Source: Bacteroidetes bacterium GWC2_46_850 (GTDB lineage: Bacteria; Bacteroidota; Bacteroidia; Bacteroidales; Dysgonomonadaceae). Taken from it: DNA of 64,000 bases. Made by a program: the position numbers and the translations under genes. This document shows, piece after piece, positions 1 through 64,000 of the stretch (its first letter is position 1; every line of letters begins with the position of its first letter). The notes below the pieces were generated by a model. The model was not told the DNA's origin, made no database searches, and saw only the letters and a list, made by a program, of their open reading frames with translations. The DNA is taken from assembly GCA_001768325.1 (NCBI GenBank), contig MENQ01000021.1:62001-126000 (forward strand). The letters are read 5' to 3'.

Positions 1-765
1 CCTCACGGAACCTAGCTTCAGGCTGGTATCAATAATGATCGGGATACGATTTTTGTCATTGGTTAATGATGCCCTGAGCGACTCTTTCGGGTTGGTAAAA
101 GCATCATCATGAATGGTCATGGAGATGTTGATCACCTCATATGTTTTGCCGTTATTCGCCTTAATCGATGTGGTACCCAGGTAGTTCACGTACATATCCA
201 CAGGCCTTCTGCCGGAAATGAACTGGATATATTGTTTGTCTCCCGCCTTCATGCCGGTATAATCCAGGTTTCTCACATAGGAGATCACCGAAAGATAGTC
301 GTAGGTACACTTATTCGTAGTGACCACCTCATCGAAATTTTCCACATTGTTTCTGTTGCGTAGCGCACGGATACTAATTTCACTTCCTTTATAAGTAAAG
401 GACTGTCTTTCAATCGAGTAATCCTTTCCTTCGAATGCCTCTTTTGTAAATAGCAATGGACGCAGGTTATAGTCGATATAAGAAGTGAGTGTATCATTCA
501 CCGTGTACAGGTTGCCGGCTAATCCTGAGGTGTTGAGCATCATCACTGTCTTGAACGCAGTCTCTCCCCTGTAATTGGCTTCCGTTGTCTGCAGTGATCC
601 TTTGCCGGCTTTTGCTTTCAGAATGCCAAAATCGAAATAAAGATCGTATTGTATGTCTTCGCCACTTTTAAATGCGTTGTTAACCAGTTTACACTGCGCT
701 TTTACGGGCTGCAGACCCAGGAGTAAAAGTATGATGATGGGTAGGATAGCATATTTTTTTTGCAT
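1..765 (-). CDS. DUF3108 domain-containing exported protein (3' end cut by window edge)
   Basis: This reading frame starts at the ATG at 765 and stays open to base 1, giving 255 residues without a stop, so the C-terminus lies outside the window. The N-terminus MQKKYAILPIIILLLLGLQ is a signal peptide with probable cleavage after VKAQ. The mature part begins CKLVNNAFKSGEDIQYDLYF and continues with FGILKAKAGKG, which I recognise as the start of the DUF3108 family, periplasmic beta-rich proteins common in Bacteroidota and of unknown function. It lies 53 bp downstream of the Ig-like lipoprotein gene on the same strand, so the two may be co-transcribed. I see no promoter box of its own. The family call is from motif recognition; no biochemical role should be assumed. 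Confidence 0.8.
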   Translation of the reverse strand, partial: MQKKYAILPIIILLLLGLQPVKAQCKLVNNAFKSGEDIQYDLYFDFGILKAKAGKGSLQTTEANYRGETAFKTVMMLNTSGLAGNLYTVNDTLTSYIDYNLRPLLFTKEAFEGKDYSIERQSFTYKGSEISIRALRNRNNVENFDEVVTTNKCTYDYLSVISYVRNLDYTGMKAGDKQYIQFISGRRPVDMYVNYLGTTSIKANNGKTYEVINISMTIHDDAFTNPKESLRASLTNDKNRIPIIIDTSLKLGSVR

Positions 766-818
766 TGTCAATTTTTTATGTGAAACATTTACGGCAGACA
801 CCTCATTCATTTCATTTG

Positions 819-2771
819 TTACATCATCGGGGTACTGCCAAAACCGCGACTTCCGCTGCCACCAAAGGGTGAACTTTGCTGATTTTGTTGCTGATTATTT
901 CTATCCCTGTTGGGATCTTTTCTTTTTTTCTCTTCCGGCTTGTTCTTCGTGATTTCAAGCGGTTTCTGTCTGATCACTTCCCCAGCATTGATCCGCCATT
1001 CCTCCATATGATCGGAATAAGCTCGGATTACCCACTTTCCCGGATAGTAATAAACTGTTTCAGGTTGTCGCTTATCTTCATAATTCCCGGTCGTCCATAC
1101 GCCATCTCTGTTTTCATCTATTACCAGGCGCGCGTAAATCTCACCGGGTGGTAGATCCTGAAATCTTACTGTGTTCCCTTTGACGAAACTTTTCCGAAAA
1201 GGTTTATCCGATTTATCCAGTAGCTCAACGAACACCACCTTCCCTTCGGGCAATCCAACGATGTTTACTTCTAAGTTACCGTACTGGTCCAGCGGTTTCA
1301 CCGTGAACGACTGTTCATATTTGTTATTCCAAAGTCCATAGGGGCTGATCAAAAGGGCAGAGTCTACCGTCAGTTTATATTTGCCGCCCGGTTCCCAACG
1401 GGGACGGATAGTCAGCTTACGTGGGTTTAGTGTATCGTGTTCCATGTGAAACGGCACAGGCTCAAACAGCGAGTCCACGGCCATCTCCAGTCGCACAAAT
1501 GATGAATCGAAACGAACGACGGGTTGTTCAAATTCGAACCGGACGGGATTGAACAGTTCAAAGGTGGATTGTACATTGCTGTTTATACCCAGGAAATGGA
1601 TTTGTTCTTCTTCACCTTCTTTCTTCTCATCTCTTTTTTCTTCTCGTTTGTCGCGTGCCGATTTGCGGATATTAAAACTGATGGTATCGGTATCGATATA
1701 GTTTTTGTTGAGTGAGTCGGTACGGGTATAATTTATTTTCATCCTGATAGAGTCCTGCTGATAAATCAGTGAATCGGTGATCCAGAGCAACAGGGTATCA
1801 TTCCCGACACTCCGTTCCGTCACATACCAGTCATCACCCGAAACCTCCGGCTGCAACAGACTGAAGTCGGGCATGGCAGTGGGTGCTGCAAAATAAAGCG
1901 TTAGCTTGTGTGGTTCGGTGCGTTCATGTTTCTGTAGATATTGCCGTTGGAAGTCCGACTGAAAGGATCGCAACACCAGGTCGTCAGGCAAAAAGCGGGT
2001 ATATTGAACGGTTCGGATGGTATCGATGGTGATGCTGTCCACAAACACCGTATCCTGGCGGACGGCGGACATGGAGGATGGGATAACAATGGAATCGAGA
2101 AAGGCGATGGCTTCCTGCGGATTGTCATATTTGTAATCTCTGTTCTGGTCGTTCAGCGCAAAGACCTTATATTTTCCCGGTGCCATACCGCGTACTGTAA
2201 AGTTTCCCCTTGAGTCGGTCCTCGATATGCGCTCGAAGGGTACACGCGTGAATACCGTATCGTCAAAATTGGAATGTATTCCCACGTAGGTTCCCGTTAC
2301 CGGTTCAAGATCCTGCGCCGCAAGCACCTTTCCGGAGATGGAGAGTGTGTCCAGCTGATCACCGGTAGAAAATGAAAATACAAAATTCTCAAGAGGATTT
2401 TCTTCGTTGTTGTCGGCAATGGCATCGGTGAAGTCGATGGTATAGGTTGTGTTGGGCTTCAACTCATCTTTTAGTTCCACGACTGCTTTTTTTCCGACTG
2501 ATCGGATTATCGGCAATGTTTGTTGTGGCGGGGTGATGATCACTTTCTCTGCTGGCGATTTGATTTTGATGTTTTCATCGAACTCAATCTCTATCTTCGA
2601 GGGAGTGGCATCCAGCGAATTGAAGTTGGGTGTGGCCTGTCTCACTTTAGGCGGATCCACATCATAGGCACCGCCCGTGGGTGCTGCCATGTTGGCACAT
2701 GCCTGAAGTAGCACCATCATCAACAGGGTCAGGAAAAGAAAAGAAAACAGAAATAAAATTTTTTTCCGCAT
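819..2771 (-). CDS. Ig-like (Big_5/SbsA-type) domain lipoprotein
   Basis: A 650-residue protein with a lipoprotein leader: a long hydrophobic stretch followed by LLQACAN, so lipidation is expected at Cys25. Residues about 40-145 form a bacterial Ig-like domain of the SbsA/Big_5 type (PPKVRQATPNFNS, then KPNTTYTIDFTDAIADNN). A second beta-sandwich segment of carboxypeptidase-regulatory type follows at about 150-210 (GTYVGIHSNFDD, DSRGNFTVRGMAPGKYKV). The tail is low-complexity and polar, rich in Lys, Asn, Gln and Gly. The family is widespread in Bacteroidota, is assumed to sit on the outer membrane, and has no established function. A TAnnTTTG -7 box lies about 40 bp upstream. The call is firm at the domain level only. 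Confidence 0.8.
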   Translation of the reverse strand: MRKKILFLFSFLFLTLLMMVLLQACANMAAPTGGAYDVDPPKVRQATPNFNSLDATPSKIEIEFDENIKIKSPAEKVIITPPQQTLPIIRSVGKKAVVELKDELKPNTTYTIDFTDAIADNNEENPLENFVFSFSTGDQLDTLSISGKVLAAQDLEPVTGTYVGIHSNFDDTVFTRVPFERISRTDSRGNFTVRGMAPGKYKVFALNDQNRDYKYDNPQEAIAFLDSIVIPSSMSAVRQDTVFVDSITIDTIRTVQYTRFLPDDLVLRSFQSDFQRQYLQKHERTEPHKLTLYFAAPTAMPDFSLLQPEVSGDDWYVTERSVGNDTLLLWITDSLIYQQDSIRMKINYTRTDSLNKNYIDTDTISFNIRKSARDKREEKRDEKKEGEEEQIHFLGINSNVQSTFELFNPVRFEFEQPVVRFDSSFVRLEMAVDSLFEPVPFHMEHDTLNPRKLTIRPRWEPGGKYKLTVDSALLISPYGLWNNKYEQSFTVKPLDQYGNLEVNIVGLPEGKVVFVELLDKSDKPFRKSFVKGNTVRFQDLPPGEIYARLVIDENRDGVWTTGNYEDKRQPETVYYYPGKWVIRAYSDHMEEWRINAGEVIRQKPLEITKNKPEEKKRKDPNRDRNNQQQNQQSSPFGGSGSRGFGSTPMM

Positions 2772-2809
2772 GTTTCCGCTTTTGAATGAATATTACCCCT
2801 TTTACCCTG

Positions 2810-2817
2810 CAAAAATA
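2810..2817 (-). promoter_or_regulatory. Candidate -7 box (TATTTTTG) for the Ig-like lipoprotein gene
   Basis: The minus strand reads TATTTTTG, an exact match to the Bacteroidota -7 consensus TAnnTTTG, 38 bp upstream of the ATG. I see no clear TTTG -33 element. Confidence 0.45.
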
Positions 2818-2852
2818 CAACGATTTCGTCAAGTAACGAGCAGAAGACAAAT

Positions 2853-4145
2853 TTATTTGTAGCCATGGGCTGATGAGAGCAACTTATGCCCGATTCTGCA
2901 ATAGAGACATTTGCGGGTATCACAGTATTCTTTTTGCAGCTGAATGAGTGCCTGTGAGTCAAAAGCATGTGCCGGTATGATGCCCGCTGCGACAAATTCG
3001 CTGACAATACGGTTCCTTTCCGGCTTTATTGTTTCCAGCAGGCTGATAGCCCTGTCGCAATATTTTTCAGCATCTGTTTTCCTGCCATAGGCAAACAGCA
3101 TGGGTGCCACCGTATTAATGAGCAGTATATCCAGTGAGGCCATTCCTGGTTGTTTCTCTGTTTTCGGTGAAATTGTACCGAAGCTATAGTGTGTCTTCCA
3201 ATATTCGGATGGGGTCGCACGAAACAGCGTTCGCAGCTCGTGAAGGTCCTCTTTCTCGAGGATACGGGAGAAGAGACGGCCCGACTGTTGCAAGATAGCA
3301 GCCAGTTGTGCAACACGTATTTGTGGGAATGACCGGGGGCGGACTCTCATAGATTTAAAGAAGAGTCCCTCCCTGTTCCTCAGTCCGTATTTCGCTTTCA
3401 GAAATGCATATTCTTTTTGTAACCGGATATAATAGTCGTCGCTCAGTCCATCTTCCTCCAGCATCGCCGCCTGTCCGAACATCAGTGCTTCGACCTGAAA
3501 AAGGTCATCACGATGTCGCAGTATGTAATTAAAAGGCAGTGAAAGGGCAAGCTTCTCAAATTCAGATGAGTTCAATCCGAACCCGAAATTGCGCGTCAGC
3601 AACACATAAAACACCTCATCCCAAGAATGATTGTAGCGCTCCAGATGGGTAGCAATATCGTTTGTTTTGCGTTCCAACCGCTCCAGAGAAAGCACATTGA
3701 GGTAGGAAGTTAACATGGGGATAGGCAGGGTGGAAAGAAACTTTTCACAGGGGATGGCGCTATGGCTGAACAGAAGATAATCGGCGTTCCTGCGAATATC
3801 ATCCGGCACGGTAAGGACACACTGGAGTATCTGCTGCCCGTTTTGGTTGATCACCGGGGCGTTTACACTTTCCGAGAGATGTAAAATGACGGAATTATAG
3901 GCCTTGTCATTTTGATGACCATGCTTCATCCATTCATCGGAAGTTCGGTGAATCTCCACATTACCAGCCCACAATTTATCTCCGATTTTTATTTTTGCGT
4001 TAAAAAAATCAGGACCGGCATCGTTGTTGTGCATACCGGGATCAATGACCTCCACCTTTTGTCCATCCGTTGTTCTGAGTGATGAGTGAGAAAAAAGTCT
4101 GAACTGCCATACATAATGCAGAAGTTGCTCTTTGGTATTCATCAT
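2853..4145 (-). CDS. DUF2851 family protein
   Basis: A 430-residue cytoplasmic protein without signal peptide or membrane segment. The N-terminal region matches my memory of DUF2851: LLHYVWQFRLFS, then VEVIDPGMHNNDAGPDFFNA and AGNVEIHRTSDEW. The strongly conserved Asp, Asn and Glu residues there suggest a metal-dependent active site, but no activity is established. The C-terminus carries a small Cys cluster (CDTRKCLYCRIGH) that could bind a metal. Two adjacent ATG codons (4145 and 4142) can both serve as start. It is monocistronic, with a -7 box only 17 bp upstream that implies a very short leader, and it is divergent from the MATE exporter gene. Confidence 0.8.
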   Translation of the reverse strand: MMNTKEQLLHYVWQFRLFSHSSLRTTDGQKVEVIDPGMHNNDAGPDFFNAKIKIGDKLWAGNVEIHRTSDEWMKHGHQNDKAYNSVILHLSESVNAPVINQNGQQILQCVLTVPDDIRRNADYLLFSHSAIPCEKFLSTLPIPMLTSYLNVLSLERLERKTNDIATHLERYNHSWDEVFYVLLTRNFGFGLNSSEFEKLALSLPFNYILRHRDDLFQVEALMFGQAAMLEEDGLSDDYYIRLQKEYAFLKAKYGLRNREGLFFKSMRVRPRSFPQIRVAQLAAILQQSGRLFSRILEKEDLHELRTLFRATPSEYWKTHYSFGTISPKTEKQPGMASLDILLINTVAPMLFAYGRKTDAEKYCDRAISLLETIKPERNRIVSEFVAAGIIPAHAFDSQALIQLQKEYCDTRKCLYCRIGHKLLSSAHGYK

Positions 4146-4161
4146 CTGCAGGTTTAAAATC

Positions 4162-4169
4162 CAAAAATA
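4162..4169 (-). promoter_or_regulatory. Candidate -7 box (TATTTTTG) for the DUF2851 gene
   Basis: Exact TAnnTTTG match on the minus strand. The start would fall near 4155, giving a leader of about 10 nt, unusually short. Confidence 0.4.
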
Positions 4170-4243
4170 AAATTAATTATCTGAAACACAAAACTTACAA
4201 TCTTAAAAGTATGGAAAAATATCTGAAGGTGGGAGGATTTTAC

Positions 4244-4251
4244 TAACTTTG
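4244..4251 (+). promoter_or_regulatory. Candidate -7 box (TAACTTTG) for the MATE exporter gene
   Basis: Exact TAnnTTTG match; transcription would begin near 4258, about 30 nt before the TTG start. This supports the unusual TTG start because no in-frame ATG lies between it and codon 70 or so. Confidence 0.5.
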
Positions 4252-4286
4252 TAACAGAGAAAAAAGGTTATTACATTACATCCATT

Positions 4287-5690
4287 TTGCAGACAAACAA
4301 AGAACTTGATTTTCAGACAAAAAAAATTAGCAAGCTTGTCTGGGATTATGCGTTGCCAGGCATTGTAGGGACGGTGGTCACTGCCCTCTATAATGTGATC
4401 GGACGTATTTTCATCGGGCAGGGCGTGGGGGCACTGGCTATTTCCGGTCTTGCCATCACCTTCCCGGTGATGAACCTCACCTCCTCGCTGGGCATGCTCG
4501 TCGGCGCAGGAGCAGCAGCCCGCATCTCCATCAGCCTGGGGAAAAGAGACAAGCAGACCTCCGAAAAAATACTGGGTAATTCGCTGCTTCTCACCGTTAT
4601 TCTGAACACGATCTTCATTACCCTCTTCATCATCTATCTCGATCCCATTTTGCGGGCATTCGGAGCCAGCGACCTCACTCTCCCCTATGCACGTGATTAT
4701 CTGCAAATTGTACTGTTGGGAAATGTGTTCGTAAGCCTCTGTTATAATTTCAACGCGATGATGCGCTCTTCGGGATATCCAAAAAAGGCGATGATTACCA
4801 TGCTCATTGGCGCCATTTTCAGTGTGATACTCACGCCGATTTTTCTGTATGGTTTCGATCTGGGCATCAAGGGTGTTGCCTGGGCCACAGTGATATCCAT
4901 GTTTATCGGAATGCTTTTCGTTATGCATCACTTCCTGCAGGAAAGCAGCCTTATCCGGCTACGCTGGAGAAACATCCGCCTGGACAAGAAGATCATCGGA
5001 TCCATCGTTTCCATCGGGATGTCTCCCTTCAGCATGCAGGTAGCCGCATCTGGCGTTGCGGTGTTGATGAACACCTCTCTCCTGCGCTACGGAGGCGATC
5101 TTGCGGTGGGGGCTTACGGCATCATCAATACCGTGCTGATGCTTTTCCTGATGGTGATCATGGGTCTCAACCAGGGTACACAACCCATCATAGGCTATAA
5201 TTACGGAGCAGGTAATTTGAAACGGGTGCGGGAGACGCTTTTTTACTCATTGAAGGTTGCTTCGCTCATCACAATAGCCGGTTTTCTGGTCAGCGTATTC
5301 TTCCCGGGGCTTTTTGCTGCGGCCTTCACGACTGACAGTGAATTACTCGACATCACCGAAAGAGGTATCCGCATAGCTGTGGCCGCCCTGCCGCTGGTAG
5401 GATTTCAGATTGTCTCCTCCAGTTTCTTCCAGAGCATCGGCTTCGCTGCCAAATCCATCATCCAGAGTCTTAGCCGACAACTTATCTTTCTGGTGCCCGG
5501 CATCATGCTGTTTCCCCGTCTTTGGGGACTCGACGGATTGTGGATTGCCCTACCAGTCTCCGACACCTTGGCCGCCCTGCTGTCGCTTTATCTGCTAATG
5601 ATTCAGCTGCGCCATCTCAAGCGCATGGAAGCGGATGCGACGGAGAGAAAAACAGCGGGAGATGGCTCAAATCTGACCGATTTTATGTAG
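4287..5690 (+). CDS. MATE family efflux transporter
   Basis: A 467-residue polytopic inner-membrane protein with about twelve hydrophobic segments in two homologous halves, the usual size for MATE transporters. The first half begins with [20 protein letters not shown] and continues with GIGQ-type loop motifs ([19 protein letters not shown]). The second half contains [18 protein letters not shown], the conserved MATE loop. These antiporters use Na+ or H+ gradients to export cationic drugs or metabolites; the substrate cannot be read from sequence. The start is TTG at 4287, chosen because the first transmembrane helix lies directly behind it and a -7 box sits about 36 bp upstream. Its stop codon overlaps the predicted promoter of gpmA. 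Confidence 0.9.
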
Positions 5691-5695
5691 CTTTG
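5688..5695 (+). promoter_or_regulatory. Candidate -7 box (TAGCTTTG) for gpmA, overlapping the MATE stop codon
   Basis: TAGCTTTG matches TAnnTTTG, and its first three bases are the stop codon of the MATE gene. Transcription would begin near 5702, about 50 nt before the gpmA ATG. This rules out the longer in-frame extension of gpmA that starts inside the MATE gene. Confidence 0.5.
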
Positions 5696-5752
5696 TACAA
5701 GCCTGTATTGAAAAAAGAAAACTCATTTTACCAAAATATTAAAATTAAGAGT

Positions 5753-6502
5753 ATGAAGAAAGTAGTTTTAATTCGCCATGGCGAGAGTGCCTGGAACAAA
5801 GAGAACCGCTTTACCGGCTGGACGGATGTGGATCTCACCGAGAAAGGTATTGAGGAAGCCCACAAAGCAGGCAAATACCTGAAGAAGGAGGGTTTTCAAT
5901 TTGAAAAAGCGTATACTTCCTATCTGAAGAGAGCCGTAAAAACATTGAATGTGGTGCTCGATGAGATGGATCTGGACTGGATTCCGGTAGAAAAGACCTG
6001 GCGTTTGAACGAAAAGCATTACGGCATGCTGCAGGGACTGAACAAGGCTGAAACTGCTTCAAAATATGGCGACGAGCAGGTGCTCATCTGGCGTCGCAGT
6101 TACGATGTACCGCCTTTGGCGCTGGAAAAGGAAGATGAGCGATCTCCGTTTCAGGATGCCCGTTACAAAGGGGTAGATGCAAACGATCTGCCACTAACCG
6201 AAGCGCTGAAAGATACGGTAGAGCGCATTCTCCCCTATTGGAACAATACAATCATGCCGGAGATGAAGACCAAATACAACGAAACCATCGTGGCAGCACA
6301 TGGCAACAGCCTGCGTGGCATCATCAAGCATCTTAAAAACATCTCAGACGAGGAAATCGTGAGTCTGAACCTTCCCACCGCAGTACCTTACGTGTTTGAG
6401 TTCGATGATGAGATGAACCTGCAGAAGGATTATTTCCTGGGCGACCCCGAAGAGATCAGAAAACTGATGGAAGCCGTAGCAAATCAGGGAAAAGCGAAGT
6501 AA
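5753..6502 (+). CDS. gpmA: 2,3-bisphosphoglycerate-dependent phosphoglycerate mutase
   Basis: A 249-residue cytoplasmic glycolytic enzyme that interconverts 3- and 2-phosphoglycerate. The start [20 protein letters not shown] carries the phosphohistidine motif RHGES (His9). The substrate-binding stretch [14 protein letters not shown] and the second catalytic histidine region [15 protein letters not shown] follow in the expected order, and the length is typical of the dPGM type (about 248). The frame is open upstream to 5522 inside the MATE gene, but the family N-terminus and the promoter box fix the start at 5753. The gene is monocistronic and ends in a strong bidirectional terminator. Confidence 0.96.
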
Positions 6503-6516
6503 CGCCGCCCTCGTGC

Positions 6517-6572
6517 GTAACATAAAAAATTGCCGGATCAAAATAATTGTATCCGGCAATTTTTTATGTTAC
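6517..6572. terminator. Bidirectional terminator between gpmA and the PHP gene
   Basis: Two perfect 22-bp arms (6517-6538 and 6551-6572) surround a 12-nt loop. The GC core is TTGCCGGAT, flanked by A6 on one side and T6 on the other, so it can end transcription of gpmA (+) and of the susC-susD-PHP operon (-), which converge here. Confidence 0.9.
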
Positions 6573-6589
6573 AGCAATGAAGGTTGCCG

Positions 6590-7738
6590 CTATAGCTGCA
6601 GTTGAATTTTTGTCCGGAGATTTTGCTCTGGAGAAACAACAACGTTATATACCTCCACATCCAATTCAATGAGCGAAGGATTGTCCCACATTTCTTTCAC
6701 GACAAATGTCCTGGGTTCGTGAGGCTTGAGTATCATCTGTCCCAAAGGGTAATTTTCAATATTATAAGGAGCTGTCATCCTGATTGAATAAGGGACATCG
6801 CTCTTGTTGATGATTGTCACCGAAAGAATGGGCTCTCCATTCCTGACTCTTTTTTCAAAAGAGGTCTCCAGTGAGGCTTTGAATAATGCATCAGCTTCCG
6901 GATACCTGGCAATAATGAAATCATCCACATACACAGCCGTCCGTTTTTTCTTTAACGCCTCTTTTACGCCCTCTTCGGTTTTATCCTTTACAAAAGCAAG
7001 TGTTACCGGCCGGTGCGAAGTGCGATAAGTATAAAATACGTCGGCATGTGCATCACTGTTACCCAATAAAGTGAGATTGTATTTTTCAGCAATCCGGTGT
7101 GCTATGATATTATAACGACCGTTCACCACTTCAATCCCCTTGATGATACCCTTCTCGTGAAGTTCTTTGTGCAATCCTGTAAATATAGCCGTATCTTTTT
7201 TATCCCACCAGGCGTATCCAGGGTGATTATAAAAAACAAAAGCGTCCTGTTTTTGGGCTTCAAGAAATGGAGCAATAAGTTCCTTTTTGTCGATATGATC
7301 TTTCATTACAAACTTCTTTTCAGTTGTTTGCATGTAATCAATCGGGAGTTTATTGACATCTTTGAGGAAAATGGCGTTATTGTGATAAGGTGAAACACGG
7401 GGAGAAATCTCTCCACCGTTGATGACGATCAGCTTTTTACCTTCTGCAGCCTTGCCGGCTATTTCATACGGCTTGTTATAATCCTTCTCTATAAATTCAG
7501 GATACGACTCAAAATCAATATGATCGGTCATGGCAATCACATCCAGACCATCTCTGAGGGCTTCCATTACACGAAAATTCGGCCATACAGAACCATCTGA
7601 ATAAACGGTGTGAAGGTGAAAATCACATTTTAATGTCTGATAACCGGGAATATCCGGAAAATTCATCTTCGTTTGTGCGTAACTGTTGACTACCATCAGG
7701 CTTGCAGTAATCAGCAGAAGTTTGTTTATATTTTTCAT
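6590..7738 (-). CDS. Exported PHP-domain phosphoesterase (Sb-PDE-like)
   Basis: A 382-residue protein with a Sec signal peptide (cleavage near NSYAQ). The metal-binding motifs of the PHP superfamily are present: HLHTVYSDGS (residues 41-50), MTDHID (70-75), a Glu in GGEISPR, HPGYAWW and NSDAHAD. Such proteins hydrolyse phosphoester bonds with two or three metal ions; an exported subgroup resembles the phosphodiesterase named Sb-PDE from an organophosphate-degrading Sphingobium. I chose the ATG at 7738, 8 nt after the susD stop, because it starts directly on the signal peptide; an ATG at 7756 would overlap susD. It is the last gene of a susC-susD operon, so it probably acts in the periplasm on an imported phosphoester. 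The substrate is unknown. Confidence 0.82.
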   Translation of the reverse strand: MKNINKLLLITASLMVVNSYAQTKMNFPDIPGYQTLKCDFHLHTVYSDGSVWPNFRVMEALRDGLDVIAMTDHIDFESYPEFIEKDYNKPYEIAGKAAEGKKLIVINGGEISPRVSPYHNNAIFLKDVNKLPIDYMQTTEKKFVMKDHIDKKELIAPFLEAQKQDAFVFYNHPGYAWWDKKDTAIFTGLHKELHEKGIIKGIEVVNGRYNIIAHRIAEKYNLTLLGNSDAHADVFYTYRTSHRPVTLAFVKDKTEEGVKEALKKKRTAVYVDDFIIARYPEADALFKASLETSFEKRVRNGEPILSVTIINKSDVPYSIRMTAPYNIENYPLGQMILKPHEPRTFVVKEMWDNPSLIELDVEVYNVVVSPEQNLRTKIQLQL

Positions 7739-7746
7739 TATAAGAG

Positions 7747-9495
7747 TCATTTCCATCCCGGATTTTGTGTGAGTGCTGGATTCAGAATTATATCATTTTC
7801 GGAAATAGGATAAAGATATTTTTTCTCGTCGAAGACCCGTGTTTCATCTTCGCGCCACAGAATATTTCCTTTCACTCCCTCTGATAATCTGGAAGCTTTA
7901 TTGTCAATGACAAAATAAAATACGCCTGGCGTAGCGGTTTGCGGCGATTTTAATACGAATGATACATCGGGAGTCCCGTTTCCATCGAGGTCCATCGGAA
8001 TATCCAAACCGGGGACATAGATCCCTTTCCAGGACATTTCCAGCAAATCACCCCGCTTCCATCGTAACAGGTCGTCGTACCGCAATCCTTCATAACACAA
8101 CTCAATACCCCTTTCCCTGCGTATTTCCAAAAGGTATTTATCAGAAATAGCGGGAAAATAGACCGCTTGCATGTATGGATCCGCCTCCACGGGAGGTAAT
8201 GCATTGACTCCGGCTCTTCTTCGTAAAATGGCGATTGTTTGGTTCCATATTGATTCATCGAATCTGCCAAGTTCGGCCATTGCCTCAGCATAATTCAACA
8301 ACACTTCACCATACCTTATCAGCGTAATCGAGTTGTATGCTTCACTGGTTCCGTCCAGGCTTTTGTCATCCAGACTAAATTTGAGCAGATGATAACCGGT
8401 ATAGGTATATCCGAAGTTAGGAGGGGCCGGACTTCCATCGCTCCTTCTATAACCCAGTGAACGGATTGTTTGGGCCAGTCGCGAATCCCTGTTTTCCATT
8501 TCATCCACGAAAAGAATTTCATCATAGCCTGATTTATCCGTAAATCTGGTTCCATCCGTCATCAGATAGGTATTTACAAATTGCTTATTCAATCCCCATC
8601 TGCTGCCATAAGTAGCACTATTGAATTTCCAGGTGATGTTGTGCCATCTTCTCAATGCATTATTGTATACCACGGCAAGCATCACTTCAGTATTAACTGG
8701 ATTCTCGCTGATAAAAAGCGTCCGATAGTCTTTGTCCGGATTTCCGGTATTGTATATTGCATACTTGCCGGAGACCATTATCTTCCTCGCTGCATCTGCC
8801 GCTACTTCCAAAAATTTATTGGCTGAAGCCTGTAAGTTGAATTCGGGATGATATTTCCGGAAAGTACCCTCAAAAAGAGATACCCTCGACTTGAATGCCA
8901 ATGCCACTTGCCTTGTAATCAGTGAAGAGCTGTTGTCTTTTGTATCCCTGATATTTTCAGCCGCAAAATTCAGGTCGGCCAGCACAGAATCCATCACCAT
9001 AGACCTCGGATCACGCGGTTTGTATAAATCCTCATCTTCAGTAGAAAGTGGTTTGGAATACCAGGGTACATCACCATATCTTTTCACCTTCTCATAATAA
9101 AAATAGGCTCTCCAAAAACGGGCAACTCCTTCATAGTGGTTTCTGGCTTCCTGTGGAATTGCCTCATTATTGAAGTTTGCAAGAAAATAATTGATATTCC
9201 TTAAATCACTCCAGTTCCAGGAGCCCACATCACCAGAGTCGTATGCTCCAGCAATGAATTTGGGTGATTGAATTTTAGAGGTATAATCAGCCATCTCATC
9301 TGCCTGAACGACAGACAATCCATCGGGTATTCCTCTCTGATAAAATGAGTTTGAAAATAATGCAAGATCTTTTTCGGTTTGAAAAAAAGTTCCGGGCACC
9401 AGCTTATCAATCGGTTCACTTGTTAAAAAATCCTCGCATGAAGAGAGATAAACAACCGTCAGGATAGTTACCAAATTAAATATAATTTTTCTCAT
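7747..9495 (-). CDS. SusD/RagB family nutrient-binding outer membrane lipoprotein
   Basis: A 582-residue lipoprotein whose leader ends YLSSCEDFLTSEP, with lipidation expected at the Cys. The N-terminal SusD region (TFFQTEKDLALFSNSFY), the TPR-like YFYYEKVKRYGDVPWY stretch and the C-terminal RagB region (RYGEVLLNYAEAMAELG, LLEIRRERGIELCYEG, YDDLLRWKRGD) are all intact. SusD proteins form the lid over the SusC channel on the cell surface and capture oligomeric substrates. The gene follows susC by 14 bp and precedes the PHP phosphoesterase, which suggests a phosphorylated or phosphodiester-containing ligand rather than a plain glycan. That substrate assignment is inference. Confidence 0.93.
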   Translation of the reverse strand: MRKIIFNLVTILTVVYLSSCEDFLTSEPIDKLVPGTFFQTEKDLALFSNSFYQRGIPDGLSVVQADEMADYTSKIQSPKFIAGAYDSGDVGSWNWSDLRNINYFLANFNNEAIPQEARNHYEGVARFWRAYFYYEKVKRYGDVPWYSKPLSTEDEDLYKPRDPRSMVMDSVLADLNFAAENIRDTKDNSSSLITRQVALAFKSRVSLFEGTFRKYHPEFNLQASANKFLEVAADAARKIMVSGKYAIYNTGNPDKDYRTLFISENPVNTEVMLAVVYNNALRRWHNITWKFNSATYGSRWGLNKQFVNTYLMTDGTRFTDKSGYDEILFVDEMENRDSRLAQTIRSLGYRRSDGSPAPPNFGYTYTGYHLLKFSLDDKSLDGTSEAYNSITLIRYGEVLLNYAEAMAELGRFDESIWNQTIAILRRRAGVNALPPVEADPYMQAVYFPAISDKYLLEIRRERGIELCYEGLRYDDLLRWKRGDLLEMSWKGIYVPGLDIPMDLDGNGTPDVSFVLKSPQTATPGVFYFVIDNKASRLSEGVKGNILWREDETRVFDEKKYLYPISENDIILNPALTQNPGWK

Positions 9496-9509
9496 TGTCT
9501 TTTATCTGT

Positions 9510-12500
9510 TTAAAATGTAAGATTTAATCCGACAGTCCATGTTTTCAACATAGGATACGCATCTCCTTGTCCATGGCTGTTTGTCATATCTCCAACCGGA
9601 TTTTCAATTACCTCCGGATCGAAACTGTCTGTATGTTTATATATTCCTGAAAATGTAAGTATGTTTTGTCCTGACACAAATATCTGAGCATTTGTAAGAT
9701 GCAACCGGTCAGTCATTGTTTGGGGGATAGTGTAATCTACTACCAGGTTCTTCAACCTGATATAGCTGGCATCCTGAAGGTAACGTGTCTGAGGGGCGCC
9801 CAATGAGCGGTTTGTACCCAGGGATATATACCCTCTGTATCTTGGGAAATAACCATCGGGATTATCTTCCGACCACATATCCTCATATAGTTTGGCCGGT
9901 TGAAATCCGTATGGCCTGTTATAGGGTCCGTAAAAAAGGTCTGCTTCAGGAGCAAAATACCAGTCTCTTTTTCCAATACCCTGAAAGAATGCCGATACAC
10001 CGAAACCGTTCCAGTTGGCAGCCAGTGTAAAACCGAACTGATACCTGGGGGAAGAATTTCCAATAATCCTTCTGTCACCCGGATCCTCCACCGTATTACT
10101 TCCCTGATCGATTACATCATCATCATTTAAATCGGCAAACTTCAAATCCCCGGGCAACCATTTATTGCTATTGGAATTTCTAAGGTAACTCTGATCTGCA
10201 TGACCGGCTACATCTTCTTCGGAAGTAAACAATCCGAGCGTTTCGAAACCCCAAATTTCTCCCAACTCTTTTCCTACGTAGTGGGAAGAAATTATCTTCG
10301 TTGGATTATTAAATTTGGTGATATGCGCTCTGCTATCCCACAACGAACCACTTATGCTGTACCTGAAAGGTTTATCATTCACATTAAACTGATCCCGCCA
10401 CGAAAGAGACAGTTCCCAGCCTTTTGTCTCCAGATCGGCATAGTTCCCGTAAGGTACGGTAGCGCCAAATACGTTTGGCAGCGGCGGACCTGCTGTGAAC
10501 ATGTCAGTCGTTTCCCGGTTATACCAATCGTAAGAGATACTTAATCTGTTATTAAGCAATACAATATCAGCACCTACATCAAGTGTTGTGGCCTTCTCCC
10601 ACGTGAGGCCATCGGGAATAACGGTAGGCATGCTGGTGTACCCGGGTTGGACACCTCCCAGAATTACTCCGGTCTTACCTACAGCCATTGTTTCAAGAAA
10701 GCGATAAGGTGCCACATTACCATTGCCCAGCGTACCATATGAAGCCCTGAGTTTCAGATGGTCTAACCAGCTCACGGCATCTTTCATAAAATTCTCCTCG
10801 GTAATAGTCCATCCGGCGGAAACAGAGGGGAAGAATCCCCATTGCTGGGTAGTTGGAAATTTTGATGATCCGTCATTACGACCGTTAAATTCTACAAGGT
10901 ATTTATTTTTGTAGTTATAGTTAAGACGGTAGAAGAGTCCTACGTAAGCCCAGTCGCTGCCACCACCTGTAATACGGTAATTCAGACCATCCATCAGATT
11001 GTAGTCAGGTTTTGTTTCAACCAGCATCACATCCCGGTCTGTATTCAAAGTTTCCAATTGATTTTTTTCCACATTTAATCCAACCAGTGCGCTCACATTG
11101 TGTTCGTCCATGAATGTTTTATTCAGGTCGGCAGTTATGTTTGAAACCCAGTAGGTGGTCTCGTCGTTATATTGACGAAGACGGCTATTTCCATAGCTGC
11201 TCAGATGATCGGGAGCATTGCTGTAGTAAATATAATTGTTGAATCTTTTGTCCTTGTCCCATTTTTTTGAAAACGTAAATTCGGCCTTCAACCTCAAGAG
11301 ATCTTTTATGGGCTCAGCAATGACGGCCGCGGTATTTCTGACGTAAAAATTAGTTTGATCAGAGCGGCTGCTACCCTCTGCAAATGAGGCCATTGTATAT
11401 GCCGCATGGTGTGTATAAGTACCATCGGGATTTCTTAAGACTGTCATCGGAAAACCCTGCACATCCAAATAACGCCAGATACCTGCATCACCATTAGGCA
11501 ATAATGGATATTCATAACCATAGGTACTTATATCGAAATTGTCCTGAAATGCCAACCAGTCGTTCGCCTTAACCTCTCCTTTTGCTCGGACATTCAGTCG
11601 ATCGTACACGTCGGGCGAATATTCAAAAATGCCACTTTGGTGATAGTATCTCCCCGATAAATAAAAAGTGGCATTATCATTTCCACCCGAAACACTTAAC
11701 GCCACATCCGTAGCCGGCATGACATCTTTATAAAGTTCATCGAACCAATCGGTGCTCCCAAAATATTCATACCTTCCCAACTGTTCGTTATAAACCACAT
11801 CGGGTGAATTGGGGTCTTCGTTGTTCAGCCTCAGCCTTTCCAGATATTCAAGTGAAAATGGGAAAACGCTGTTTACAGAAATTGGGTGAGTGATATAGTC
11901 ATACCATGCATAGAAGGCATCATCAAAATTTTTAGCCCATTCATAACCATTGGTCACCAGTTGCGGTTCAACTGTTCGTTTATTAAAAGACTGGCTGAAA
12001 TTAAAATCGATTTTAGGTTTCCCCTTATTCGCAGATTTGGTGGTAATTAATACTACGCCAAAGGCAGCTCTTGAGCCATATATGGCAGCAGAGGAAGCAT
12101 CCTTCAACACTGAAACACTCTCCACGTCATTGGGATTCAGAATATTGGGATCTCCTTCCACGCCATCGATCAGCACCAACGCACTTCCGCCGGCACCTAT
12201 TGAGGTGGTGCCTCTGATGTTATATTCAGAAGTTCTTGTCGGGCTACCATCTGCCATCGTAATATTGAGATTTGGAAGGGTACCCTGGAGTAATCTTGTC
12301 AGGTTTGGTGCCGGTCTGTTTTCAAGGACAGTATTGTCCACCTGTGAAACGGCACCTGTCAGATTCACTTTTCTTTGTGTGCCATAACCCACCACGACAA
12401 ATTCTTCCAAAAGTTCGGAATCTTCGTGTAATGTAATATTTAACGGGATACGCCCATTCCATACCACTTCATGTTCCTGAAAACCGATATAGGAGAGAAT

Positions 12501-12713
12501 AATTGTTGATCCGGGCGTTGCGGCAAAGGAAAACTCGCCATCGTAACTGGTTACGGTACCCTTTGTGGTACCTTTCTGTACCACGTTCACGCCAATTAAC
12601 GGTTCTTTGTTCACGTCTGTCACAACACCTGAAAGTGTTATATCCTGTGCATTTGAAGAAAGCACCGCGCACAGGAAACACATAATAAATTTCAATTTTG
12701 ATAACCTTTTCAT
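9510..12713 (-). CDS. SusC/RagA family TonB-linked outer membrane transporter
   Basis: A 1067-residue protein with a signal peptide ending near SSNAQ. A carboxypeptidase-D-like beta domain follows (about 25-105: LSGVVTDVNKEPLIGVNVVQ), then the plug domain beginning EEFVVVGYGTQRKVNLTGAV with the SusC signature VLIDGVEGD and VLKDASSAAIYGSRAAFGVV. The remainder is the beta-barrel, ending in LKTWTVGLNLTF with a terminal Phe as expected. It imports a substrate across the outer membrane using TonB energy together with the SusD encoded 14 bp downstream. No sigma/anti-sigma pair or hybrid regulator adjoins this locus, so its control is unclear. About 100 bp upstream lies an AAATGTTA/TAACATTT palindrome. 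Confidence 0.95.
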   Translation of the reverse strand: MKRLSKLKFIMCFLCAVLSSNAQDITLSGVVTDVNKEPLIGVNVVQKGTTKGTVTSYDGEFSFAATPGSTIILSYIGFQEHEVVWNGRIPLNITLHEDSELLEEFVVVGYGTQRKVNLTGAVSQVDNTVLENRPAPNLTRLLQGTLPNLNITMADGSPTRTSEYNIRGTTSIGAGGSALVLIDGVEGDPNILNPNDVESVSVLKDASSAAIYGSRAAFGVVLITTKSANKGKPKIDFNFSQSFNKRTVEPQLVTNGYEWAKNFDDAFYAWYDYITHPISVNSVFPFSLEYLERLRLNNEDPNSPDVVYNEQLGRYEYFGSTDWFDELYKDVMPATDVALSVSGGNDNATFYLSGRYYHQSGIFEYSPDVYDRLNVRAKGEVKANDWLAFQDNFDISTYGYEYPLLPNGDAGIWRYLDVQGFPMTVLRNPDGTYTHHAAYTMASFAEGSSRSDQTNFYVRNTAAVIAEPIKDLLRLKAEFTFSKKWDKDKRFNNYIYYSNAPDHLSSYGNSRLRQYNDETTYWVSNITADLNKTFMDEHNVSALVGLNVEKNQLETLNTDRDVMLVETKPDYNLMDGLNYRITGGGSDWAYVGLFYRLNYNYKNKYLVEFNGRNDGSSKFPTTQQWGFFPSVSAGWTITEENFMKDAVSWLDHLKLRASYGTLGNGNVAPYRFLETMAVGKTGVILGGVQPGYTSMPTVIPDGLTWEKATTLDVGADIVLLNNRLSISYDWYNRETTDMFTAGPPLPNVFGATVPYGNYADLETKGWELSLSWRDQFNVNDKPFRYSISGSLWDSRAHITKFNNPTKIISSHYVGKELGEIWGFETLGLFTSEEDVAGHADQSYLRNSNSNKWLPGDLKFADLNDDDVIDQGSNTVEDPGDRRIIGNSSPRYQFGFTLAANWNGFGVSAFFQGIGKRDWYFAPEADLFYGPYNRPYGFQPAKLYEDMWSEDNPDGYFPRYRGYISLGTNRSLGAPQTRYLQDASYIRLKNLVVDYTIPQTMTDRLHLTNAQIFVSGQNILTFSGIYKHTDSFDPEVIENPVGDMTNSHGQGDAYPMLKTWTVGLNLTF

Positions 12714-12809
12714 AAATTTACTTATTCAATAATGCACTAAAAGTCGCTTTAATATTTAGCGGCAAAAGAACACTTATTTTGTTACAGAACTACTAAGTAA
12801 AAAATAAGA

Positions 12810-12827
12810 AAATGTTACTTAACATTT
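12810..12827. repeat. Palindrome AAATGTTA-ct-TAACATTT upstream of susC
   Basis: Perfect 8-bp arms separated by 2 bp, about 100 bp upstream of the susC start. The same half-sites occur, with a 4-bp spacer, inside the 30-bp palindrome at 13604-13633. It may be an operator or chance in AT-rich DNA. Confidence 0.35.
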
Positions 12828-12899
12828 CAGGAAATTCGCATCTGGCATTGATTTCACGATAGAAGAAAAAATATTACAAGATATTGGACCCTTTAAATG

Positions 12900-12932
12900 A
12901 AAAAAACGGACACTGACGTAACAGTATCCGTT
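12900..12932 (-). terminator. Terminator of the redoxin-like gene
   Basis: The inverted repeat AACGGAcACTG / CAGTaTCCGTT (one mismatch, 6-nt loop) is followed on the minus strand by a run of Ts. It lies about 20 bp beyond the stop of the redoxin-like gene. Confidence 0.75.
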
Positions 12933-12954
12933 CTTACTTTACTTTTTATCAATC

Positions 12955-13446
12955 TTAAAGAATGAATTCCAAATCGTCGGTCGAAACATTCATTGCTAGA
13001 ATGACTCCGTTTTCATCGATTAAATAGTTTCTGAAACCACGATTCAGTTTGAAATCATGATAAATCTCCGAGTTTGTTCCGTTTATTTCACAAAACTGAG
13101 AAGTGGTGTTCAGGCTATCTAGGACGAATGTTCTCTCTGCAACATGCACATTCTCATCGAATGCCACCGATAGAAAAGAAATATCAGCGTGACGACTTCG
13201 CAGATAATGATACAACTGAACATTGTTCGCTCTGGATGGGGCATCATACGTAGCCCAGAAATTTACCACTACTTTTTTACCTTTGTAATCGCTCAGGTTG
13301 TTGGTGCTCCCCTTCAAATCCGTTAAAACGATATCAGGGATCATTTCTCCCGGATAATAACCCACGGAAGGGACAACATTCTTGACTGAACCTGAAGTCA
13401 ACACAAGTGACAATATTGTTACAAGGCAAAAGTTCACGTACTTCAT
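12955..13446 (-). CDS. Thioredoxin-fold (TlpA/redoxin-like) exported protein without active-site cysteines
   Basis: A 163-residue protein with a Sec-type hydrophobic N-terminus. The fold is recognisable as TlpA/AhpC-TSA: PGEMIPDIVLTDLKGSTNNLSDYKGK, then VVVNFWATYDAPSRANN at about 59-75, and YLIDENGVILAMN near the C-terminus. Where active homologues have WxxWCxPCR, this protein reads WATYDAPSR, so both redox cysteines are absent. The cis-proline usual before the third strand is also missing (GFRNYLID). It therefore cannot act as a thiol oxidoreductase and may bind a partner or ligand. It is monocistronic, with its own -7 box and terminator, next to a DUF5106 protein that keeps CPTC. Confidence 0.8.
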   Translation of the reverse strand: MKYVNFCLVTILSLVLTSGSVKNVVPSVGYYPGEMIPDIVLTDLKGSTNNLSDYKGKKVVVNFWATYDAPSRANNVQLYHYLRSRHADISFLSVAFDENVHVAERTFVLDSLNTTSQFCEINGTNSEIYHDFKLNRGFRNYLIDENGVILAMNVSTDDLEFIL

Positions 13447-13552
13447 ATAATTTTTTTTTCGTTACTACTTGGATTGGGCGGGTGCTTCACGCAGGATACC
13501 AAATCCACTAATTCTAAGGACTTTTCGCTAAAAGCCCATGATTGAAGTCTGC

Positions 13553-13560
13553 AAAAGTAC
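13553..13560 (-). promoter_or_regulatory. Candidate -7 box (TACTTTTG) for the redoxin-like gene
   Basis: Exact TAnnTTTG match on the minus strand. It predicts a leader of about 100 nt before the ATG at 13446; I see no convincing RNA structure in that leader. Confidence 0.45.
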
Positions 13561-13603
13561 GTCACTTTTTTTGAATCAGGTATATAGATGGCTAAAAACT
13601 TTC

Positions 13604-13633
13604 CTTGTAAATGTTAAATTTAACATTTACAAG
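13604..13633. repeat. Perfect 30-bp palindrome (15-bp arms, no spacer)
   Basis: Arms CTTGTAAATGTTAAA and its exact complement meet without spacer, between the stop of the DUF5106 gene (13652) and the redoxin-like promoter. It lacks GC content and an adjacent T run, so it is a poor intrinsic terminator; it could be an operator or a weak terminator (a T5 run follows some 5 nt later on the minus strand). Confidence 0.5.
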
Positions 13634-13651
13634 ATTGCATTTTACTCATTA

Positions 13652-14626
13652 TCAGTGCGTAACAGAAAAGAAGGATTCGATAGCTTCAATTGATGTATCT
13701 TTTAAAACCACCTTTTTATCTCTATCCAGCAAATAAAGCGTGGGAATCGCCTTGATATCGTATAATCTCTTTTGCGTTATTTCCATTCCTTTATCGTATG
13801 CATGTATCCACTTCTCCGGCATTTGAGGCAGATGTGCATACCATTCAGTCAGGTCGTTGTCGGGATAGAGGGTGAGTATCGTGAGCATGGTACGTGAAGT
13901 CGTATTCATGGCCAGCGCGTCGCTCAAAGGTTTTGAGTTGCTCAATTGGGTCATAACAGCCTCACAGGTAGGACACCCCGGGTTTGAAAACATCAGCAGC
14001 GTATACTCACTCCTCAGTTCATACAATGAAAAGGTTAACCCGGATTCAAGCGTGTAATGAAAGTCATTGGCTTTTTGCCCGATACGGTTCTTTAATGTCA
14101 TATCGAGTTGAAACGAATAACGTGACACCTCCTCCTCCGGCAACAGAGGAGACTGTACAAGCTGCTGCAGCACAGGGAGGTAAAACTCTTCATTTCGAAA
14201 GGGGGAGTTGGCATCGTAGAAGTATTTATCGAATAATGAGGCAACATGACGGTAAAACAAGGTATCGGTAGCCGCCTTTTCCAGCGTGTATAAGAGCGAC
14301 TTATCGGCATCTTCCTTGGAAACATAGGGCAATATATTAATGTAATCCACAAAAGCCTGTTCGGTTATTTCAGGGCGTTCAATTAATTTTCTATCGGCGA
14401 AATCGAACCGATCCCAAAAATGTAGTGACAGATACTTTGCCCGCTCATCGGGATTGGTCAGTGCATCCGGAATCACAGGCATGATGAATGTATCGGGTAC
14501 AATGGTCTGCCGGATATCGGCAATCTCTGTCCTTGTTTCAGATTGCGTCTTCTTGCTCGATGAACAGGAGATCATGACTGTCAATGCGATGGCCATGATC
14601 AAAAAAGTAAACGTAAAATCCTTCAT
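13652..14626 (-). CDS. DUF5106 domain thioredoxin-like lipoprotein
   Basis: A 324-residue lipoprotein; the leader ends ALTVMISCSSSKK, with Cys as the lipidation site. The N-terminal half (about 40-190) is the DUF5106 helical domain (ERAKYLSLHFWDRFDFAD is its characteristic start). The C-terminal half is a thioredoxin fold with an intact CxxC in NPGCPTCEAV and the cis-Pro segment IKAIPTLYLLD. The arrangement suggests a periplasmic thiol-disulfide protein attached to a membrane. The frame extends upstream to 14713, but the lipoprotein leader fixes the start at 14626. It is divergent from dnaX. Confidence 0.82.
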   Translation of the reverse strand: MKDFTFTFLIMAIALTVMISCSSSKKTQSETRTEIADIRQTIVPDTFIMPVIPDALTNPDERAKYLSLHFWDRFDFADRKLIERPEITEQAFVDYINILPYVSKEDADKSLLYTLEKAATDTLFYRHVASLFDKYFYDANSPFRNEEFYLPVLQQLVQSPLLPEEEVSRYSFQLDMTLKNRIGQKANDFHYTLESGLTFSLYELRSEYTLLMFSNPGCPTCEAVMTQLSNSKPLSDALAMNTTSRTMLTILTLYPDNDLTEWYAHLPQMPEKWIHAYDKGMEITQKRLYDIKAIPTLYLLDRDKKVVLKDTSIEAIESFFSVTH

Positions 14627-14652
14627 AATAGTCTCTTTGTCGCAATTTGGTG

Positions 14653-14660
14653 TAAAGGTA
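14653..14660 (-). promoter_or_regulatory. Weak -7 box (TACCTTTA) for the DUF5106 gene
   Basis: One mismatch to TAnnTTTG (final A). It would give a leader of about 20 nt. The same variant occurs upstream of the Gfo/Idh gene at 29652. Confidence 0.3.
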
Positions 14661-14681
14661 GTAAAAAACAGATATTTTTCG

Positions 14682-14689
14682 TACTTTTG
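14682..14689 (+). promoter_or_regulatory. Candidate -7 box (TACTTTTG) for dnaX
   Basis: Exact TAnnTTTG match, placing transcription start near 14696, about 20 nt before the ATG at 14716. This favours that ATG over an in-frame TTG at 14701. Confidence 0.45.
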
Positions 14690-14715
14690 TAATTTACGAT
14701 TTGTGCGATTCAATC

Positions 14716-16485
14716 ATGGACACTTTCATTGTTTCTGCAAGAAAATACAGGCCCTCTACCTTTCGCTCCGTCGTGGGGCAGGAAGCACTCACCACCACAT
14801 TAAAAAATGCCATCGCAGGCAGCAAGCTGGCACATGCCTATTTGTTCAGTGGGCCACGTGGTGTGGGTAAGACTACCTGTGCCCGCATCTTTGCCAAGAC
14901 GATCAATTGTCTGAATCCGACGAACGAATACGAGGCCTGCAACGCCTGTGAATCGTGTGTTGCTTTCAACGAACAACGTTCTTACAATATCCATGAACTG
15001 GATGCTGCCTCAAACAACAGCGTAGATGACATACGCAGCCTCATAGACCAGGTGCGCGTACCACCGCAGATCGGGAAGTACAAGGTTTACATCATTGACG
15101 AAGTGCACATGCTGTCTCAGTCCGCCTTCAACTCGTTCCTTAAAACGCTGGAGGAACCTCCAGCACATGCCATCTTTATTCTCGCAACAACCGAAAAGCA
15201 CAAGATTATACCCACCATCCTGTCACGTTGCCAAGTATATGATTTCAACCGCATCCATATTGGCGACATCGTAGCGCATCTGCAATATGTGGCACAGGAA
15301 GAAGGAGTACAAACTGAGCCTGAAGCACTCAACATCATCGCGCAGAAAGCAGACGGCGGTATGCGCGACGCGCTTTCCATCTTCGATCAGACCGTCAGCT
15401 ATACTGGCGGGGACATTACCTATCAGGCTGTTGTAGAGAACCTGAATGTGCTGGACTACGAATACTATTTCAAACTTTCTGAAGCGATCTTTGCTGGAGA
15501 CGTAGTAAATAGCCTGCTCATTCTGAATGATATACTTAACAGGGGGTTTGAAGGGCAATATATCATCAGTGGTATCTCTTCTCACTTCCGCGACTTGCTT
15601 GTTTGCAAGGATCCGGCCACTGCACAGCTTTTTCAAGTGGGTTCTTCTATCCGGGAAAAGTACATCGCCATGGCGCAACAATGCAGCAATGATTTTATGT
15701 ACAGGGCAATTGAGCTCGCAAACGACTGCGACCTCAACTATCGCCTCAGCAAGAACAAACGGTTGTTACTGGAGCTTACACTAATTAAGTTATGCCAGCT
15801 CACGGAAGATTCTGCAGCAGAGAGACAGGAAAAAAAAAAGGCCATTGAGCCGATAACAGTTCAAAAGAAGGAGCAAACCGGGAAAACTGTTGCACGGCCC
15901 GAAAAAACGGAAAGGCTGCAGCAGGAGTCTGACAGGCAATTGCAGGCATCTGAAGAGGTGAACCCCATTACAGCCGTTCAGCCCGAAAAAGAGAGTGGGA
16001 AACCGGCCGCCACCAAAAGAAAAAGCGTCTCCATGGCGGGTATGGGCATATCGCTCGCGTCAATTAATCACACCCAAAAAAAGGAAGTAAACAGTAGCAG
16101 TGAGGAAGTCCGGCAAAATGGAACCAACCTGTTCACGGAGGAGGAACTGATTGCGGCATGGGAATCGTATGCAGCAGCGCTGAAGAAGGAAGTACTACTC
16201 AAAAATACGATGTCTCTCTATCCGCCCAGGATGCTGAACGATGTTGTATTTGAGGTGGAAGTAAATACAGAACTTAATAAGCAGTACCTTACCGACAACA
16301 GCCTATCCATCCTCTCCCATCTCAGGGAAACGCTGCAGAATGGAGAGATTACCATGACCATCCGCATTGCAGAAGATAATGTTATTAAAAAACCACTCAC
16401 TTCACGCGAGATATTTGATGAGATGGTGCAGCAAAACCCGTCACTTCAAAAACTGTCCAATGAATTCGGACTGGAACTGAACTGA
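14716..16485 (+). CDS. dnaX: DNA polymerase III subunit gamma/tau
   Basis: A 589-residue clamp-loader ATPase. It starts MDTFIVSARKYRPSTFRSVVGQ, the canonical DnaX N-terminus, followed by Walker A GPRGVGKTTC (about 45-54), four zinc-ligand cysteines (two in CNACESC plus flanking Cys), Walker B VYIIDEVHML and sensor 1 LATTEKHKII. The region from about 360 to 450 is charged and Gln/Glu-rich, a flexible linker, and the last 130 residues resemble a tau-specific C-terminal domain, as seen in Bacteroidota. It loads the beta clamp at the replication fork. The stop codon overlaps the start of the M15 peptidase gene by one base (TGATG), implying translational coupling. Confidence 0.96.
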   Translation: MDTFIVSARKYRPSTFRSVVGQEALTTTLKNAIAGSKLAHAYLFSGPRGVGKTTCARIFAKTINCLNPTNEYEACNACESCVAFNEQRSYNIHELDAASNNSVDDIRSLIDQVRVPPQIGKYKVYIIDEVHMLSQSAFNSFLKTLEEPPAHAIFILATTEKHKIIPTILSRCQVYDFNRIHIGDIVAHLQYVAQEEGVQTEPEALNIIAQKADGGMRDALSIFDQTVSYTGGDITYQAVVENLNVLDYEYYFKLSEAIFAGDVVNSLLILNDILNRGFEGQYIISGISSHFRDLLVCKDPATAQLFQVGSSIREKYIAMAQQCSNDFMYRAIELANDCDLNYRLSKNKRLLLELTLIKLCQLTEDSAAERQEKKKAIEPITVQKKEQTGKTVARPEKTERLQQESDRQLQASEEVNPITAVQPEKESGKPAATKRKSVSMAGMGISLASINHTQKKEVNSSSEEVRQNGTNLFTEEELIAAWESYAAALKKEVLLKNTMSLYPPRMLNDVVFEVEVNTELNKQYLTDNSLSILSHLRETLQNGEITMTIRIAEDNVIKKPLTSREIFDEMVQQNPSLQKLSNEFGLELN

Positions 16486-17144
16486 TGAAAACAAGTTTCA
16501 TTTTCCTTTGCGCGGGTATATTTTTGCTTTCCTGTACAGGTGCTGAGAGAAAGACATCACCCGTCTCAGAGACGCCAAAACCCGTAACAAAGACGCGCGT
16601 GTTGAAGGAAGACACCGTCATTGATGCCAGTTTCACCTTCGAGGAAGCGATTGCCGGCACAAAAGCGCCCCAACAAATCATCGACCAACTGATATTATTT
16701 GACGTTTTTTATCTTTCTACCGACGGAGTAATTCATCAGGGACAGATTCTCACAAACAAAGAAATCGCATCGGACATAGTGCATATGTTCCGGTTCATGC
16801 TTCGCGAAGGATTCGTGGTAGAAAAAGTGATTCCCGTTGTCCGCTATAACTGGAACGACACGCTCTCAATGGCCGACAATAACAGCTATAGTTTCTGCTA
16901 TCGCAACATCTCCTATTCCAGACATGCCACAGGTATGGCCATTGATATAAACCCGCGTTTCAACCCTTTGCGATGGAAAAAGGGAGGTCAGCCTAACTTT
17001 CCGGCGGGCGCCGTGCAGGACACCACCGTAAACGGCACATTATATCCCGGACACCCGGTTGTAAAAGAGTTTCTGAAAAGAGAATTTCGATGGGGACATA
17101 CTTTCTCGAAGTTTTACGACGACCATCATTTCGAAAAGAGGTAA
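16485..17144 (+). CDS. M15 family D-Ala-D-Ala carboxypeptidase-like lipoprotein
   Basis: A 219-residue protein with a lipoprotein leader (IFLLSCTGAE, lipidation at Cys17). The zinc site of the M15 family is present: SRHATGMAIDIN (His147, Asp154) and the C-terminal W-G-H...D-D-H-H-F motif (last His as third ligand). The family cleaves D-alanyl bonds of peptidoglycan, so a role in cell-wall trimming is likely. It is translationally coupled to dnaX and faces the yifB gene tail to tail with only 2 bp between the stops; no terminator is seen in that gap. Confidence 0.88.
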   Translation: MKTSFIFLCAGIFLLSCTGAERKTSPVSETPKPVTKTRVLKEDTVIDASFTFEEAIAGTKAPQQIIDQLILFDVFYLSTDGVIHQGQILTNKEIASDIVHMFRFMLREGFVVEKVIPVVRYNWNDTLSMADNNSYSFCYRNISYSRHATGMAIDINPRFNPLRWKKGGQPNFPAGAVQDTTVNGTLYPGHPVVKEFLKREFRWGHTFSKFYDDHHFEKR

Positions 17145-17146
17145 CC

Positions 17147-18685
17147 TTATCTCGCCCAACTCTCCCTGTCGAGATTCCGGTAATTGATGGCTTCCGCCAA
17201 ATGAGTCGGCCTGATCTGTTCGCTTCCCTCCAGGTCGGCGATAGTCCGTGACACCTTGAGGATGCGGTCATAAGCCCGGGCGGAGAGGCTGAGCCGTTCC
17301 ATCGCAGCTTTCAGCAGACTCAGTCCGGCTCTGTCGGGGGAAACATACTTATGCAACATCTTGCCGTTCATCTGGGCATTACAATAGACACCTTTCACTC
17401 CACTGAATCGGTGCTTCTGTATTTCCCTTGCCTTCACTACACGCTGGCGGATGAGATCACTGTGCTCGGCCGATGTGCGGTCCGATATTTTATCGAAGGG
17501 GACGGGTGTAATCTCAATTTGTATATCGATCCGGTCGAGTAACGGTCCCGATATCTTGTTCAGATAACGTTGCACCGCACCGGGGGGACAGACACACTCT
17601 TTATCGGGATGGTTATGAAAACCGCAGGGACAGGGATTCATGGCCGCCACCAGCATGAAGCTTGCCGGATAATCCACACTGAAACGTGCGCGGGAAATGG
17701 TAATCTTGCGATCCTCCAGTGGCTGGCGCATGACTTCAAGTACATTCCGGTTAAATTCCGGCAGTTCATCGAGAAAAAGGACACCGTTATGCGCCAGGCT
17801 GATTTCCCCGGGTTGTGGGTAAGAACCTCCTCCTACCATGGCCACGTCGGAAATGGTATGATGCGGCGAACGAAACGGTCTTTGGGTCATCAGCGACTTG
17901 TGAGGCCCGATCTGACCGGCTACGCTGTGAATGCGGGTAGTCTCCAGAGCTTCATCCAGCGAAAAGGGTGGAAGAATAGATGGCATACGCTTGGCCATCA
18001 TGGACTTGCCCGAACCTGGCGGTCCCACCATGACAATGTTGTGCCCACCGGCAGCAGCCACCTCAAGCGCACGCTTCACATTTTCCTGTCCTTTCACGTC
18101 GGAGAAATCAGAATCAAAAGCATTGCGCCCTTCCTGAAATTCGCGCATTACATCCACCACAGTAGGTGCCGGCATTTGCTGCCCGTTAAAAAAGTTGACT
18201 ACTTCACGGATGTTTTCCATACCATATACCGTCAGTCCTTCCAACACAGCCGCCTCCTTCGCATTGGCAAAGGGCATGATAAGGCCTCTGAACCCGTTTT
18301 CTTTTGCCATAATGGCAATGGGCAGAGCTCCCCTGAGCGGAAGGATACTGCCATCGAGTGACAGTTCACCCATCATCACGTAATCATGCAGCATTTCCGG
18401 GTTCACTGAGCCTGAAGCTGCCAGAATACCGACGGCCAGAGGCAGATCATACGCAGAACCCTCTTTGCGGATATCGGCCGGCGACATATTAATGACAATT
18501 TGTTGACGTGGAAATTTCAGTCCATTGACCTCCAGGGCGGAGACAATCCTTTCATGACTTTCTTTTACGGAGATATCCGGCAGCCCCACGAGCATAAAAC
18601 GAATACCTCTCGAACAGTTTACTTCAATGGTAATGAGCGTGGCATTGATACCCTGTACAGCCGCTCCAAATAATTTGACCAGCAT
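17147..18685 (-). CDS. YifB/ComM family Mg-chelatase-like AAA+ ATPase
   Basis: A 512-residue cytoplasmic protein. Residues about 1-170 form the Lon-protease-like N-terminal domain (MLVKLFGAAVQGINATLITI, MGELSLDGSILPLRGALP). The AAA+ module follows with Walker A GPPGSGKSMMAKR, Walker B VLFLDELPEF and the arginine region FRSPHHTISD. A CPCGFHNHPDKECVCPP cysteine cluster and the Mg-chelatase C-terminal domain (LSARAYDRILKVSRTIADLEG) end the protein. The ComM branch is a helicase that promotes branch migration during integration of transforming DNA. It lies 21 bp downstream of a DUF4369-type gene and probably shares its transcript. Confidence 0.93.
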   Translation of the reverse strand: MLVKLFGAAVQGINATLITIEVNCSRGIRFMLVGLPDISVKESHERIVSALEVNGLKFPRQQIVINMSPADIRKEGSAYDLPLAVGILAASGSVNPEMLHDYVMMGELSLDGSILPLRGALPIAIMAKENGFRGLIMPFANAKEAAVLEGLTVYGMENIREVVNFFNGQQMPAPTVVDVMREFQEGRNAFDSDFSDVKGQENVKRALEVAAAGGHNIVMVGPPGSGKSMMAKRMPSILPPFSLDEALETTRIHSVAGQIGPHKSLMTQRPFRSPHHTISDVAMVGGGSYPQPGEISLAHNGVLFLDELPEFNRNVLEVMRQPLEDRKITISRARFSVDYPASFMLVAAMNPCPCGFHNHPDKECVCPPGAVQRYLNKISGPLLDRIDIQIEITPVPFDKISDRTSAEHSDLIRQRVVKAREIQKHRFSGVKGVYCNAQMNGKMLHKYVSPDRAGLSLLKAAMERLSLSARAYDRILKVSRTIADLEGSEQIRPTHLAEAINYRNLDRESWAR

Positions 18686-18706
18686 GTAACATACGTTGTG
18701 TGATAC

Positions 18707-19831
18707 TTAGTTTCCGGAATTTTTTCCGATCACATCCACCACTCCCTGGGCGGGTAGATTACGTACCTTGATGGTACCGTCAGGTGCAATCAGCATGTTG
18801 AAAGGAATGAATTGCACATTGAAAGTTTCTACAATATCTGATCCCCAGCTCTTCTTTTCAGGAACAACAATCCAGGGGATGGAATCGTTCACTGCGTAGT
18901 CAATGGGATAAATATCAGCATCAATATAGATCGTGATAAACGATACACTGTCTTTGTTTACCTTGGCATACTCATTCTTCAATAATGCCACTGTCTCACG
19001 TGACTCAATACCTGCCGTAGAGATGAACGACAGAAGCAGATATTTCCCTTTGAAATCGTGAGAATAAATATTTTTGTCATCTTTATCGGTCAAGTTGAAA
19101 TAAGGCATCGGCGCTCCCTCAGCCGAACGATTCATCTTTTCGGAATAATCGCGTAATCTGGTTGCAAGCTGTGTCTTCGTCACATCACCCTGTATATAGC
19201 CAAGTACCCTTTCGAGCGCCTGCGGATTGTCGCTGTTCATGAAAAAGTTGCTGATCAGAATAAGACTGGAAAATTTTGCCGGATGCTCTTTGATGAATTC
19301 TTCCGCTTTCAGCATCAGCTCATGATTGAGTACATTCAACTGTGCTATCTCATCGCGATAGGTGAGCGAATTATTTGCGGGGGTGTCTGATTCCTTTTCT
19401 TTCAGCAGGTTTATCAACAACTGTCCCCTTGGGGTAAGCAAGTCGGTATTATTGATTTTGAAAGAAGTAAGGTCTTCGTTGATCTCGTTCCCGTTTACGC
19501 GAATGAGATCCGGTAACAGCGCATCACCATTGACTTTGATCTTTTCCCCTTTGTTGGCAAAAACAACCGCTGCACTCTCATAATTATTCAGATACAGCGA
19601 AAAGGTAGTCAGTGTATCAATACGACTCCAGTAGTTAAACCGTCCCTGACTGTCGGTAGTAATGGTATCAATGGCAAGCGTGTCGGCCGATAGGTAAGTA
19701 GCGAGGATATAAGGATATTGTAGATTTGCTATTTTCCCTTTGATAAATATTCCTTCCTCACTATTACACGAAACAGTGCTCCATATGATAAAACAATAAA
19801 TAAATATTTTACTCCACTTAACCATAGACAA
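18707..19831 (-). CDS. DUF4369/TlpA-like lipoprotein without active-site cysteines
   Basis: A 374-residue lipoprotein; the leader ends IWSTVSCNSEEG. Residues about 28-115 resemble DUF4369, a beta domain common in Bacteroidota (GIFIKGKIANLQYPYILATY, DTITTDSQGRFNYW). After a helical middle, residues about 235-370 have a thioredoxin fold (GAPMPYFNLTDKDDKNIYSH, then YLLLSFISTAGIESRE). The position of CxxC reads STAGIES, so both cysteines are lost, while the cis-Pro segment FIPFNMLIAPDG is kept. A redox role is therefore unlikely. It begins a probable two-gene transcript with yifB. A start two codons downstream (Met3) is equally possible. Confidence 0.75.
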   Translation of the reverse strand: MSMVKWSKIFIYCFIIWSTVSCNSEEGIFIKGKIANLQYPYILATYLSADTLAIDTITTDSQGRFNYWSRIDTLTTFSLYLNNYESAAVVFANKGEKIKVNGDALLPDLIRVNGNEINEDLTSFKINNTDLLTPRGQLLINLLKEKESDTPANNSLTYRDEIAQLNVLNHELMLKAEEFIKEHPAKFSSLILISNFFMNSDNPQALERVLGYIQGDVTKTQLATRLRDYSEKMNRSAEGAPMPYFNLTDKDDKNIYSHDFKGKYLLLSFISTAGIESRETVALLKNEYAKVNKDSVSFITIYIDADIYPIDYAVNDSIPWIVVPEKKSWGSDIVETFNVQFIPFNMLIAPDGTIKVRNLPAQGVVDVIGKNSGN

Positions 19832-19885
19832 CCCGGTTTTATCGATTCTGTTTCTTTGGGTTTATCCTTTTTTTATAAATTTTCC

Positions 19886-19893
19886 CAAACATA
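19886..19893 (-). promoter_or_regulatory. Candidate -7 box (TATGTTTG) for the DUF4369-yifB transcript
   Basis: Exact TAnnTTTG match on the minus strand, about 55 bp upstream of the start codon. Confidence 0.45.
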
Positions 19894-20046
19894 AGACAGT
19901 GGACAAAGATATGTTGTTTTTTTTAATTATTCAAACATTTTCACATATCTTTAACTGTTTTTTGTTTTCGTGCTCTTTATTCACACAACCAGTCACAAAA
20001 TTTCTGAAGCAAGGCTCCTTTCCACCAAAGTTCGAAATAAAATCAT

Positions 20047-20054
20047 TAGTTTTG
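20047..20054 (+). promoter_or_regulatory. Candidate -7 box (TAGTTTTG) for the glycosyltransferase gene
   Basis: Exact TAnnTTTG match 22 bp before the ATG, giving a leader of about 16 nt. Confidence 0.45.
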
Positions 20055-20076
20055 CAGGGTTAAAATAAATTATCTC

Positions 20077-21066
20077 ATGCCTTTCTCCGTCATTATTCCC
20101 CTTTATAACCGACCAGAAGAAGTGAACGAACTGCTTTCCAGTCTTTGTGAGCAGACCGTCGGTGAGTTTGAAGTAATCATTGTAGAGGATGGATCTTCCC
20201 GTAAAAGTGATGAGGTGGTGGAAAAGTATCGGGACAGGCTCGACATCACCTATTTTCACAAGACCAATTCAGGTCCTGGTCTCTCCAGAAATGCAGGCGC
20301 TGAACGGGCAAAATATGATTACCTGATTTTCTTTGATTCCGACTGCATCATCCCGCCACATTACATGGAAACCGTCACGCGCTCGCTGACTGAAAACTTT
20401 ACAGATGCCTACGGGGGTCCCGATGCTGCTTTACCATCCTTTACCACGGTACAAAAAGCAATTAATTATTCAATGACCTCTTTTTTTACTACCGGCGGTA
20501 TCAGGGGGAAGAAACAATCCATGGACCGGTTCCACCCCAGAAGTTTCAATCTGGGTGTCTCCCGGGCGGCCTTCAATGCCATAGGCGGCTATGGCGCCAT
20601 GCGGTTTGGAGAAGACATCGATTTCAGTCTCAGACTACTGAAAGCCGACTTCCGGACAGCGCTTATCCCGGAGGCTTATGTATATCACAAAAGAAGGTCC
20701 ACCTTCAGGCAGTTCTTCAAGCAGGTTCACAACTCGGGCATTGCGCGCATCAACCTGCATCTGTCACATCCCGGGTCATTAAAAGCGGTACACGCCCTTC
20801 CCGCTCTGTTTGTCACCGCCATTTCAGTAATCCTCCTTCTTTCACCGTTATATCCCGCATTGCTTGTTGTTCCGGTTCTCTATAGTCTCGCCATTTGCAT
20901 TGACTCACTGCGACTGCATAAGTCTTTTAAAGTAGCCTGTTACAGCATCGCAGCAGCATGGGTTCAAACAACGGGATATGGGACCGGCTTCCTATCTGCA
21001 GCGTGGCGTCGTCTCATATTGAAACAGCCGGAGTTTCGCTCATTCGATAAAAAATTCTACAATTAG
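20077..21066 (+). CDS. Family 2 glycosyltransferase
   Basis: A 329-residue GT-A enzyme. It begins MPFSVIIPLYNRPEEVNELL, the typical GT2 start, with the nucleotide-binding Asp in VEDGSS (about 37-42) and the metal-binding DSD at 87-89 (FFDSDC). Further along, GGYGAMRFGEDIDFSLRL carries the GED acceptor-site motif. The last 90 residues include one or two hydrophobic helices (about 245-285), so it is probably anchored to the inner membrane and works on a lipid-linked or surface glycan. The donor and acceptor cannot be told. Its stop overlaps the convergent upp stop by 4 bp. Confidence 0.9.
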   Translation: MPFSVIIPLYNRPEEVNELLSSLCEQTVGEFEVIIVEDGSSRKSDEVVEKYRDRLDITYFHKTNSGPGLSRNAGAERAKYDYLIFFDSDCIIPPHYMETVTRSLTENFTDAYGGPDAALPSFTTVQKAINYSMTSFFTTGGIRGKKQSMDRFHPRSFNLGVSRAAFNAIGGYGAMRFGEDIDFSLRLLKADFRTALIPEAYVYHKRRSTFRQFFKQVHNSGIARINLHLSHPGSLKAVHALPALFVTAISVILLLSPLYPALLVVPVLYSLAICIDSLRLHKSFKVACYSIAAAWVQTTGYGTGFLSAAWRRLILKQPEFRSFDKKFYN

Positions 21067-21722
21067 AGCTTCTCGCCGTAAGCCAAGTCACCCGCATCTC
21101 CGATGCCGGGAACTATGTAGGAAGACTCATTTAATCCCGGATCGATGGCTGCTGCCCAAATGGTAGTCTTTTCCGGGGGAAAGTTTGCCACGCAATAGTC
21201 GATTGCCTGCCGGCTCGCGATGATGGTGGCAATATGAATGTGTGAGGGTGAACCTTTGGTCAGTAAGGCCCTGTAGGTAAGCTCCATGCTGCTTCCGGTA
21301 GCCAGCATCGGGTCGGTCAGGATCAACGTTTTTCTGTCAATCGAAGGCGAAGCGATGTACTCAATGTGAATATCGAAAGAGTGATGACCGGTTTCTTTAT
21401 ATTTTCTGTATGCTGAAACAAATGCATTTTCCGCTCCGTCAAAGTAATTAAGCATTCCGTGGTGGAAGGGAATTCCTGCACGCAAGATGGTGGCAATGAC
21501 GATTTCCTCGTCGGGAACATTTACCTCCGTTAACGCCAACGGAGTGGTAATTTCGAGGCTCCTGTACTGTAGCTTCTTGCTGATCTCGTAAGCCATGATC
21601 TCTCCGATACGTTCTATATTCCTTCGAAAACGAAGACGGTCTCCCTGAATGGAGATGTCTCTTATTTCACGAACATAAGTATTCAGTAACGAATTATTTT
21701 CCGAAAAATTGTATATTTTCAT
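21063..21722 (-). CDS. upp: Uracil phosphoribosyltransferase
   Basis: A 219-residue cytoplasmic salvage enzyme that makes UMP from uracil and PRPP. The family landmarks are present: ATILRAGIPFHHGML, the PRPP loop LILTDPMLATGSSM, and the uracil-binding YIVPGIGDAGDLAYG at the C-terminus. The N-terminus is shorter and more divergent (SENNSLLNTYVREIRD) than in the enterobacterial enzyme but usual for Bacteroidota. The gene is convergent and overlapping with the glycosyltransferase gene. Confidence 0.94.
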   Translation of the reverse strand: MKIYNFSENNSLLNTYVREIRDISIQGDRLRFRRNIERIGEIMAYEISKKLQYRSLEITTPLALTEVNVPDEEIVIATILRAGIPFHHGMLNYFDGAENAFVSAYRKYKETGHHSFDIHIEYIASPSIDRKTLILTDPMLATGSSMELTYRALLTKGSPSHIHIATIIASRQAIDYCVANFPPEKTTIWAAAIDPGLNESSYIVPGIGDAGDLAYGEKL

Positions 21723-21760
21723 CGCACTTTATCTGACTGTACAGTTTTGCTTTCGGAAAA

Positions 21761-21768
21761 CAAAGGTA
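21761..21768 (-). promoter_or_regulatory. Candidate -7 box (TACCTTTG) for upp
   Basis: Exact TAnnTTTG match on the minus strand, 38 bp upstream of the ATG. Confidence 0.45.
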
Positions 21769-21891
21769 CTGTTTTTCTTTTTTTTACTGAACATTTCCAC
21801 TTTTTTTTTGTTCCAAGTGGGGTTTCAGGGAAAAAGAGGGCTAATTAAAGAAAAATTTCTTTAATTCCTTTCCGGTTTGACGGATTTTTTA

Positions 21892-21899
21892 TATTTTTG
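21892..21899 (+). promoter_or_regulatory. Candidate -7 box (TATTTTTG) for pckA
   Basis: Exact TAnnTTTG match; the start would be near 21906, about 60 nt before the ATG at 21969. It lies at an upstream in-frame start (21897), which therefore cannot be used. Confidence 0.5.
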
Positions 21900-21968
21900 T
21901 ACGACTGTTTTAGGACTTATCAAGAAGAGTTTTATACAATCATAATAATAAACCCAAATTTTTTCAAG

Positions 21969-23561
21969 ATGGCAAATTTAGATTTAAGCAAGTATGGTAT
22001 TGTGGGCGATTTTGAGATCGTGCACAATCCTTCCTACGAAACGTTGTACCAGGATGAAATGAATCCTGCAAACGAGGGATTCGAAAAGGCCAAATTAACA
22101 AAAACAGGAGCCACAGCTGTTTATACCGGCAAATTCACCGGTCGCTCTCCGAAAGACAAATATTTTGTCAAGGATGACGTAACCAAAGACACGCTCTGGT
22201 GGGATGGCACTATCAATCGTCCCTGCTCCAAAGAGGCATTCGATTATTGCAAAGGACGCGTGACTGAGCAGCTTTCCAAATCTGAAAAACTGTATGTGGT
22301 TGACACATTCTGTGGAACAAACGAAGACACCCGCATGAAAGTACGCTTCATCGTGGAAGTAGCATGGCAGGCACATTTCGTGACCAACATGTTCATCCGT
22401 CCTTCGCACTATGAACTGACGCATTACGGTGAACCCGATTTTGTGTGCCTGAACGGCTCTAAAACGACCAACGACAAGTGGCAGGAACTCGGGCTAAACT
22501 CTGAAAACTTCACCCTGTTCGACCTGACAGAAAAAATGCAGGTAATTGGCGGAACCTGGTACGGTGGCGAAATGAAAAAAGGTATCTTTTCATTGATGAA
22601 TTACTACCTACCCTTGCGTGGCATTGCTTCCATGCACTGCTCTGCCAACGTAGGCAAAGATGGCGATGTGGCTATCTTCTTCGGTTTGTCGGGTACAGGA
22701 AAAACCACCCTCTCTGCCGATCCGAAGCGCTTTCTGATTGGTGACGATGAACACGGATGGGATAACAACGGCGTATTCAACTACGAAGGAGGTTGCTATG
22801 CGAAGGTGATCAACCTGAGCGAGGAAAACGAACCCGACATCTGGAGAGCAATTCGCCGTGATGCTTTACTGGAAAACGTGACTGTGGATGATGAAGGCAA
22901 CATTGATTACGCAGATGGTTCCACTACCGAAAATACACGTGTATCATACCCGATCCACCACATCAGCAAAATAGTGCTTCCTTCCCGCGCAGGTCATGCC
23001 AAAAAGATTATCTATCTCTCTGCAGATGCTTTCGGCGTCTTGCCTCCTGTATCCATTCTGGATGCCAACCAGGCACAGTACCACTTCCTCTGCGGATTTA
23101 CATCCAAGCTGGCAGGTACCGAACGTGGCATTACTGAGCCACAGCCATCATTCTCTCCTGCTTTCGGTGAAGCCTTCCTTACCGTGCACCCCACCATCTA
23201 TGCACAACGTCTGGCCGAGAAAATGGAAGAACATGATGCCAAGGCTTACCTGGTAAATACCGGCTGGAACGGAACCGGAAAACGTATCTCACTGAAAGAT
23301 ACCCGTGCCATCATCGACGCCATCATTGACGGATCGATCGAAGAAGCCGAAACAATCCATGTACCGGTGATGAACCTTACCGCACCGGCGAAGCTGAATG
23401 GCGTGTCTGACATCCTCGACCCGCGTAACACCTACGCCGACAAGAGCGAGTGGGAAGCAAAAGCCAAAAAACTGGCCGGCATGTACATTGAAAACTTCAA
23501 ACAATATTGCGACAACGAAGCAGCCATTGCACTGATTCCCTCAGGACCGCAATTGGACTAA
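21969..23561 (+). CDS. pckA: Phosphoenolpyruvate carboxykinase (ATP)
   Basis: A 530-residue cytoplasmic enzyme interconverting oxaloacetate + ATP with PEP + CO2 + ADP; in fermenting Bacteroidota it usually runs in the carboxylating direction towards succinate. Landmarks: the substrate loop [11 protein letters not shown], the P-loop [11 protein letters not shown] (about 239-249), the metal-binding [18 protein letters not shown] after it, and the nucleotide site NTGWNGTG near residue 440. The start [16 protein letters not shown] matches the family; the frame is open further upstream but that stretch precedes the predicted transcription start. It is monocistronic and followed by a strong terminator. 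Confidence 0.97.
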
Positions 23562-23582
23562 TCTGTAGCAGTAAATAGTATT

Positions 23583-23622
23583 AAAAAAAATCCCGCTCTC
23601 TTTGTGAGGCGGGATTTTTTTT
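23583..23622 (+). terminator. Terminator of pckA
   Basis: A hairpin AAAAAAAATCCCGC...GCGGGATTTTTTTT with a one-base bulge and a 5-nt loop, 21 bp after the pckA stop. The A8/T8 flanks would let it work in both directions. Confidence 0.9.
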
Positions 23623-23713
23623 GTCTCATTGGATTAATCTTCGTTTTAAGCGCCAGTTTCCTCATAAGTAGTTCCAGCCAGATATAATGCGTTCCAGACT
23701 CTCTGAACTAACA

Positions 23714-24196
23714 TTATTTTACTTTTTGGCTGTTTTGAGACTTTAGGTTTCTGTTTTTAAGGGGAGACATGCCATATTTTCTGGTATATGAACTAACCAG
23801 ATGTGACAAGTCTTTAAAATCGTACATCTGCGCGATTTCACTAATGGGCAAATCAGTATTGAATACTAGTTCCTGAATTTCTTCCATCTTTCTATCCAAC
23901 ATCCACTGATACGGAGATTGCCCGTAGATTTGTTTGAAGTGTCGAGAAAATGTTCTTTGGCAATCATAACCACAGAGCTCTGCCAACTGGGATGCATTTT
24001 TCGATTTCAAATAATTCTCCTGCACTCCTTGTTCAAACGAAGCGGTTAGCTTTGGATGTGAAAATACTTTCACCAATACCATATCGCTCCTGTTTGACAT
24101 TTCAATTCTACTTGTAGTACCATCTGAAAAATTGAGCAGAAAAGATGTAACGTCCGTCAATAAATATTTTTGTACTTTTTTTGTATTTTTATTCAT
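23714..24196 (-). CDS. Short AraC-type HTH transcriptional regulator
   Basis: A 160-residue protein whose C-terminal 100 residues are an AraC double helix-turn-helix: ASQLAELCGYDCQRTFSRHFKQIYGQ as the first helix pair, and LPISEIAQMYDFKDLSHLVSSYTRKYGMSP as the second, conserved one. The N-terminal 50 residues are too short for a cupin sensor domain, so it probably lacks its own ligand pocket. It stands alone, head to head with the membrane-anchored regulator at 24589. No target can be named. Confidence 0.82.
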   Translation of the reverse strand: MNKNTKKVQKYLLTDVTSFLLNFSDGTTSRIEMSNRSDMVLVKVFSHPKLTASFEQGVQENYLKSKNASQLAELCGYDCQRTFSRHFKQIYGQSPYQWMLDRKMEEIQELVFNTDLPISEIAQMYDFKDLSHLVSSYTRKYGMSPLKNRNLKSQNSQKVK

Positions 24197-24588
24197 CCAA
24201 TCAATCCTTTTGATAAAATCAATTCATACGACACATAGTCATAAAACTCCTGAAATAACCTTTTTGGGTTCCAACAAATGCTCTTTAAAATAAAACAGAC
24301 TGCATGCAAAAATCAGATTATTCCAGTAGAATTCAAAAAATCAGTTTACTACAAAAACACGACATTATACATTGAGGTATATCAGCCATCTTTTTATTCT
24401 TTCAAATACTTCCAAATTGGGATTTAGTCATTGTGTTTTAATTTAACAGGTGAGGCCGCTATTAATTATTTTTAGTTTAAGTTTATTTCTGAAATGTAGT
24501 ATTTTTGTCGTGCTCTATTTCCTTTTGGTATTCATCAATATGGGTATTTTTACCCAAATTTCTGTATAAGGTAATTAATCACAGGGTG
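24197..24588. other. 392-bp intergenic region between two divergent orphan regulators
   Basis: AT-rich and without a credible reading frame. It holds the predicted -7 box of the right-hand gene at 24500; I find no TAnnTTTG match for the left-hand AraC gene and no clear inverted repeat. Confidence 0.5.
24500..24507 (+). promoter_or_regulatory. Candidate -7 box (TATTTTTG) for the membrane-anchored HTH gene
   Basis: Exact TAnnTTTG match. Transcription would start near 24514, downstream of a possible TTG start at 24505, supporting the ATG at 24589. Confidence 0.45.
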
Positions 24589-25149
24589 ATGTTTTTTCGG
24601 TATCTTTTGTCTTTATGGCAGAGAGAGTTTACTTTTGGTCCGATACTTGGCGTATATCTATTTCTTGTAGCTCTTCTCCTTAGTATTTTAATTCTTGCGT
24701 ACCTGTTGTTTGCACGTTCGCACCGGCAAATATTGAAGAAAGATGCCCAAAACAAGAGAAGAGAAATTTTGAAACTTCAACATCTATTCGAAGAATCGAA
24801 AAGAGTTATTGGAGAGAAGGAGCTGCATATAAAGATAATGGAGGAGAAATTGGATAGAATCTCAACTGATATCACGGATCTGGCAAGACGAAACGATCCT
24901 TCCTTTTTAATAAGGTTCCAGGAATTATACCCGGAAGCCACACGTCGCATTCTTCATAAACATGGCGACCTTTCCAGATCGGAGCTATTACTTTGCGCAA
25001 TGATCTTTCTGAATTTCACAACAAAGGAGATCGCTACCTATACATTTGTGGAGCGCCGTACGGTGGAAACAAAGAAATACAGGCTCAAGAAAAAAATGGG
25101 TTTACCGGGAAATTTAAGTCTGGATAAATATATCCTAACTTTCTTATAG
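24589..25149 (+). CDS. Membrane-anchored LuxR-like HTH regulator
   Basis: A 186-residue protein with one transmembrane helix (about 18-41, GVYLFLVALLLSILILAYLL), a coiled-coil stretch (about 45-90, rich in Lys, Glu and Leu) and a C-terminal LuxR-like helix-turn-helix (LSRSELLLCAMIFLNFTTKEIA, followed by RTVETKKYRLKKKMGL). This layout resembles the C-terminal part of Bacteroidota regulators that carry a periplasmic TPR or propeller sensor, but here no sensor domain precedes the membrane helix. It may be a truncated or minimal form. I chose the ATG at 24589 (preceded by GTG at 24586) because the frame before it has no protein-like character and lies near the promoter box. Confidence 0.7.
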   Translation: MFFRYLLSLWQREFTFGPILGVYLFLVALLLSILILAYLLFARSHRQILKKDAQNKRREILKLQHLFEESKRVIGEKELHIKIMEEKLDRISTDITDLARRNDPSFLIRFQELYPEATRRILHKHGDLSRSELLLCAMIFLNFTTKEIATYTFVERRTVETKKYRLKKKMGLPGNLSLDKYILTFL

Positions 25150-25185
25150 AATCGCCAACGAAGACGAGTGGTTCCCCCAACTCGA

Positions 25186-25983
25186 TTATTTCAGTATTTT
25201 CAGTTCTACTTTTCTGAAATCAATGGGATGCCCTTCGCTTTGCAGCGAGATGGTGCCCTTACTTAACATCTTATCTCCTCCGTTTAGTTCAATCAACTTG
25301 GGATAAGTGCCATCGCGTTCATCCAACTGGGGCTTGTTGTATTGCAACACCGTATCGCCATTGACCACATGATAAATCACTTCATTTCCTCTCACCTCCA
25401 CCTCAGCAGTGATCCACTCCTCACCATAGAAATTTTCCGAAGATGAATTAATGCAGTGATCGAGGATCAATTCTCCGTTCATCACAATATTGGTACCCGG
25501 TGTACAGACATTCATGTTGGTGCGCTGCACCAGTGAATCGCTGGCCAGCAGCTGCACTTCAATGGAAGTGGGAAAATCCTGATTCAGTTCCATCGACACC
25601 GGCGACTGCCCATGAACCATGATACCGGAGTTCTTGTAAGCCCAACCGGGCGCTCCGGGACATTGTTCGCCCACAATGCGGTATTCTACCCGCAACTTAT
25701 AGTTTGAAAGCTCATCCTTGTAAAAAAGGTGTCCAAAGCGGTTTCTAAGTGAATCGTATCCCTCATATCGCACTTTTATCATCCCATCTTCTACCCGAAA
25801 AGTGTTACTGAAATTATCCCCTGCTTCGTACCCTGCAATCTTAGGTGTCCAACCGGTAAGATCTTCACCGTTGAACAATTGAATCCAATCTCCATCTTTT
25901 TCTTTTTGTGGATTGCAGGAGCTGAAAAATAGGGTCGTAATGAATGCAGTCAGAATAAAAAAAACGGAAATCTTCATGTGCAT
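25186..25983 (-). CDS. DUF1080 (3-keto-disaccharide hydrolase family) lipoprotein
   Basis: A 265-residue lipoprotein; the leader ends TTLFFSSCNPQKE. The single DUF1080 domain fills the rest: DWIQLFNGEDLTGWTPKIAG at its start, GWAYKNSGIMVHGQSP in the middle and GTISLQSEGHPIDFRKVELK at the end, all family hallmarks of this concanavalin-like beta sandwich. Members cleave glycosidic bonds of sugars already oxidised at C3. The cysteines in EQCPGAPG, NVCTPG and DHCINSS might form a disulfide. It is separated from the main oxidative locus by a tRNA and the flavodoxin gene, yet points the same way. I see no promoter box; Met3 (25977) is an alternative start. Confidence 0.85.
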   Translation of the reverse strand: MHMKISVFFILTAFITTLFFSSCNPQKEKDGDWIQLFNGEDLTGWTPKIAGYEAGDNFSNTFRVEDGMIKVRYEGYDSLRNRFGHLFYKDELSNYKLRVEYRIVGEQCPGAPGWAYKNSGIMVHGQSPVSMELNQDFPTSIEVQLLASDSLVQRTNMNVCTPGTNIVMNGELILDHCINSSSENFYGEEWITAEVEVRGNEVIYHVVNGDTVLQYNKPQLDERDGTYPKLIELNGGDKMLSKGTISLQSEGHPIDFRKVELKILK

Positions 25984-26011
25984 ATACTTTAAACAGGTTA
26001 CAGTGATTGAG

Positions 26012-26083
26012 TAGCACGGCCGGGAATCGAACCCGAATCTAAAGTTTAGGAAACTTCTATTCTATCCATTGAACTACCGCGCC
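26012..26083 (-). tRNA. tRNA-Arg (anticodon CCU)
   Basis: A full cloverleaf can be drawn on the minus strand: acceptor GGCGCGG/CCGTGCT with G-U pairs, D stem GTTC/GAAT, anticodon stem GAAGT/ACTTT with loop TTCCTAA (anticodon CCT, reading AGG), and T stem-loop with TTCGATT. CCA is not encoded, as is usual in this phylum. It sits between a DUF1080 gene and the flavodoxin gene. Confidence 0.95.
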
Positions 26084-26201
26084 GGATGGAGTACAAAAAT
26101 AACACATTTTCAGTTATCCGCAAAAGAAAAACGAGTCGTTTGTCTTGAAACAAACATTTCGAGGATTAAAATGTTTACTCTATAAATAAAATCAGACAAC
26201 A

Positions 26202-26702
26202 ATGAATAAAATAGCTATTCTGTACGGTTCATCCGGTGGCAATGTAACTTCTGTTGCCAGACAGGTGCAGGATCTTTTCGACGGAAACGCAGACATATAC
26301 AATGTCATGGAGGTTAGTCTTGAGGAAATAAAGGATTATACTTACTATATCATCGGCACCTCAACCACCGGCATCGGTGATTTGCAGGACGACTGGGAGG
26401 GATTTCTTCCCTCTTTCTCGAGACTGGATTTCACCGGAAAAAAAGCAGCCATCTTCGCGTTAGGTGACAGTGCATCCTACTCAACCAGCTTTGCCGAATC
26501 GATGAAAGTGGTGTTCGATGAAATACAGGACAAGGTACAAATCGTGGGCAGGGTGCCTGATGAAGGATATACTTACGATGATTCCACTGCAGTAATTGAT
26601 GGATTGTGGGTAGGTCTCCCCATTGATGAGGACAACGAATATGACCTGACCCAGGAGCGTCTGGAAAAGTGGGTAGAATCGCTAAAACAAGAGTTTGTTT
26701 AA
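26202..26702 (+). CDS. fldA: Flavodoxin (long-chain)
   Basis: A 166-residue cytoplasmic electron carrier that binds FMN. The phosphate loop YGSSGGNVTSVARQ starts at residue 8, the first isoalloxazine loop is TSTTGIGDLQDDW, and the second is ALGDSASYSTSF; the usual acidic surface is evident. It normally replaces ferredoxin under iron limitation and serves pyruvate oxidoreductase or radical-SAM enzymes. It is the only plus-strand gene between two DUF1080 genes. Upstream I see an imperfect operator-like GTTTGT...ACAAAC pair (26138-26155) but no TAnnTTTG box and no Fur box. Confidence 0.95.
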   Translation: MNKIAILYGSSGGNVTSVARQVQDLFDGNADIYNVMEVSLEEIKDYTYYIIGTSTTGIGDLQDDWEGFLPSFSRLDFTGKKAAIFALGDSASYSTSFAESMKVVFDEIQDKVQIVGRVPDEGYTYDDSTAVIDGLWVGLPIDEDNEYDLTQERLEKWVESLKQEFV

Positions 26703-26708
26703 GGTAAC

Positions 26709-26734
26709 AAAAAACCGCCGGGTTTGCCGGCGGT
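26709..26734 (-). terminator. Terminator of the oxidative glycoside operon
   Basis: The hairpin ACCGCCGG/CCGGCGGT (4-5 nt loop) is followed on the minus strand by a T6 run, 28 bp past the stop of the tandem DUF1080 gene. The plus side has no T run, so termination of fldA by the same hairpin is less certain. Confidence 0.8.
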
Positions 26735-26761
26735 CTCTCAGGAAATGCTTTGTACTTGCAC

Positions 26762-28114
26762 TTATAATTCCTTTATTTTGATATTCTGGAACAGCACTTC
26801 ATCCCCATGATCCTGCAACAGGATCAATCCCTCTTCGGCATTGCCGAAATTGGGCCAGTCTCTGTATTTGCTGGTCTGTACCAGTTCGTTCCATGCATCG
26901 TTATTACGATCATACTCCACAATTTTCACACCGTTCAGCCAATGTTCCACATGATTACCCTCTACAACCACCATGGCAGTGTTGAAGAATCCGTTTCTGA
27001 ACGGTTTGTCCTCAGGAGCTGCAATAAGGTCGTAAAGTGAACCCAGCGTCCTGTTACCATTTATGCCCAGCTTGGCATCCGGATGATTTCTATCATCCAG
27101 AATCTGATATTCACAACCGATGGCAGATCCTTCTCCTTTATTCAGGTTGGTATCCACGAAATATTTGATACCGCTGTTGGCACCTTCGGTGATTTTAAAA
27201 TCGACTTTCAGCATGAAATTCTTGTAAGGACGGGTTGTCACAATGTCACCACCGTTGGTGGACTCGCCGCCATCACTTTTGTGTACTTTCAGTATGCCAT
27301 TCTCGATCGACCATCCCTGATCAGGAAAATCGTCTCTTTTGGCACCGCGCCACCCTTCCGTGGTCTTGCCATCCCAGAGCAATTTCCAGCCGTCGGCAGC
27401 TTCGCGATCGGAAATTGTATTGGCAACCTGGTTTATCTGCATTACACCCTCATCATCTGCTGTTTTGTATTTATCAAGTTCTTCCGTAAGGATACGGATA
27501 TTACGCCATGCTACTGTTTTTCCTTCCTGCTCGGCATTTTTGATCGCATGCACCTGCAGGGCGATAAACCCTGATGGAGTGGTATTATCCAGAATATTGG
27601 CACATGGAATACCATTCACCCAGGTACGGATGGAATTGCCAATCGCTTCGATGCGGGCACTGTTCCACTCTCCATGTTTGAATGCCTTCTCTCCTTTGGG
27701 GTTATAATTCATCGGATAGAGCCACCCGCGCCTTGCTTCGTCGTAAATACCTCCTGTCCATGAACGGTCAGAAGGATCAATTTCAAACTGATATCCATGT
27801 ACACGCCCATCTCTGTAATCTGCCAAACTATTGCTTCTGAACTGCACGCCCGAATTTAATCCATCGTCCACCTTAAATTCAAATTCAAGGATAAAATCAC
27901 CATACTGCTCCGTTGTAGCCAGAAAAGTATTGGGCGTATTCAGTTGAGAAATGCCGACAATGGCGTCACCTTCAATCTTGTATTCTGCCGTTCCGTTCAA
28001 TTTTTCCCATCCCTGCAAATCTTTTCCGTTAAACAACTCTTGCCATTTGGGCTCCTGAGAGCAGGATATAAGTAATGCTGCCATCACTAAAAATAATAAA
28101 CTGTTTTTTTTCAT
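26762..28114 (-). CDS. Tandem DUF1080 (3-keto-disaccharide hydrolase family) lipoprotein
   Basis: A 450-residue lipoprotein (leader [11 protein letters not shown]) with two DUF1080 domains. The first, about 24-212, runs from [18 protein letters not shown] to [18 protein letters not shown]; the second, about 240-450, runs from [20 protein letters not shown] to [20 protein letters not shown]. Each repeats the GWE/GWR opening and the N/SGxxF pattern of the family. Two fused domains of this kind could provide separate elimination and hydration or cleavage steps on a 3-keto sugar, but the division of labour is not visible here. It follows a Tat-exported Gfo/Idh oxidoreductase by 68 bp and ends the operon. 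Confidence 0.85.
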
Positions 28115-28182
28115 TTCCGTTTTGTTATGTTATTGATAAATGTTTCTTTTTTCGTCCTCTTCATGCTGACCCTTACTCTCGA

Positions 28183-29604
28183 TCAAATTTTATAAAAATC
28201 TTCCCAACCTTTGCGGGGCGGTTCTCCTGTGAGGAAGGCATCGGCAAAGGCATTGTTGGTGACACGCTTCGTCTCCCTGTCGAAAACAATCTTGCAGTTC
28301 AGACGCTGTGCTGCCACTCCCAGACAAAATACCTGGCTCAACGGTGCCGATATTTCAAATGGTGAGCGTGTCTTTTCTTTGCCCTGACAGGCCAGAAGGA
28401 AGTTGGCGAAGTGATTGGAAGAACTCTTCGGCACTTCGGGTAGTTTCTTTTCCATCTCTTTTGCTTTCTCACCGGGAATGATGCTCAGTGTGCTGCCATG
28501 AGAACCTCCTTTGAAGGTGAGCTCTTTGCTGTAGATCTCTTTCCCGGGATTCAACTTGGCAGGCTGGATCTTTCCACCGGCCACTGTCGGTATATTGGGG
28601 TCGATCTCCGATACGCCGTATCCTTCCGGTACCGCAGGAATATTATCCACACCATCGTACCAGGTAATCACCACAGGCGGCATATTACCCCGCTTCGGGA
28701 ATTTGAACTCGATGGTGCTCGACATCGGGAAGAAATAATCATTGTGACCGCTCAGTCTCACAGGGTTTACCTCCTCCGGCAGTCCCAGTTCCAGAAATTC
28801 ATGTGCCGTATCAATGATGTGTGCACCCCAGTCGCCCAATGCTCCCATACCGAAATCATACCAGCAGCGCCATTGACCGTAATGGAAATCTTTGTTGAAG
28901 TCATGATAATCACGCGCCATCAGCCAGGTATCCCAATCCAGCGTCTCGGGCATCGGTTCCGCAGCGGGGAATTTTTTGATATTCGGATCCCAGCCATGCC
29001 AGCGACGCGGGTTGTTCATATGTGCCGTGATGGCAGTGACATCCTTGATGATACCGGCTTCCTTCCAGGCTTTGAACTGAAAGTAATTGGCTTCGGAGTG
29101 GCCCTGATTTCCCATCTGGGTGACTACTTTGGGATATTTGCGGGCTGCCTGCATGATCAGTTCCGATTCCAGGAAAGTACGGCTCAGCGGTTTCTCCACA
29201 TAAACATGCTTACCTTCCGCCATTGCCATCATCACAGCCGGGAAATGGGCAAAGTCGGGCGTGGCAATAGCCACTGCCTCTATCTCGTTGCCTATCTTGT
29301 CAAACATCTCACGGAAATCCTTGAAAAGTTTCGCGTTCGGGAATTTGGCCAGTGCCTTTTTAGTGTGGTCCGCTCCCAGATCCACATCGCACAGGGCGAC
29401 CACATTGGCCAGACCGGTCTTATCGAAATCATTGATGATCTCCCATCCCCTGTTTCCAATTCCGATGTGGGCCAGGTTTACTTTTTTGCTGGCACCCACT
29501 ACCCTGCTGTAGCTTGCTGCATTCATTTTTGTCGATATGTTTCCCATAGCCAGTCCTGCAGATGCGAGTGCTGCACTCCTCAGAAAATCTCTTCTTGTTG
29601 TCAT
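28183..29604 (-). CDS. Tat-exported Gfo/Idh/MocA family oxidoreductase
   Basis: A 473-residue NAD(P)-dependent sugar oxidoreductase. It begins with a twin-arginine signal (MTTRRDFLRSAALASAGLAM), meaning it is exported folded and probably with its cofactor bound, as in glucose-fructose oxidoreductase. The Rossmann motif is HIGIGNRG (about 47-54) and the catalytic EKP motif is intact in HVYVEKPLSRT. The C-terminal alpha/beta domain carries DWGAHIIDTAHEFL. In this locus it is expected to oxidise a glycoside at C3 for the DUF1080 protein encoded next. A hairpin and a weak -7 box lie between it and susD, so it may be expressed partly on its own. Confidence 0.9.
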   Translation of the reverse strand: MTTRRDFLRSAALASAGLAMGNISTKMNAASYSRVVGASKKVNLAHIGIGNRGWEIINDFDKTGLANVVALCDVDLGADHTKKALAKFPNAKLFKDFREMFDKIGNEIEAVAIATPDFAHFPAVMMAMAEGKHVYVEKPLSRTFLESELIMQAARKYPKVVTQMGNQGHSEANYFQFKAWKEAGIIKDVTAITAHMNNPRRWHGWDPNIKKFPAAEPMPETLDWDTWLMARDYHDFNKDFHYGQWRCWYDFGMGALGDWGAHIIDTAHEFLELGLPEEVNPVRLSGHNDYFFPMSSTIEFKFPKRGNMPPVVITWYDGVDNIPAVPEGYGVSEIDPNIPTVAGGKIQPAKLNPGKEIYSKELTFKGGSHGSTLSIIPGEKAKEMEKKLPEVPKSSSNHFANFLLACQGKEKTRSPFEISAPLSQVFCLGVAAQRLNCKIVFDRETKRVTNNAFADAFLTGEPPRKGWEDFYKI

Positions 29605-29651
29605 GATAATTATATTACATTTTTTGATACTTTTCGATTTAATGGAAGTTG

Positions 29652-29659
29652 TAAAGGTA
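29652..29659 (-). promoter_or_regulatory. Weak -7 box (TACCTTTA) for the Gfo/Idh-DUF1080 gene pair
   Basis: One mismatch to TAnnTTTG, about 48 bp upstream of the ATG. It would allow a secondary transcript of the last two genes. Confidence 0.25.
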
Positions 29660-29721
29660 ATAAAAATGCCATCAACCTAAAAATTATCAGTTTTAATTCT
29701 GGACGAAATACTGAATTTATA

Positions 29722-29763
29722 CCCTCCCCTAAAGAACAGATTGTTCTGTCCTTTAGGGGAGGG
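29722..29763. terminator. Strong intra-operon hairpin after susD
   Basis: Arms 29722-29740 and 29745-29763 pair over 19 bp with a single mismatch around a 4-nt TTGT loop; the outer part is CCCTCCCCTAAAG. No T run follows on the minus strand, so it may be an mRNA-stabilising or attenuating stem rather than a full terminator. Confidence 0.6.
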
Positions 29764-29797
29764 ATGATGACAACGATGGTCTCGTTTGAATGCTTAA

Positions 29798-31714
29798 TTA
29801 TTTGGAATCGGGACCAAGCACTGTTTTATCTTTTGGGACTATTAACGGCTCTACATTGTTCTCAGCTCCTGGATAACCGATGTTCTGATTGATCACGCCT
29901 TTGATGTTTGTATTGATGGCATTCGCAGGAACGGGCCACAATACATGATGTACGCTCATCTTATACTCGGCCCACTTATGTTTAACTCCTTTGTTGTAGA
30001 AGTTACCTGCTTTCATGATCCAATCGTAGTAAAAGTTAATCCCTTCCTGTTTTATATTCGAGTTAACTCCTCCCGGACCCGAGAAATTATCCAGTTTATA
30101 AACCCTGCCTCCAAATACTTCACAAGGCTTGCCGGTTTTGGCATAGGTATACGCAATTCTGGTCAGTTCCGATTTTCTGTTCTCCTCGTAGTATAACTCT
30201 CTGGCCCGTTCGTCGAGAATAGCTCCAATATTTACATCGCCTGCGGTCAGGGGGTCAGCTCCGGCACGGCTCCTCACCGCATTGAGCGCGTCCGCTGCCT
30301 GCTGTAACTGATTTTTCCAGTAATAACTTTCAGCAATCATCAAATAAACTTCGGCAGAACGATAAATATACCAGGGGGTTTCGCCTCCCGCCCATTGAGT
30401 CTGGAGAGGATCCGGGACAAACAATTTATAATGCGGCCAGGAAAACCAGCACCGAATGGTATCTTCTACAGACATCGCAACCGGTTTTACTAAATTTTTC
30501 CCATACCAGGGGTCGTTCTTCTTTTTAAGATTCGGATGATTATACAGTAAATCTTCCGGACTTTTCCAGCTGTCTCTATTATAAATACCCCTTAAATCTT
30601 TTAACTCCTTGCTTGTCCAAATTTTATTTGTATAATAGCTGGTGGGACGCATGCGCCCGATACCTCTTCCGTAGGTTTTATTCAGATCCATCAAGGGGTT
30701 AATTTCACCATCTGCAACACTAACGCTGGTTCCAGCCTGACCAGTTGGCGTTTTCACATTGCCGCTGTTCCAGAAAGGAACACCATTACGCATTGTCTGA
30801 ATACGGTCTGACCCGTCGATCTCAGGATAAGCAACCACATACATCAGCCCCTCTGTATTATTTCTGTCCAGTTTGGCTTCTATGCTATGCAAATCATGCA
30901 TTAAATTCGTATTGGGTTTTGTACGATTTCCGGTAAACCTTTGTGTCATCAAAGGATTTTTAGCCACCAGCTCATTACCGACCTCGATGGCTCTGTCAAA
31001 ATTTCCCAACGCCATGGACACTTTCATCAAGAGTACACCGCAAGCAGCTTTTGATGTTCTGCCACGATCTACTTTCTCGGGTACCCATTGGTATGCAAAC
31101 TCAAGATCGGGTAATATCTTTTCGAGGATAGACCATCTGTCATACGAATAAAAATCGTACTTTGGCTCTGTAATTTCCCAGTCCAGATATGGTATGTTTC
31201 CGAACTGATGAACCAGTTTGTTATACCGGTAGGCCCTGTGAAAATAGGCAGATCCCAATACAGCATTCCTCTCCGCTTCGTCCTTGTAGGTGGCATTATC
31301 AATCTGTGAAATAACCACATTGGCATATTTGATCCCTTTATACCCTTCATACCAATACCAACCAACCCGCGTACGGTCGCCACTGTTCAGATTTGCATCG
31401 GGAAGCAGAGATACGTCAAGATCCATCTGGGGACCAGCTTTGTCGGTGGTTCCCTCCACAGCCATATCCGAAAGGATAAATTCGGTCAGAATGGGAGAGC
31501 CGTCTCCGAAATATTCATGCCGCATATTGCGCTCACACGTAGTAAGTGCCGCATAAAAACCAGCCGCATCTACATACGTATTTTCGGGCGTGTAAAAGGA
31601 GAGCGGTTTTGGTTCCAGCCAACTTTCATCACAACTGAGCAAACTCACTGCAATGATAGACAGGGTAAGCGTTTGCAAAATGAAATATTTAAGTGATTTC
31701 ATATTTTTCATCAT
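29798..31714 (-). CDS. SusD/RagB family nutrient-binding outer membrane lipoprotein
   Basis: A 638-residue lipoprotein; the leader ends SLLSCDESWLEPKP, and FYTPENTYVDAAGFYAALT is the standard SusD N-terminal motif. The C-terminal RagB half shows YRSAEVYLMIAESYYWKN and ARELYYEENRKSELTRIAYTY. It is larger than most SusD proteins because of an insertion around residues 270-420. It sits 9 bp after its susC partner and forms the surface lid of the importer. The surrounding oxidoreductase and DUF1080 genes point to a glycoside ligand. Confidence 0.93.
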   Translation of the reverse strand: MMKNMKSLKYFILQTLTLSIIAVSLLSCDESWLEPKPLSFYTPENTYVDAAGFYAALTTCERNMRHEYFGDGSPILTEFILSDMAVEGTTDKAGPQMDLDVSLLPDANLNSGDRTRVGWYWYEGYKGIKYANVVISQIDNATYKDEAERNAVLGSAYFHRAYRYNKLVHQFGNIPYLDWEITEPKYDFYSYDRWSILEKILPDLEFAYQWVPEKVDRGRTSKAACGVLLMKVSMALGNFDRAIEVGNELVAKNPLMTQRFTGNRTKPNTNLMHDLHSIEAKLDRNNTEGLMYVVAYPEIDGSDRIQTMRNGVPFWNSGNVKTPTGQAGTSVSVADGEINPLMDLNKTYGRGIGRMRPTSYYTNKIWTSKELKDLRGIYNRDSWKSPEDLLYNHPNLKKKNDPWYGKNLVKPVAMSVEDTIRCWFSWPHYKLFVPDPLQTQWAGGETPWYIYRSAEVYLMIAESYYWKNQLQQAADALNAVRSRAGADPLTAGDVNIGAILDERARELYYEENRKSELTRIAYTYAKTGKPCEVFGGRVYKLDNFSGPGGVNSNIKQEGINFYYDWIMKAGNFYNKGVKHKWAEYKMSVHHVLWPVPANAINTNIKGVINQNIGYPGAENNVEPLIVPKDKTVLGPDSK

Positions 31715-31723
31715 GTTCCGTTT

Positions 31724-34700
31724 TTAAAGGGTAAAATTTAAACTGACATTAAAAGTGCGGGGAGCTGGATCGCTTACTTCCGGATCCCAGAAATTCCAAT
31801 GGGGGGAGAAAACTGCCACATTCCGCACAGAAAGAGAGACTCTCATGTCCTGTACATAGATCTTTTGAATCATATTTTTGGGAACAAAATAGGATAACGT
31901 GATATTTTCAAACCGGATAAACGATTTTTCCTTATAGATGGTCCCTGTATTTTTCGAGCCTATCCGGGCATAATCATTAATTCTGTTCTCGACGGTCCAG
32001 TAAGGCTGCACATATTCCGATGTTCTGTCGGGAAAGTTAGATACGTTTGCTGCCCGGTTGAACGACCCATATTGCCCCCAGTAAGAATAGAGCATGGTCG
32101 ACAGGGAAAGATTCTGAAAGAAAACAAACTCATTGCGTAAGGTCCATCTGAAGCGAGGCGTATTATAACCCTGAAAGATTTTGTCGGCATTGGTCATCAC
32201 GCCATCTCCGTTTTGATCCTTGTATTTGAAGTCTCCGGGCTGCAGACCAAACCCTTTAGCCTCTTCGGTTTCTTCTTTTTGCCATACACCCACATGTTCA
32301 TAGTTCCAGATACGATCGGGATCCTGACCGATAAACCATTGGTTCTTGGTATCATCTGCCTCTTTTTGTCCGATCACATTGCCTTCCTCATCCTTCACAT
32401 CGATCATATCACCATACAGATGTACAATCTTTCTCCTGTTCAGCGAAAAATTGGCTGTGGCATTCCAGGCAAATTTCTGTGTAGAAATGATATTCGCATT
32501 CAATGTTGCCTCAAATCCTTTATTCTCTAACTGACCCAGGTTTGCCGCCACGCTGTTGTAACCGATAATTTCCGGCAACGCACGATCGACAAGCAGATCG
32601 TTGGTTGTTGCCTTGTACGCTTCCAGAGCGCCATGAATTCTATTGTTAAAGAAAGAGTAATCCAATCCCACATTCAACGAGGCCGTACGCTCCCATTTCA
32701 AATTGGGGTTTGACATCCTGTTTACATAAATCTGAGAAGTAATATACGGATTTCCGTTTTGATCGAGATAGGGATGGGGCCCAGATGTCATGTCTGACAA
32801 AGCTTCATATTGTCCAATATCCCTGTTTCCATTTTCACCCCAGGACAGACGGAGCTTTCCATAATCAAACCAGCTGGTCATTGGTTCGGCAAATTTTTCA
32901 GAGGTGAATGTCCATCCCAGTGCTACAGCGGGAAAAACGGCTCTCGGGTTACGCTGACCAAATGCCGAGTATCCATCCCGTCTAAGTGAGGCTGTAATCA
33001 TATATTTGTCCATCAATGAATAAAACATACGGCCCATCAATGCATCTCCCGTACGATAGGTATCATTGCTTGAATTCAGGGGGACCGTACCTGCCTGTAT
33101 CCGGTGGTAACCCAATATATCATTCGGGGAAAATGCGGTAGCCGTCATCGTCTGCGACCAGTATTGTCTCTTCTCTGCATTCACCAGGAATGTGGCTTCG
33201 ATTTTGTGTATTTCGTTGAAACTTTTCTTCCATCTGAGCAGATTATCGATCTGCCAGGAATATATTTTATGCGTTGTACGCTCTGAACTCCCTCCTTTTG
33301 CTGCCCAGTCGAAATTTTTGGAAGAATCGTGATTGTAATATTCCCGGAACTCCAGATAGGGTACATAATTAAATTGATATTCAATACCCAAGGGCAGGGA
33401 AACGATTGCATACATGTTTGCATTCAGCGAACTGTATACATCTTTTCTGTCTCTGTACAAGTTATCGAAAAAAGGATTCACTGGCGTCACATCCGTTGTG
33501 GGATACTTCCAAAGACGTTGTTCTACTGCTTCATTTCCAATTTCATCCGCTCCATAAGGAGAGATGCGCACCATCTGACCCCAGTCGGCTTGCAGATATC
33601 CCTCATTTCTTGAGGCAAATCCGGTATTTAATCCGATTCTGAGAAACGGAGTGATCTTTGATTCAAGGTTTAATCGGGTACGAAATGTTGAAAAACGATT
33701 CCCCACAATAATCCCTTCTCTGTCTGCATATCCCAGTGACCAGTAATAAGAAGCATCGTCGGTTTTGTTGGATATGCTCACCTGATAATCCTGTTGCAAA
33801 CCGGTGTGAAAAACCTTATCCGCCCAGTCCGTCGTCCGATTGTTGATGTAGTTATCAATCTCCGGTGATTTCAATTCCAACCGGGCGGTCCAGGTTCTTA
33901 GCAAATCCTCTTCCGTAAATGTCTCAATCGGCGTTTTCTTATCGTAATTGAACCAGTCTCGCTGCGTGGCGCTTTGCAACGTGCGGGGATCTTCAAAAAT
34001 TTCCGGATATTGCTGTAGATAATCGTCACTGTGCCGCCCTATTTCATACGCCCTCCTGTACTGTATAAATTCCTCCGGACCAAGCAGCCTGGGCTGATTG
34101 GCGGATTGCACCAATCCCAGGGAGGTACTGAAAGAAACCAAAGGCTTCCCCGATCTTCCACCTTTCTGCGTGAGGATCACAATCACACCACTGGCAGCTT
34201 TTGCTCCATATACAGCAGCAGAACTGGCATCTTTTAGAATGTCGATTGAGGCAACATCCATGGGGTTGATATCGGTCAGGGCCCCTTCAAAAATAACTCC
34301 GTCGAGAACGATCAGCGGCTCAGATCCAGCTTTTAGTGTATTAACCCCTCGGATTTGCAATCCGGCGCTTCCTTTGGCTGAATTGGCAAATCCAATATTC
34401 AAGCCGGCGGAATTACCCCGCAGCAGGTCCTGGATTGAACGGGGACTTTCGGCCTTGAGAGCTTCGGCTTTAATGGTAGAGATGGCGCCGGTAAGGTCTC
34501 TTTGCCTCATGGTACCATACCCAACGACGACCACCTCATCCAGAAAGCTTGTCTCTTCGTCCAGAATGACATTGACTACAGCTTTGTTCCCAACGTTGAC
34601 CGTTTGTGTCGTAAATCCGATGTAGGAGATATTCAATATCGGATTCGAGGTAGTTAGCCTCAATGTATAATTTCCATCTGCATCTGTGACGGTTCCATTT

Positions 34701-34942
34701 GTCGTACCGGCTTCCACCACATTTACGCCGATCAGGGATTCACCTTTCTGATCGGCAATATGCCCGGTTACCGTCTTACCAGTTTGCTGACTTTCCATTG
34801 TATCTCTACCTTCGCTATTCAAGGCATATGATGCTACAGGAATTAGCAAAAGTACAATAAGAATGATGCCCATCCGGTGCAACATCCTGTTTTTCACTCC
34901 TAGTTTGAGGGGTGAAGAAAAAAATACCGGGTTCCTATTCAT
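31724..34942 (-). CDS. SusC/RagA family TonB-linked outer membrane transporter
   Basis: A 1072-residue transporter. The N-terminus is unusually long and charged before the hydrophobic segment (MGIILIVLLLIPVASYAL at about 24-41), so the true start may be the internal Met at residue 20 or 24. The carboxypeptidase-like domain (VTGHIADQKGESLIGVNVVE), the plug (FLDEVVVVGYGTMRQRDLTG, VLDGVIFEG, ILKDASSAAVYGAKAASGVI) and the barrel ending FNVSLNFTL are all complete. It should import the glycoside processed by the co-transcribed enzymes. It is placed between the upstream oxidoreductases and its susD, not at the head of the transcript as is more common. Confidence 0.94.
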   Translation of the reverse strand: MNRNPVFFSSPLKLGVKNRMLHRMGIILIVLLLIPVASYALNSEGRDTMESQQTGKTVTGHIADQKGESLIGVNVVEAGTTNGTVTDADGNYTLRLTTSNPILNISYIGFTTQTVNVGNKAVVNVILDEETSFLDEVVVVGYGTMRQRDLTGAISTIKAEALKAESPRSIQDLLRGNSAGLNIGFANSAKGSAGLQIRGVNTLKAGSEPLIVLDGVIFEGALTDINPMDVASIDILKDASSAAVYGAKAASGVIVILTQKGGRSGKPLVSFSTSLGLVQSANQPRLLGPEEFIQYRRAYEIGRHSDDYLQQYPEIFEDPRTLQSATQRDWFNYDKKTPIETFTEEDLLRTWTARLELKSPEIDNYINNRTTDWADKVFHTGLQQDYQVSISNKTDDASYYWSLGYADREGIIVGNRFSTFRTRLNLESKITPFLRIGLNTGFASRNEGYLQADWGQMVRISPYGADEIGNEAVEQRLWKYPTTDVTPVNPFFDNLYRDRKDVYSSLNANMYAIVSLPLGIEYQFNYVPYLEFREYYNHDSSKNFDWAAKGGSSERTTHKIYSWQIDNLLRWKKSFNEIHKIEATFLVNAEKRQYWSQTMTATAFSPNDILGYHRIQAGTVPLNSSNDTYRTGDALMGRMFYSLMDKYMITASLRRDGYSAFGQRNPRAVFPAVALGWTFTSEKFAEPMTSWFDYGKLRLSWGENGNRDIGQYEALSDMTSGPHPYLDQNGNPYITSQIYVNRMSNPNLKWERTASLNVGLDYSFFNNRIHGALEAYKATTNDLLVDRALPEIIGYNSVAANLGQLENKGFEATLNANIISTQKFAWNATANFSLNRRKIVHLYGDMIDVKDEEGNVIGQKEADDTKNQWFIGQDPDRIWNYEHVGVWQKEETEEAKGFGLQPGDFKYKDQNGDGVMTNADKIFQGYNTPRFRWTLRNEFVFFQNLSLSTMLYSYWGQYGSFNRAANVSNFPDRTSEYVQPYWTVENRINDYARIGSKNTGTIYKEKSFIRFENITLSYFVPKNMIQKIYVQDMRVSLSVRNVAVFSPHWNFWDPEVSDPAPRTFNVSLNFTL

Positions 34943-34978
34943 GATAATAACAATTTATATAATTAAAAAATATGGAAT

Positions 34979-36388
34979 TTATAAGCCTTTTTTCGCCATC
35001 TCCAAAGCAGTTGTTGTAATATAATATTTGGTCAGTGTATTGGAGATTTCCCATGCCGGCATGTTCCTGTTGATGAGAAATCCAAAATAATTTTTTGCCA
35101 CCATCCCGAAATAATCCTCATGCCCTTTTCTGGATTCGACCGGGACAATGATCTGGTATCTGTTTTCCGAACTTTGAACTACAGTCAGATAGGGATAACT
35201 CTTTTGTAATTCCGCCACTGCTTTATTGAGTGCCGTTTCGAACTGGCTTCTGTCTGTCGTTTCTTCTTTTTCAATATACAACTGCTTGATGTAGTTCTCC
35301 TCCTTATTTTGTACGATTTCCACGGAAGCTTTTGTCCCCTTGATTAGTGCACTATATGCATCACCGCCTCCTTCAGGTGCTTCATAATTCCAAAGTGCCG
35401 TTACTGACGCATTTTTCCCTTTTATCTGATACTGGACTGTTCCGTTTCCAAATACTTCCAGCACATTGTTTCTGAGATATTTCTGCAGGAATGCAGGAAA
35501 ACTATCCAAACGGGTAGATCTGGAAAAATCGGCCAGCGTTAACTGTGTAGACCAGTGCTTTGCAGAAGTGATGTTCACATCGGTTCTGTAATTAATTACC
35601 TCATCGGGAAAACATTGCCAGTTGATTAAATCAACCATGTGTGTTGCCACATCCACCAAACCTTCACCCTGTTGCTCCACATCATAAAACCAGGCCGGAC
35701 GGACGAGAACATTTCCCGATACCTCTTTGAAATAGTGATGCACACTTTCCATGACAATGGCTGGCTCCTCGGGTGTACCTTCCTGCAACTCCCCGAAAAC
35801 CTCTTTATTGTGCACGAACACACGGGTAAGTGTATTAAGGATTTCATACCGTTCCGTCATTACGTCATAAAGATATACATCATGGTTCCTGGCACTATCA
35901 TACGCAGCTTCCAATGCTTGAAAGCCTTTTTTGTCGATTGCCATGGGTTTGTCGGATAAGACATTGTACCCGGCATTAATTGCCTTGAAGATATATGCGG
36001 TTTTCTTGCTGTTGTTTCCTGCAAGAACCACAACATTCCCTTTTCTCTCCTGAATCATCCTTTCGAGATAATCTTCTCCGGAATAGACTATTTCATCCCA
36101 GTTCGTCGGATCTTCGTTACGTTGGTTATACCCATCAATACTTGCTAAATATTGCTTTAATTCGTCTCCTTCTGGTGCATAGACAAATACGGTGTCGTTG
36201 ACCTGTTGCTGAGGGAATTTTTGCAATAAACTCGCGTGAAAATGTCCCGGGTCCAGTACAACCAGTTCAATTTCACCCGCTCTACCGGTAAAGATATCTT
36301 TCAAATCCACCCTCTTTTTTTGATTTTGGCATGAAAAAATCAAAGAAACTCCCATGATCAACATGATTGCATAAAATAGATTTTTCAT
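34979..36388 (-). CDS. Lipoprotein Gfo/Idh/MocA-like oxidoreductase with divergent nucleotide loop
   Basis: A 469-residue lipoprotein (leader SLIFSCQNQKK). It belongs to the Gfo/Idh/MocA group with the 'putative oxidoreductase C-terminal' domain seen in Bacteroidota. The start of the Rossmann fold reads ELVVLDPGHFHASLLQ instead of a GxGxxG loop, and the catalytic motif is NVLSDKPMAID (DKP in place of EKP, Lys kept). Further motifs are GEGLVDVATHMVDLINW and a long C-terminal extension. It may bind a cofactor differently, act in a heteromeric complex, or be non-catalytic. It lies between a Tat-exported paralogue (12 bp) and susC (36 bp). Confidence 0.8.
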   Translation of the reverse strand: MKNLFYAIMLIMGVSLIFSCQNQKKRVDLKDIFTGRAGEIELVVLDPGHFHASLLQKFPQQQVNDTVFVYAPEGDELKQYLASIDGYNQRNEDPTNWDEIVYSGEDYLERMIQERKGNVVVLAGNNSKKTAYIFKAINAGYNVLSDKPMAIDKKGFQALEAAYDSARNHDVYLYDVMTERYEILNTLTRVFVHNKEVFGELQEGTPEEPAIVMESVHHYFKEVSGNVLVRPAWFYDVEQQGEGLVDVATHMVDLINWQCFPDEVINYRTDVNITSAKHWSTQLTLADFSRSTRLDSFPAFLQKYLRNNVLEVFGNGTVQYQIKGKNASVTALWNYEAPEGGGDAYSALIKGTKASVEIVQNKEENYIKQLYIEKEETTDRSQFETALNKAVAELQKSYPYLTVVQSSENRYQIIVPVESRKGHEDYFGMVAKNYFGFLINRNMPAWEISNTLTKYYITTTALEMAKKGL

Positions 36389-36400
36389 CGGCTGTAATTT

Positions 36401-37777
36401 TTAAATCTGAATATGTGATGTACCATAGGGATACCGTTGTGAACGCGCCAACATCTGGTTGGCAGTTTCATTGTTTTTGAATCTCTCCATTTCAGGGTTC
36501 CATTCCAGTCTACCGGGCACCTTCATCGCAATGTGACTGATCAGACAAATGGAGCAGGCACGATGTCCCGGCTCAACAGGAGAGATCGGTTCTTTTCTGG
36601 TCTTGATACACTCTAGCCAGTTACCATGCTGATTGTCACTTCTGTAAAGATGTATTTCATTTTCCTTTATCTCAGTTGTGAGAATCTTTGGGTCGCTGGC
36701 ATCAAGAGCTTTTGCACTGTTTGCCTGCGAGACAGGATCACTGGAAGAAGCTACATAATTGCCTCGGGAAACAAAAATCCAGCCTTCGGTCCCTTCATAT
36801 CTGATTCCGTTTGGATAACCACCGCTTGTATACATGGTTATCCCGTTCTCATACTCCGCCTTTACCATAAAGTCACCGTGCACATCCCACAATCCCGATT
36901 TGGGGAATTGGGCAACCGCTTCTACGGATACAGGTCCAGTGTACTCCGTATTCATACCCCACGCAGCTGAATCGTAATGGTGCTGACCCCATCCCGTGAT
37001 CATGCCTGCTCCGAACTGCTCACACCTCAGCCACCCCGGTCGACCGTAATTCTGTTGAGGATGTACCCGCATTTCCGTATAATACACCTCGGGAGTAGAA
37101 CCAAGCCACATATCATAATTCAGATTCCCGGGCACGGGCATTTCTAACGCTTCCGGTCCGGAGGGATCCCCCGGCAAGCCGATTTTTACGGTATGAAGTT
37201 TCCCGATTCTTCCGTTTCTCACCAACTCGGCGGCAATCCTGAACTGTGGCGAAGAGCGTTGTTGTGTACCTACCTGGAGAATCACACCTTGTTTCCTGAC
37301 GAGGTCACTCAAGAAGCGGCCTTCCGTTACGGTCAGAGAGGTGGGTTTCTGCAGGTAAATATCTTTTTTTGCCAGTGCAGCTCTGGCTGCCGGCTCCGAG
37401 TGCCAGTGATCGGGAGTGCTGATGATGACGGCATCGATATCCTTATTCAAAAGCATTTCCTGATAGTCGTCATACATTCTGGCATTTGAATAGTTGCTGT
37501 TGCCTGTTTTCTTTGCATAGTAATTGTCTATGTATTTTTTTCCATCAAGAAGCCGCTTTTTATCCACATCACACACGGCTATGAACTGAGCCTGACCATA
37601 CTTTATGGTTTCTGCCATATCGTGATCGCGGGCAATCCTGCCAAAACCAATCTGCCCGATATTAATTTTATTACTCGGTGCATTCTTGCCAAACAGGGAT
37701 GAGGGAACAATAGTAGGAAAAACCGCTGTGCCGACTGCTGTTGCTGCTGCCTTCTTTATAAACATCCTTCTTTCCAT
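36401..37777 (-). CDS. Tat-exported Gfo/Idh/MocA family oxidoreductase
   Basis: A 458-residue protein with an N-terminal ERRMFIKKAAATAVGTAVF segment: a Tat-like signal in which the second twin position is unusual (RRMF), so export by Tat is probable but not certain. The Rossmann loop IGQIGFGRIARDHD is intact. The catalytic motif reads IYLQKPTSLT, with Gln in place of the usual Glu before the conserved KP. STPDHWHSEPA and GWGQHHYDSAAWG are typical of the family. It probably oxidises a sugar hydroxyl in the periplasm. It follows a DUF6807 gene by 11 bp. Confidence 0.87.
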   Translation of the reverse strand: MERRMFIKKAAATAVGTAVFPTIVPSSLFGKNAPSNKINIGQIGFGRIARDHDMAETIKYGQAQFIAVCDVDKKRLLDGKKYIDNYYAKKTGNSNYSNARMYDDYQEMLLNKDIDAVIISTPDHWHSEPAARAALAKKDIYLQKPTSLTVTEGRFLSDLVRKQGVILQVGTQQRSSPQFRIAAELVRNGRIGKLHTVKIGLPGDPSGPEALEMPVPGNLNYDMWLGSTPEVYYTEMRVHPQQNYGRPGWLRCEQFGAGMITGWGQHHYDSAAWGMNTEYTGPVSVEAVAQFPKSGLWDVHGDFMVKAEYENGITMYTSGGYPNGIRYEGTEGWIFVSRGNYVASSSDPVSQANSAKALDASDPKILTTEIKENEIHLYRSDNQHGNWLECIKTRKEPISPVEPGHRACSICLISHIAMKVPGRLEWNPEMERFKNNETANQMLARSQRYPYGTSHIQI

Positions 37778-37788
37778 TTGATTTGTAT

Positions 37789-38685
37789 TTATTCTGATTT
37801 GTATTTTTCAAATTCCTGTGCGATATCTGCTTCAAGGTGATTTCCGGAATGAACCAACACCCGGTATCTGAGCTTGATCTCCTCCCCTTTTTTCAACAAT
37901 GTGTTTTTATCATTCTCCGGCCAATACATGGGTGTGGGTGAAAAAAAACCATAGTCGCGAGTGAACCAGGGCGAAGGATACCACTCATTTGACGGATGTT
38001 GCATGATAGCCATTCCTTCCGTTTTTCCCAATCTCTGACCAGAACAATCCATCCAGAACGAACTTTTTCCGAAGGTGTTCTTCTCTCCCGTCTCTCCTTC
38101 TGCATTGATCATGACTCCACCATTAATTACGGCCAAATCAGGATCCATTCTTCCGCTGAACAGCGAATGATTTGTTTTTTCGATTACTACATCCAGCAGC
38201 ATTTCCATGGTTACATCGAAGTCTATTTGAAATTTACCTTTCGAAGGAGCCGAAACAGTAATTGTACGCTTGTCCTTGATGGGCGCATCGGCACCGGGCC
38301 GTCTCCAGATGCATTCGTTCTCAATCACCACTTTCTCTTTTCCCGACTCTATGATATCGGCTCTAAGAGAGATAATCTGTCCTCTTTCGAGACCCTCCTG
38401 CCAGTAATTACCCCCATTTACTTTGTCGCATCCAAAAAAAAGAGAACTGTGATGCGGATAGTTTGCATTGCGCATCGAGGTTACAGAGGCATTCGACGGC
38501 CCGTTGACTGGATAAAAGAAAGGATACTTCTCGAATTCAGAAAGAACGTAGTTTGTAAACAGATTTCCGTTAATCCTGATCTCAATCCTATCTCCCACTT
38601 TATTCGCGGTTACCTTTTCCTGAGCAGAAGCGACCTGACATGAAAGAGCTATACTCAGCATGATGAATGGAATATGTTTTTTCAT
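37789..38685 (-). CDS. DUF6807 (PmoA-like) exported protein
   Basis: A 298-residue secreted protein with a signal peptide ending VASAQ. The DUF6807 hallmarks are FYPVNGPSNASVTSMR, YPHHSSLFFGCDKVNGGNYW and IMQHPSNEWYPSPWFTRDYG. The fold is thought to be a beta sandwich with a surface cleft, and these proteins co-occur with Gfo/Idh/MocA and DUF1080 proteins in Bacteroidota and Planctomycetota. The clustered His and Asp residues (HH, CD, HPSN) suggest a catalytic or metal site. No reaction is established to my knowledge. It shares an operon with a longer paralogue 23 bp upstream. Confidence 0.78.
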   Translation of the reverse strand: MKKHIPFIMLSIALSCQVASAQEKVTANKVGDRIEIRINGNLFTNYVLSEFEKYPFFYPVNGPSNASVTSMRNANYPHHSSLFFGCDKVNGGNYWQEGLERGQIISLRADIIESGKEKVVIENECIWRRPGADAPIKDKRTITVSAPSKGKFQIDFDVTMEMLLDVVIEKTNHSLFSGRMDPDLAVINGGVMINAEGETGEKNTFGKSSFWMDCSGQRLGKTEGMAIMQHPSNEWYPSPWFTRDYGFFSPTPMYWPENDKNTLLKKGEEIKLRYRVLVHSGNHLEADIAQEFEKYKSE

Positions 38686-38708
38686 TTATTTTGTTTAATT
38701 ACATTAGA

Positions 38709-39953
38709 CTATTTATAATCAATTTCCGGAGTTCCGGAAAAACTGTTCCAATAACTTTCAGCTGTTTCTTTGTCCATTTTCCCATCAAAAACAATCATCC
38801 TGTATTTCAGCACATAGTCGTTCCCATTTTTTAATGCCCACGATTTGTGCCGGATGGGGGTAAATTCGAAATACATGTCTCCTCTGCCGCCATTCCCATC
38901 TATTGGCCATACCCGCATAGGTTCCGGATGCGCACGATTTGACGGATGGCTTAAAAACAAGATCCCCGATCTTTCTCCATTCACACCCGATTCTCCTTCT
39001 ACAATACACCAACGGGCATTACTGCCATCCGCATCTACCCTTGTTTTACCTTCTGATGTCAACACGGTACAGTTCTCTTTTGTCCATCTTTCAGTCGCCC
39101 TGTAACCTATTCCTCCTCCATATCTGTAGGCATCTAACATAATTCCGTTCTTCAATGGCGTGTTGATGGACGTAGTATAGTCAATAACCCAAACTCCTTT
39201 TTTGCCATTCCATACCCTTACATCCAATAGTTCATTCATCGCAATCTGATCCTCCCCTTTTGCGCCAAAATCCATATGCTGTTGCAATGCCTTAAAACCC
39301 GAGAATACCTGACCGGTAATTTCAGACAAAAAACCGGCAAACCTGACGGTTCCCTGTCCTTTGTTTAAATTCCAGAAATCCACTTCACGATCTTCAATAT
39401 GCGTCAATGTCCATGGGCCCCAGATGCCATAATGGTGATAATGATCAGGCGGTTGAACCCGTGAGAGCACTTCTCCTTTCGGAGACCATAAAGGATGTAT
39501 AAATCCTGATCTTTTAAATAAGGGATCAACGCCTTTGGGTGGATACATCGTCTCGAAGCGGTAACTGAGTATGGAACTCTTTTGAGCATAGAGGGTAAGA
39601 TTTCCATCCGATTTATTGATTTGAATCTGATTATCCCGACTCTCTGCTCCTTTTTTATCTGACAATTTGAGTATGAACTTTCTGGTTGAATTCTTTGGGG
39701 ATAAACCATCTAATATAAACCATAGTCTGGCAGAATAGCCGGGTTCAGTTTGACTGGGGACAAGTTTATGATCTGATTTAGTTATTTCATATAATTCCAA
39801 CTGAAGACTATCATTATATTTAATCAAATCCAGCGGGATTGAGACCGGAGCATCCCGATAATCCTTGTCCATCCTGAAGGAGAATCCAATTAATTCCTGT
39901 GCAGAAATAGGCAGTGAAAGGAATAATAGAAACATTACAATGACATATCTCAT
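38709..39953 (-). CDS. DUF6807 (PmoA-like) exported protein, long form
   Basis: A 414-residue secreted protein (signal peptide LLFLSLPISAQ). An extra N-terminal beta region of about 100 residues precedes the DUF6807 part, which shows PPDHYHHYGIWGPWTLTHIE, then FLSHPSNRAHPEPMRVWPID and the C-terminal KSWALKNGNDYVLKYRMIVFDG. It pairs with the shorter paralogue next door, and the shared motif is the HH(Y/S)...HPSN pattern. It is the first gene of the operon, about 138 bp from its predicted -7 box and divergent from the AraC regulator. Confidence 0.78.
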   Translation of the reverse strand: MRYVIVMFLLFLSLPISAQELIGFSFRMDKDYRDAPVSIPLDLIKYNDSLQLELYEITKSDHKLVPSQTEPGYSARLWFILDGLSPKNSTRKFILKLSDKKGAESRDNQIQINKSDGNLTLYAQKSSILSYRFETMYPPKGVDPLFKRSGFIHPLWSPKGEVLSRVQPPDHYHHYGIWGPWTLTHIEDREVDFWNLNKGQGTVRFAGFLSEITGQVFSGFKALQQHMDFGAKGEDQIAMNELLDVRVWNGKKGVWVIDYTTSINTPLKNGIMLDAYRYGGGIGYRATERWTKENCTVLTSEGKTRVDADGSNARWCIVEGESGVNGERSGILFLSHPSNRAHPEPMRVWPIDGNGGRGDMYFEFTPIRHKSWALKNGNDYVLKYRMIVFDGKMDKETAESYWNSFSGTPEIDYK

Positions 39954-40090
39954 AAGCTAATATTTTTACACATTTATATACCACTGAAAACTCCAAAACT
40001 TCCTTTAATCAGCAGAATTGCCACTGTGATAAAACTAGAGAGCACTTTACACTGCGGTTTTTCATTTATTAAGTAAAACAAGCATGATAT

Positions 40091-40098
40091 CAAAATTA
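40091..40098 (-). promoter_or_regulatory. Candidate -7 box (TAATTTTG) for the oxidative glycoside operon
   Basis: Exact TAnnTTTG match on the minus strand. The leader to the first DUF6807 gene would be about 130 nt. Confidence 0.4.
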
Positions 40099-40228
40099 TA
40101 ACCTTCGAATATGGTAATTATTAAATACAATCCTACTTTTAAATCATTTAATAAGGAAAATTAATCAAAAAGTATCATTAATAAATTAAATTACAAAAAA
40201 AGCGCATAATAAAGTTAAATACAAATAT

Positions 40229-40236
40229 TATATTTG
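40229..40236 (+). promoter_or_regulatory. Candidate -7 box (TATATTTG) for the AraC regulator gene
   Basis: Exact TAnnTTTG match that also forms the right arm of a perfect CAAATAT-t-ATATTTG palindrome (40222-40236). Confidence 0.4.
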
Positions 40237-40259
40237 CAGTTGAATGTACAATATTTGCA
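40230..40259 (+). repeat. Direct repeat ATATTTGCA, 21 bp apart: candidate AraC operator
   Basis: Copies at 40230-40238 and 40251-40259 are identical and spaced exactly two helical turns, the geometry used by AraC-family activators. The first copy overlaps the -7 box, which would fit autorepression. Confidence 0.4.
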
Positions 40260-40382
40260 TCTCTACAAAAAAATTATTTTGTTAAGCAATTTGAACTGAA
40301 GACAAGTTTGCCTGGACAATGTTATTCCGAGAATTCAACATGGAGGAATAAAGATGATCTGAATAGCCTAATAAATAAATTT

Positions 40383-41264
40383 ATGAACAAGTTAATGCAT
40401 GAACAACTCAATCTGAAAAATGGATCACCGGTTAAAATAAAATGGTGTGATTATGATTTTTTCAAGTACCCCATACACTACCACAGTGAGTATGAAATTA
40501 TTTACATTGTTAAGAGTACCGGCAAAAGATTTGTTGGCAATAATGTTGAACATTATTCCGATGGAGATCTGGTTTTACTGGGAAGCAATGTTCCGCATAT
40601 GTATAAAAGTGATCCTTTCTATTACCAAAATATCGGAAAACGACGCGTACAAGCGGTCATTCTTCATTTCTCGAATGATTTTTTCCGTCATGCCATAGAA
40701 CACTATCCAGAATTCTACCGCATTAAGACACTGTTGAATCAATCCCAACATGGAATCAGTTTTCCGGATAGTAAGGCTAGTCAGATGATCAAGAGCAGTC
40801 TTATAAAGGCATTGGATATGAAAAGTCTGGAATTAACGTTGGAATGCATCCGGATTCTTTCCATGATGGGTGAAACTGAAGCGAAAATATTTCTGAACGA
40901 AGATTATGTAGATCAAGCTCCCGTTAATCAACATGACGATCCCAGAATAATTAAAATATTATCACTACTGCATCAACATTATGTAGAAAACCTCTCATTA
41001 CAATATCTTGCAGAAAAGGCGGGCATGAATAAGGCGGCATTTTGTCGTTTCTTCAAAGAAAAAACAAGCAAATCCTGCTTTGGCTATATCAACGAAATGA
41101 GGATTAATTTTGCCTGCAAATTACTCCGGGAAGGAGGGTTGTCCATTACTCAAATATGTTACGAAACGGGATACAACAATATTTCCAATTTTAACAGACA
41201 ATTCAAGAAAATCACAAAGTTTACTCCCTCAGAATATCTGAGGGAGTTTAAAAAGATAAAATAA
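40383..41264 (+). CDS. AraC family regulator with cupin sensor domain
   Basis: A 293-residue transcription factor. The N-terminal cupin (about 15-110) shows YPIHYHSEYEIIYIV, GDLVLLGSNVPHMY and HFSNDFF, the layout of sugar-sensing AraC proteins. The C-terminal 100 residues are the double HTH (LSLQYLAEKAGMNKAAFCRFF and LSITQICYETGYNNISNFNR). It is divergent from the DUF6807-led operon and very likely controls it. The frame is open further upstream, but I place the start at the ATG at 40383; ATG 40395 is also possible. It ends 12 bp before the convergent LarA-like gene. Confidence 0.9.
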   Translation: MNKLMHEQLNLKNGSPVKIKWCDYDFFKYPIHYHSEYEIIYIVKSTGKRFVGNNVEHYSDGDLVLLGSNVPHMYKSDPFYYQNIGKRRVQAVILHFSNDFFRHAIEHYPEFYRIKTLLNQSQHGISFPDSKASQMIKSSLIKALDMKSLELTLECIRILSMMGETEAKIFLNEDYVDQAPVNQHDDPRIIKILSLLHQHYVENLSLQYLAEKAGMNKAAFCRFFKEKTSKSCFGYINEMRINFACKLLREGGLSITQICYETGYNNISNFNRQFKKITKFTPSEYLREFKKIK

Positions 41265-41276
41265 GCCACAGGATGA

Positions 41277-42560
41277 TTATTCAAATCGATCCCTGTACGC
41301 CCATAATCCCAGTGCCGGGCTGGAGATGTAGTAAATCTCTTCACCATCCGGAAGCGTATTGAATCCCTCTTTGAGGTGGGAAACATCGTATCGTTGCAGT
41401 GCTTCATCGATATCCCCCCATTGAAAACCGACACTTTCAATCTCTTCCTGCGTGAGGTTTTCTATTCCTTTTCCCGGATAATAGGTGATTGAAAATCTCC
41501 CTTCCGACGATCCGTGGATCAGGTGTGCTGCTGCGCCCAGGTTATCCCGCAGCTCCGGGTCTGCCGATACAGCATTCAGGGTATGGGGTGTGCCAAAATA
41601 GCCGTACTTACGGATCAACCGGTCAATGGTTTTATCCTCTCCAAACTCTTTCAGGGCAGGAGCCAGCACAATCAACTCACCGCCATCTGCAATAGCCATG
41701 CGGGTGCGGTAAACCGACTTGTTACCCAGCCAGGTACTCTTGAACTCAGTTGGATCCAGCCAGACGACAACCTTTTTCAGGGGTCGCTCTACCATCACAA
41801 AATTGACCTCCAGTGACAACTTTGCAGCACGGTCGAATACGTCGAAATCATCCCCCACAAACAGTCCGTACGTCTGTTGTTGTCCCTTTTCGTTCACGCC
41901 TACGACTGTGAGTACATAAACAATGGGCAAATCTTTCAGATACTTCTCTGTCGCATAGTTGAATACCCGTCGTACCGGTGTATCGGCACGACCCATCATC
42001 CGCTCCATGCCGTAAACGGCACCGATATAATGACTCTTATTGATTCCTTCGCTTCCGCCGGTACCCACCAGAATATTCTTGTTGTAGTTCGCCATGCCCA
42101 CTACCTCGTGGGGCACCACCTGACCAATGGAGAGAATCAGGTCGAAACCACCCTCGACCAGCAGCCTGTTAACTTGTGCCGGCCAGGCAAAGTCCACTTT
42201 CCCTTCCGATACCTCCCGGATGTATTCCGCCGGCACTTCACCCAGTGTAGCCACGTCGTTGCGCCAGTCGTGATCGCGAATGAGGGATTTTGGCGTTTTC
42301 CCGAACATGTGATCAATCTGATGCACCGTCATGGGGGTATGTGTACCCAGGGCCGGAAGGATATCGGTCAATTTTTCGCCGTAATACTCCCAGGTCATTT
42401 CGGTGAGCTCACCCGCTCTGCTGGGCAGCCGGGTATAATCGGGCGGAACGGCCAGAATCTTCTGCCGTTCCCCCAATCTATTCAATGCTTCGTACAGTCC
42501 CTGCTTCAAATCCGCTTTCGACAAGTTGGTCTGAGCGGAACCATTTTCGTAATAAATCAT
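41277..42560 (-). CDS. LarA-family nickel-dependent racemase/epimerase homologue (possible sugar-acid 2-epimerase)
   Basis: A 427-residue cytoplasmic protein of the lactate-racemase (LarA, formerly DUF2088) superfamily. Key positions are recognisable: VPPDYTR (38-44), GTHTPM with His74, IGQVVPHE with His151, then Lys161 and His177 (NKSHYIG), matching the histidines and the lysine that hold the nickel-pincer cofactor in LarA. Besides lactate racemases the family includes 2-epimerases of other 2-hydroxy acids, including gluconate. Being last in a hexuronate operon behind gnd, it is best explained as a D-mannonate/D-gluconate 2-epimerase; this is inference. The cofactor genes larB, larC and larE are not in the window. 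Confidence 0.82.
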   Translation of the reverse strand: MIYYENGSAQTNLSKADLKQGLYEALNRLGERQKILAVPPDYTRLPSRAGELTEMTWEYYGEKLTDILPALGTHTPMTVHQIDHMFGKTPKSLIRDHDWRNDVATLGEVPAEYIREVSEGKVDFAWPAQVNRLLVEGGFDLILSIGQVVPHEVVGMANYNKNILVGTGGSEGINKSHYIGAVYGMERMMGRADTPVRRVFNYATEKYLKDLPIVYVLTVVGVNEKGQQQTYGLFVGDDFDVFDRAAKLSLEVNFVMVERPLKKVVVWLDPTEFKSTWLGNKSVYRTRMAIADGGELIVLAPALKEFGEDKTIDRLIRKYGYFGTPHTLNAVSADPELRDNLGAAAHLIHGSSEGRFSITYYPGKGIENLTQEEIESVGFQWGDIDEALQRYDVSHLKEGFNTLPDGEEIYYISSPALGLWAYRDRFE

Positions 42561-42587
42561 CTTATTTTTGATTTAACATGTGGGATG

Positions 42588-42617
42588 TAAATCATCGAAT
42601 CTTAAATCATCGAATCA
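42588..42617 (+). repeat. Two 15-bp tandem repeats (TAAATCATCGAATC-type) between gnd and the LarA-like gene
   Basis: TAAATCATCGAATCT is followed directly by TAAATCATCGAATCA. The core ATCATC(A/G)AATC also appears, in the opposite orientation, in the 15-bp repeats at 45355. Confidence 0.7.
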
Positions 42618-42644
42618 ATACATCGCCACATCAATCCATCAAAA

Positions 42645-44099
42645 TTAAACATCATAGGTGGTGGAAGCCGTACTTCCGCCACGTCCTGTCCAGTCGGTAT
42701 GGAAGAACTTGCCACGCGGGCTGTCGAGTCGTTCATACTGATGGGCGCCAAAATAGTCGCGCTGTGCCTGCAGCAGGTTAGCCGGAAGACGTTCGCTGCG
42801 GAAACCGTCGTAATACCCCAATGCCGCTGTGATAGCCGGTACGGGAATACCATTCAACAGTGCCGTGGCACATACCCTGCGCCAGCTCTCTTCCGCCGAC
42901 TCTACCGCATTCTTGAAGAAGGGATCGAGCAGCAGGTTTTCCAATGCCGGATTGTTGTCGAATGCTTTCTTGATGTCTCCCAGGAAACGGGAACGAATGA
43001 TACAACCGCCACGCCACATCAATGCGATCCCACCATAATTGAGGTTCCAATCATACTCTTTGGCTGCCTCCATCATCAGGTCGTAACCCTGTGCGTAGGA
43101 GATAATCTTGGCTCCGTAGATGGCGTTTTCCAGGTCATCGATAAATTGCTGCTTGTCGCCTTTAAAATCCGGTTTTTTACCCACCAGTGTTTTAGATGCC
43201 TTCACCCGCAGATCTTTCTGTGCAGAGAGACAACGGGAGAAGACCGATTCACCGATCAGCGTGAGGGGAATACCCAGGTCGAGGGCTGTGACGGCAGTCC
43301 ATTTACCGGTACCTTTTTGTCCGGCGGTATCGAGTATTTTTTCTACCAATGGAGATCCGTCTTCATCTTTGAAGGCCAGAATGTCGGTGGTAATCTCGAT
43401 CAAATAGGAATCCAGGACCCCTTTGTTCCATTTTTTAAATACTTCGTGCTGCTCGAAAGCATCCATACCAAGCAGATCTTTCATCAGATGATAGGCTTCG
43501 TTGATGATCTGCATATCGCCATATTCAATGCCGTTGTGCACCATTTTCACAAAGTGGCCGGCGCCATTCTCTCCTACCCAGTCGCAGCAGGGAACACCAC
43601 CGTCAACCTTGGCAGCCACAGCCTGAAAGATCTCTTTCACATGCGGCCATGCTTCGGGTGATCCACCAGGCATCATGGAGGGGCCATTCAATGCACCCTC
43701 TTCACCGCCGGAGACACCCGTTCCAACATAAAGCAAGCCTTTGCTTTCCACATATTTTGTTCTGCGGATGCTGTCGGGAAAGTGACTATTACCACCATCA
43801 ATGATGATGTCGCCCGGTTCAAGCAGGGGGATGAGCAATTCGATAAAATCGTCTACCGGTTTACCGGCTTTGACCAGCATCATCACCTTGCGGGGTCGTT
43901 GGATGGATGCCACAAACTCTTCGAGTGAATGGGCTCCGATAAAATTCTTTCCTTTTCCTCTCCCTGCCAGAAAGTGGTCCACTTTGGCAACTGTTCTGTT
44001 GAAAACAGCCACGGTATATCCCTTACTTTCCATATTCAGGACCAGATTCTCACCCATCACGGCCAATCCGATCAATCCAATATCTGCTTTTTCTTTCAT
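42645..44099 (-). CDS. gnd: 6-phosphogluconate dehydrogenase, decarboxylating
   Basis: A 484-residue cytoplasmic enzyme converting 6-phosphogluconate and NADP+ to ribulose 5-phosphate, CO2 and NADPH. Evidence: Rossmann loop IGLIGLAVMGENL (8-20), NRT at the NADP site, GGNSHF, the substrate loop GVSGGEEGALNGPSMMPGG and the catalytic GHFVKMVHNGIEYGD. Length and C-terminal arm are those of the long Gnd type. It is not accompanied by zwf or pgl, its normal partners in the oxidative pentose phosphate pathway, but by hexuronate genes. Its leader contains a perfect Fur/PerR-like palindrome (44158-44174). Confidence 0.96.
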   Translation of the reverse strand: MKEKADIGLIGLAVMGENLVLNMESKGYTVAVFNRTVAKVDHFLAGRGKGKNFIGAHSLEEFVASIQRPRKVMMLVKAGKPVDDFIELLIPLLEPGDIIIDGGNSHFPDSIRRTKYVESKGLLYVGTGVSGGEEGALNGPSMMPGGSPEAWPHVKEIFQAVAAKVDGGVPCCDWVGENGAGHFVKMVHNGIEYGDMQIINEAYHLMKDLLGMDAFEQHEVFKKWNKGVLDSYLIEITTDILAFKDEDGSPLVEKILDTAGQKGTGKWTAVTALDLGIPLTLIGESVFSRCLSAQKDLRVKASKTLVGKKPDFKGDKQQFIDDLENAIYGAKIISYAQGYDLMMEAAKEYDWNLNYGGIALMWRGGCIIRSRFLGDIKKAFDNNPALENLLLDPFFKNAVESAEESWRRVCATALLNGIPVPAITAALGYYDGFRSERLPANLLQAQRDYFGAHQYERLDSPRGKFFHTDWTGRGGSTASTTYDV

Positions 44100-44157
44100 A
44101 CGATTAATCCATTTTTTTTCATTATGGTGTATGGAACTCGCAATAATAATGTATCAT

Positions 44158-44174
44158 ATGATAATGATTATCAT
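44158..44174. promoter_or_regulatory. Perfect Fur/PerR-type 7-1-7 palindrome upstream of gnd
   Basis: TGATAATgATTATCA, extended by one more complementary base on each side, equals the consensus described for Fur and PerR of other phyla. It lies about 60 bp before the gnd start. It could place NADPH formation under iron or peroxide control, or could be chance in AT-rich DNA. Confidence 0.5.
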
Positions 44175-44268
44175 GCTCGTTTCATTTATTTATATTTATT
44201 TATTTTCAAGACACAAGAATCAAGGACCAAGATCACATTGACTTTGTCCACATTGGTTCATTCAATAA

Positions 44269-45348
44269 TCATCTTTTTACGCGTGCGTTTCCTTTCCAGA
44301 TGCTCCAGATCACCTCCTCATCTGCTGGTTGTGCATAGTCTGTCAGGAACGTGGTGGCCAATGCACCGCTGGCCCAGGCAAACTGAATCCACTTTTCGGA
44401 AGACATTTCCCTGAGGATGCTGTAAAGCAGTCCTCCCACAAAGCCATCACCTCCGCCAATGCGGTCCATCACATTGATGGTGCGCAACGGAGCTTCATGC
44501 CAGTTTTCATTTTCATAAACAATGGCTCCCCAGAGATGTTCATTGGCACTGATCACTTCACGCAGTGTGTTCGCAAAGACCGATACATTTGGGAAAGCCT
44601 GTTTTGCATTCAGGATCATCCCCTTGAAGGCATGCATGGTATCTCCGATATTTTCTCCTCCCGCTTTGGGGCCTTCAATACCGAGGCACAACTGAAAATC
44701 TTCTTCATTTCCAATGAGGATATCAGCAAGAGAGGCTATTTCCGTGAAGGCCTCGTGAAGTTCCTTCTCCCTTCCCTTCCAGAAAGTGGCTCTGTGGTTG
44801 AGATCAAAGGAAATCAACGTTCCATGTTTCTTTGCATAACGGGCAATCTCGAGACAGAAGTTGCTTGTGTCGGGCGAAAGTGCTGCGATCAATCCGGAGA
44901 GATGTACAATCTGCACACCCTCTTTCCCAAATATCCTTTCCAGATCGAAATCCTTCACATTCAATGTCCTGCCCACCTCACCGGCACGGTCGTTCTGTAC
45001 ACGCGGGCCCCGCAGTCCGAAGCCACTGTCGGCAATGTTAAACTGATGACGATATCCCCAGGGATCTCCCTGTGGTACTTCGGGACCTTCGAAGTCCATG
45101 TTACGCGCACGCAGATCGGCTTTAATGAAAGCAGCGATGGGGCTGTCTTTCACAAAGGTTGTCAGCACCTTTACCGGTAGCCCCAGGTAAGAGGAGATGC
45201 TGGCCACATTGGTTTCAGCACTGGTAGCCTGCATCTGAAACAGATTGGTACTCTGCACCGGCTGAGCATTTACCGGCGTGATGCGTACCCCCATGCTGGT
45301 GGGTACGACCAGCGCATATTTAAAATCTTTTCTTAATTCGAGAGACAT
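44269..45348 (-). CDS. kdgK: PfkB-family sugar-acid kinase (2-dehydro-3-deoxygluconate kinase-like)
   Basis: A 359-residue cytoplasmic ribokinase-fold enzyme. The catalytic Asp lies in IGGGDGFVGGLLYSI, the anion-hole motif of PfkB kinases, with IGNEEDF and SFDLNHRATFWK as substrate and lid segments. These fit KdgK proteins of Bacteroidota hexuronate loci, which phosphorylate KDG, but specificity for gluconate or another sugar acid cannot be excluded. The frame continues upstream through a 15-bp tandem repeat that would add repeated INNHQ units; I place the start at ATG 45348 (MSLELRKDFKYAL), after the repeat. Confidence 0.8.
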   Translation of the reverse strand: MSLELRKDFKYALVVPTSMGVRITPVNAQPVQSTNLFQMQATSAETNVASISSYLGLPVKVLTTFVKDSPIAAFIKADLRARNMDFEGPEVPQGDPWGYRHQFNIADSGFGLRGPRVQNDRAGEVGRTLNVKDFDLERIFGKEGVQIVHLSGLIAALSPDTSNFCLEIARYAKKHGTLISFDLNHRATFWKGREKELHEAFTEIASLADILIGNEEDFQLCLGIEGPKAGGENIGDTMHAFKGMILNAKQAFPNVSVFANTLREVISANEHLWGAIVYENENWHEAPLRTINVMDRIGGGDGFVGGLLYSILREMSSEKWIQFAWASGALATTFLTDYAQPADEEVIWSIWKGNARVKR

Positions 45349-45354
45349 ATGAAT

Positions 45355-45414
45355 GATTTGATGATTATTGATTTGATGATTATTGATTTGATGATTATTG
45401 ATTTGATGATTATT
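45355..45414 (-). repeat. Four perfect 15-bp tandem repeats just upstream of the kinase start
   Basis: On the plus strand GATTTGATGATTATT occurs four times without interruption. The unit length is a multiple of 3 and the frame stays open through it (repeated INNHQ). The repeat number could vary by slippage and change the spacing between the SDR and kinase genes. Confidence 0.85.
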
Positions 45415-45452
45415 GATGTAATAATTGACAGCTGACACCTGATTCCTGATTC

Positions 45453-46265
45453 CTAAATACTGAATGCATCAAAACCGCCGTCAACGATTGCCACTGTGCC
45501 GGTCACAAATTTGGAAGCATCGCTCACCAGATAGTGCAACGTACCCAGAAGATCTTCCGGATCACCGAAGCGACGGAAGGGTGTGTGGGCGATGATGGTA
45601 TGTCCGCGATCAGAATAGGAACCATCGGGGTTGGTGAGCAACGCCCTGTTTTGCTCGGTAATAAAGAATCCGGGACACAAAGCATTCACCCGAAAGTTTT
45701 CGCCAAACTTGATAGCCAACTCACCGGCCATATATTTGGTAAAATTGGTGACAGCAGCTTTGGCTGCACCGTAACCGGCTACCCGTGTGAGCGGACGAAG
45801 AGCAGAAGCTGAAGAGATATTCACGATATTTCCCTTCTTTGCTTTTACCATATATTCGGCAAAAACAACTGTGGGCATGACGGTGCCCATGAGGTTGAGG
45901 TCGACCACCTTACGAAAGTCATCCATCTTCAGGTCAAAAATATTGTTGTTTGGCCCGATTGTTGCTCCAGGCATATTTCCACCTGCGCCATTGATCAACA
46001 CATCAATGGTACCATATTTTTCCGCAATTTCCCGGGCATTTTGTTTCAATACAGCCTCATCCGTGACATCCGTTTGCAGGAATATGGCTTCTCCTCCTTC
46101 ATCCTTCACTTTTCTGATCAACTGATTCCCTTTTTCCAGATTGCGGGCCATAACAGCCACATGCGCCCCATGAGCCGCCAGGTATTCGACCATCGACGTA
46201 CCCAGCACGCCGGTTCCTCCTGTGATGGCGATCACTTTTCCCCTGATATCAAAAAAATCGTACAT
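45453..46265 (-). CDS. uxuB: SDR-family D-mannonate oxidoreductase (fructuronate reductase)
   Basis: A 270-residue short-chain dehydrogenase. The cofactor loop is ITGGTGVLGTSM (14-25); NGAGGNMPGATI, NISSASAL and YGAAKAAVTNF (catalytic Tyr-x-x-x-Lys) follow in order. The NGAGGN signature and the length resemble the SDR-type D-mannonate oxidoreductase of Bacillus (YjmF/UxuB) rather than the long enterobacterial form. It should reduce D-fructuronate to D-mannonate with NADH. It has its own -7 box in the 129-bp gap after uxaE. The exact substrate is inferred from context, so the symbol is tentative. Confidence 0.83.
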   Translation of the reverse strand: MYDFFDIRGKVIAITGGTGVLGTSMVEYLAAHGAHVAVMARNLEKGNQLIRKVKDEGGEAIFLQTDVTDEAVLKQNAREIAEKYGTIDVLINGAGGNMPGATIGPNNNIFDLKMDDFRKVVDLNLMGTVMPTVVFAEYMVKAKKGNIVNISSASALRPLTRVAGYGAAKAAVTNFTKYMAGELAIKFGENFRVNALCPGFFITEQNRALLTNPDGSYSDRGHTIIAHTPFRRFGDPEDLLGTLHYLVSDASKFVTGTVAIVDGGFDAFSI

Positions 46266-46292
46266 AATATATTATTTAGTGTTTGATGTGGA

Positions 46293-46300
46293 CAAATATA
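46293..46300 (-). promoter_or_regulatory. Candidate internal -7 box (TATATTTG) for the SDR gene
   Basis: Exact TAnnTTTG match 27 bp upstream of the SDR start, allowing expression of the downstream half of the operon independently of uxaC-uxaE. Confidence 0.45.
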
Positions 46301-46394
46301 AGTCGATTATCCGATTGACCGGGATTAAATCACGTGAAAATCATTTCATAAAACGAGAAACCGTCACCGATACCTGTCTACACCGCCCCTGTTA

Positions 46395-47642
46395 TTAAAT
46401 CGAAAAAAGTCTTCTTAAATGTCTGTCGTAAATATTCTCTTCTACACAGGATCCAATGACATCGTCATATTTCACAAGCAGGTCCGTATATTCTCCTCCC
46501 ATTTCAGCAGCCACTTTATAGGCTACGTGAATCAACTGGCGGAAATTGGAATTATAATCGGCATGTCCCGGAATATGACGGAGTGTATTCGCATATTTAT
46601 CGCTTGTCCAGCCATTTACCTCCTCCACTGAAGGCAGCTGTGCAGCATCAATATTAATTACATCGGCGTAGGGAGCGCACAGTTCTTCCTGCCGGTTGTA
46701 AGAGTTCTCATAAATTTTCTTTGCCAGATCCAATCCTTCTCCACCGGCAACAGCAAGCCCTATCACCTCTTCGAGCCAGGTTGTACCAGCCGTTTTCAGA
46801 TGCAGTCCCTTATCATATTTGGCGATCACCTCCGCCATGATCGGGTAAATGGAAAACTTGTCGCTCCCTGAGTGTACACTCAACTTCAGTTCTTCGGGTA
46901 GTCCAAATTCTTTCACGGCAAAGTCAAGCACCAGCACATCCTCTTCGAACTCTTTGGCAAACTGAACCAGATCACCTACATAATCCACTCCCTTATTGAA
47001 TCGTCCGGTAAACTTGGGTGCAATGGTTTGAGCCGGAACACCTTTATCCGCCAGCATTTTCAATATGAAAAGCATTTCAACCGGAGTCTGGGGAGATTCT
47101 ACCTCATCCATAGATACCTCGGTGATAAAATTTCCTTCACCCTTCTCTTTTCTCAGATAGGCATAAATCTCAGATGCATGCTGTGTGGCTGCCAGAAATT
47201 TACCGGCAATCTCAGTCAACAGCGCCTTGGTGATATGCAACGGTTTTTCGATTCCCGGGATATGTAGTTCTCCCATATATTTTTCACAGGAAGCAACAAA
47301 AGCATCTACGTCCTCTTTGCTGCTTTCCTTACCAATAAAAGAAGCCACGTCGAGCGTGAAAAAATCGGATACTTCTACATATTTCGACACCGTAGTCAGA
47401 TTAATGTGGTCGGCATCCACAAAATAGGATCCATTAAAATGCAGCGCTTTAACAGCTTCATCTGCCTCTTTGCGTGTATCACCGGGTTCTGTCCCCACAT
47501 AAATATGCTCCCTGTTCGACTTATTCCATACCGGACTTATATTCAATCCGGTCTCATTGGCTTTCATGATGGCTCTCAGCTGAGCCTTTCCCTGGTGTGT
47601 AAAACGATCACCCACACCAATACTGTATTTACCTAATTTCAT
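46395..47642 (-). CDS. uxaE: Tagaturonate 3-epimerase
   Basis: A 415-residue cytoplasmic enzyme of the UxaE family, which converts D-tagaturonate directly to D-fructuronate and so joins galacturonate to the glucuronate branch. I recognise the N-terminus KLGKYSIGVGDRFTHQGKAQ, the metal-site regions KLSVHSGSDKFSIYPIMAE and LRHIPGHADYNSNFRQLIH, and the C-terminal YDRHLRRLF. The enzyme replaces UxaB and UxaA, which are absent here. It begins 11 bp after uxaC, with which it is surely co-transcribed. Confidence 0.9.
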   Translation of the reverse strand: MKLGKYSIGVGDRFTHQGKAQLRAIMKANETGLNISPVWNKSNREHIYVGTEPGDTRKEADEAVKALHFNGSYFVDADHINLTTVSKYVEVSDFFTLDVASFIGKESSKEDVDAFVASCEKYMGELHIPGIEKPLHITKALLTEIAGKFLAATQHASEIYAYLRKEKGEGNFITEVSMDEVESPQTPVEMLFILKMLADKGVPAQTIAPKFTGRFNKGVDYVGDLVQFAKEFEEDVLVLDFAVKEFGLPEELKLSVHSGSDKFSIYPIMAEVIAKYDKGLHLKTAGTTWLEEVIGLAVAGGEGLDLAKKIYENSYNRQEELCAPYADVINIDAAQLPSVEEVNGWTSDKYANTLRHIPGHADYNSNFRQLIHVAYKVAAEMGGEYTDLLVKYDDVIGSCVEENIYDRHLRRLFSI

Positions 47643-47653
47643 TATATTTATTT

Positions 47654-49060
47654 TTAAAAATTGAAAAAGTTCTTCGCGTTATTATAAGAGATGTCTTCTA
47701 CCATCTTTCCGATAAAATTCTTTTCGGATACCGGAAGCAGTCCATTTTCCAGGTCATTCCCAATGAGATTGCACAAGATACGACGAAAATACTCATGTCT
47801 CGGATAGGAGACAAAGCTACGCGAATCGGTAAGCATTCCCACAAACCGGCTCAGAAGTCCCAGATTAGAGAGTGAGTTCATCTGGGCTTCCATCCCTGTT
47901 TTTTGATCCAGAAACCACCAACCCGATCCAAACTGGATTTTTCCTGCTACGGATCCATCCTGGAAGTTACCAATCATGGTTGCGATCATATCATTGTCCC
48001 TGGGATTGAGATTATAAATAATGGTTCTGGCCAGCTTGTTGTCTTTATCCAGTTGGTCGAGAAAACGGCTCATCGCTTTCGCGACACTAAAATCACCGAT
48101 GGAGTCAAATCCTGTATCCGGCCCCAGTTGATTAAACAATCGGGTATTGTTGTTACGGATGGCGCCGTAATGAAACTGCTGTGTCCACCCCTTTTCCCAA
48201 TCCATCAAGGCACCTTCGTGCAACATGGCCGATTTAAATTTCAATATCTCCTCTCTTGTCAGCTCATTACCGCCATATACTTTATTAAATATCTGTGCTA
48301 TTTCTGCATCTGTATAGGAGTCGGCGTAAAATTCCTCAATCCCGTGATCGGAGAGTTTACATCCCACTTGCGCAAAAAAATCGTGACGATTGCGGAGTGC
48401 TTCCAGCAGATCACTGAATTTATTGATTGTGATACCGGATACTTCCGATAATTTTTCCAGGTAGCCACGGTATTCCTTCGGATTTTCTACTGCCATGGCT
48501 TTATCGGGTCTCCATGTGGGCAGTACCTTCACATCGAAACCTTCTTCTTTTAATGAAAGATGGTGTTCCAGACTATCGGCAGGATCATCTGTGGTACAGA
48601 CTACCTGAACATTAAATTTTTTCATTAACCCCCGGGCAGAGTAAGCCGGTGTGCGAAGCTTCTCTGTACAGAGATCGTATATTTCTCTTGCACTATCCGG
48701 ATTCAGTATTTTTTCCACACCAAAAGCCGATTTCAGCTCCAGGTGTGTCCAATGATACAACGGGTTTCGCATGGTATAGGGTACGGTTTCTGCCCATTTT
48801 TCAAATTTCTCCCAATCGGAGGTGTTTCTTCCGGTGCAGTACTTTTCTTCGATCCCATTGGTACGCATAGCACGCCATTTGTAGTGATCACCTTCAAGCC
48901 ACAACTGGCCCAGATTATCAAATGTATGATCTTCCGCAATGTAGGCAGGATTCAAATGACAATGATAGTCGATAATGGGTTGATTTTTTGCATGTGCATG
49001 ATACAACTCTTTTGCTGCCTCTGTCTGGAGCAAAAAGTCTTCATGAATAAAACTTTTCAT
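47654..49060 (-). CDS. uxaC: Glucuronate/galacturonate isomerase
   Basis: A 468-residue cytoplasmic amidohydrolase-fold isomerase converting D-galacturonate to D-tagaturonate (and D-glucuronate to D-fructuronate). Signature segments are DYHCHLNPAYIAED (metal-binding His-x-His near residue 34), KWRAMRTNGI, VVCTTDDPADSLEHH, LPTWRPDKAM and SYPRHEYFRRILC. Length is typical (about 470). It is the first gene of the hexuronate operon, with a -7 box right behind the HTCS stop, and its position beside the pectin locus means it receives the galacturonate released by the GH28 and GH105 enzymes. Confidence 0.96.
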   Translation of the reverse strand: MKSFIHEDFLLQTEAAKELYHAHAKNQPIIDYHCHLNPAYIAEDHTFDNLGQLWLEGDHYKWRAMRTNGIEEKYCTGRNTSDWEKFEKWAETVPYTMRNPLYHWTHLELKSAFGVEKILNPDSAREIYDLCTEKLRTPAYSARGLMKKFNVQVVCTTDDPADSLEHHLSLKEEGFDVKVLPTWRPDKAMAVENPKEYRGYLEKLSEVSGITINKFSDLLEALRNRHDFFAQVGCKLSDHGIEEFYADSYTDAEIAQIFNKVYGGNELTREEILKFKSAMLHEGALMDWEKGWTQQFHYGAIRNNNTRLFNQLGPDTGFDSIGDFSVAKAMSRFLDQLDKDNKLARTIIYNLNPRDNDMIATMIGNFQDGSVAGKIQFGSGWWFLDQKTGMEAQMNSLSNLGLLSRFVGMLTDSRSFVSYPRHEYFRRILCNLIGNDLENGLLPVSEKNFIGKMVEDISYNNAKNFFNF

Positions 49061-49140
49061 AGGACATTTATTTTAAAATATTTTTTTCAGACATTTCACC
49101 GTTCTCGAGCACATACTTTAGGACATAGCATTTGCGGACC

Positions 49141-49148
49141 CAAAGTTA
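49141..49148 (-). promoter_or_regulatory. Candidate -7 box (TAACTTTG) for the hexuronate operon
   Basis: Exact TAnnTTTG match in the 94-bp gap between the regulator stop and the uxaC start, about 80 bp before the start codon. Confidence 0.5.
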
Positions 49149-49154
49149 GGCATT

Positions 49155-52100
49155 TTATTTTACATATATCTTTTTGTATTCACTGGGTGTCATATTGAAT
49201 TTCTTCTTGAAACAGCGGGTGAAATATTTGGCGTCGTTCATCCCCACCATGTACGATACCTCTTTGATTGCATGCTCGCCATTCACCAGAAATTCCGCTG
49301 CATGCTGCATCAACACGTCACGCACATATTCGATGGGAGCAAGCCCGGTGAGCCCTTTCAATTTTTTAAAAAAAACAGTGCGGCTCATCCCCATTTCTAC
49401 AGCCATATCTTCAATAACAAAATCGCTGTTGCCGAGATGCGATTCAATAAATTCATTTACAGCACGGATAAAGACGAGGTCTTTTTCATTGAAAGGAGCA
49501 TCTGTTGTTTCTTTTGCCCGCGACAAAGCAACGGGAGAAGAATTTGTTTTGTTCCTGTAATAACGTTGTAATTCGCTCCTGCGCTGCAACAGATTTTTGA
49601 CACGCGCCTTGAAATAGGAGACGCTGAAAGGTTTGGTAATGTACTCATCTGCCCCCTGCCCAAAACCCTCCAATTTACTGTCGAGCGTTGTTTTCGCTGT
49701 AAGCAGCAAAAAGAGAATATGACTCGTATGGATATTGCTCCGAACCCTTTCGAGCAACTCAATCCCATCTACTTCGGGCATCATGATGTCGCTGACAATA
49801 AAATCCGGAATAAGTTCCAGTGCCTTTTCAAGTCCCTCCTTTCCGTTCGATGCTTCGTACACCTCGTACTCATTCTCGAGAATGGACAGGATAAACTGTC
49901 GTAGATCCTCATCATCCTCAACGACCAATACGGAGGGTTGACCATTGACCTCTTCTGTGGCAAGGAGAGGAAGCGGCTCATCCTCTATCTCTCTTTGGGG
50001 CTCGCTCACAGCCAATGGACTGAGCGAGTCATCGATGGTCACGTCTGTGCCGAAGTGCGAATTTCCTTTCCGGAAGTACACCGTAAAGCTGCTACCCTTT
50101 TTTTCTTCACTATCTACCTCTATCCTGGCACGATGCTTGTCGGCCATCTCCTTCACAATGGAGAGTCCGATGCCGGTGCTGGGTTTACTGGCATCTTCAT
50201 TAAAAGATTCAAAACGCCGAAACAGTCTGCCCATTCTTTCTTTGTTGATGCCAACACCAGTATCCTTCACCTGTAGAGCCACCTCATCGTTGTGGTGGAA
50301 CACCGAGACATGAATTGATTTTCCTTCGGGCGTATATTTGAAGGCATTGGAAAGAAGATTCACCACAATTTTTTCCATCGCTTCGGCATCAACCCATATC
50401 AGTTGATCACCCACCCTGTTTTCAAAGAAATAGTCGATATTTCTAAGCTTTGCATTATTCATGTAGTTCTCATACAGATTTTCCACAAAAGGTCCCATGG
50501 CAATCTTACTTACTGTCAGTGGGGATTGTTCCATCTTTTGAAAATCGAGAATCTGATTCACCATATTCAACAGACGCCTTGTATTCTTGGAAACAAGCAA
50601 AAGCTGTTTCTTCACCGTTTCAGGTGTCGATGTATTCTGTATCAGGTTCTCAATGGGTGAAACGATCATTGTGAGCGGTGTACGGATCTCATGAGAGATG
50701 TTGGTGAAGAAACGGGTTTTGATCTCCGACTCCTGCTTTTCCAATACAATCTTGTTACGCATTTTGTAGAAAGCATACAATATCCGGAAGATAAAATAGA
50801 GGATCAATATCGCCAACAAGGCATAGAAGAGATATGCCCAGCCGGTGGCCCAGAAAGGGGGGAGCACCTCTATGGCAAGCGTTCGCTCGTTGTCTGTCCA
50901 CACACCATCGCTGTTGGTCGATTTTACCCGGAAAAGATATTTACCCCGCGACAGGTTGGTGTAATTGGCGATACGCTGATTGCCTGCATAAATCCATTCC
51001 TTATCGAAACCATCCAACTTGTATGCGTAATAAATATTCTCCGGATCTGTATAATCGAGAGCCGCAAACTCGATGCTAAAAAAATTCTGATTGTGCTTTA
51101 GTTGCAGGTGTTCAATCAAGTCGATACTTTTATACAAAGGTCCTCCGTCGGAGATATGCACGATACGGTTGAATAAACGAAACTGTACCAGTGCGAGGTA
51201 GGGGTTAAAAGTATTATTCTTCACACGCTCAGGGTCAAAAACAAACATTCCATGCGAATAGCCGAATAGCATTCTCCCATCACGTAAACGGCAACTCGAG
51301 TTTTCGGAGAAATTGTACCTCTTCATCATTCTCTTTATTTCACTAAAATTTTCAAAAGTCTCCGCTTGCCGATTAAATTTGGTGAGACCACCTTCACTAC
51401 CTATCCAAAGATCCCCCCTCTTGTCTTCTTCAATGGAGAGAATAATATTGGAAGGTATACCCTGTTCAGCGCTGTAAGTTTCAAATCTTATTGGAAAACC
51501 ACGTTGGTCTGTTTCCTTTATCATGCTAATACCTCCGCCGAATGTTCCAATATATGTTTCACCTGATTGTGTGGTACAGATATCGATGATATCGTTGGCA
51601 CCAATCGCGTATTCTTTGGCAGTGCTACTTGTGAAAATTTTAAATTCTATTTCCTGGGGTGATTTGAAATCAGCGTCAAACATCATAAATCCAAGGGTGG
51701 TACCAACACAGATATGCCCATGTTTGTCACTTGTGATAATTCTTACCTGATCGACCTGGTTAAACGGATAATCTGTCATATCATTGAGATGATTCACAAT
51801 TCTATCTGCATCATCCCCATGGATAATCAGATTTAATCCGCCCCCGAAAGTGCCAATCCATATGTTCTTATTTTTATCCTCAAAAATTGTATATACATTG
51901 TTATCACTCAACGAATATTTGTCGTGTGAGTCATTCTTGTAACGGGATATATGAAAACCTCTTCCACTCACTTTCCTTACAAGCTTAATTGCCCCTTCAC
52001 CTTTCGTTCCTATCCAGATGTTTCTCTCTGAGTCTTCAGTAATACAATATGCAATTCCTTCCAGGGGAGCGCCACTTCCTATCTCTCCACGGTTATTGAG

Positions 52101-53558
52101 GATGCCTTGTTCCTTCATTTCCTCATTATATATATGAATAATCCCGTCTTTTGTCGCTACCCATATAAATCCCTCAGAATCCTCAAAAATTGGACGAACA
52201 TCATTACTGATTGTTGAGTTCACGTTGCGATGAAGTGGAATAGATTTAAATTTGGCATCATCATAAAAGATCACCTTCTCCAATCCATTGGAGCGTGTGC
52301 ACATCCATAAATTGCCCTGCCTGTCGGAATAGGCGGAATGCATCATATTGGAAAAGAGCCAACGTTGAGAGAAAGGCTCATTATAAAACGGTGTAAGCTG
52401 ATCTTTTTCTCTATCATAGATCGAAAAGCCTCCCCCTCTGGGGTGTACCCATAGTCGGTCGTCACTGTCTTCAAAAATAAAAAAGTTGGGTGGGAATACA
52501 CTCGACACTGTACTTTCTATAAAGGGTGTAAAGTGAACGTAATGGCCAGAATAAGGATTAAACTTTGAGACACCCAACAGATCGGTCTCCAACCATATAT
52601 TCTTTGAACGATCCACGTAACCATCCATAATTTGATAGAATTTCATATCGGGATTTGTTACTGAATTATTTATCTCCATGCTGCCATCATGCGTATTATA
52701 TATGATAAATCCGCTCAAACTGGAGAGTACAAGTATCTTTTCCGAGGAAATCTCACAAATTGAGATGATATCTGAAGAAATTCCCGTGGAGAGCTGAGTA
52801 AAGGTCTTCCCTTTCAGGTCGTACTTCCAGATAAGACCTCTGTGAGAGCCAAACCAGATGGTATCTCCGAACTCCATGGCACTGAAGAAGGGTGTCTCTT
52901 CTTTAAATCTACCAGAGGATAACGGATGAAAAAAAAATGAAGGAGAGGCTCCATCTGCAGGGGCCAATGTTAATCCCCTGTTAGTCAGTATCCAGGAATT
53001 TTGAAATTTGTCTTCGTGAATAGCAAACACGCAGTCGTCCGTTAAATTATGATTACGCGTATGATACACATTTGCATTGAAGAGAGAGTCAGTAATAGAA
53101 ATACACCCGTGTTTCTCCGATAAAAGCCATACTGTGCCGCTCTCCATCGGAACAATCTGTGACGCCAAAAAAGAATTCCCTCTGCATGCCTCAATGGAAT
53201 TCGGGCTTAAAAATGATGCCGTTTCTATATTAAACCGATAGGCTTGGTTGTCATATGTTAATGCCCAAATATTGTTGTATTTGTCCTCGTAGAGATTGTC
53301 AATACGGCTGCTTCTCGATTCAACTGTGTTGTCAGAGGGCAGATGATAAGTCGTGAATGCATACCCGTCAAATTTACTCAACCCGTCCCAGGTGCTAAAC
53401 CACATAAAACCTTTTTCATCCTGCAGAATATCAGTGATTGTATGCTGCGGAAGACCATTTTCTGCACCATAATGTTTAAAATAGGCTTCAGGTTGTCCCC
53501 TCAACTGCAGGATGAAACAGAGTTGGACAAAAATGAATATGTAAAATCTTATTTTCAC
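49155..53558 (-). CDS. Hybrid two-component sensor/AraC regulator (HTCS) of the pectin locus
   Basis: A one-piece sensor-regulator of 1467 residues. A signal peptide (FYIFIFVQLCFILQLRG) leads into some 14 propeller repeats (pattern GFIWVATKDG / NIWIGTFGGGLN), a Y_Y_Y domain and one transmembrane helix (about 900-925, WAYLFYALLAILILYFIF). Inside the cell follow HisKA with phosphorylated His956 (FFTNISHEIRTPLT), the ATPase domain (VVNLLSNAFKYTPEGK, GIGLSIVKEM), a receiver with Asp near 1257 (VSDIMMPEVDG) and an AraC HTH (MGMSRTVFFKKLKGLTG). The periplasmic part senses a pectin oligosaccharide. I place the start at GTG 53558 because an upstream ATG (53654) lies before the predicted promoter. It divides the uptake genes from the hexuronate operon and probably controls both. 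Confidence 0.94.
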   Translation of the reverse strand: MKIRFYIFIFVQLCFILQLRGQPEAYFKHYGAENGLPQHTITDILQDEKGFMWFSTWDGLSKFDGYAFTTYHLPSDNTVESRSSRIDNLYEDKYNNIWALTYDNQAYRFNIETASFLSPNSIEACRGNSFLASQIVPMESGTVWLLSEKHGCISITDSLFNANVYHTRNHNLTDDCVFAIHEDKFQNSWILTNRGLTLAPADGASPSFFFHPLSSGRFKEETPFFSAMEFGDTIWFGSHRGLIWKYDLKGKTFTQLSTGISSDIISICEISSEKILVLSSLSGFIIYNTHDGSMEINNSVTNPDMKFYQIMDGYVDRSKNIWLETDLLGVSKFNPYSGHYVHFTPFIESTVSSVFPPNFFIFEDSDDRLWVHPRGGGFSIYDREKDQLTPFYNEPFSQRWLFSNMMHSAYSDRQGNLWMCTRSNGLEKVIFYDDAKFKSIPLHRNVNSTISNDVRPIFEDSEGFIWVATKDGIIHIYNEEMKEQGILNNRGEIGSGAPLEGIAYCITEDSERNIWIGTKGEGAIKLVRKVSGRGFHISRYKNDSHDKYSLSDNNVYTIFEDKNKNIWIGTFGGGLNLIIHGDDADRIVNHLNDMTDYPFNQVDQVRIITSDKHGHICVGTTLGFMMFDADFKSPQEIEFKIFTSSTAKEYAIGANDIIDICTTQSGETYIGTFGGGISMIKETDQRGFPIRFETYSAEQGIPSNIILSIEEDKRGDLWIGSEGGLTKFNRQAETFENFSEIKRMMKRYNFSENSSCRLRDGRMLFGYSHGMFVFDPERVKNNTFNPYLALVQFRLFNRIVHISDGGPLYKSIDLIEHLQLKHNQNFFSIEFAALDYTDPENIYYAYKLDGFDKEWIYAGNQRIANYTNLSRGKYLFRVKSTNSDGVWTDNERTLAIEVLPPFWATGWAYLFYALLAILILYFIFRILYAFYKMRNKIVLEKQESEIKTRFFTNISHEIRTPLTMIVSPIENLIQNTSTPETVKKQLLLVSKNTRRLLNMVNQILDFQKMEQSPLTVSKIAMGPFVENLYENYMNNAKLRNIDYFFENRVGDQLIWVDAEAMEKIVVNLLSNAFKYTPEGKSIHVSVFHHNDEVALQVKDTGVGINKERMGRLFRRFESFNEDASKPSTGIGLSIVKEMADKHRARIEVDSEEKKGSSFTVYFRKGNSHFGTDVTIDDSLSPLAVSEPQREIEDEPLPLLATEEVNGQPSVLVVEDDEDLRQFILSILENEYEVYEASNGKEGLEKALELIPDFIVSDIMMPEVDGIELLERVRSNIHTSHILFLLLTAKTTLDSKLEGFGQGADEYITKPFSVSYFKARVKNLLQRRSELQRYYRNKTNSSPVALSRAKETTDAPFNEKDLVFIRAVNEFIESHLGNSDFVIEDMAVEMGMSRTVFFKKLKGLTGLAPIEYVRDVLMQHAAEFLVNGEHAIKEVSYMVGMNDAKYFTRCFKKKFNMTPSEYKKIYVK

Positions 53559-53594
53559 GCAATAGGTATTTCCAAGACTATCTTTTGGTTGAGA

Positions 53595-53602
53595 CAAATA
53601 TA
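53595..53602 (-). promoter_or_regulatory. Candidate -7 box (TATATTTG) for the HTCS gene
   Basis: Exact TAnnTTTG match; transcription would start near 53588, some 30 nt before the GTG at 53558. This makes an upstream ATG at 53654 unusable. Confidence 0.5.
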
Positions 53603-53677
53603 TATTTTTTTTTGCTTCTTTCCCAATTCTACTTAAAGTAAAACAATTCAGCACCCTTTAAAAACCAATTTATCCCC

Positions 53678-53706
53678 TTTGTATTCATTAATATGCACTA
53701 ATATTG
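53678..53706 (+). promoter_or_regulatory. Possible promoter of the pectin susC gene
   Basis: TTTG (53678-53681), 17 bp, then TAATATTG (53699-53706; one mismatch to TAnnTTTG), with about 50 nt to the start codon. An imperfect -7 box fits a gene that depends on an activator such as the HTCS. Confidence 0.3.
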
Positions 53707-53763
53707 CAAGTGTCGCCGTAAAGTTTTTTTAATCTTCGACACAAATTTCTTAACTTAAATAAC

Positions 53764-56700
53764 ATGAATAAAATGAATGAATTTAGCATGAAAAAGAAAG
53801 TATCCATAGGTATGCTACTTTTCCTTTTTTTTTCGTTGGGCTTAACTGCTCAGGAAAAAAATATCCGCGGATCAGTGAAAGACACCTACGGTGAACCGGT
53901 TATTGGTGCAAACGTCATGGTGAAGGGAACATCCATTGGCGCTGCCACCGATATCAATGGAAACTACACACTTTCCGCACCGGCATCAGCCACAACGCTC
54001 CAGATTTCTTATATTGGCATGAAAGAGACAGAAGTCGCTATTACAGGAAGTGTAGTCAATATTGTTATGGAAGAAGATGTGTCGAGCCTCGACGAAGTTG
54101 TCGTCGTGGGGTATGGCACACAGCGTCGAAGGGATCTCACAGGATCGGTATCATCCGTGAATGCGGAAACAATTGCTGCAGTGCCTGTTGCTTCAGCCGT
54201 GGAGGCCATCACCGGAAAAATGGCAGGGGTACAGGTTCTTACCACGGAAGGATCACCCGATGCAGAGATGCGGATTCGGGTTCGAGGCGGTGGTTCAATC
54301 ACACAGAGTAACGATCCCCTCTTTATAGTGGATGGTTTCCCTGTGAGTACCATCTCTGATATCCCCCCCACAGATATTGAATCGATCGACGTATTGAAAG
54401 ATGCTTCTTCTACTGCTATTTATGGATCACGTGGAGCCAATGGTGTTGTCATTGTAACCACCAAATCGGGAAAAGCAGGCAAACTACGCCTCAGTTATAA
54501 CGCCTATTTCGGCGTAAAAAAAATTGCCAAAACGCTGGATGTGCTTTCTCCATACGATTACGCAACCTGGCAGTATGAATTAGCAGCACTCCAGGGGAAC
54601 GATGCACTTAAAAACTACAGCTCTTTCTTTGGGAACTATCAGGATCTTGACCTCTATCGAGACATACCCCACAACGATTGGCAGGATCTCACCTTTGGCC
54701 GCACCGGTACTTCCATGAACCATAGTCTAAGTCTGAATGGAGGTAGTGACAAGATGACCTATGCTTTCAACTTCTCTCATCTTTCCGATAAAGCGATCAT
54801 GGAAGGTTCTGACTACAAAAGAAACAGCATGAGCCTGAAATTAAATAACAAGCCAAACGACAAGATCACACTCGATTTCTCGATTCGATATACCGACACA
54901 CAAATAAACGGCGGTGGAGCAAATGATGCCGGGAGCACACTCGACACGGATAAAAGGCTGAAGTATTCCGTAATTTATACACCCATTCCGTTAAAAAATC
55001 TGGATGCAACTGCGGGTAGTAATGACGATGATCTGGGAAATCTTTATAATCCGCTCGTCTCTATCACCGACAATGCACGAGAGAAAACACAGAAGAGACT
55101 CAATCTGGCAGGGAGTGCCTCCTGGGAGATAATAGACAACCTGCGCCTGCGATCTGAAGCAGGATTGGATCACCAAGATGATGGTGATCAGCGATATTGG
55201 GGATTAACCACCTATTACATAAAAAATTATCCCTCGGTAGATAATCAGGGGAAACCGGCAATCCGTTTGGTAAACAGAGAAAGACAGACATTGCGAAATA
55301 CAAATACATTGAGTTATGATTTTAAAAAAATCCTCAGCGAAGATCACAGCCTGAATTTGATGGCAGGACACGAGTACATCGTTCGGAAAGGCCTTACGCT
55401 CACAGATGAGGTTCATGGATTTCCCGCTACTTTCACTGCGGACGATGCATGGAGGCTCTCCTCACAAGGTGTACCCTACACCATCGACAACTATTACAAC
55501 GAAGATGACAAACTACTCTCCTATTTTGGTCGTGCCAATTACGACTTCCAGGGTAAATATCTGCTGAGTGCGACCTTCCGTGCCGATGCTTCCTCCAAAT
55601 TTAGCAAAGAGAACCGTTGGGGATACTTTCCCTCTGCTGCAGCTGCCTGGCGTATCTCGTCTGAACCATTTATGGAAAATACAAAAAGTTGGCTCGATGA
55701 TCTTAAATTACGTGCCAGTTTTGGAACAGCCGGAAACAACAATATTCCTTCGGGTCAGCTTGTACAGATGTTTGAGTCGAGGGCTACCTCTTGGATCAAC
55801 GGATTCACGAATTATTGGGCACCATCAAAAGTCATGGCCAACCCAAATCTAAAATGGGAGACTACAGTGACAAGAAACGTGGGTCTTGACTTCACGCTGT
55901 TGGGAGGCAGACTCAGTGGAACCGTGGAAGCCTATCGCAATACAACCAGCGATCTGCTGATCGAATTCCCGGTAGCCGGCACAGGATATGATACCCAATA
56001 TCGTAACATGGGAGAAAATCAAAATCAGGGAATCGAAACCACACTGAACTGGTATGCGGTAAATAACCGGAATTTCACCCTCAGTTTAAGCGGCAACATT
56101 GGTTTTAACCGGACAGAAATACAAAGTCTGGGAATCATGAATGATTTTGGATACGACACCTATTGGGCTTCCTCTGAAATTGGATACGACTACTGGATCG
56201 CTAAAGGTGGTGCGGTTGGACAAATGTTCGGATATCACTCCGACGGAAGATACGAAGTGTCTGATTTTGAAAGATATAATGCTTCTGCCAACCGATGGAT
56301 TCTCAAGGAAGGGGTAGCGGACGCTTCTGGCGTGGTCGGTAATATTCGTCCGGGTTCCATGAAGCTGAAAGACCTTGATGATAACGGTATAGTGAATGTG
56401 GATGACCGGGAGATTATCGGGGATGCCAACCCAGTACATACAGGTGGCTTTACTATCAATTCTACCTTTCATGGGTTCGACATTTCTGCCGCCTTCAACT
56501 GGAGTTATGGTAACGACATCTACAACGCCAACAAAATTGAATTCTCTCACACCGGAAAATATCAATATCGCAATATGATCACCACGATGGAGCCCGGCAA
56601 AAGATGGACCAACCTACGGGAAGACGGGACCATCAGCAACGATCCGCAAGAGCTGGCTGCCATGAATACAAAGACTACCATGTGGTCGCCACAAACCTCC

Positions 56701-56979
56701 CGCATGCTATTCAGCGACTGGGCAGTGGAAGATGGAAGTTTCCTTCGTCTAAATACCCTCACACTGGGCTATACCATTCCCAAAACAATGCTCGCTAAAA
56801 TGAAAATCGACCAGCTACGCTTTTATGTAACCGGTTACAATGTTTTCCTTTGGACTAACTACTCCGGATATGATCCGGAAGTATCGACTGTGAGAAGGAC
56901 CAACCTCTCACCGGGCGTAGATTACTCCGCCTACCCAAAAAGTCGTCAACTCGTATTTGGCGTAAATTTGAATTTTTAA
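53764..56979 (+). CDS. SusC/RagA family TonB-linked outer membrane transporter (pectin locus)
   Basis: A 1071-residue outer membrane transporter. The signal peptide probably begins at the third Met (MKKKVSIGMLLFLFF, 53788) and is cleaved near LTAQE; the carboxypeptidase-like domain (IRGSVKDTYGEPVIGANVMV), the plug (SLDEVVVVGYGTQRRRDLTG, FIVDGFPVS, VLKDASSTAIYGSRGANGVV) and a barrel ending RQLVFGVNLNF follow. It is the first gene of the pectin uptake transcript, divergent from the HTCS, and with the SusD 18 bp downstream imports galacturonide oligomers made at the surface. Confidence 0.95.
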   Translation: MNKMNEFSMKKKVSIGMLLFLFFSLGLTAQEKNIRGSVKDTYGEPVIGANVMVKGTSIGAATDINGNYTLSAPASATTLQISYIGMKETEVAITGSVVNIVMEEDVSSLDEVVVVGYGTQRRRDLTGSVSSVNAETIAAVPVASAVEAITGKMAGVQVLTTEGSPDAEMRIRVRGGGSITQSNDPLFIVDGFPVSTISDIPPTDIESIDVLKDASSTAIYGSRGANGVVIVTTKSGKAGKLRLSYNAYFGVKKIAKTLDVLSPYDYATWQYELAALQGNDALKNYSSFFGNYQDLDLYRDIPHNDWQDLTFGRTGTSMNHSLSLNGGSDKMTYAFNFSHLSDKAIMEGSDYKRNSMSLKLNNKPNDKITLDFSIRYTDTQINGGGANDAGSTLDTDKRLKYSVIYTPIPLKNLDATAGSNDDDLGNLYNPLVSITDNAREKTQKRLNLAGSASWEIIDNLRLRSEAGLDHQDDGDQRYWGLTTYYIKNYPSVDNQGKPAIRLVNRERQTLRNTNTLSYDFKKILSEDHSLNLMAGHEYIVRKGLTLTDEVHGFPATFTADDAWRLSSQGVPYTIDNYYNEDDKLLSYFGRANYDFQGKYLLSATFRADASSKFSKENRWGYFPSAAAAWRISSEPFMENTKSWLDDLKLRASFGTAGNNNIPSGQLVQMFESRATSWINGFTNYWAPSKVMANPNLKWETTVTRNVGLDFTLLGGRLSGTVEAYRNTTSDLLIEFPVAGTGYDTQYRNMGENQNQGIETTLNWYAVNNRNFTLSLSGNIGFNRTEIQSLGIMNDFGYDTYWASSEIGYDYWIAKGGAVGQMFGYHSDGRYEVSDFERYNASANRWILKEGVADASGVVGNIRPGSMKLKDLDDNGIVNVDDREIIGDANPVHTGGFTINSTFHGFDISAAFNWSYGNDIYNANKIEFSHTGKYQYRNMITTMEPGKRWTNLREDGTISNDPQELAAMNTKTTMWSPQTSRMLFSDWAVEDGSFLRLNTLTLGYTIPKTMLAKMKIDQLRFYVTGYNVFLWTNYSGYDPEVSTVRRTNLSPGVDYSAYPKSRQLVFGVNLNF

Positions 56980-56997
56980 TCCCAAAATAAGAACAGA

Positions 56998-58764
56998 ATG
57001 AAAAATTTGATTTATATATATATGTTTGTATTATCGCTCGGAGTGATTGCCACTTCGTGTGATCTGGATGCTCCTTCCAAATCGGCTGCAGAGGGTTCGG
57101 TTGTACTGTCCATTGAGGCACTGGCTGAAGGTGCGGTGATGGGGATTCATCAATCATTCGGGGAAACCAATTCCTATCGCGGACGTTTTCTTCCTTATTA
57201 TGGAATTAACAGTGATGTGGAGTGGATCAACGGCATTGACCCTACACAACTTAATGACGCAGGGAAGTATGAACTCTCCACTTATGCCGCCACACCCGGC
57301 AACACACAAATGAACACCGATAACAATGCATGGGCTAAATTCTATGAAGGCATTGAACGTGCGAACAAAGCAATTGAGGGGTTGCGTGCATACGGCAACG
57401 TGGCGGAAAATTCCAGAATGGCCCAACTGCTGGGTGAAGCGCTTACGCTGCGTGCAGTAATCTACCTCGATCTGGTAAAAGCATGGGGTGATGTGCCGGC
57501 ACGCTTTGAACCAATCACGACTGAAACACTTTACATGCCGCGAAGTGACCGTGACGTGATCTACAAACAACTGCTGGCTGATCTCGATGAAGCAGAGGAG
57601 CTGGTTGCATGGCCCAATGAGACCGACATCACCGCGAGCACCGAAAGGGTAAACAAATCATTCGTAAAAGGTCTGATGGCCCGTATAGCACTTTATGCCG
57701 GTGGCTACTCGCAAAGAGCTGACGGAATACGCCGAAGTAACGATCCTGAACTAAGCGCAGAAAAGATGTATGCACTGGCAAAAGAAAAAACAATAGAGGT
57801 AATTCAGGGAGGGTACAACAAACTCGGTTCATTTGAGGATAATTTCAGGCTCCTGTGTCAGGACGATGTGACAGCAGGCAAGGAGTCACTCTGGGAAATA
57901 CCTTTCTCCGCAGGCCGTGGCCGTGTATTGTTCACGTTGGGTGTACAGCATAGGGCGATAGATCAATATACCGGACAGAACAAAGGTGGAACCAACGGTC
58001 CATTGCCTCATCTATTTTACGACTACGACGTGGAAGATCTCCGCAGAGATATAACCTGTGTTCCCTATGAATGGTCGAATGCCAACCCAAGTCATCAGCA
58101 GCTCAGGAAAATCAGCAACTGGTGCTTTGGTAAGCTCCGTTATGAATGGATGAACCGCTATGTGACATCCACAAACGACGATGGGATCAACTGGCAATAT
58201 ATGCGACTGGCGGATGTATACCTGATGGCTGCTGAAGCAATCAACGAACTGGAAGGACCCGCTGCAGCAGCTCCGTATCTGAAGCCTGTCCTCGACAGGG
58301 TTCTTCCGACTGAAAAAGTAACCGCTTATATGTCGCAGGTGACTGCAAGTAAAAGTACTTTCTTCAATGCGATCGTAGATCAACGGGCACTTGAGTTTGC
58401 CGGAGAGAGCCTTCGGAAAGCTGATCTCATTCGCTGGAATCTGCTAAAAACCAAACTCGATGAAGCGAAGGTAAAAATGACGCAGCTTATCAACAGAGAA
58501 GGGAATTATGCTGATCTTCCTGAAAAACTTTACTACAAACTTGCAGATGATAACGAGACACTCATTATCTACGGACTTAATCACGGAGATAATGATGCCA
58601 TGGGAGCCAGTCTCAATTACGAAAGCAGTGTCACTTGGTTCAATAAGAGTCATATCTCCACTGAACTCATCAATGCACTTTATCAGAAGGATCCGGATCA
58701 AAATCAATTCTGGCCTATCTGGCAGACATTTATAGACAGCAGTAACGGACAATTAACAAACTAA
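56998..58764 (+). CDS. SusD/RagB family nutrient-binding outer membrane lipoprotein (pectin locus)
   Basis: A 588-residue lipoprotein; the leader ends VIATSCDLDAPSK with the lipidated Cys. It keeps the SusD framework: AWAKFYEGIERANKAIEGL, AVIYLDLVKAWGDVPARF, and the RagB part RLADVYLMAAEAINELEG with IVDQRALEFAGESLRKADLIRWN. It forms the lid of the preceding SusC and should bind pectin fragments. The protein encoded 5 bp downstream likely cooperates as a second surface binder. Confidence 0.94.
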   Translation: MKNLIYIYMFVLSLGVIATSCDLDAPSKSAAEGSVVLSIEALAEGAVMGIHQSFGETNSYRGRFLPYYGINSDVEWINGIDPTQLNDAGKYELSTYAATPGNTQMNTDNNAWAKFYEGIERANKAIEGLRAYGNVAENSRMAQLLGEALTLRAVIYLDLVKAWGDVPARFEPITTETLYMPRSDRDVIYKQLLADLDEAEELVAWPNETDITASTERVNKSFVKGLMARIALYAGGYSQRADGIRRSNDPELSAEKMYALAKEKTIEVIQGGYNKLGSFEDNFRLLCQDDVTAGKESLWEIPFSAGRGRVLFTLGVQHRAIDQYTGQNKGGTNGPLPHLFYDYDVEDLRRDITCVPYEWSNANPSHQQLRKISNWCFGKLRYEWMNRYVTSTNDDGINWQYMRLADVYLMAAEAINELEGPAAAAPYLKPVLDRVLPTEKVTAYMSQVTASKSTFFNAIVDQRALEFAGESLRKADLIRWNLLKTKLDEAKVKMTQLINREGNYADLPEKLYYKLADDNETLIIYGLNHGDNDAMGASLNYESSVTWFNKSHISTELINALYQKDPDQNQFWPIWQTFIDSSNGQLTN

Positions 58765-58768
58765 TCAC

Positions 58769-60319
58769 ATGAGACGAAAAATACATACTCACTTATTCGC
58801 ACTCTGCGCCATGCTTCTGCTCAACTTCAGTTGCACTGACGACAGAGCTGAAGAACTTATATCAGTCGAATACGACAGGCTGTTCTCCCCCATCAAAATT
58901 GAATCATTTATCATCAACCGTACCGACGCACGATTGAGCTGGACCATCAACAGGGATGCGGAATCATATACCTTGGAGGTATTTGCGGACGACAGCCTCT
59001 CTTTTACGGGCACTCCGGTGAGAAACTATGAGGGGGTAACCGGTGACCAACTTCCCTTCTATATCAGGGATCTGGATGGTGAAACACAGTACTCTGTACG
59101 GATCAAGTCGGTTGCTACCGGCAAAAACGAATCAAAATGGAGCGGGGTAACGTTTAAAACAGGTACTGAAAATATTTTTCAACCTTTTCTGGATGAAGAT
59201 GTAGCAGCTACCTCCGTCACGCTCCGCTGGATACCGGGAAGGGCGCTTACTGCCATCACGCTTAAACCGGGTGCAATAACCCACACGGTCACAGCGGCAG
59301 AAGTCGCTACTGGCAGCGCTACCATTGAAGGACTTACCGGTGAAACCACCTATATAGCTACCTTACACAATGGTGCAAAGATCCGCGGAGTCATGGAGTT
59401 TATGACACTCGTGGATATAGGAAACGCTATTCCAGTACATCCAGAAGATGATTTCCATGCATTGCTGGCTTCTGCAAAAGAGGGAGATGCCTTTGCTCTC
59501 TTTCCCGGAACCTATGGATCGGCGAGTAAGTTTTCTGTAAATAAAAATATCGAAATCAAAGGGGTTTATCCCTTCAACAAACCGGTGTTAAATGGTTATA
59601 TTTCATTGGAGGATGGAGCTGCATTACTCCTGAAGGATGTGACTCTTGACGGAACTGGACTAGCCGATGGGAATCAGTCTGTTGTTTTTAACACTGCAGG
59701 CTTAAATTACGGCGATTTGAGAATAGAGGGTTGTGAAATAAAAAACTATGTAAAAGGACTCTACTATTTGAATGTTGCCTCGATCGTTGAATCAATCACG
59801 ATTAATAATTGTCTGATTTACAATATAGAATGTAACGGCGGCGATTTTATGGATTCCCGTGCAGGAGCAATCAAAACAATTACACTTTCAAACTCAACTG
59901 TCTATAAGAGTGTCCTGGCACGCGACTTCATACGATACGATGATAAATCCTCTTCATTCCCCGGAATAACGTCAAAAATATTTGTGAATCACAACACATT
60001 GTATGGCGTGGCCAATGGTGGGAAAAGATTGTTATACGTACGGTTTAAGGGGACTGATATTTCCTTTACAAACAATATTGTGGCTGAAACAACGGCAATA
60101 TTCTCAAATCAGACCAGCACAGCAGTTCCAACCTTTGGAAATAACAATTACTTCAATGCTCCCGGGTTGTTTACCGGGGGAAGTACATCATCGCTGATCT
60201 TTGATGATTCAGCTTCAAGCGAAAATCCGGGATTTGTAAATGCAACCAATGGCGATTTCACTGTAACAAACGAATTGTTGAAAGCCAAAAGCACCGGAGA
60301 TCCCCGTTGGGTGCAGTAA
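58769..60319 (+). CDS. DUF4957/DUF5123 beta-helix surface lipoprotein
   Basis: A 516-residue lipoprotein (leader LLLNFSCTDDRAEE). Residues about 45-135 form a fibronectin type III domain (IIDRTDARLSWTINRDAESY-like start, then YSVRIKSVATGKNESKW), and a second, weaker one follows to about 210. Residues about 220-510 are a right-handed beta-helix with DUF4957 and DUF5123 character (LFPGTYGSASKFSVNKNIEI, ITINNCLIYN, NHNTLYGVANGG). Proteins of this class occupy the SusE/F position of pectin loci in Bacteroidota and bind the polymer at the cell surface; they may keep a lyase-like fold without activity. Spacing of 5 bp to susD shows co-translation. Confidence 0.82.
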   Translation: MRRKIHTHLFALCAMLLLNFSCTDDRAEELISVEYDRLFSPIKIESFIINRTDARLSWTINRDAESYTLEVFADDSLSFTGTPVRNYEGVTGDQLPFYIRDLDGETQYSVRIKSVATGKNESKWSGVTFKTGTENIFQPFLDEDVAATSVTLRWIPGRALTAITLKPGAITHTVTAAEVATGSATIEGLTGETTYIATLHNGAKIRGVMEFMTLVDIGNAIPVHPEDDFHALLASAKEGDAFALFPGTYGSASKFSVNKNIEIKGVYPFNKPVLNGYISLEDGAALLLKDVTLDGTGLADGNQSVVFNTAGLNYGDLRIEGCEIKNYVKGLYYLNVASIVESITINNCLIYNIECNGGDFMDSRAGAIKTITLSNSTVYKSVLARDFIRYDDKSSSFPGITSKIFVNHNTLYGVANGGKRLLYVRFKGTDISFTNNIVAETTAIFSNQTSTAVPTFGNNNYFNAPGLFTGGSTSSLIFDDSASSENPGFVNATNGDFTVTNELLKAKSTGDPRWVQ

Positions 60320-60332
60320 TCCATCACGCCTT

Positions 60333-60375
60333 ATCCGTTTAAATTAACCCTTTCACCGGGCTAATTTAAACGGAT
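60333..60375 (+). terminator. Hairpin between the surface-protein genes and the pectinase genes
   Basis: Perfect 14-bp arms (60333-60346 and 60362-60375, ATCCGTTTAAATTA) extended by CCC/GGG after one mismatch. No T run follows, so partial termination or 3'-end protection of the susCD transcript is more likely than full termination. Confidence 0.5.
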
Positions 60376-60407
60376 TGCGTCAAATAAAAAAGTAAAAACC
60401 ATAACTG

Positions 60408-62084
60408 ATGAAACAAAATTTGTCACTGCTTTTATTGGCATTCATAATCCTGTCGTGCAGCAACAGTACGACGGATAAATTGTCTTACAAATATGAATAT
60501 CTATACGAAGATCTGCCCTTCGAGATGCCGCGGATTGATGTACCTCTCTTTCCGAAGCAGCGCGTTAATCTGCTGGATTTTGGCGGTAATCCCGACGGTG
60601 TAACCCTGAATACAGAAGCGTTTGCCAAAGCAATGCAGGAGTTATCCGAAAAAGGCGGAGGAACCCTGGTCGTTCCAAAAGGAATCTGGTTTACAGGACC
60701 CATCGTCTTTGCATCGAACATCGAAATGCATCTGGAAAAAGGGGCTTTGATCCTGTTTTCTCCCGATAAAACGCTTTATCCTTTGGTGAAAACAATTTTC
60801 GAAGGATTAGAAACACGTCGCTGCCAGTCTCCCATTTCAGGGAGAAACCTGGAAAACATTGCCATCACCGGGGAAGGCTCCATCAATGGATCGGGTGAAG
60901 CATGGCGGCCGCTGAAAAAAGGAAAGGTATCGGAAAGCCACTGGAAAAATGTAACTTCGTCAGGTGGCGTGGTGAGAGGAGATGATTACTGGTTCCCATC
61001 AGAAGGTGCACTAAAAGGGCATGAGATGAGTGATATGAACGTACCAAGGCAAAATATGACAGAGGAGGAATGGCTGGAAATCAAGGATTTTCTGCGTCCG
61101 GTCATGGTCAGCTTCATTGAATGTAAAAATGTATACCTGCAGGGTGTTCTGTTCGAAAACTCACCCGCCTGGAATATTCATCCCTTACTGTGTGAGAATG
61201 TGATCATCGATGGCATTTTCGCTCGCAATCCGGGATATTCACAAAACGGTGACGGTCTCGATCTGGAGTCCTGCAAAAACAGCATCATCGTGAATTCTCT
61301 CTTTGATGTGGGTGACGATGCCATCTGCATCAAATCGGGGAAAGATGAGGAGGGACGCTTGAGGGGTCGCCCCACCGAGAATGTGATCGTGGAAAACTGC
61401 AAGGTTTTTCAGGGACATGGCGGCTTCGTGGTGGGTAGCGAGATGTCGGGAGGTGTGAAAAATATCTCGGTAAAAAATTGCCAGTTCCTGGGAACGGATG
61501 TCGGTTTACGTTTCAAAAGCAACCGTGGCCGAGGAGGTGTAGTCGAAAATATTTACATCTCTGATATATACATGTTTAATATCGTTACCGATTCTTTCCT
61601 GTTCGACCTGTTTTACGGTGGAAAATCAGCTTCGGAAGCACTGGCCGATGGCGATGTTACCCCGGCAGAAGAACAGTCAATTCCGGTCACGGATGAAACC
61701 CCGGTATTCAGGAACATCTATGTAAAGGACCTGGTATCGAGAAATGCCCGTCGTGCCATGTTCTTCAACGGGCTTCCGGAGATGAACATCGAAAACATCA
61801 ACCTGGAAAATGCATTCATTACCGCCCGCTATGGCGCAGAGTTTTCAGAATCGAAGGATATCAGTCTTAAAAACGTACATGTTATTCCCGAGGAAGGAGC
61901 GGCCTACCTCTTCCATAACGTGAAAAACTTTAAGGCGGAAGGACTTGCCTATACCATGAGCAATGGTGAGAAGGTAGCAAAAATCTCCGGCACCGCCACT
62001 TCAGGATTGCATCTTTCGGGATTGCCGGAAGAAGAAGTGGATATTGCAACTGATGTGACCAAAAAATCGGTTGAATTTAATTAA
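60408..62084 (+). CDS. GH28 family polygalacturonase lipoprotein
   Basis: A 558-residue lipoprotein (leader FIILSCSNSTTD) with a right-handed parallel beta-helix. All GH28 active-site motifs are present: NGDGLD (Asn280-Asp282), GDDAICIKSG (Asp303, Asp304), GHGG (His337) and RFK (Arg368, Lys370). It hydrolyses alpha-1,4 bonds between galacturonate units; the extra segments (about 165-230) suggest an exo-acting or side-chain tolerant form, which is inference. As a lipoprotein it acts on the surface or in the periplasm and supplies monomers or short oligomers to the GH105 enzyme and to UxaC. Confidence 0.93.
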   Translation: MKQNLSLLLLAFIILSCSNSTTDKLSYKYEYLYEDLPFEMPRIDVPLFPKQRVNLLDFGGNPDGVTLNTEAFAKAMQELSEKGGGTLVVPKGIWFTGPIVFASNIEMHLEKGALILFSPDKTLYPLVKTIFEGLETRRCQSPISGRNLENIAITGEGSINGSGEAWRPLKKGKVSESHWKNVTSSGGVVRGDDYWFPSEGALKGHEMSDMNVPRQNMTEEEWLEIKDFLRPVMVSFIECKNVYLQGVLFENSPAWNIHPLLCENVIIDGIFARNPGYSQNGDGLDLESCKNSIIVNSLFDVGDDAICIKSGKDEEGRLRGRPTENVIVENCKVFQGHGGFVVGSEMSGGVKNISVKNCQFLGTDVGLRFKSNRGRGGVVENIYISDIYMFNIVTDSFLFDLFYGGKSASEALADGDVTPAEEQSIPVTDETPVFRNIYVKDLVSRNARRAMFFNGLPEMNIENINLENAFITARYGAEFSESKDISLKNVHVIPEEGAAYLFHNVKNFKAEGLAYTMSNGEKVAKISGTATSGLHLSGLPEEEVDIATDVTKKSVEFN

Positions 62085-62101
62085 TTTGTAAAATTACCAA
62101 C

Positions 62102-63292
62102 ATGATGAAAAACGTATATTTTATTCTGTCAATTGCGATGATCACTCTTGCACAATGCACAGGTAGTAAGCAAGATAAATCGGAGACAAAACCATATTAT
62201 GTAAGGATGGCCGACTCGGAAATACAACGCAATCCGGAAAGCTGGATGGTTGACTTTTCGAAGAATATCAAGTGGAACTACACACATGGGTTGGAGTTGC
62301 AGGCGATGATCCAGGCATCTGAGAAGAGCGGTAATGAAAAATATTACAACTATGCCGAAAATTATGCCGACACGATGGTGAACGAAGACGGCACCATCAA
62401 GACTTATACGCTGGAGCGGTACAACATTGATCACGTCAATCCCGGGAAGATATTGTTTCCCATATACAAGAAAACCCAAAATCCAAAATACCTGAAAGCA
62501 TTGCAGTTGCTCAGGAGTCAGATGGAAACACATCCGCGTATCTCCAACGGAGGGTTCTGGCATAAGCAGATTTATCCGCATCAGGTATGGCTCGACGGAT
62601 TGTACATGGCTTCCCCTTTCCTGGCAGAATATGGCAAGACCTTCAATGAACCGGCACTCTTCGATGAAGTGGCGTTGCAGCTTACAACGGCCTACGATGA
62701 TCTGATCGATCAAGAGAGCGGACTGCTCTATCATGGTTGGGACGAAAGCCGCCAGCAGCGCTGGGCTGATCCCGTGACCGGGAAATCACCCCACTTCTGG
62801 TCGAGAAGCATCGGCTGGTACATGATGGCCATGGTAGACGTGCTGGATTTCATGCCCGCTGATCATCCGAAAAGAGAAGAAATCATCACGATACTGAACA
62901 AGGTCTCCGCCGCTATAGAAAAACAGCGTGATCCCGAAACCGGAATGTGGTATCAGGTGACAAACCTTCCCGACAGGGAAGGAAATTACCTGGAATCGTC
63001 CGGCTCCATCATGTTCATCTACAGCTGGGTGAAAGGAGCCCAAAAAGGATACCTCCCCAAGGAATACCTGGAAAAAGGAGAAAAGGCCTTTACACAGTTT
63101 GTTGCCCGCTTTATCAGAGAGAATACCGATGGAACCATATCGGTCACCGACGTATGCTCCGTCGCCGGCCTGGGCGGGGAACAGAGATACCGTGACGGCA
63201 GCTTCGAGTATTATATATCTGAACCGGTGAGAGATGATGACCCAAAGGCAGTGGGCCCGTTTATCATGACTGGTGTCTTGTTGGATAAGTAA
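62102..63292 (+). CDS. GH105 family unsaturated rhamnogalacturonyl/galacturonyl hydrolase
   Basis: A 396-residue protein with a lipoprotein-like leader ([13 protein letters not shown]). It has the (alpha/alpha)6 barrel motifs of the YteR/YesR family: [15 protein letters not shown], with the catalytic Asp155, [10 protein letters not shown] before it, then [17 protein letters not shown] and [13 protein letters not shown]. The enzyme removes the 4,5-unsaturated uronate from the non-reducing end of lyase products, so it complements the pectate lyase encoded next. Spacing of 17 bp to the GH28 gene indicates a shared transcript. Confidence 0.93.
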
Positions 63293-63318
63293 ATAAAAAT
63301 TACAACCTTTGCCTGATC

Positions 63319-64000
63319 ATGTTGAGATTCATCAAAATTCACCTTATTCTGATGCTGCTGCTTGTCGCGACAGCCATCGCCGCGCAGACACCTGCCTTCC
63401 CGGGTGCCGAAGGAGCCGGCAAATTTACTACCGGTGGCAGGGGAGGCAAGGTGCTCTATGTAACCTCACTCGATGATACTGAAGAGCCAGGCACATTGCG
63501 CTGGGCTGTCAGACAAAAGGGCGTCCGGACTGTGCTGTTTAAGGTGTCGGGACAGATCCGGTTGAAGAGTCCGTTAAAAATCAACAATGGTGATCTCACC
63601 ATTGCAGGCCAGTCGGCACCTGGCGATGGCATCTGCATCAGCGATTACGAAACAATTGTCAGTGCCGACAATGTAATCATCCGTTTTCTGCGCTTCCGTC
63701 TCGGAGACAGGTCGGGATCCGCGGTGGATGCCCTTTCGGGTTATAAAAACAGCCATGTTATCATCGACCATTGCAGCATGAGCTGGGGCGTGGATGAGTT
63801 GTCCTCTTTTTACGACAACAGCCATTTTACCCTACAGTGGTGCTTTCTTGCGGAAAGTCTGAGAAATTCGGTTCATCCAAAAGGAAAACATGGTTATGGC
63901 GGTATATGGGGTGGACAGCAGGCATCGTTTCACCACAATTTGCTGGCCCACAACGACAGTCGCAATCCCCGTTTCTGCGGGAGTCGTTATTCCAATAGCC
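63319..64000 (+). CDS. Pectate lyase-type (PL1-like) secreted protein, 3' end cut by window edge
   Basis: Open from ATG 63319 to the window end (227 codons). The signal peptide ends [11 protein letters not shown]. The following sequence reads as a right-handed beta-helix: [65 protein letters not shown] and the calcium-site region RNPRFCGS. This is the pattern of family 1 pectate lyases in Bacteroidota, which cut polygalacturonate by beta-elimination and leave 4,5-unsaturated ends for GH105. The subfamily cannot be fixed because the catalytic end is missing. Confidence 0.88.

Follow-up and report, generated by a model that had tools for sequence, protein, structure and literature searches.

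The operon uxaC-uxaE-SDR-PfkB kinase-gnd-larA homologue, which adjoins a GH28/GH88 pectin PUL in the window (the whole 64,000-nucleotide stretch analysed here), is a real unit of six genes, and judged from its sequence it probably serves to carry mannonate through 6-phosphogluconate to ribulose 5-phosphate by way of a group-18 LarA protein (LarAH18), the PfkB kinase and Gnd, fed by the pectin PUL. This is the best reading because the LarA protein groups with the hexonate epimerases, because it is accompanied by gnd and by a kinase of its own, and because that kinase is without most of the compared KDG-recognition residues. The route had been put forward in a sequence-only reading of the same DNA; it gains support on these three counts and loses some from uxuA, kdgK and eda, which are present elsewhere in the genome, and from larB, larC and larE, which were not found.

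All six genes lie on the minus strand, with gaps of 11, 129, 104, 169 and 84 bp in the order uxaC to larA, and their order and positions had been read correctly. The first gene, uxaC (47654..49060; PF02614, 681 bits; equivalog NF002794, 661 bits against a cut-off of 387), encodes uronate isomerase, which converts galacturonate to tagaturonate and glucuronate to fructuronate, and is followed by a uxaE-type tagaturonate 3-epimerase gene for the step from tagaturonate to fructuronate (46395..47642; PF16257, 184 bits, cut-off 27; no NCBIfam match) and by an SDR-type (uxuB-type) D-mannonate oxidoreductase gene for that from fructuronate to mannonate (45453..46265; NF006132, 364 bits, cut-off 281). 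The PfkB-family kinase of the LarA18-gnd branch, a putative gluconate or mannonate kinase (44269..45348; PF00294, 72 bits), exceeds the cut-off of no NCBIfam model; a 15-bp tandem repeat at 45354-45417 wrongly lengthens its listed ORF to 389 aa, and the start was taken as the ATG at 45348 (359 aa) because the kinases of relatives align over 359 residues. Decarboxylating 6-phosphogluconate dehydrogenase, gnd (42645..44099; TIGR00873, 749 bits, cut-off 427), is the single PF00393 match in a profile search of the genome, and the last gene encodes LarAH18, a putative D-mannonate/D-gluconate 2-epimerase (41277..42560), whose score of 653 bits lies above the curated cut-off of 500 of NF052594, 'nickel-dependent putative hexonate epimerase'. 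As had been pointed out, the Pfam and NCBIfam content includes neither uxuA nor the KDPG aldolase gene eda within the operon, and gnd is without its usual neighbours zwf and pgl; a kdgK of the ordinary type and a GntK-type gluconokinase are likewise absent from the operon.

Directly upstream of uxaC, on the same strand, stands a hybrid two-component regulator (49155..53654; Reg_prop, Y_Y_Y, HisKA, HATPase_c, Response_reg and HTH_18 domains), beyond which the divergent PUL occupies 53764..63292 on the plus strand. By Pfam matches it comprises a SusC-type protein (53764-56979; TIGR04056, 886 bits), SusD (56998-58764), a DUF4957/DUF5123 protein, a GH28 polygalacturonase-type protein (60408-62084) and a GH88 protein (62102-63292), and it is the likely source of the operon's galacturonate. 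At the other end an AraC-type regulator (40308..41264, plus strand; HTH_18, AraC_binding) is convergent with the operon; among the relatives whose loci were retrieved, just L037 and L053 have it beside LarA18. Rfam at its gathering threshold gave no match between 35000 and 54000. Promoter-like sites numbered 25 against 18.4 expected and terminator-like sites 10 against 9.2 expected, figures that were not used as evidence.

In the proposed pathway, galacturonate from the adjoining PUL would be isomerised by UxaC, the product epimerised by UxaE and then reduced by the SDR to D-mannonate, which LarAH18 and the dedicated PfkB kinase would together turn into 6-phosphogluconate, most likely by epimerisation to D-gluconate and subsequent 6-phosphorylation. 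Gnd would then oxidise 6-phosphogluconate to ribulose 5-phosphate, NADPH and CO2, such that the carbon would enter the pentose phosphate pathway and this oxidation would offset the earlier reduction of fructuronate. Direct observation extends to the genes present, their conservation, the residues and the lack of larBCE matches, whereas the reactions of LarAH18 and of the kinase, as well as their order, we infer throughout. The classical KDG route is kept in the genome, where its probable substrates are the unsaturated uronates (kduI, an SDR, kdgK and eda) and the glucuronate of xylan (uxuA).

Such a pathway is not new in kind, given the precedents of Thermotoga maritima and Lactobacillus suebicus. 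According to the available excerpt of PMC3750489 (citing Rodionova 2012a), the idea of mannonate feeding the pentose phosphate pathway is already in print for T. maritima, whose UxaR regulon operon aldH-pelB-gnd-uxaRED-gntEK is induced on pectin. As in the window, uxaE, the reductase gene (uxaD in T. maritima), a LarA-family epimerase and gnd share one operon, and kdgA-kdgK-uxuB-uxuA lie separately in T. maritima; the two differ in that T. maritima has gntK in place of the PfkB kinase, a group-20 instead of a group-18 LarA, and uxaC in a separate regulon. Furthermore, T. maritima has a LarC match (control search) and LarE (PMC9283937, in the part available), whereas the searches of the window's genome brought up no larB, larC or larE. 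For L. suebicus, the accessible text of PMC6978723 describes a route by mannonate kinase and 6-phosphomannonate 2-epimerase, established as activities of extracts, with the epimerase and kinase genes unassigned; it shares with the window the joining of mannonate from the isomerase pathway to 6-phosphogluconate dehydrogenase, but differs in its kinase-first order and in the phosphoketolase downstream. Novelty lies in the PfkB kinase, in the occurrence across Bacteroidota and in the anomaly of the missing larBCE genes.

The assignment of LarAH18 is based on family, residues and fold. Among PDB sequences only 4nar, the structure of T. maritima GntE2 (PMC7583248, excerpt), matches it at E 0.01, and 4nar is also the top Foldseek match of its AF2 model (pLDDT 93.1; TM 0.78; 23% identity in the Foldseek alignment). 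Residue positions were placed via the 4nar alignment and the residue list in the available part of PMC7583248, and in the window protein the key residues are D41, R44, H74, H151, E152, V153, K161, H177 and K281; none of these nine positions, which belong to the cofactor site, the catalytic set and the loop, varies in 103/103 group-18 proteins, all of which thus keep R75, K184 and H200 for cofactor binding and D72, H108, H174 and K298 for catalysis (L. plantarum LarA numbers), with E152-V153 matching the loop signature of groups 19 and 20. The same excerpt reports that these two groups (GntE1 and GntE2) epimerise D-mannonate to D-gluconate as the free acid, that groups 18, 19 and 20 have loop features in common, and that group 18 is predicted to act on hexonates. 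Fold, nickel-pincer and catalytic residues and substrate-loop features are accordingly the same in LarAH18 and groups 19/20, whereas the activity of GntE1 and GntE2 is proven and group 18 is 'putative' in NCBIfam, at 23% identity to 4nar; no assay of a group-18 protein was found in the LarA literature, as far as the available text of PMC7583248 goes. Membership of LarAH18 in the hexonate-epimerase branch, as kin of proven gluconate/mannonate 2-epimerases, is supported by this sequence comparison.

The opposite order of the two steps, with the PfkB protein as mannonate kinase and LarAH18 as 6-phosphomannonate 2-epimerase, would be a variant of the preferred pathway, with which its probability overlaps, and we regard it as possible but distinctly less likely. 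By analogy it may draw on the extracts of L. suebicus, in which mannonate was phosphorylated first and epimerised after (PMC6978723, excerpt); on the other hand, GntE1 and GntE2, whose loop signature LarAH18 shares, use free D-mannonate, and the kinases assumed for L. suebicus in the same excerpt are GntK-like and not PfkB proteins.

The sequence-only reading had conceded as a weak point that the kinase looks like a KDG kinase. Its best PDB sequence match is indeed the KDG kinase 2afb, and the nearest folds of its AF2 model (pLDDT 87.9) are 4gm6 and 2afb, resemblances that favour an entirely classical use of the operon, in which the kinase phosphorylates KDG, gnd is a housekeeping gene placed here by chance and LarAH18 is unrelated to the flux. 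The operon kinase, however, scores 107 bits to 2afb against 332 bits for the genome's own KdgK, which adjoins eda away from the operon, and it forms a clade apart from KdgK. Of the seven KDG-recognition residues listed for the Flavobacterium KDG kinase FlKin (PMC5334617, excerpt), five were compared, namely Gly34, Tyr89, Tyr104, Arg106 and Arg169, a numbering that also holds for the KdgK of the genome; the window kinase has Ser43, Asn104 and Asn119 in place of the first three and retains both arginines, and across 76 operon kinases the switch to S, N and N is seen in 96-99%, with R106 and R169 unchanged. The PfkB fold, the two substrate arginines and the GGGD aspartate are thus common to the operon kinase and the KDG kinases 2afb and FlKin, while the Gly34, Tyr89 and Tyr104 positions set them apart. 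With 3/5 compared recognition residues switched and a closer KdgK elsewhere, the operon kinase is, by its sequence, no ordinary KDG kinase. At 16/102 loci another PfkB-family kinase occurs together with a KdgK that shares 50% identity or more with that of the genome. The genome-wide search for gluconokinases covered the FGGY_N family; xylulokinase-like, rhamnulokinase and ribulokinase proteins passed the cut-off, and a ROK protein scored under it.

The genome of this relative of Proteiniphilum also holds the genes of the classical route. uxuA, which the sequence-only reading had allowed might be elsewhere, indeed lies in a glucuronoxylan-type cluster away from the operon, and the genome-wide search for eda, a check named in the same reading, went against it, since eda is present, grouped with kduI and kdgK at another site. 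The classical route is therefore also available, and since zwf is present as well, again away from the operon, gnd could have a part in the usual oxidative pentose phosphate pathway too. In the eda cluster, the SDR labelled kduD exceeds the cut-off of 'gluconate 5-dehydrogenase' (517 bits against 369) and stays under that of kduD, which makes the label uncertain; next to uxuA, a gene taken for xylA had no match in Pfam at 1e-8.

Conservation of the gene set was followed in two collections: named loci, which are the best 80 of 577 matches, biased to the kin of the window and in many cases on short contigs, and a sample of 392 genomes drawn evenly across the phylum, which gives 22 loci. All 39 named loci flanked by 5 kb or more on either side gave tblastn matches to gnd, to the SDR and to a kinase at least 70% identical to that of the window (39, 38 and 37, respectively, in an ORF-based count); within 6.5 kb at all 80 named loci the numbers were 71 for gnd, 66 for SDR and 74 for the kinase. 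The phylum sample gave gnd at 20 and SDR at 20 of the 22 loci, and any PfkB-family kinase at 17, five of them of the window's type. ORFs at L045, L075, L125, L128 and L147 were covered by tblastn or six-frame reading. The linkage of gnd and larA, whose conservation in relatives had been named as a check, thus holds at 39/39 well-flanked named and 20/22 phylum loci, and the set SDR-kinase-LarA18-gnd beside LarA proteins 59-96% identical is, on these sequence counts, more than chance. Exceptions are L125, L126 and L141, with no recognised kinase beside LarAH18, L137 and L143, where a PPi-type phosphofructokinase occupies the kinase slot, and L142, with no gnd near LarAH18; in L125 gnd is ~8 kb away. 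Transketolase lies inside the cluster in L133, L139, L144, L149 and L154 (TIGR00232, 843 bits in L154). uxuA stands at most 6.5 kb from LarAH18 on the same strand in 10/80 named loci (L115: TIGR00695, 562 bits), and mannonate would therefore have two fates. Zwf is missing in 7/35 LarAH18 genomes, one of the seven being a single contig, which makes gluconate the likely source of 6-phosphogluconate there. For the classical use of the operon one may add that eda and kdu genes share an operon with the LarA-side kinase in some relatives; against it, gnd, kinase and LarA18 are linked across families, and six genomes without zwf and larC keep LarA18, with gnd at all six loci (L132, L136, L137, L138, L144, L153). 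Taken with the switched kinase residues, this renders the classical explanation improbable.

There remains the cofactor. In the LarA literature found, as far as its text was available, synthesis of the nickel-pincer nucleotide is described only via LarB, LarE and LarC, a maturation route that does not enter into the definition of the LarA group-18 family. The sequence-only reading had counted a genome lacking the lar cofactor genes against its own proposal, and none of the three was found by profile search: LarC gave no match, and the best scores for LarE (34.7 bits, cut-off 150) and LarB (50.2 bits, cut-off 175) belong to GMP synthase and PurE, so that no hidden LarE or LarB lies behind these weak matches. 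Sixteen of the 23 LarAH18 genomes of the phylum sample likewise show no LarC match and no LarE or LarB above cut-off. As to loss in assembly gaps, three LarC-negative LarAH18 genomes (G124, G188, G302) are single contigs, and matches to LarB, LarC and LarE above cut-off coincide in 41/41 sampled genomes searched (15 with, 26 without). The commonest extra neighbours of LarAH18, a PdxB-type dehydrogenase, a Gfo/Idh/MocA oxidoreductase and a LacI-type regulator, were considered as an alternative cofactor pathway, and none points to nickel or sulfur chemistry. No published LarA without LarBCE was found in a literature search of incomplete coverage, which included the available parts of PMC7583248, PMC11770544, PMC11796402, PMC9283937 and PMC12393405.

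The tether lysine K184, the nickel-ligand histidine H200 and the phosphate-binding arginine R75 are present in 25/25 larBCE-negative proteins, whose pairwise identity goes down to 61% with 148/427 columns invariant; the idea of a degenerate protein was rejected on account of the invariant cofactor and catalytic residues. Since these residues never vary, and since 16/23 group-18 genomes share the lack of larBCE, we read the missing larBCE genes as a cofactor question and not as a refutation of the operon logic. Either the nickel-pincer cofactor is obtained by a novel route or by salvage, or LarAH18 enzymes use something else. From its residues, LarAH18 has very probably kept its binding of a nickel-pincer-type nucleotide, one made without recognisable LarB, LarC or LarE; that LarAH18 in larBCE-negative genomes is no nickel-pincer enzyme and, with another cofactor or none, catalyses another reaction would agree with the 16/23 genomes without known makers, but is improbable in view of the invariant K184, H200 and R75 and of LarC being ~10x commoner with LarAH18 (7/23) than where no LarA match exceeds ~140 bits (11/351 genomes), counts that refer to the phylum sample and are uncorrected for kinship.

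A wider proposal, for which we see about an even chance, is that many LarAH18 Bacteroidota combine a nickel-pincer-type epimerase, supplied without LarB, LarC and LarE by a second cofactor route (another biosynthesis, or uptake of the cofactor or a precursor from neighbours), with a new PfkB-type gluconate or mannonate kinase. An intact-looking cofactor user without known makers, in 16 of 23 sampled genomes, constitutes a sharp, testable gap. If the pathway is true, pectin-degrading Bacteroidota would drain galacturonate to pentose phosphates in a redox-balanced manner, a kind of drain that the authors of the L. suebicus study, in the excerpt of PMC6978723, called 'highly interesting' for engineering.

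The six genes uxaC, uxaE, SDR, PfkB kinase, gnd and larA lie on the minus strand from 49060 to 41277 with intergenic gaps of 11–169 bp, in the content, order and position described by the sequence-only reading. A family scan placed the SDR above the cut-off for D-mannonate oxidoreductase, Gnd above that for NADP-type 6-phosphogluconate dehydrogenase, and LarA above that of NF052594, the 'nickel-dependent putative hexonate epimerase' of LarA group 18 (LarAH18). A hybrid two-component regulator sits immediately upstream of the operon and, beyond it, a divergent pectin-use locus (PUL) with SusC, SusD, GH28 and GH88; galacturonate out of polygalacturonate is therefore the likely substrate. The closest named relative by LarA shows 96% identity, and the organism is close to Proteiniphilum. 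The SDR–kinase gap holds a perfect 15-bp tandem repeat (45354-45417, 4.3 copies), which reads through in frame and makes the kinase ORF too long. A second PUL-like block (25186-39953), with two 3-keto-disaccharide hydrolase-family proteins, a GFO_IDH_MocA protein (further ones recognised by reading only), SusD and two DUF6807 proteins, suggests 3-keto-glycoside chemistry.

The route proposed for this operon leads from mannonate to gluconate (LarA), 6-phosphogluconate (kinase) and ribulose 5-phosphate (Gnd). For the first step, the sole PDB sequence match of the window LarA at E 0.01 is 4nar, described in PMC7583248 as the structure of T. maritima GntE2, which was also the top Foldseek match (TM 0.78) for a confident model (pLDDT 93.1). 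Group-18 proteins show no variation (103/103) at nine cofactor, catalytic and loop positions. According to PMC7583248, epimerization of D-mannonate to D-gluconate has been shown for LarA groups 19 and 20, and the group 18 substrate is predicted to be a hexonate; further GntE assays are reported in PMC11770544.

The whole genome (G000; 3.75 Mb, 32 contigs, listed completeness 100%) contains uxuA outside the operon, a caveat that had been raised from the sequence, grouped with a second D-mannonate oxidoreductase-type SDR, a xylulokinase-like gene and a GH67 alpha-glucuronidase. A genome-wide search also located eda, at a separate site together with kduI, an SDR, kdgK and an MFS transporter. This SDR, between kduI and kdgK (L006:6594-7385) and first read as kduD, scores above cut-off as gluconate 5-dehydrogenase only, not as KduD, and is possibly a second link to gluconate. 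The single copy of gnd resides inside the operon, that of zwf outside. The FGGY kinases above cut-off are only xylulokinase-like, rhamnulokinase and ribulokinase, so that no FGGY gluconokinase was found in this search of G000.

The operon kinase had been noted to look like a KDG kinase (KdgK), a reading that comparison makes less likely. Against the T. maritima KDG kinase 2afb, the G000 KdgK scores 332 bits versus 107 bits for the operon kinase, and in a FastTree tree of 108 PfkB proteins the 76 operon kinases form a group of their own (support 0.81), the remainder comprising 21 KdgK-side and 11 second-type proteins. PMC5334617, on Flavobacterium FlKin, gives seven KDG-recognition residues; matched by residue number, five of them recur at identical positions in G000 KdgK. 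Of these five (Gly34, Tyr89, Tyr104, Arg106 and Arg169), the second-type kinases lack only Tyr89, and the operon kinases retain only the two arginines, which fits a putative sugar-acid kinase not taking KDG.

Conservation was surveyed in 80 named loci (the best 80 of 577 matches) and 30 phylum-sample regions (22 with LarAH18, 8 with weaker LarA), a neighbour counting as present when tblastn placed it on the LarAH18 strand no more than 6.5 kb away. In all 39 named loci flanked on either side by at least 5 kb, gnd, an SDR and a kinase with at least 70% identity to that of the window were each present; with truncated contigs included, the counts were 71/80, 66/80 and 74/80 (window-type kinase), respectively. 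The gnd–larA linkage holds in relatives, extending to 20/22 phylum-sample loci (exceptions L125, with gnd ≈ 8 kb off, and L142). Among these 22, an SDR occurs in 20 (exceptions L126, L131) and a PfkB-family kinase in 17, five of the window's type (exceptions L125, L126, L137, L141, L143). In L137:7138-8418 and L143:10616-11896 the place of the kinase, with the SDR on one side and LarAH18 on the other, is taken by a PPi-type phosphofructokinase homologue (PRK14072, 369 and 365 bits, cut-off 273), which is followed by a 296-aa protein without a Pfam match at 1e-8. Transketolase is part of the cluster in L133, L139, L144, L154 and L149. In 10/80 named loci uxuA shares the LarAH18 block, so that mannonate may have either fate. 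In 50/110 loci a PdxB-type 4-phosphoerythronate dehydrogenase, often accompanied by a Gfo/Idh/MocA oxidoreductase, is located close to LarAH18 and gnd or between them (for example L081:12949-14079; NF001309, 475 bits, cut-off 434). The LarAH18 of L082 (77% identity) comes from a contig assigned by binning to Chromatiales, pointing to gene transfer or mis-binning.

Taken in either order of epimerase and kinase, the proposed pathway is the best explanation of the operon, and a probable one. It is new only as a variant, the kind of pathway being already known: T. maritima has the operon gnd-uxaRED-gntEK, most genes of which rise 2- to 5-fold on pectin (PMC3750489), and L. suebicus extracts were shown to join mannonate to 6-phosphogluconate kinase-first, without gene assignment (PMC6978723). 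Petrimonas gndA is listed among highly transcribed genes (PMC7768429), and the pentose phosphate pathway of Gramella is said to be incomplete (PMC5306329).

For the known genes of nickel-pincer cofactor synthesis (larBCE), a profile search of G000 gave no match to LarC, and neither LarE nor LarB exceeded its cut-off, the top weak matches being GMP synthase and PurE, respectively. In the phylum sample of 392 genomes, LarAH18 was above cut-off in 23 and LarC in 26. Among the 23, seven have LarC, LarE and LarB together above cut-off; the other 16, three of them single contigs, showed none of the three above cut-off. Among 12 named LarAH18 genomes searched for LarB and LarE, both occur in three and neither in nine, and among 18 genomes with weaker LarA matches (143–199 bits) LarC is present in eight and absent from ten. 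LarC is commoner with LarAH18 (7/23) than in genomes lacking a LarA match above ≈ 140 bits (11/351; Fisher p 2.6e-5, kinship ignored). LarAH18 is the only Lar_N protein in seven genomes with LarB and LarE (G039, G078, G243, G259, G336, G360, G403), so ordinary nickel-pincer use fits there. Nine genomes of one family, f39 (G167, G207, G215, G246, G258, G270, G278, G371, G383), each have two LarA-type genes with no LarB, LarC or LarE above cut-off, and the orphan-LarA pattern therefore extends beyond group 18. Eleven genomes with LarC above cut-off have no NF052594 match above ≈ 140 bits (G066, G097, G119, G128, G141, G145, G172, G240, G329, G390, and G004 with a 22-bit match), hinting at other cofactor users or other LarA groups.

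A quick tree of LarAH18 shows at least six switches of the larBCE label, at least four by starred branches, yet the label is more clustered than in most shuffles. Thus larBCE are gained and lost while LarAH18 and its cofactor residues persist. The reverse mismatch, larBCE without larA, is put at ≈ 15% of genomes in PMC11796402; our literature search found no report of larA without larBCE. The surprise lies in the absent lar cofactor genes, which the sequence-only reading had named as refuting its pathway. None of these genes was found in G000, but the pathway is not judged refuted: since every member examined retains its cofactor residues, the result more likely marks a gap in knowledge of cofactor supply than evidence against the enzyme.
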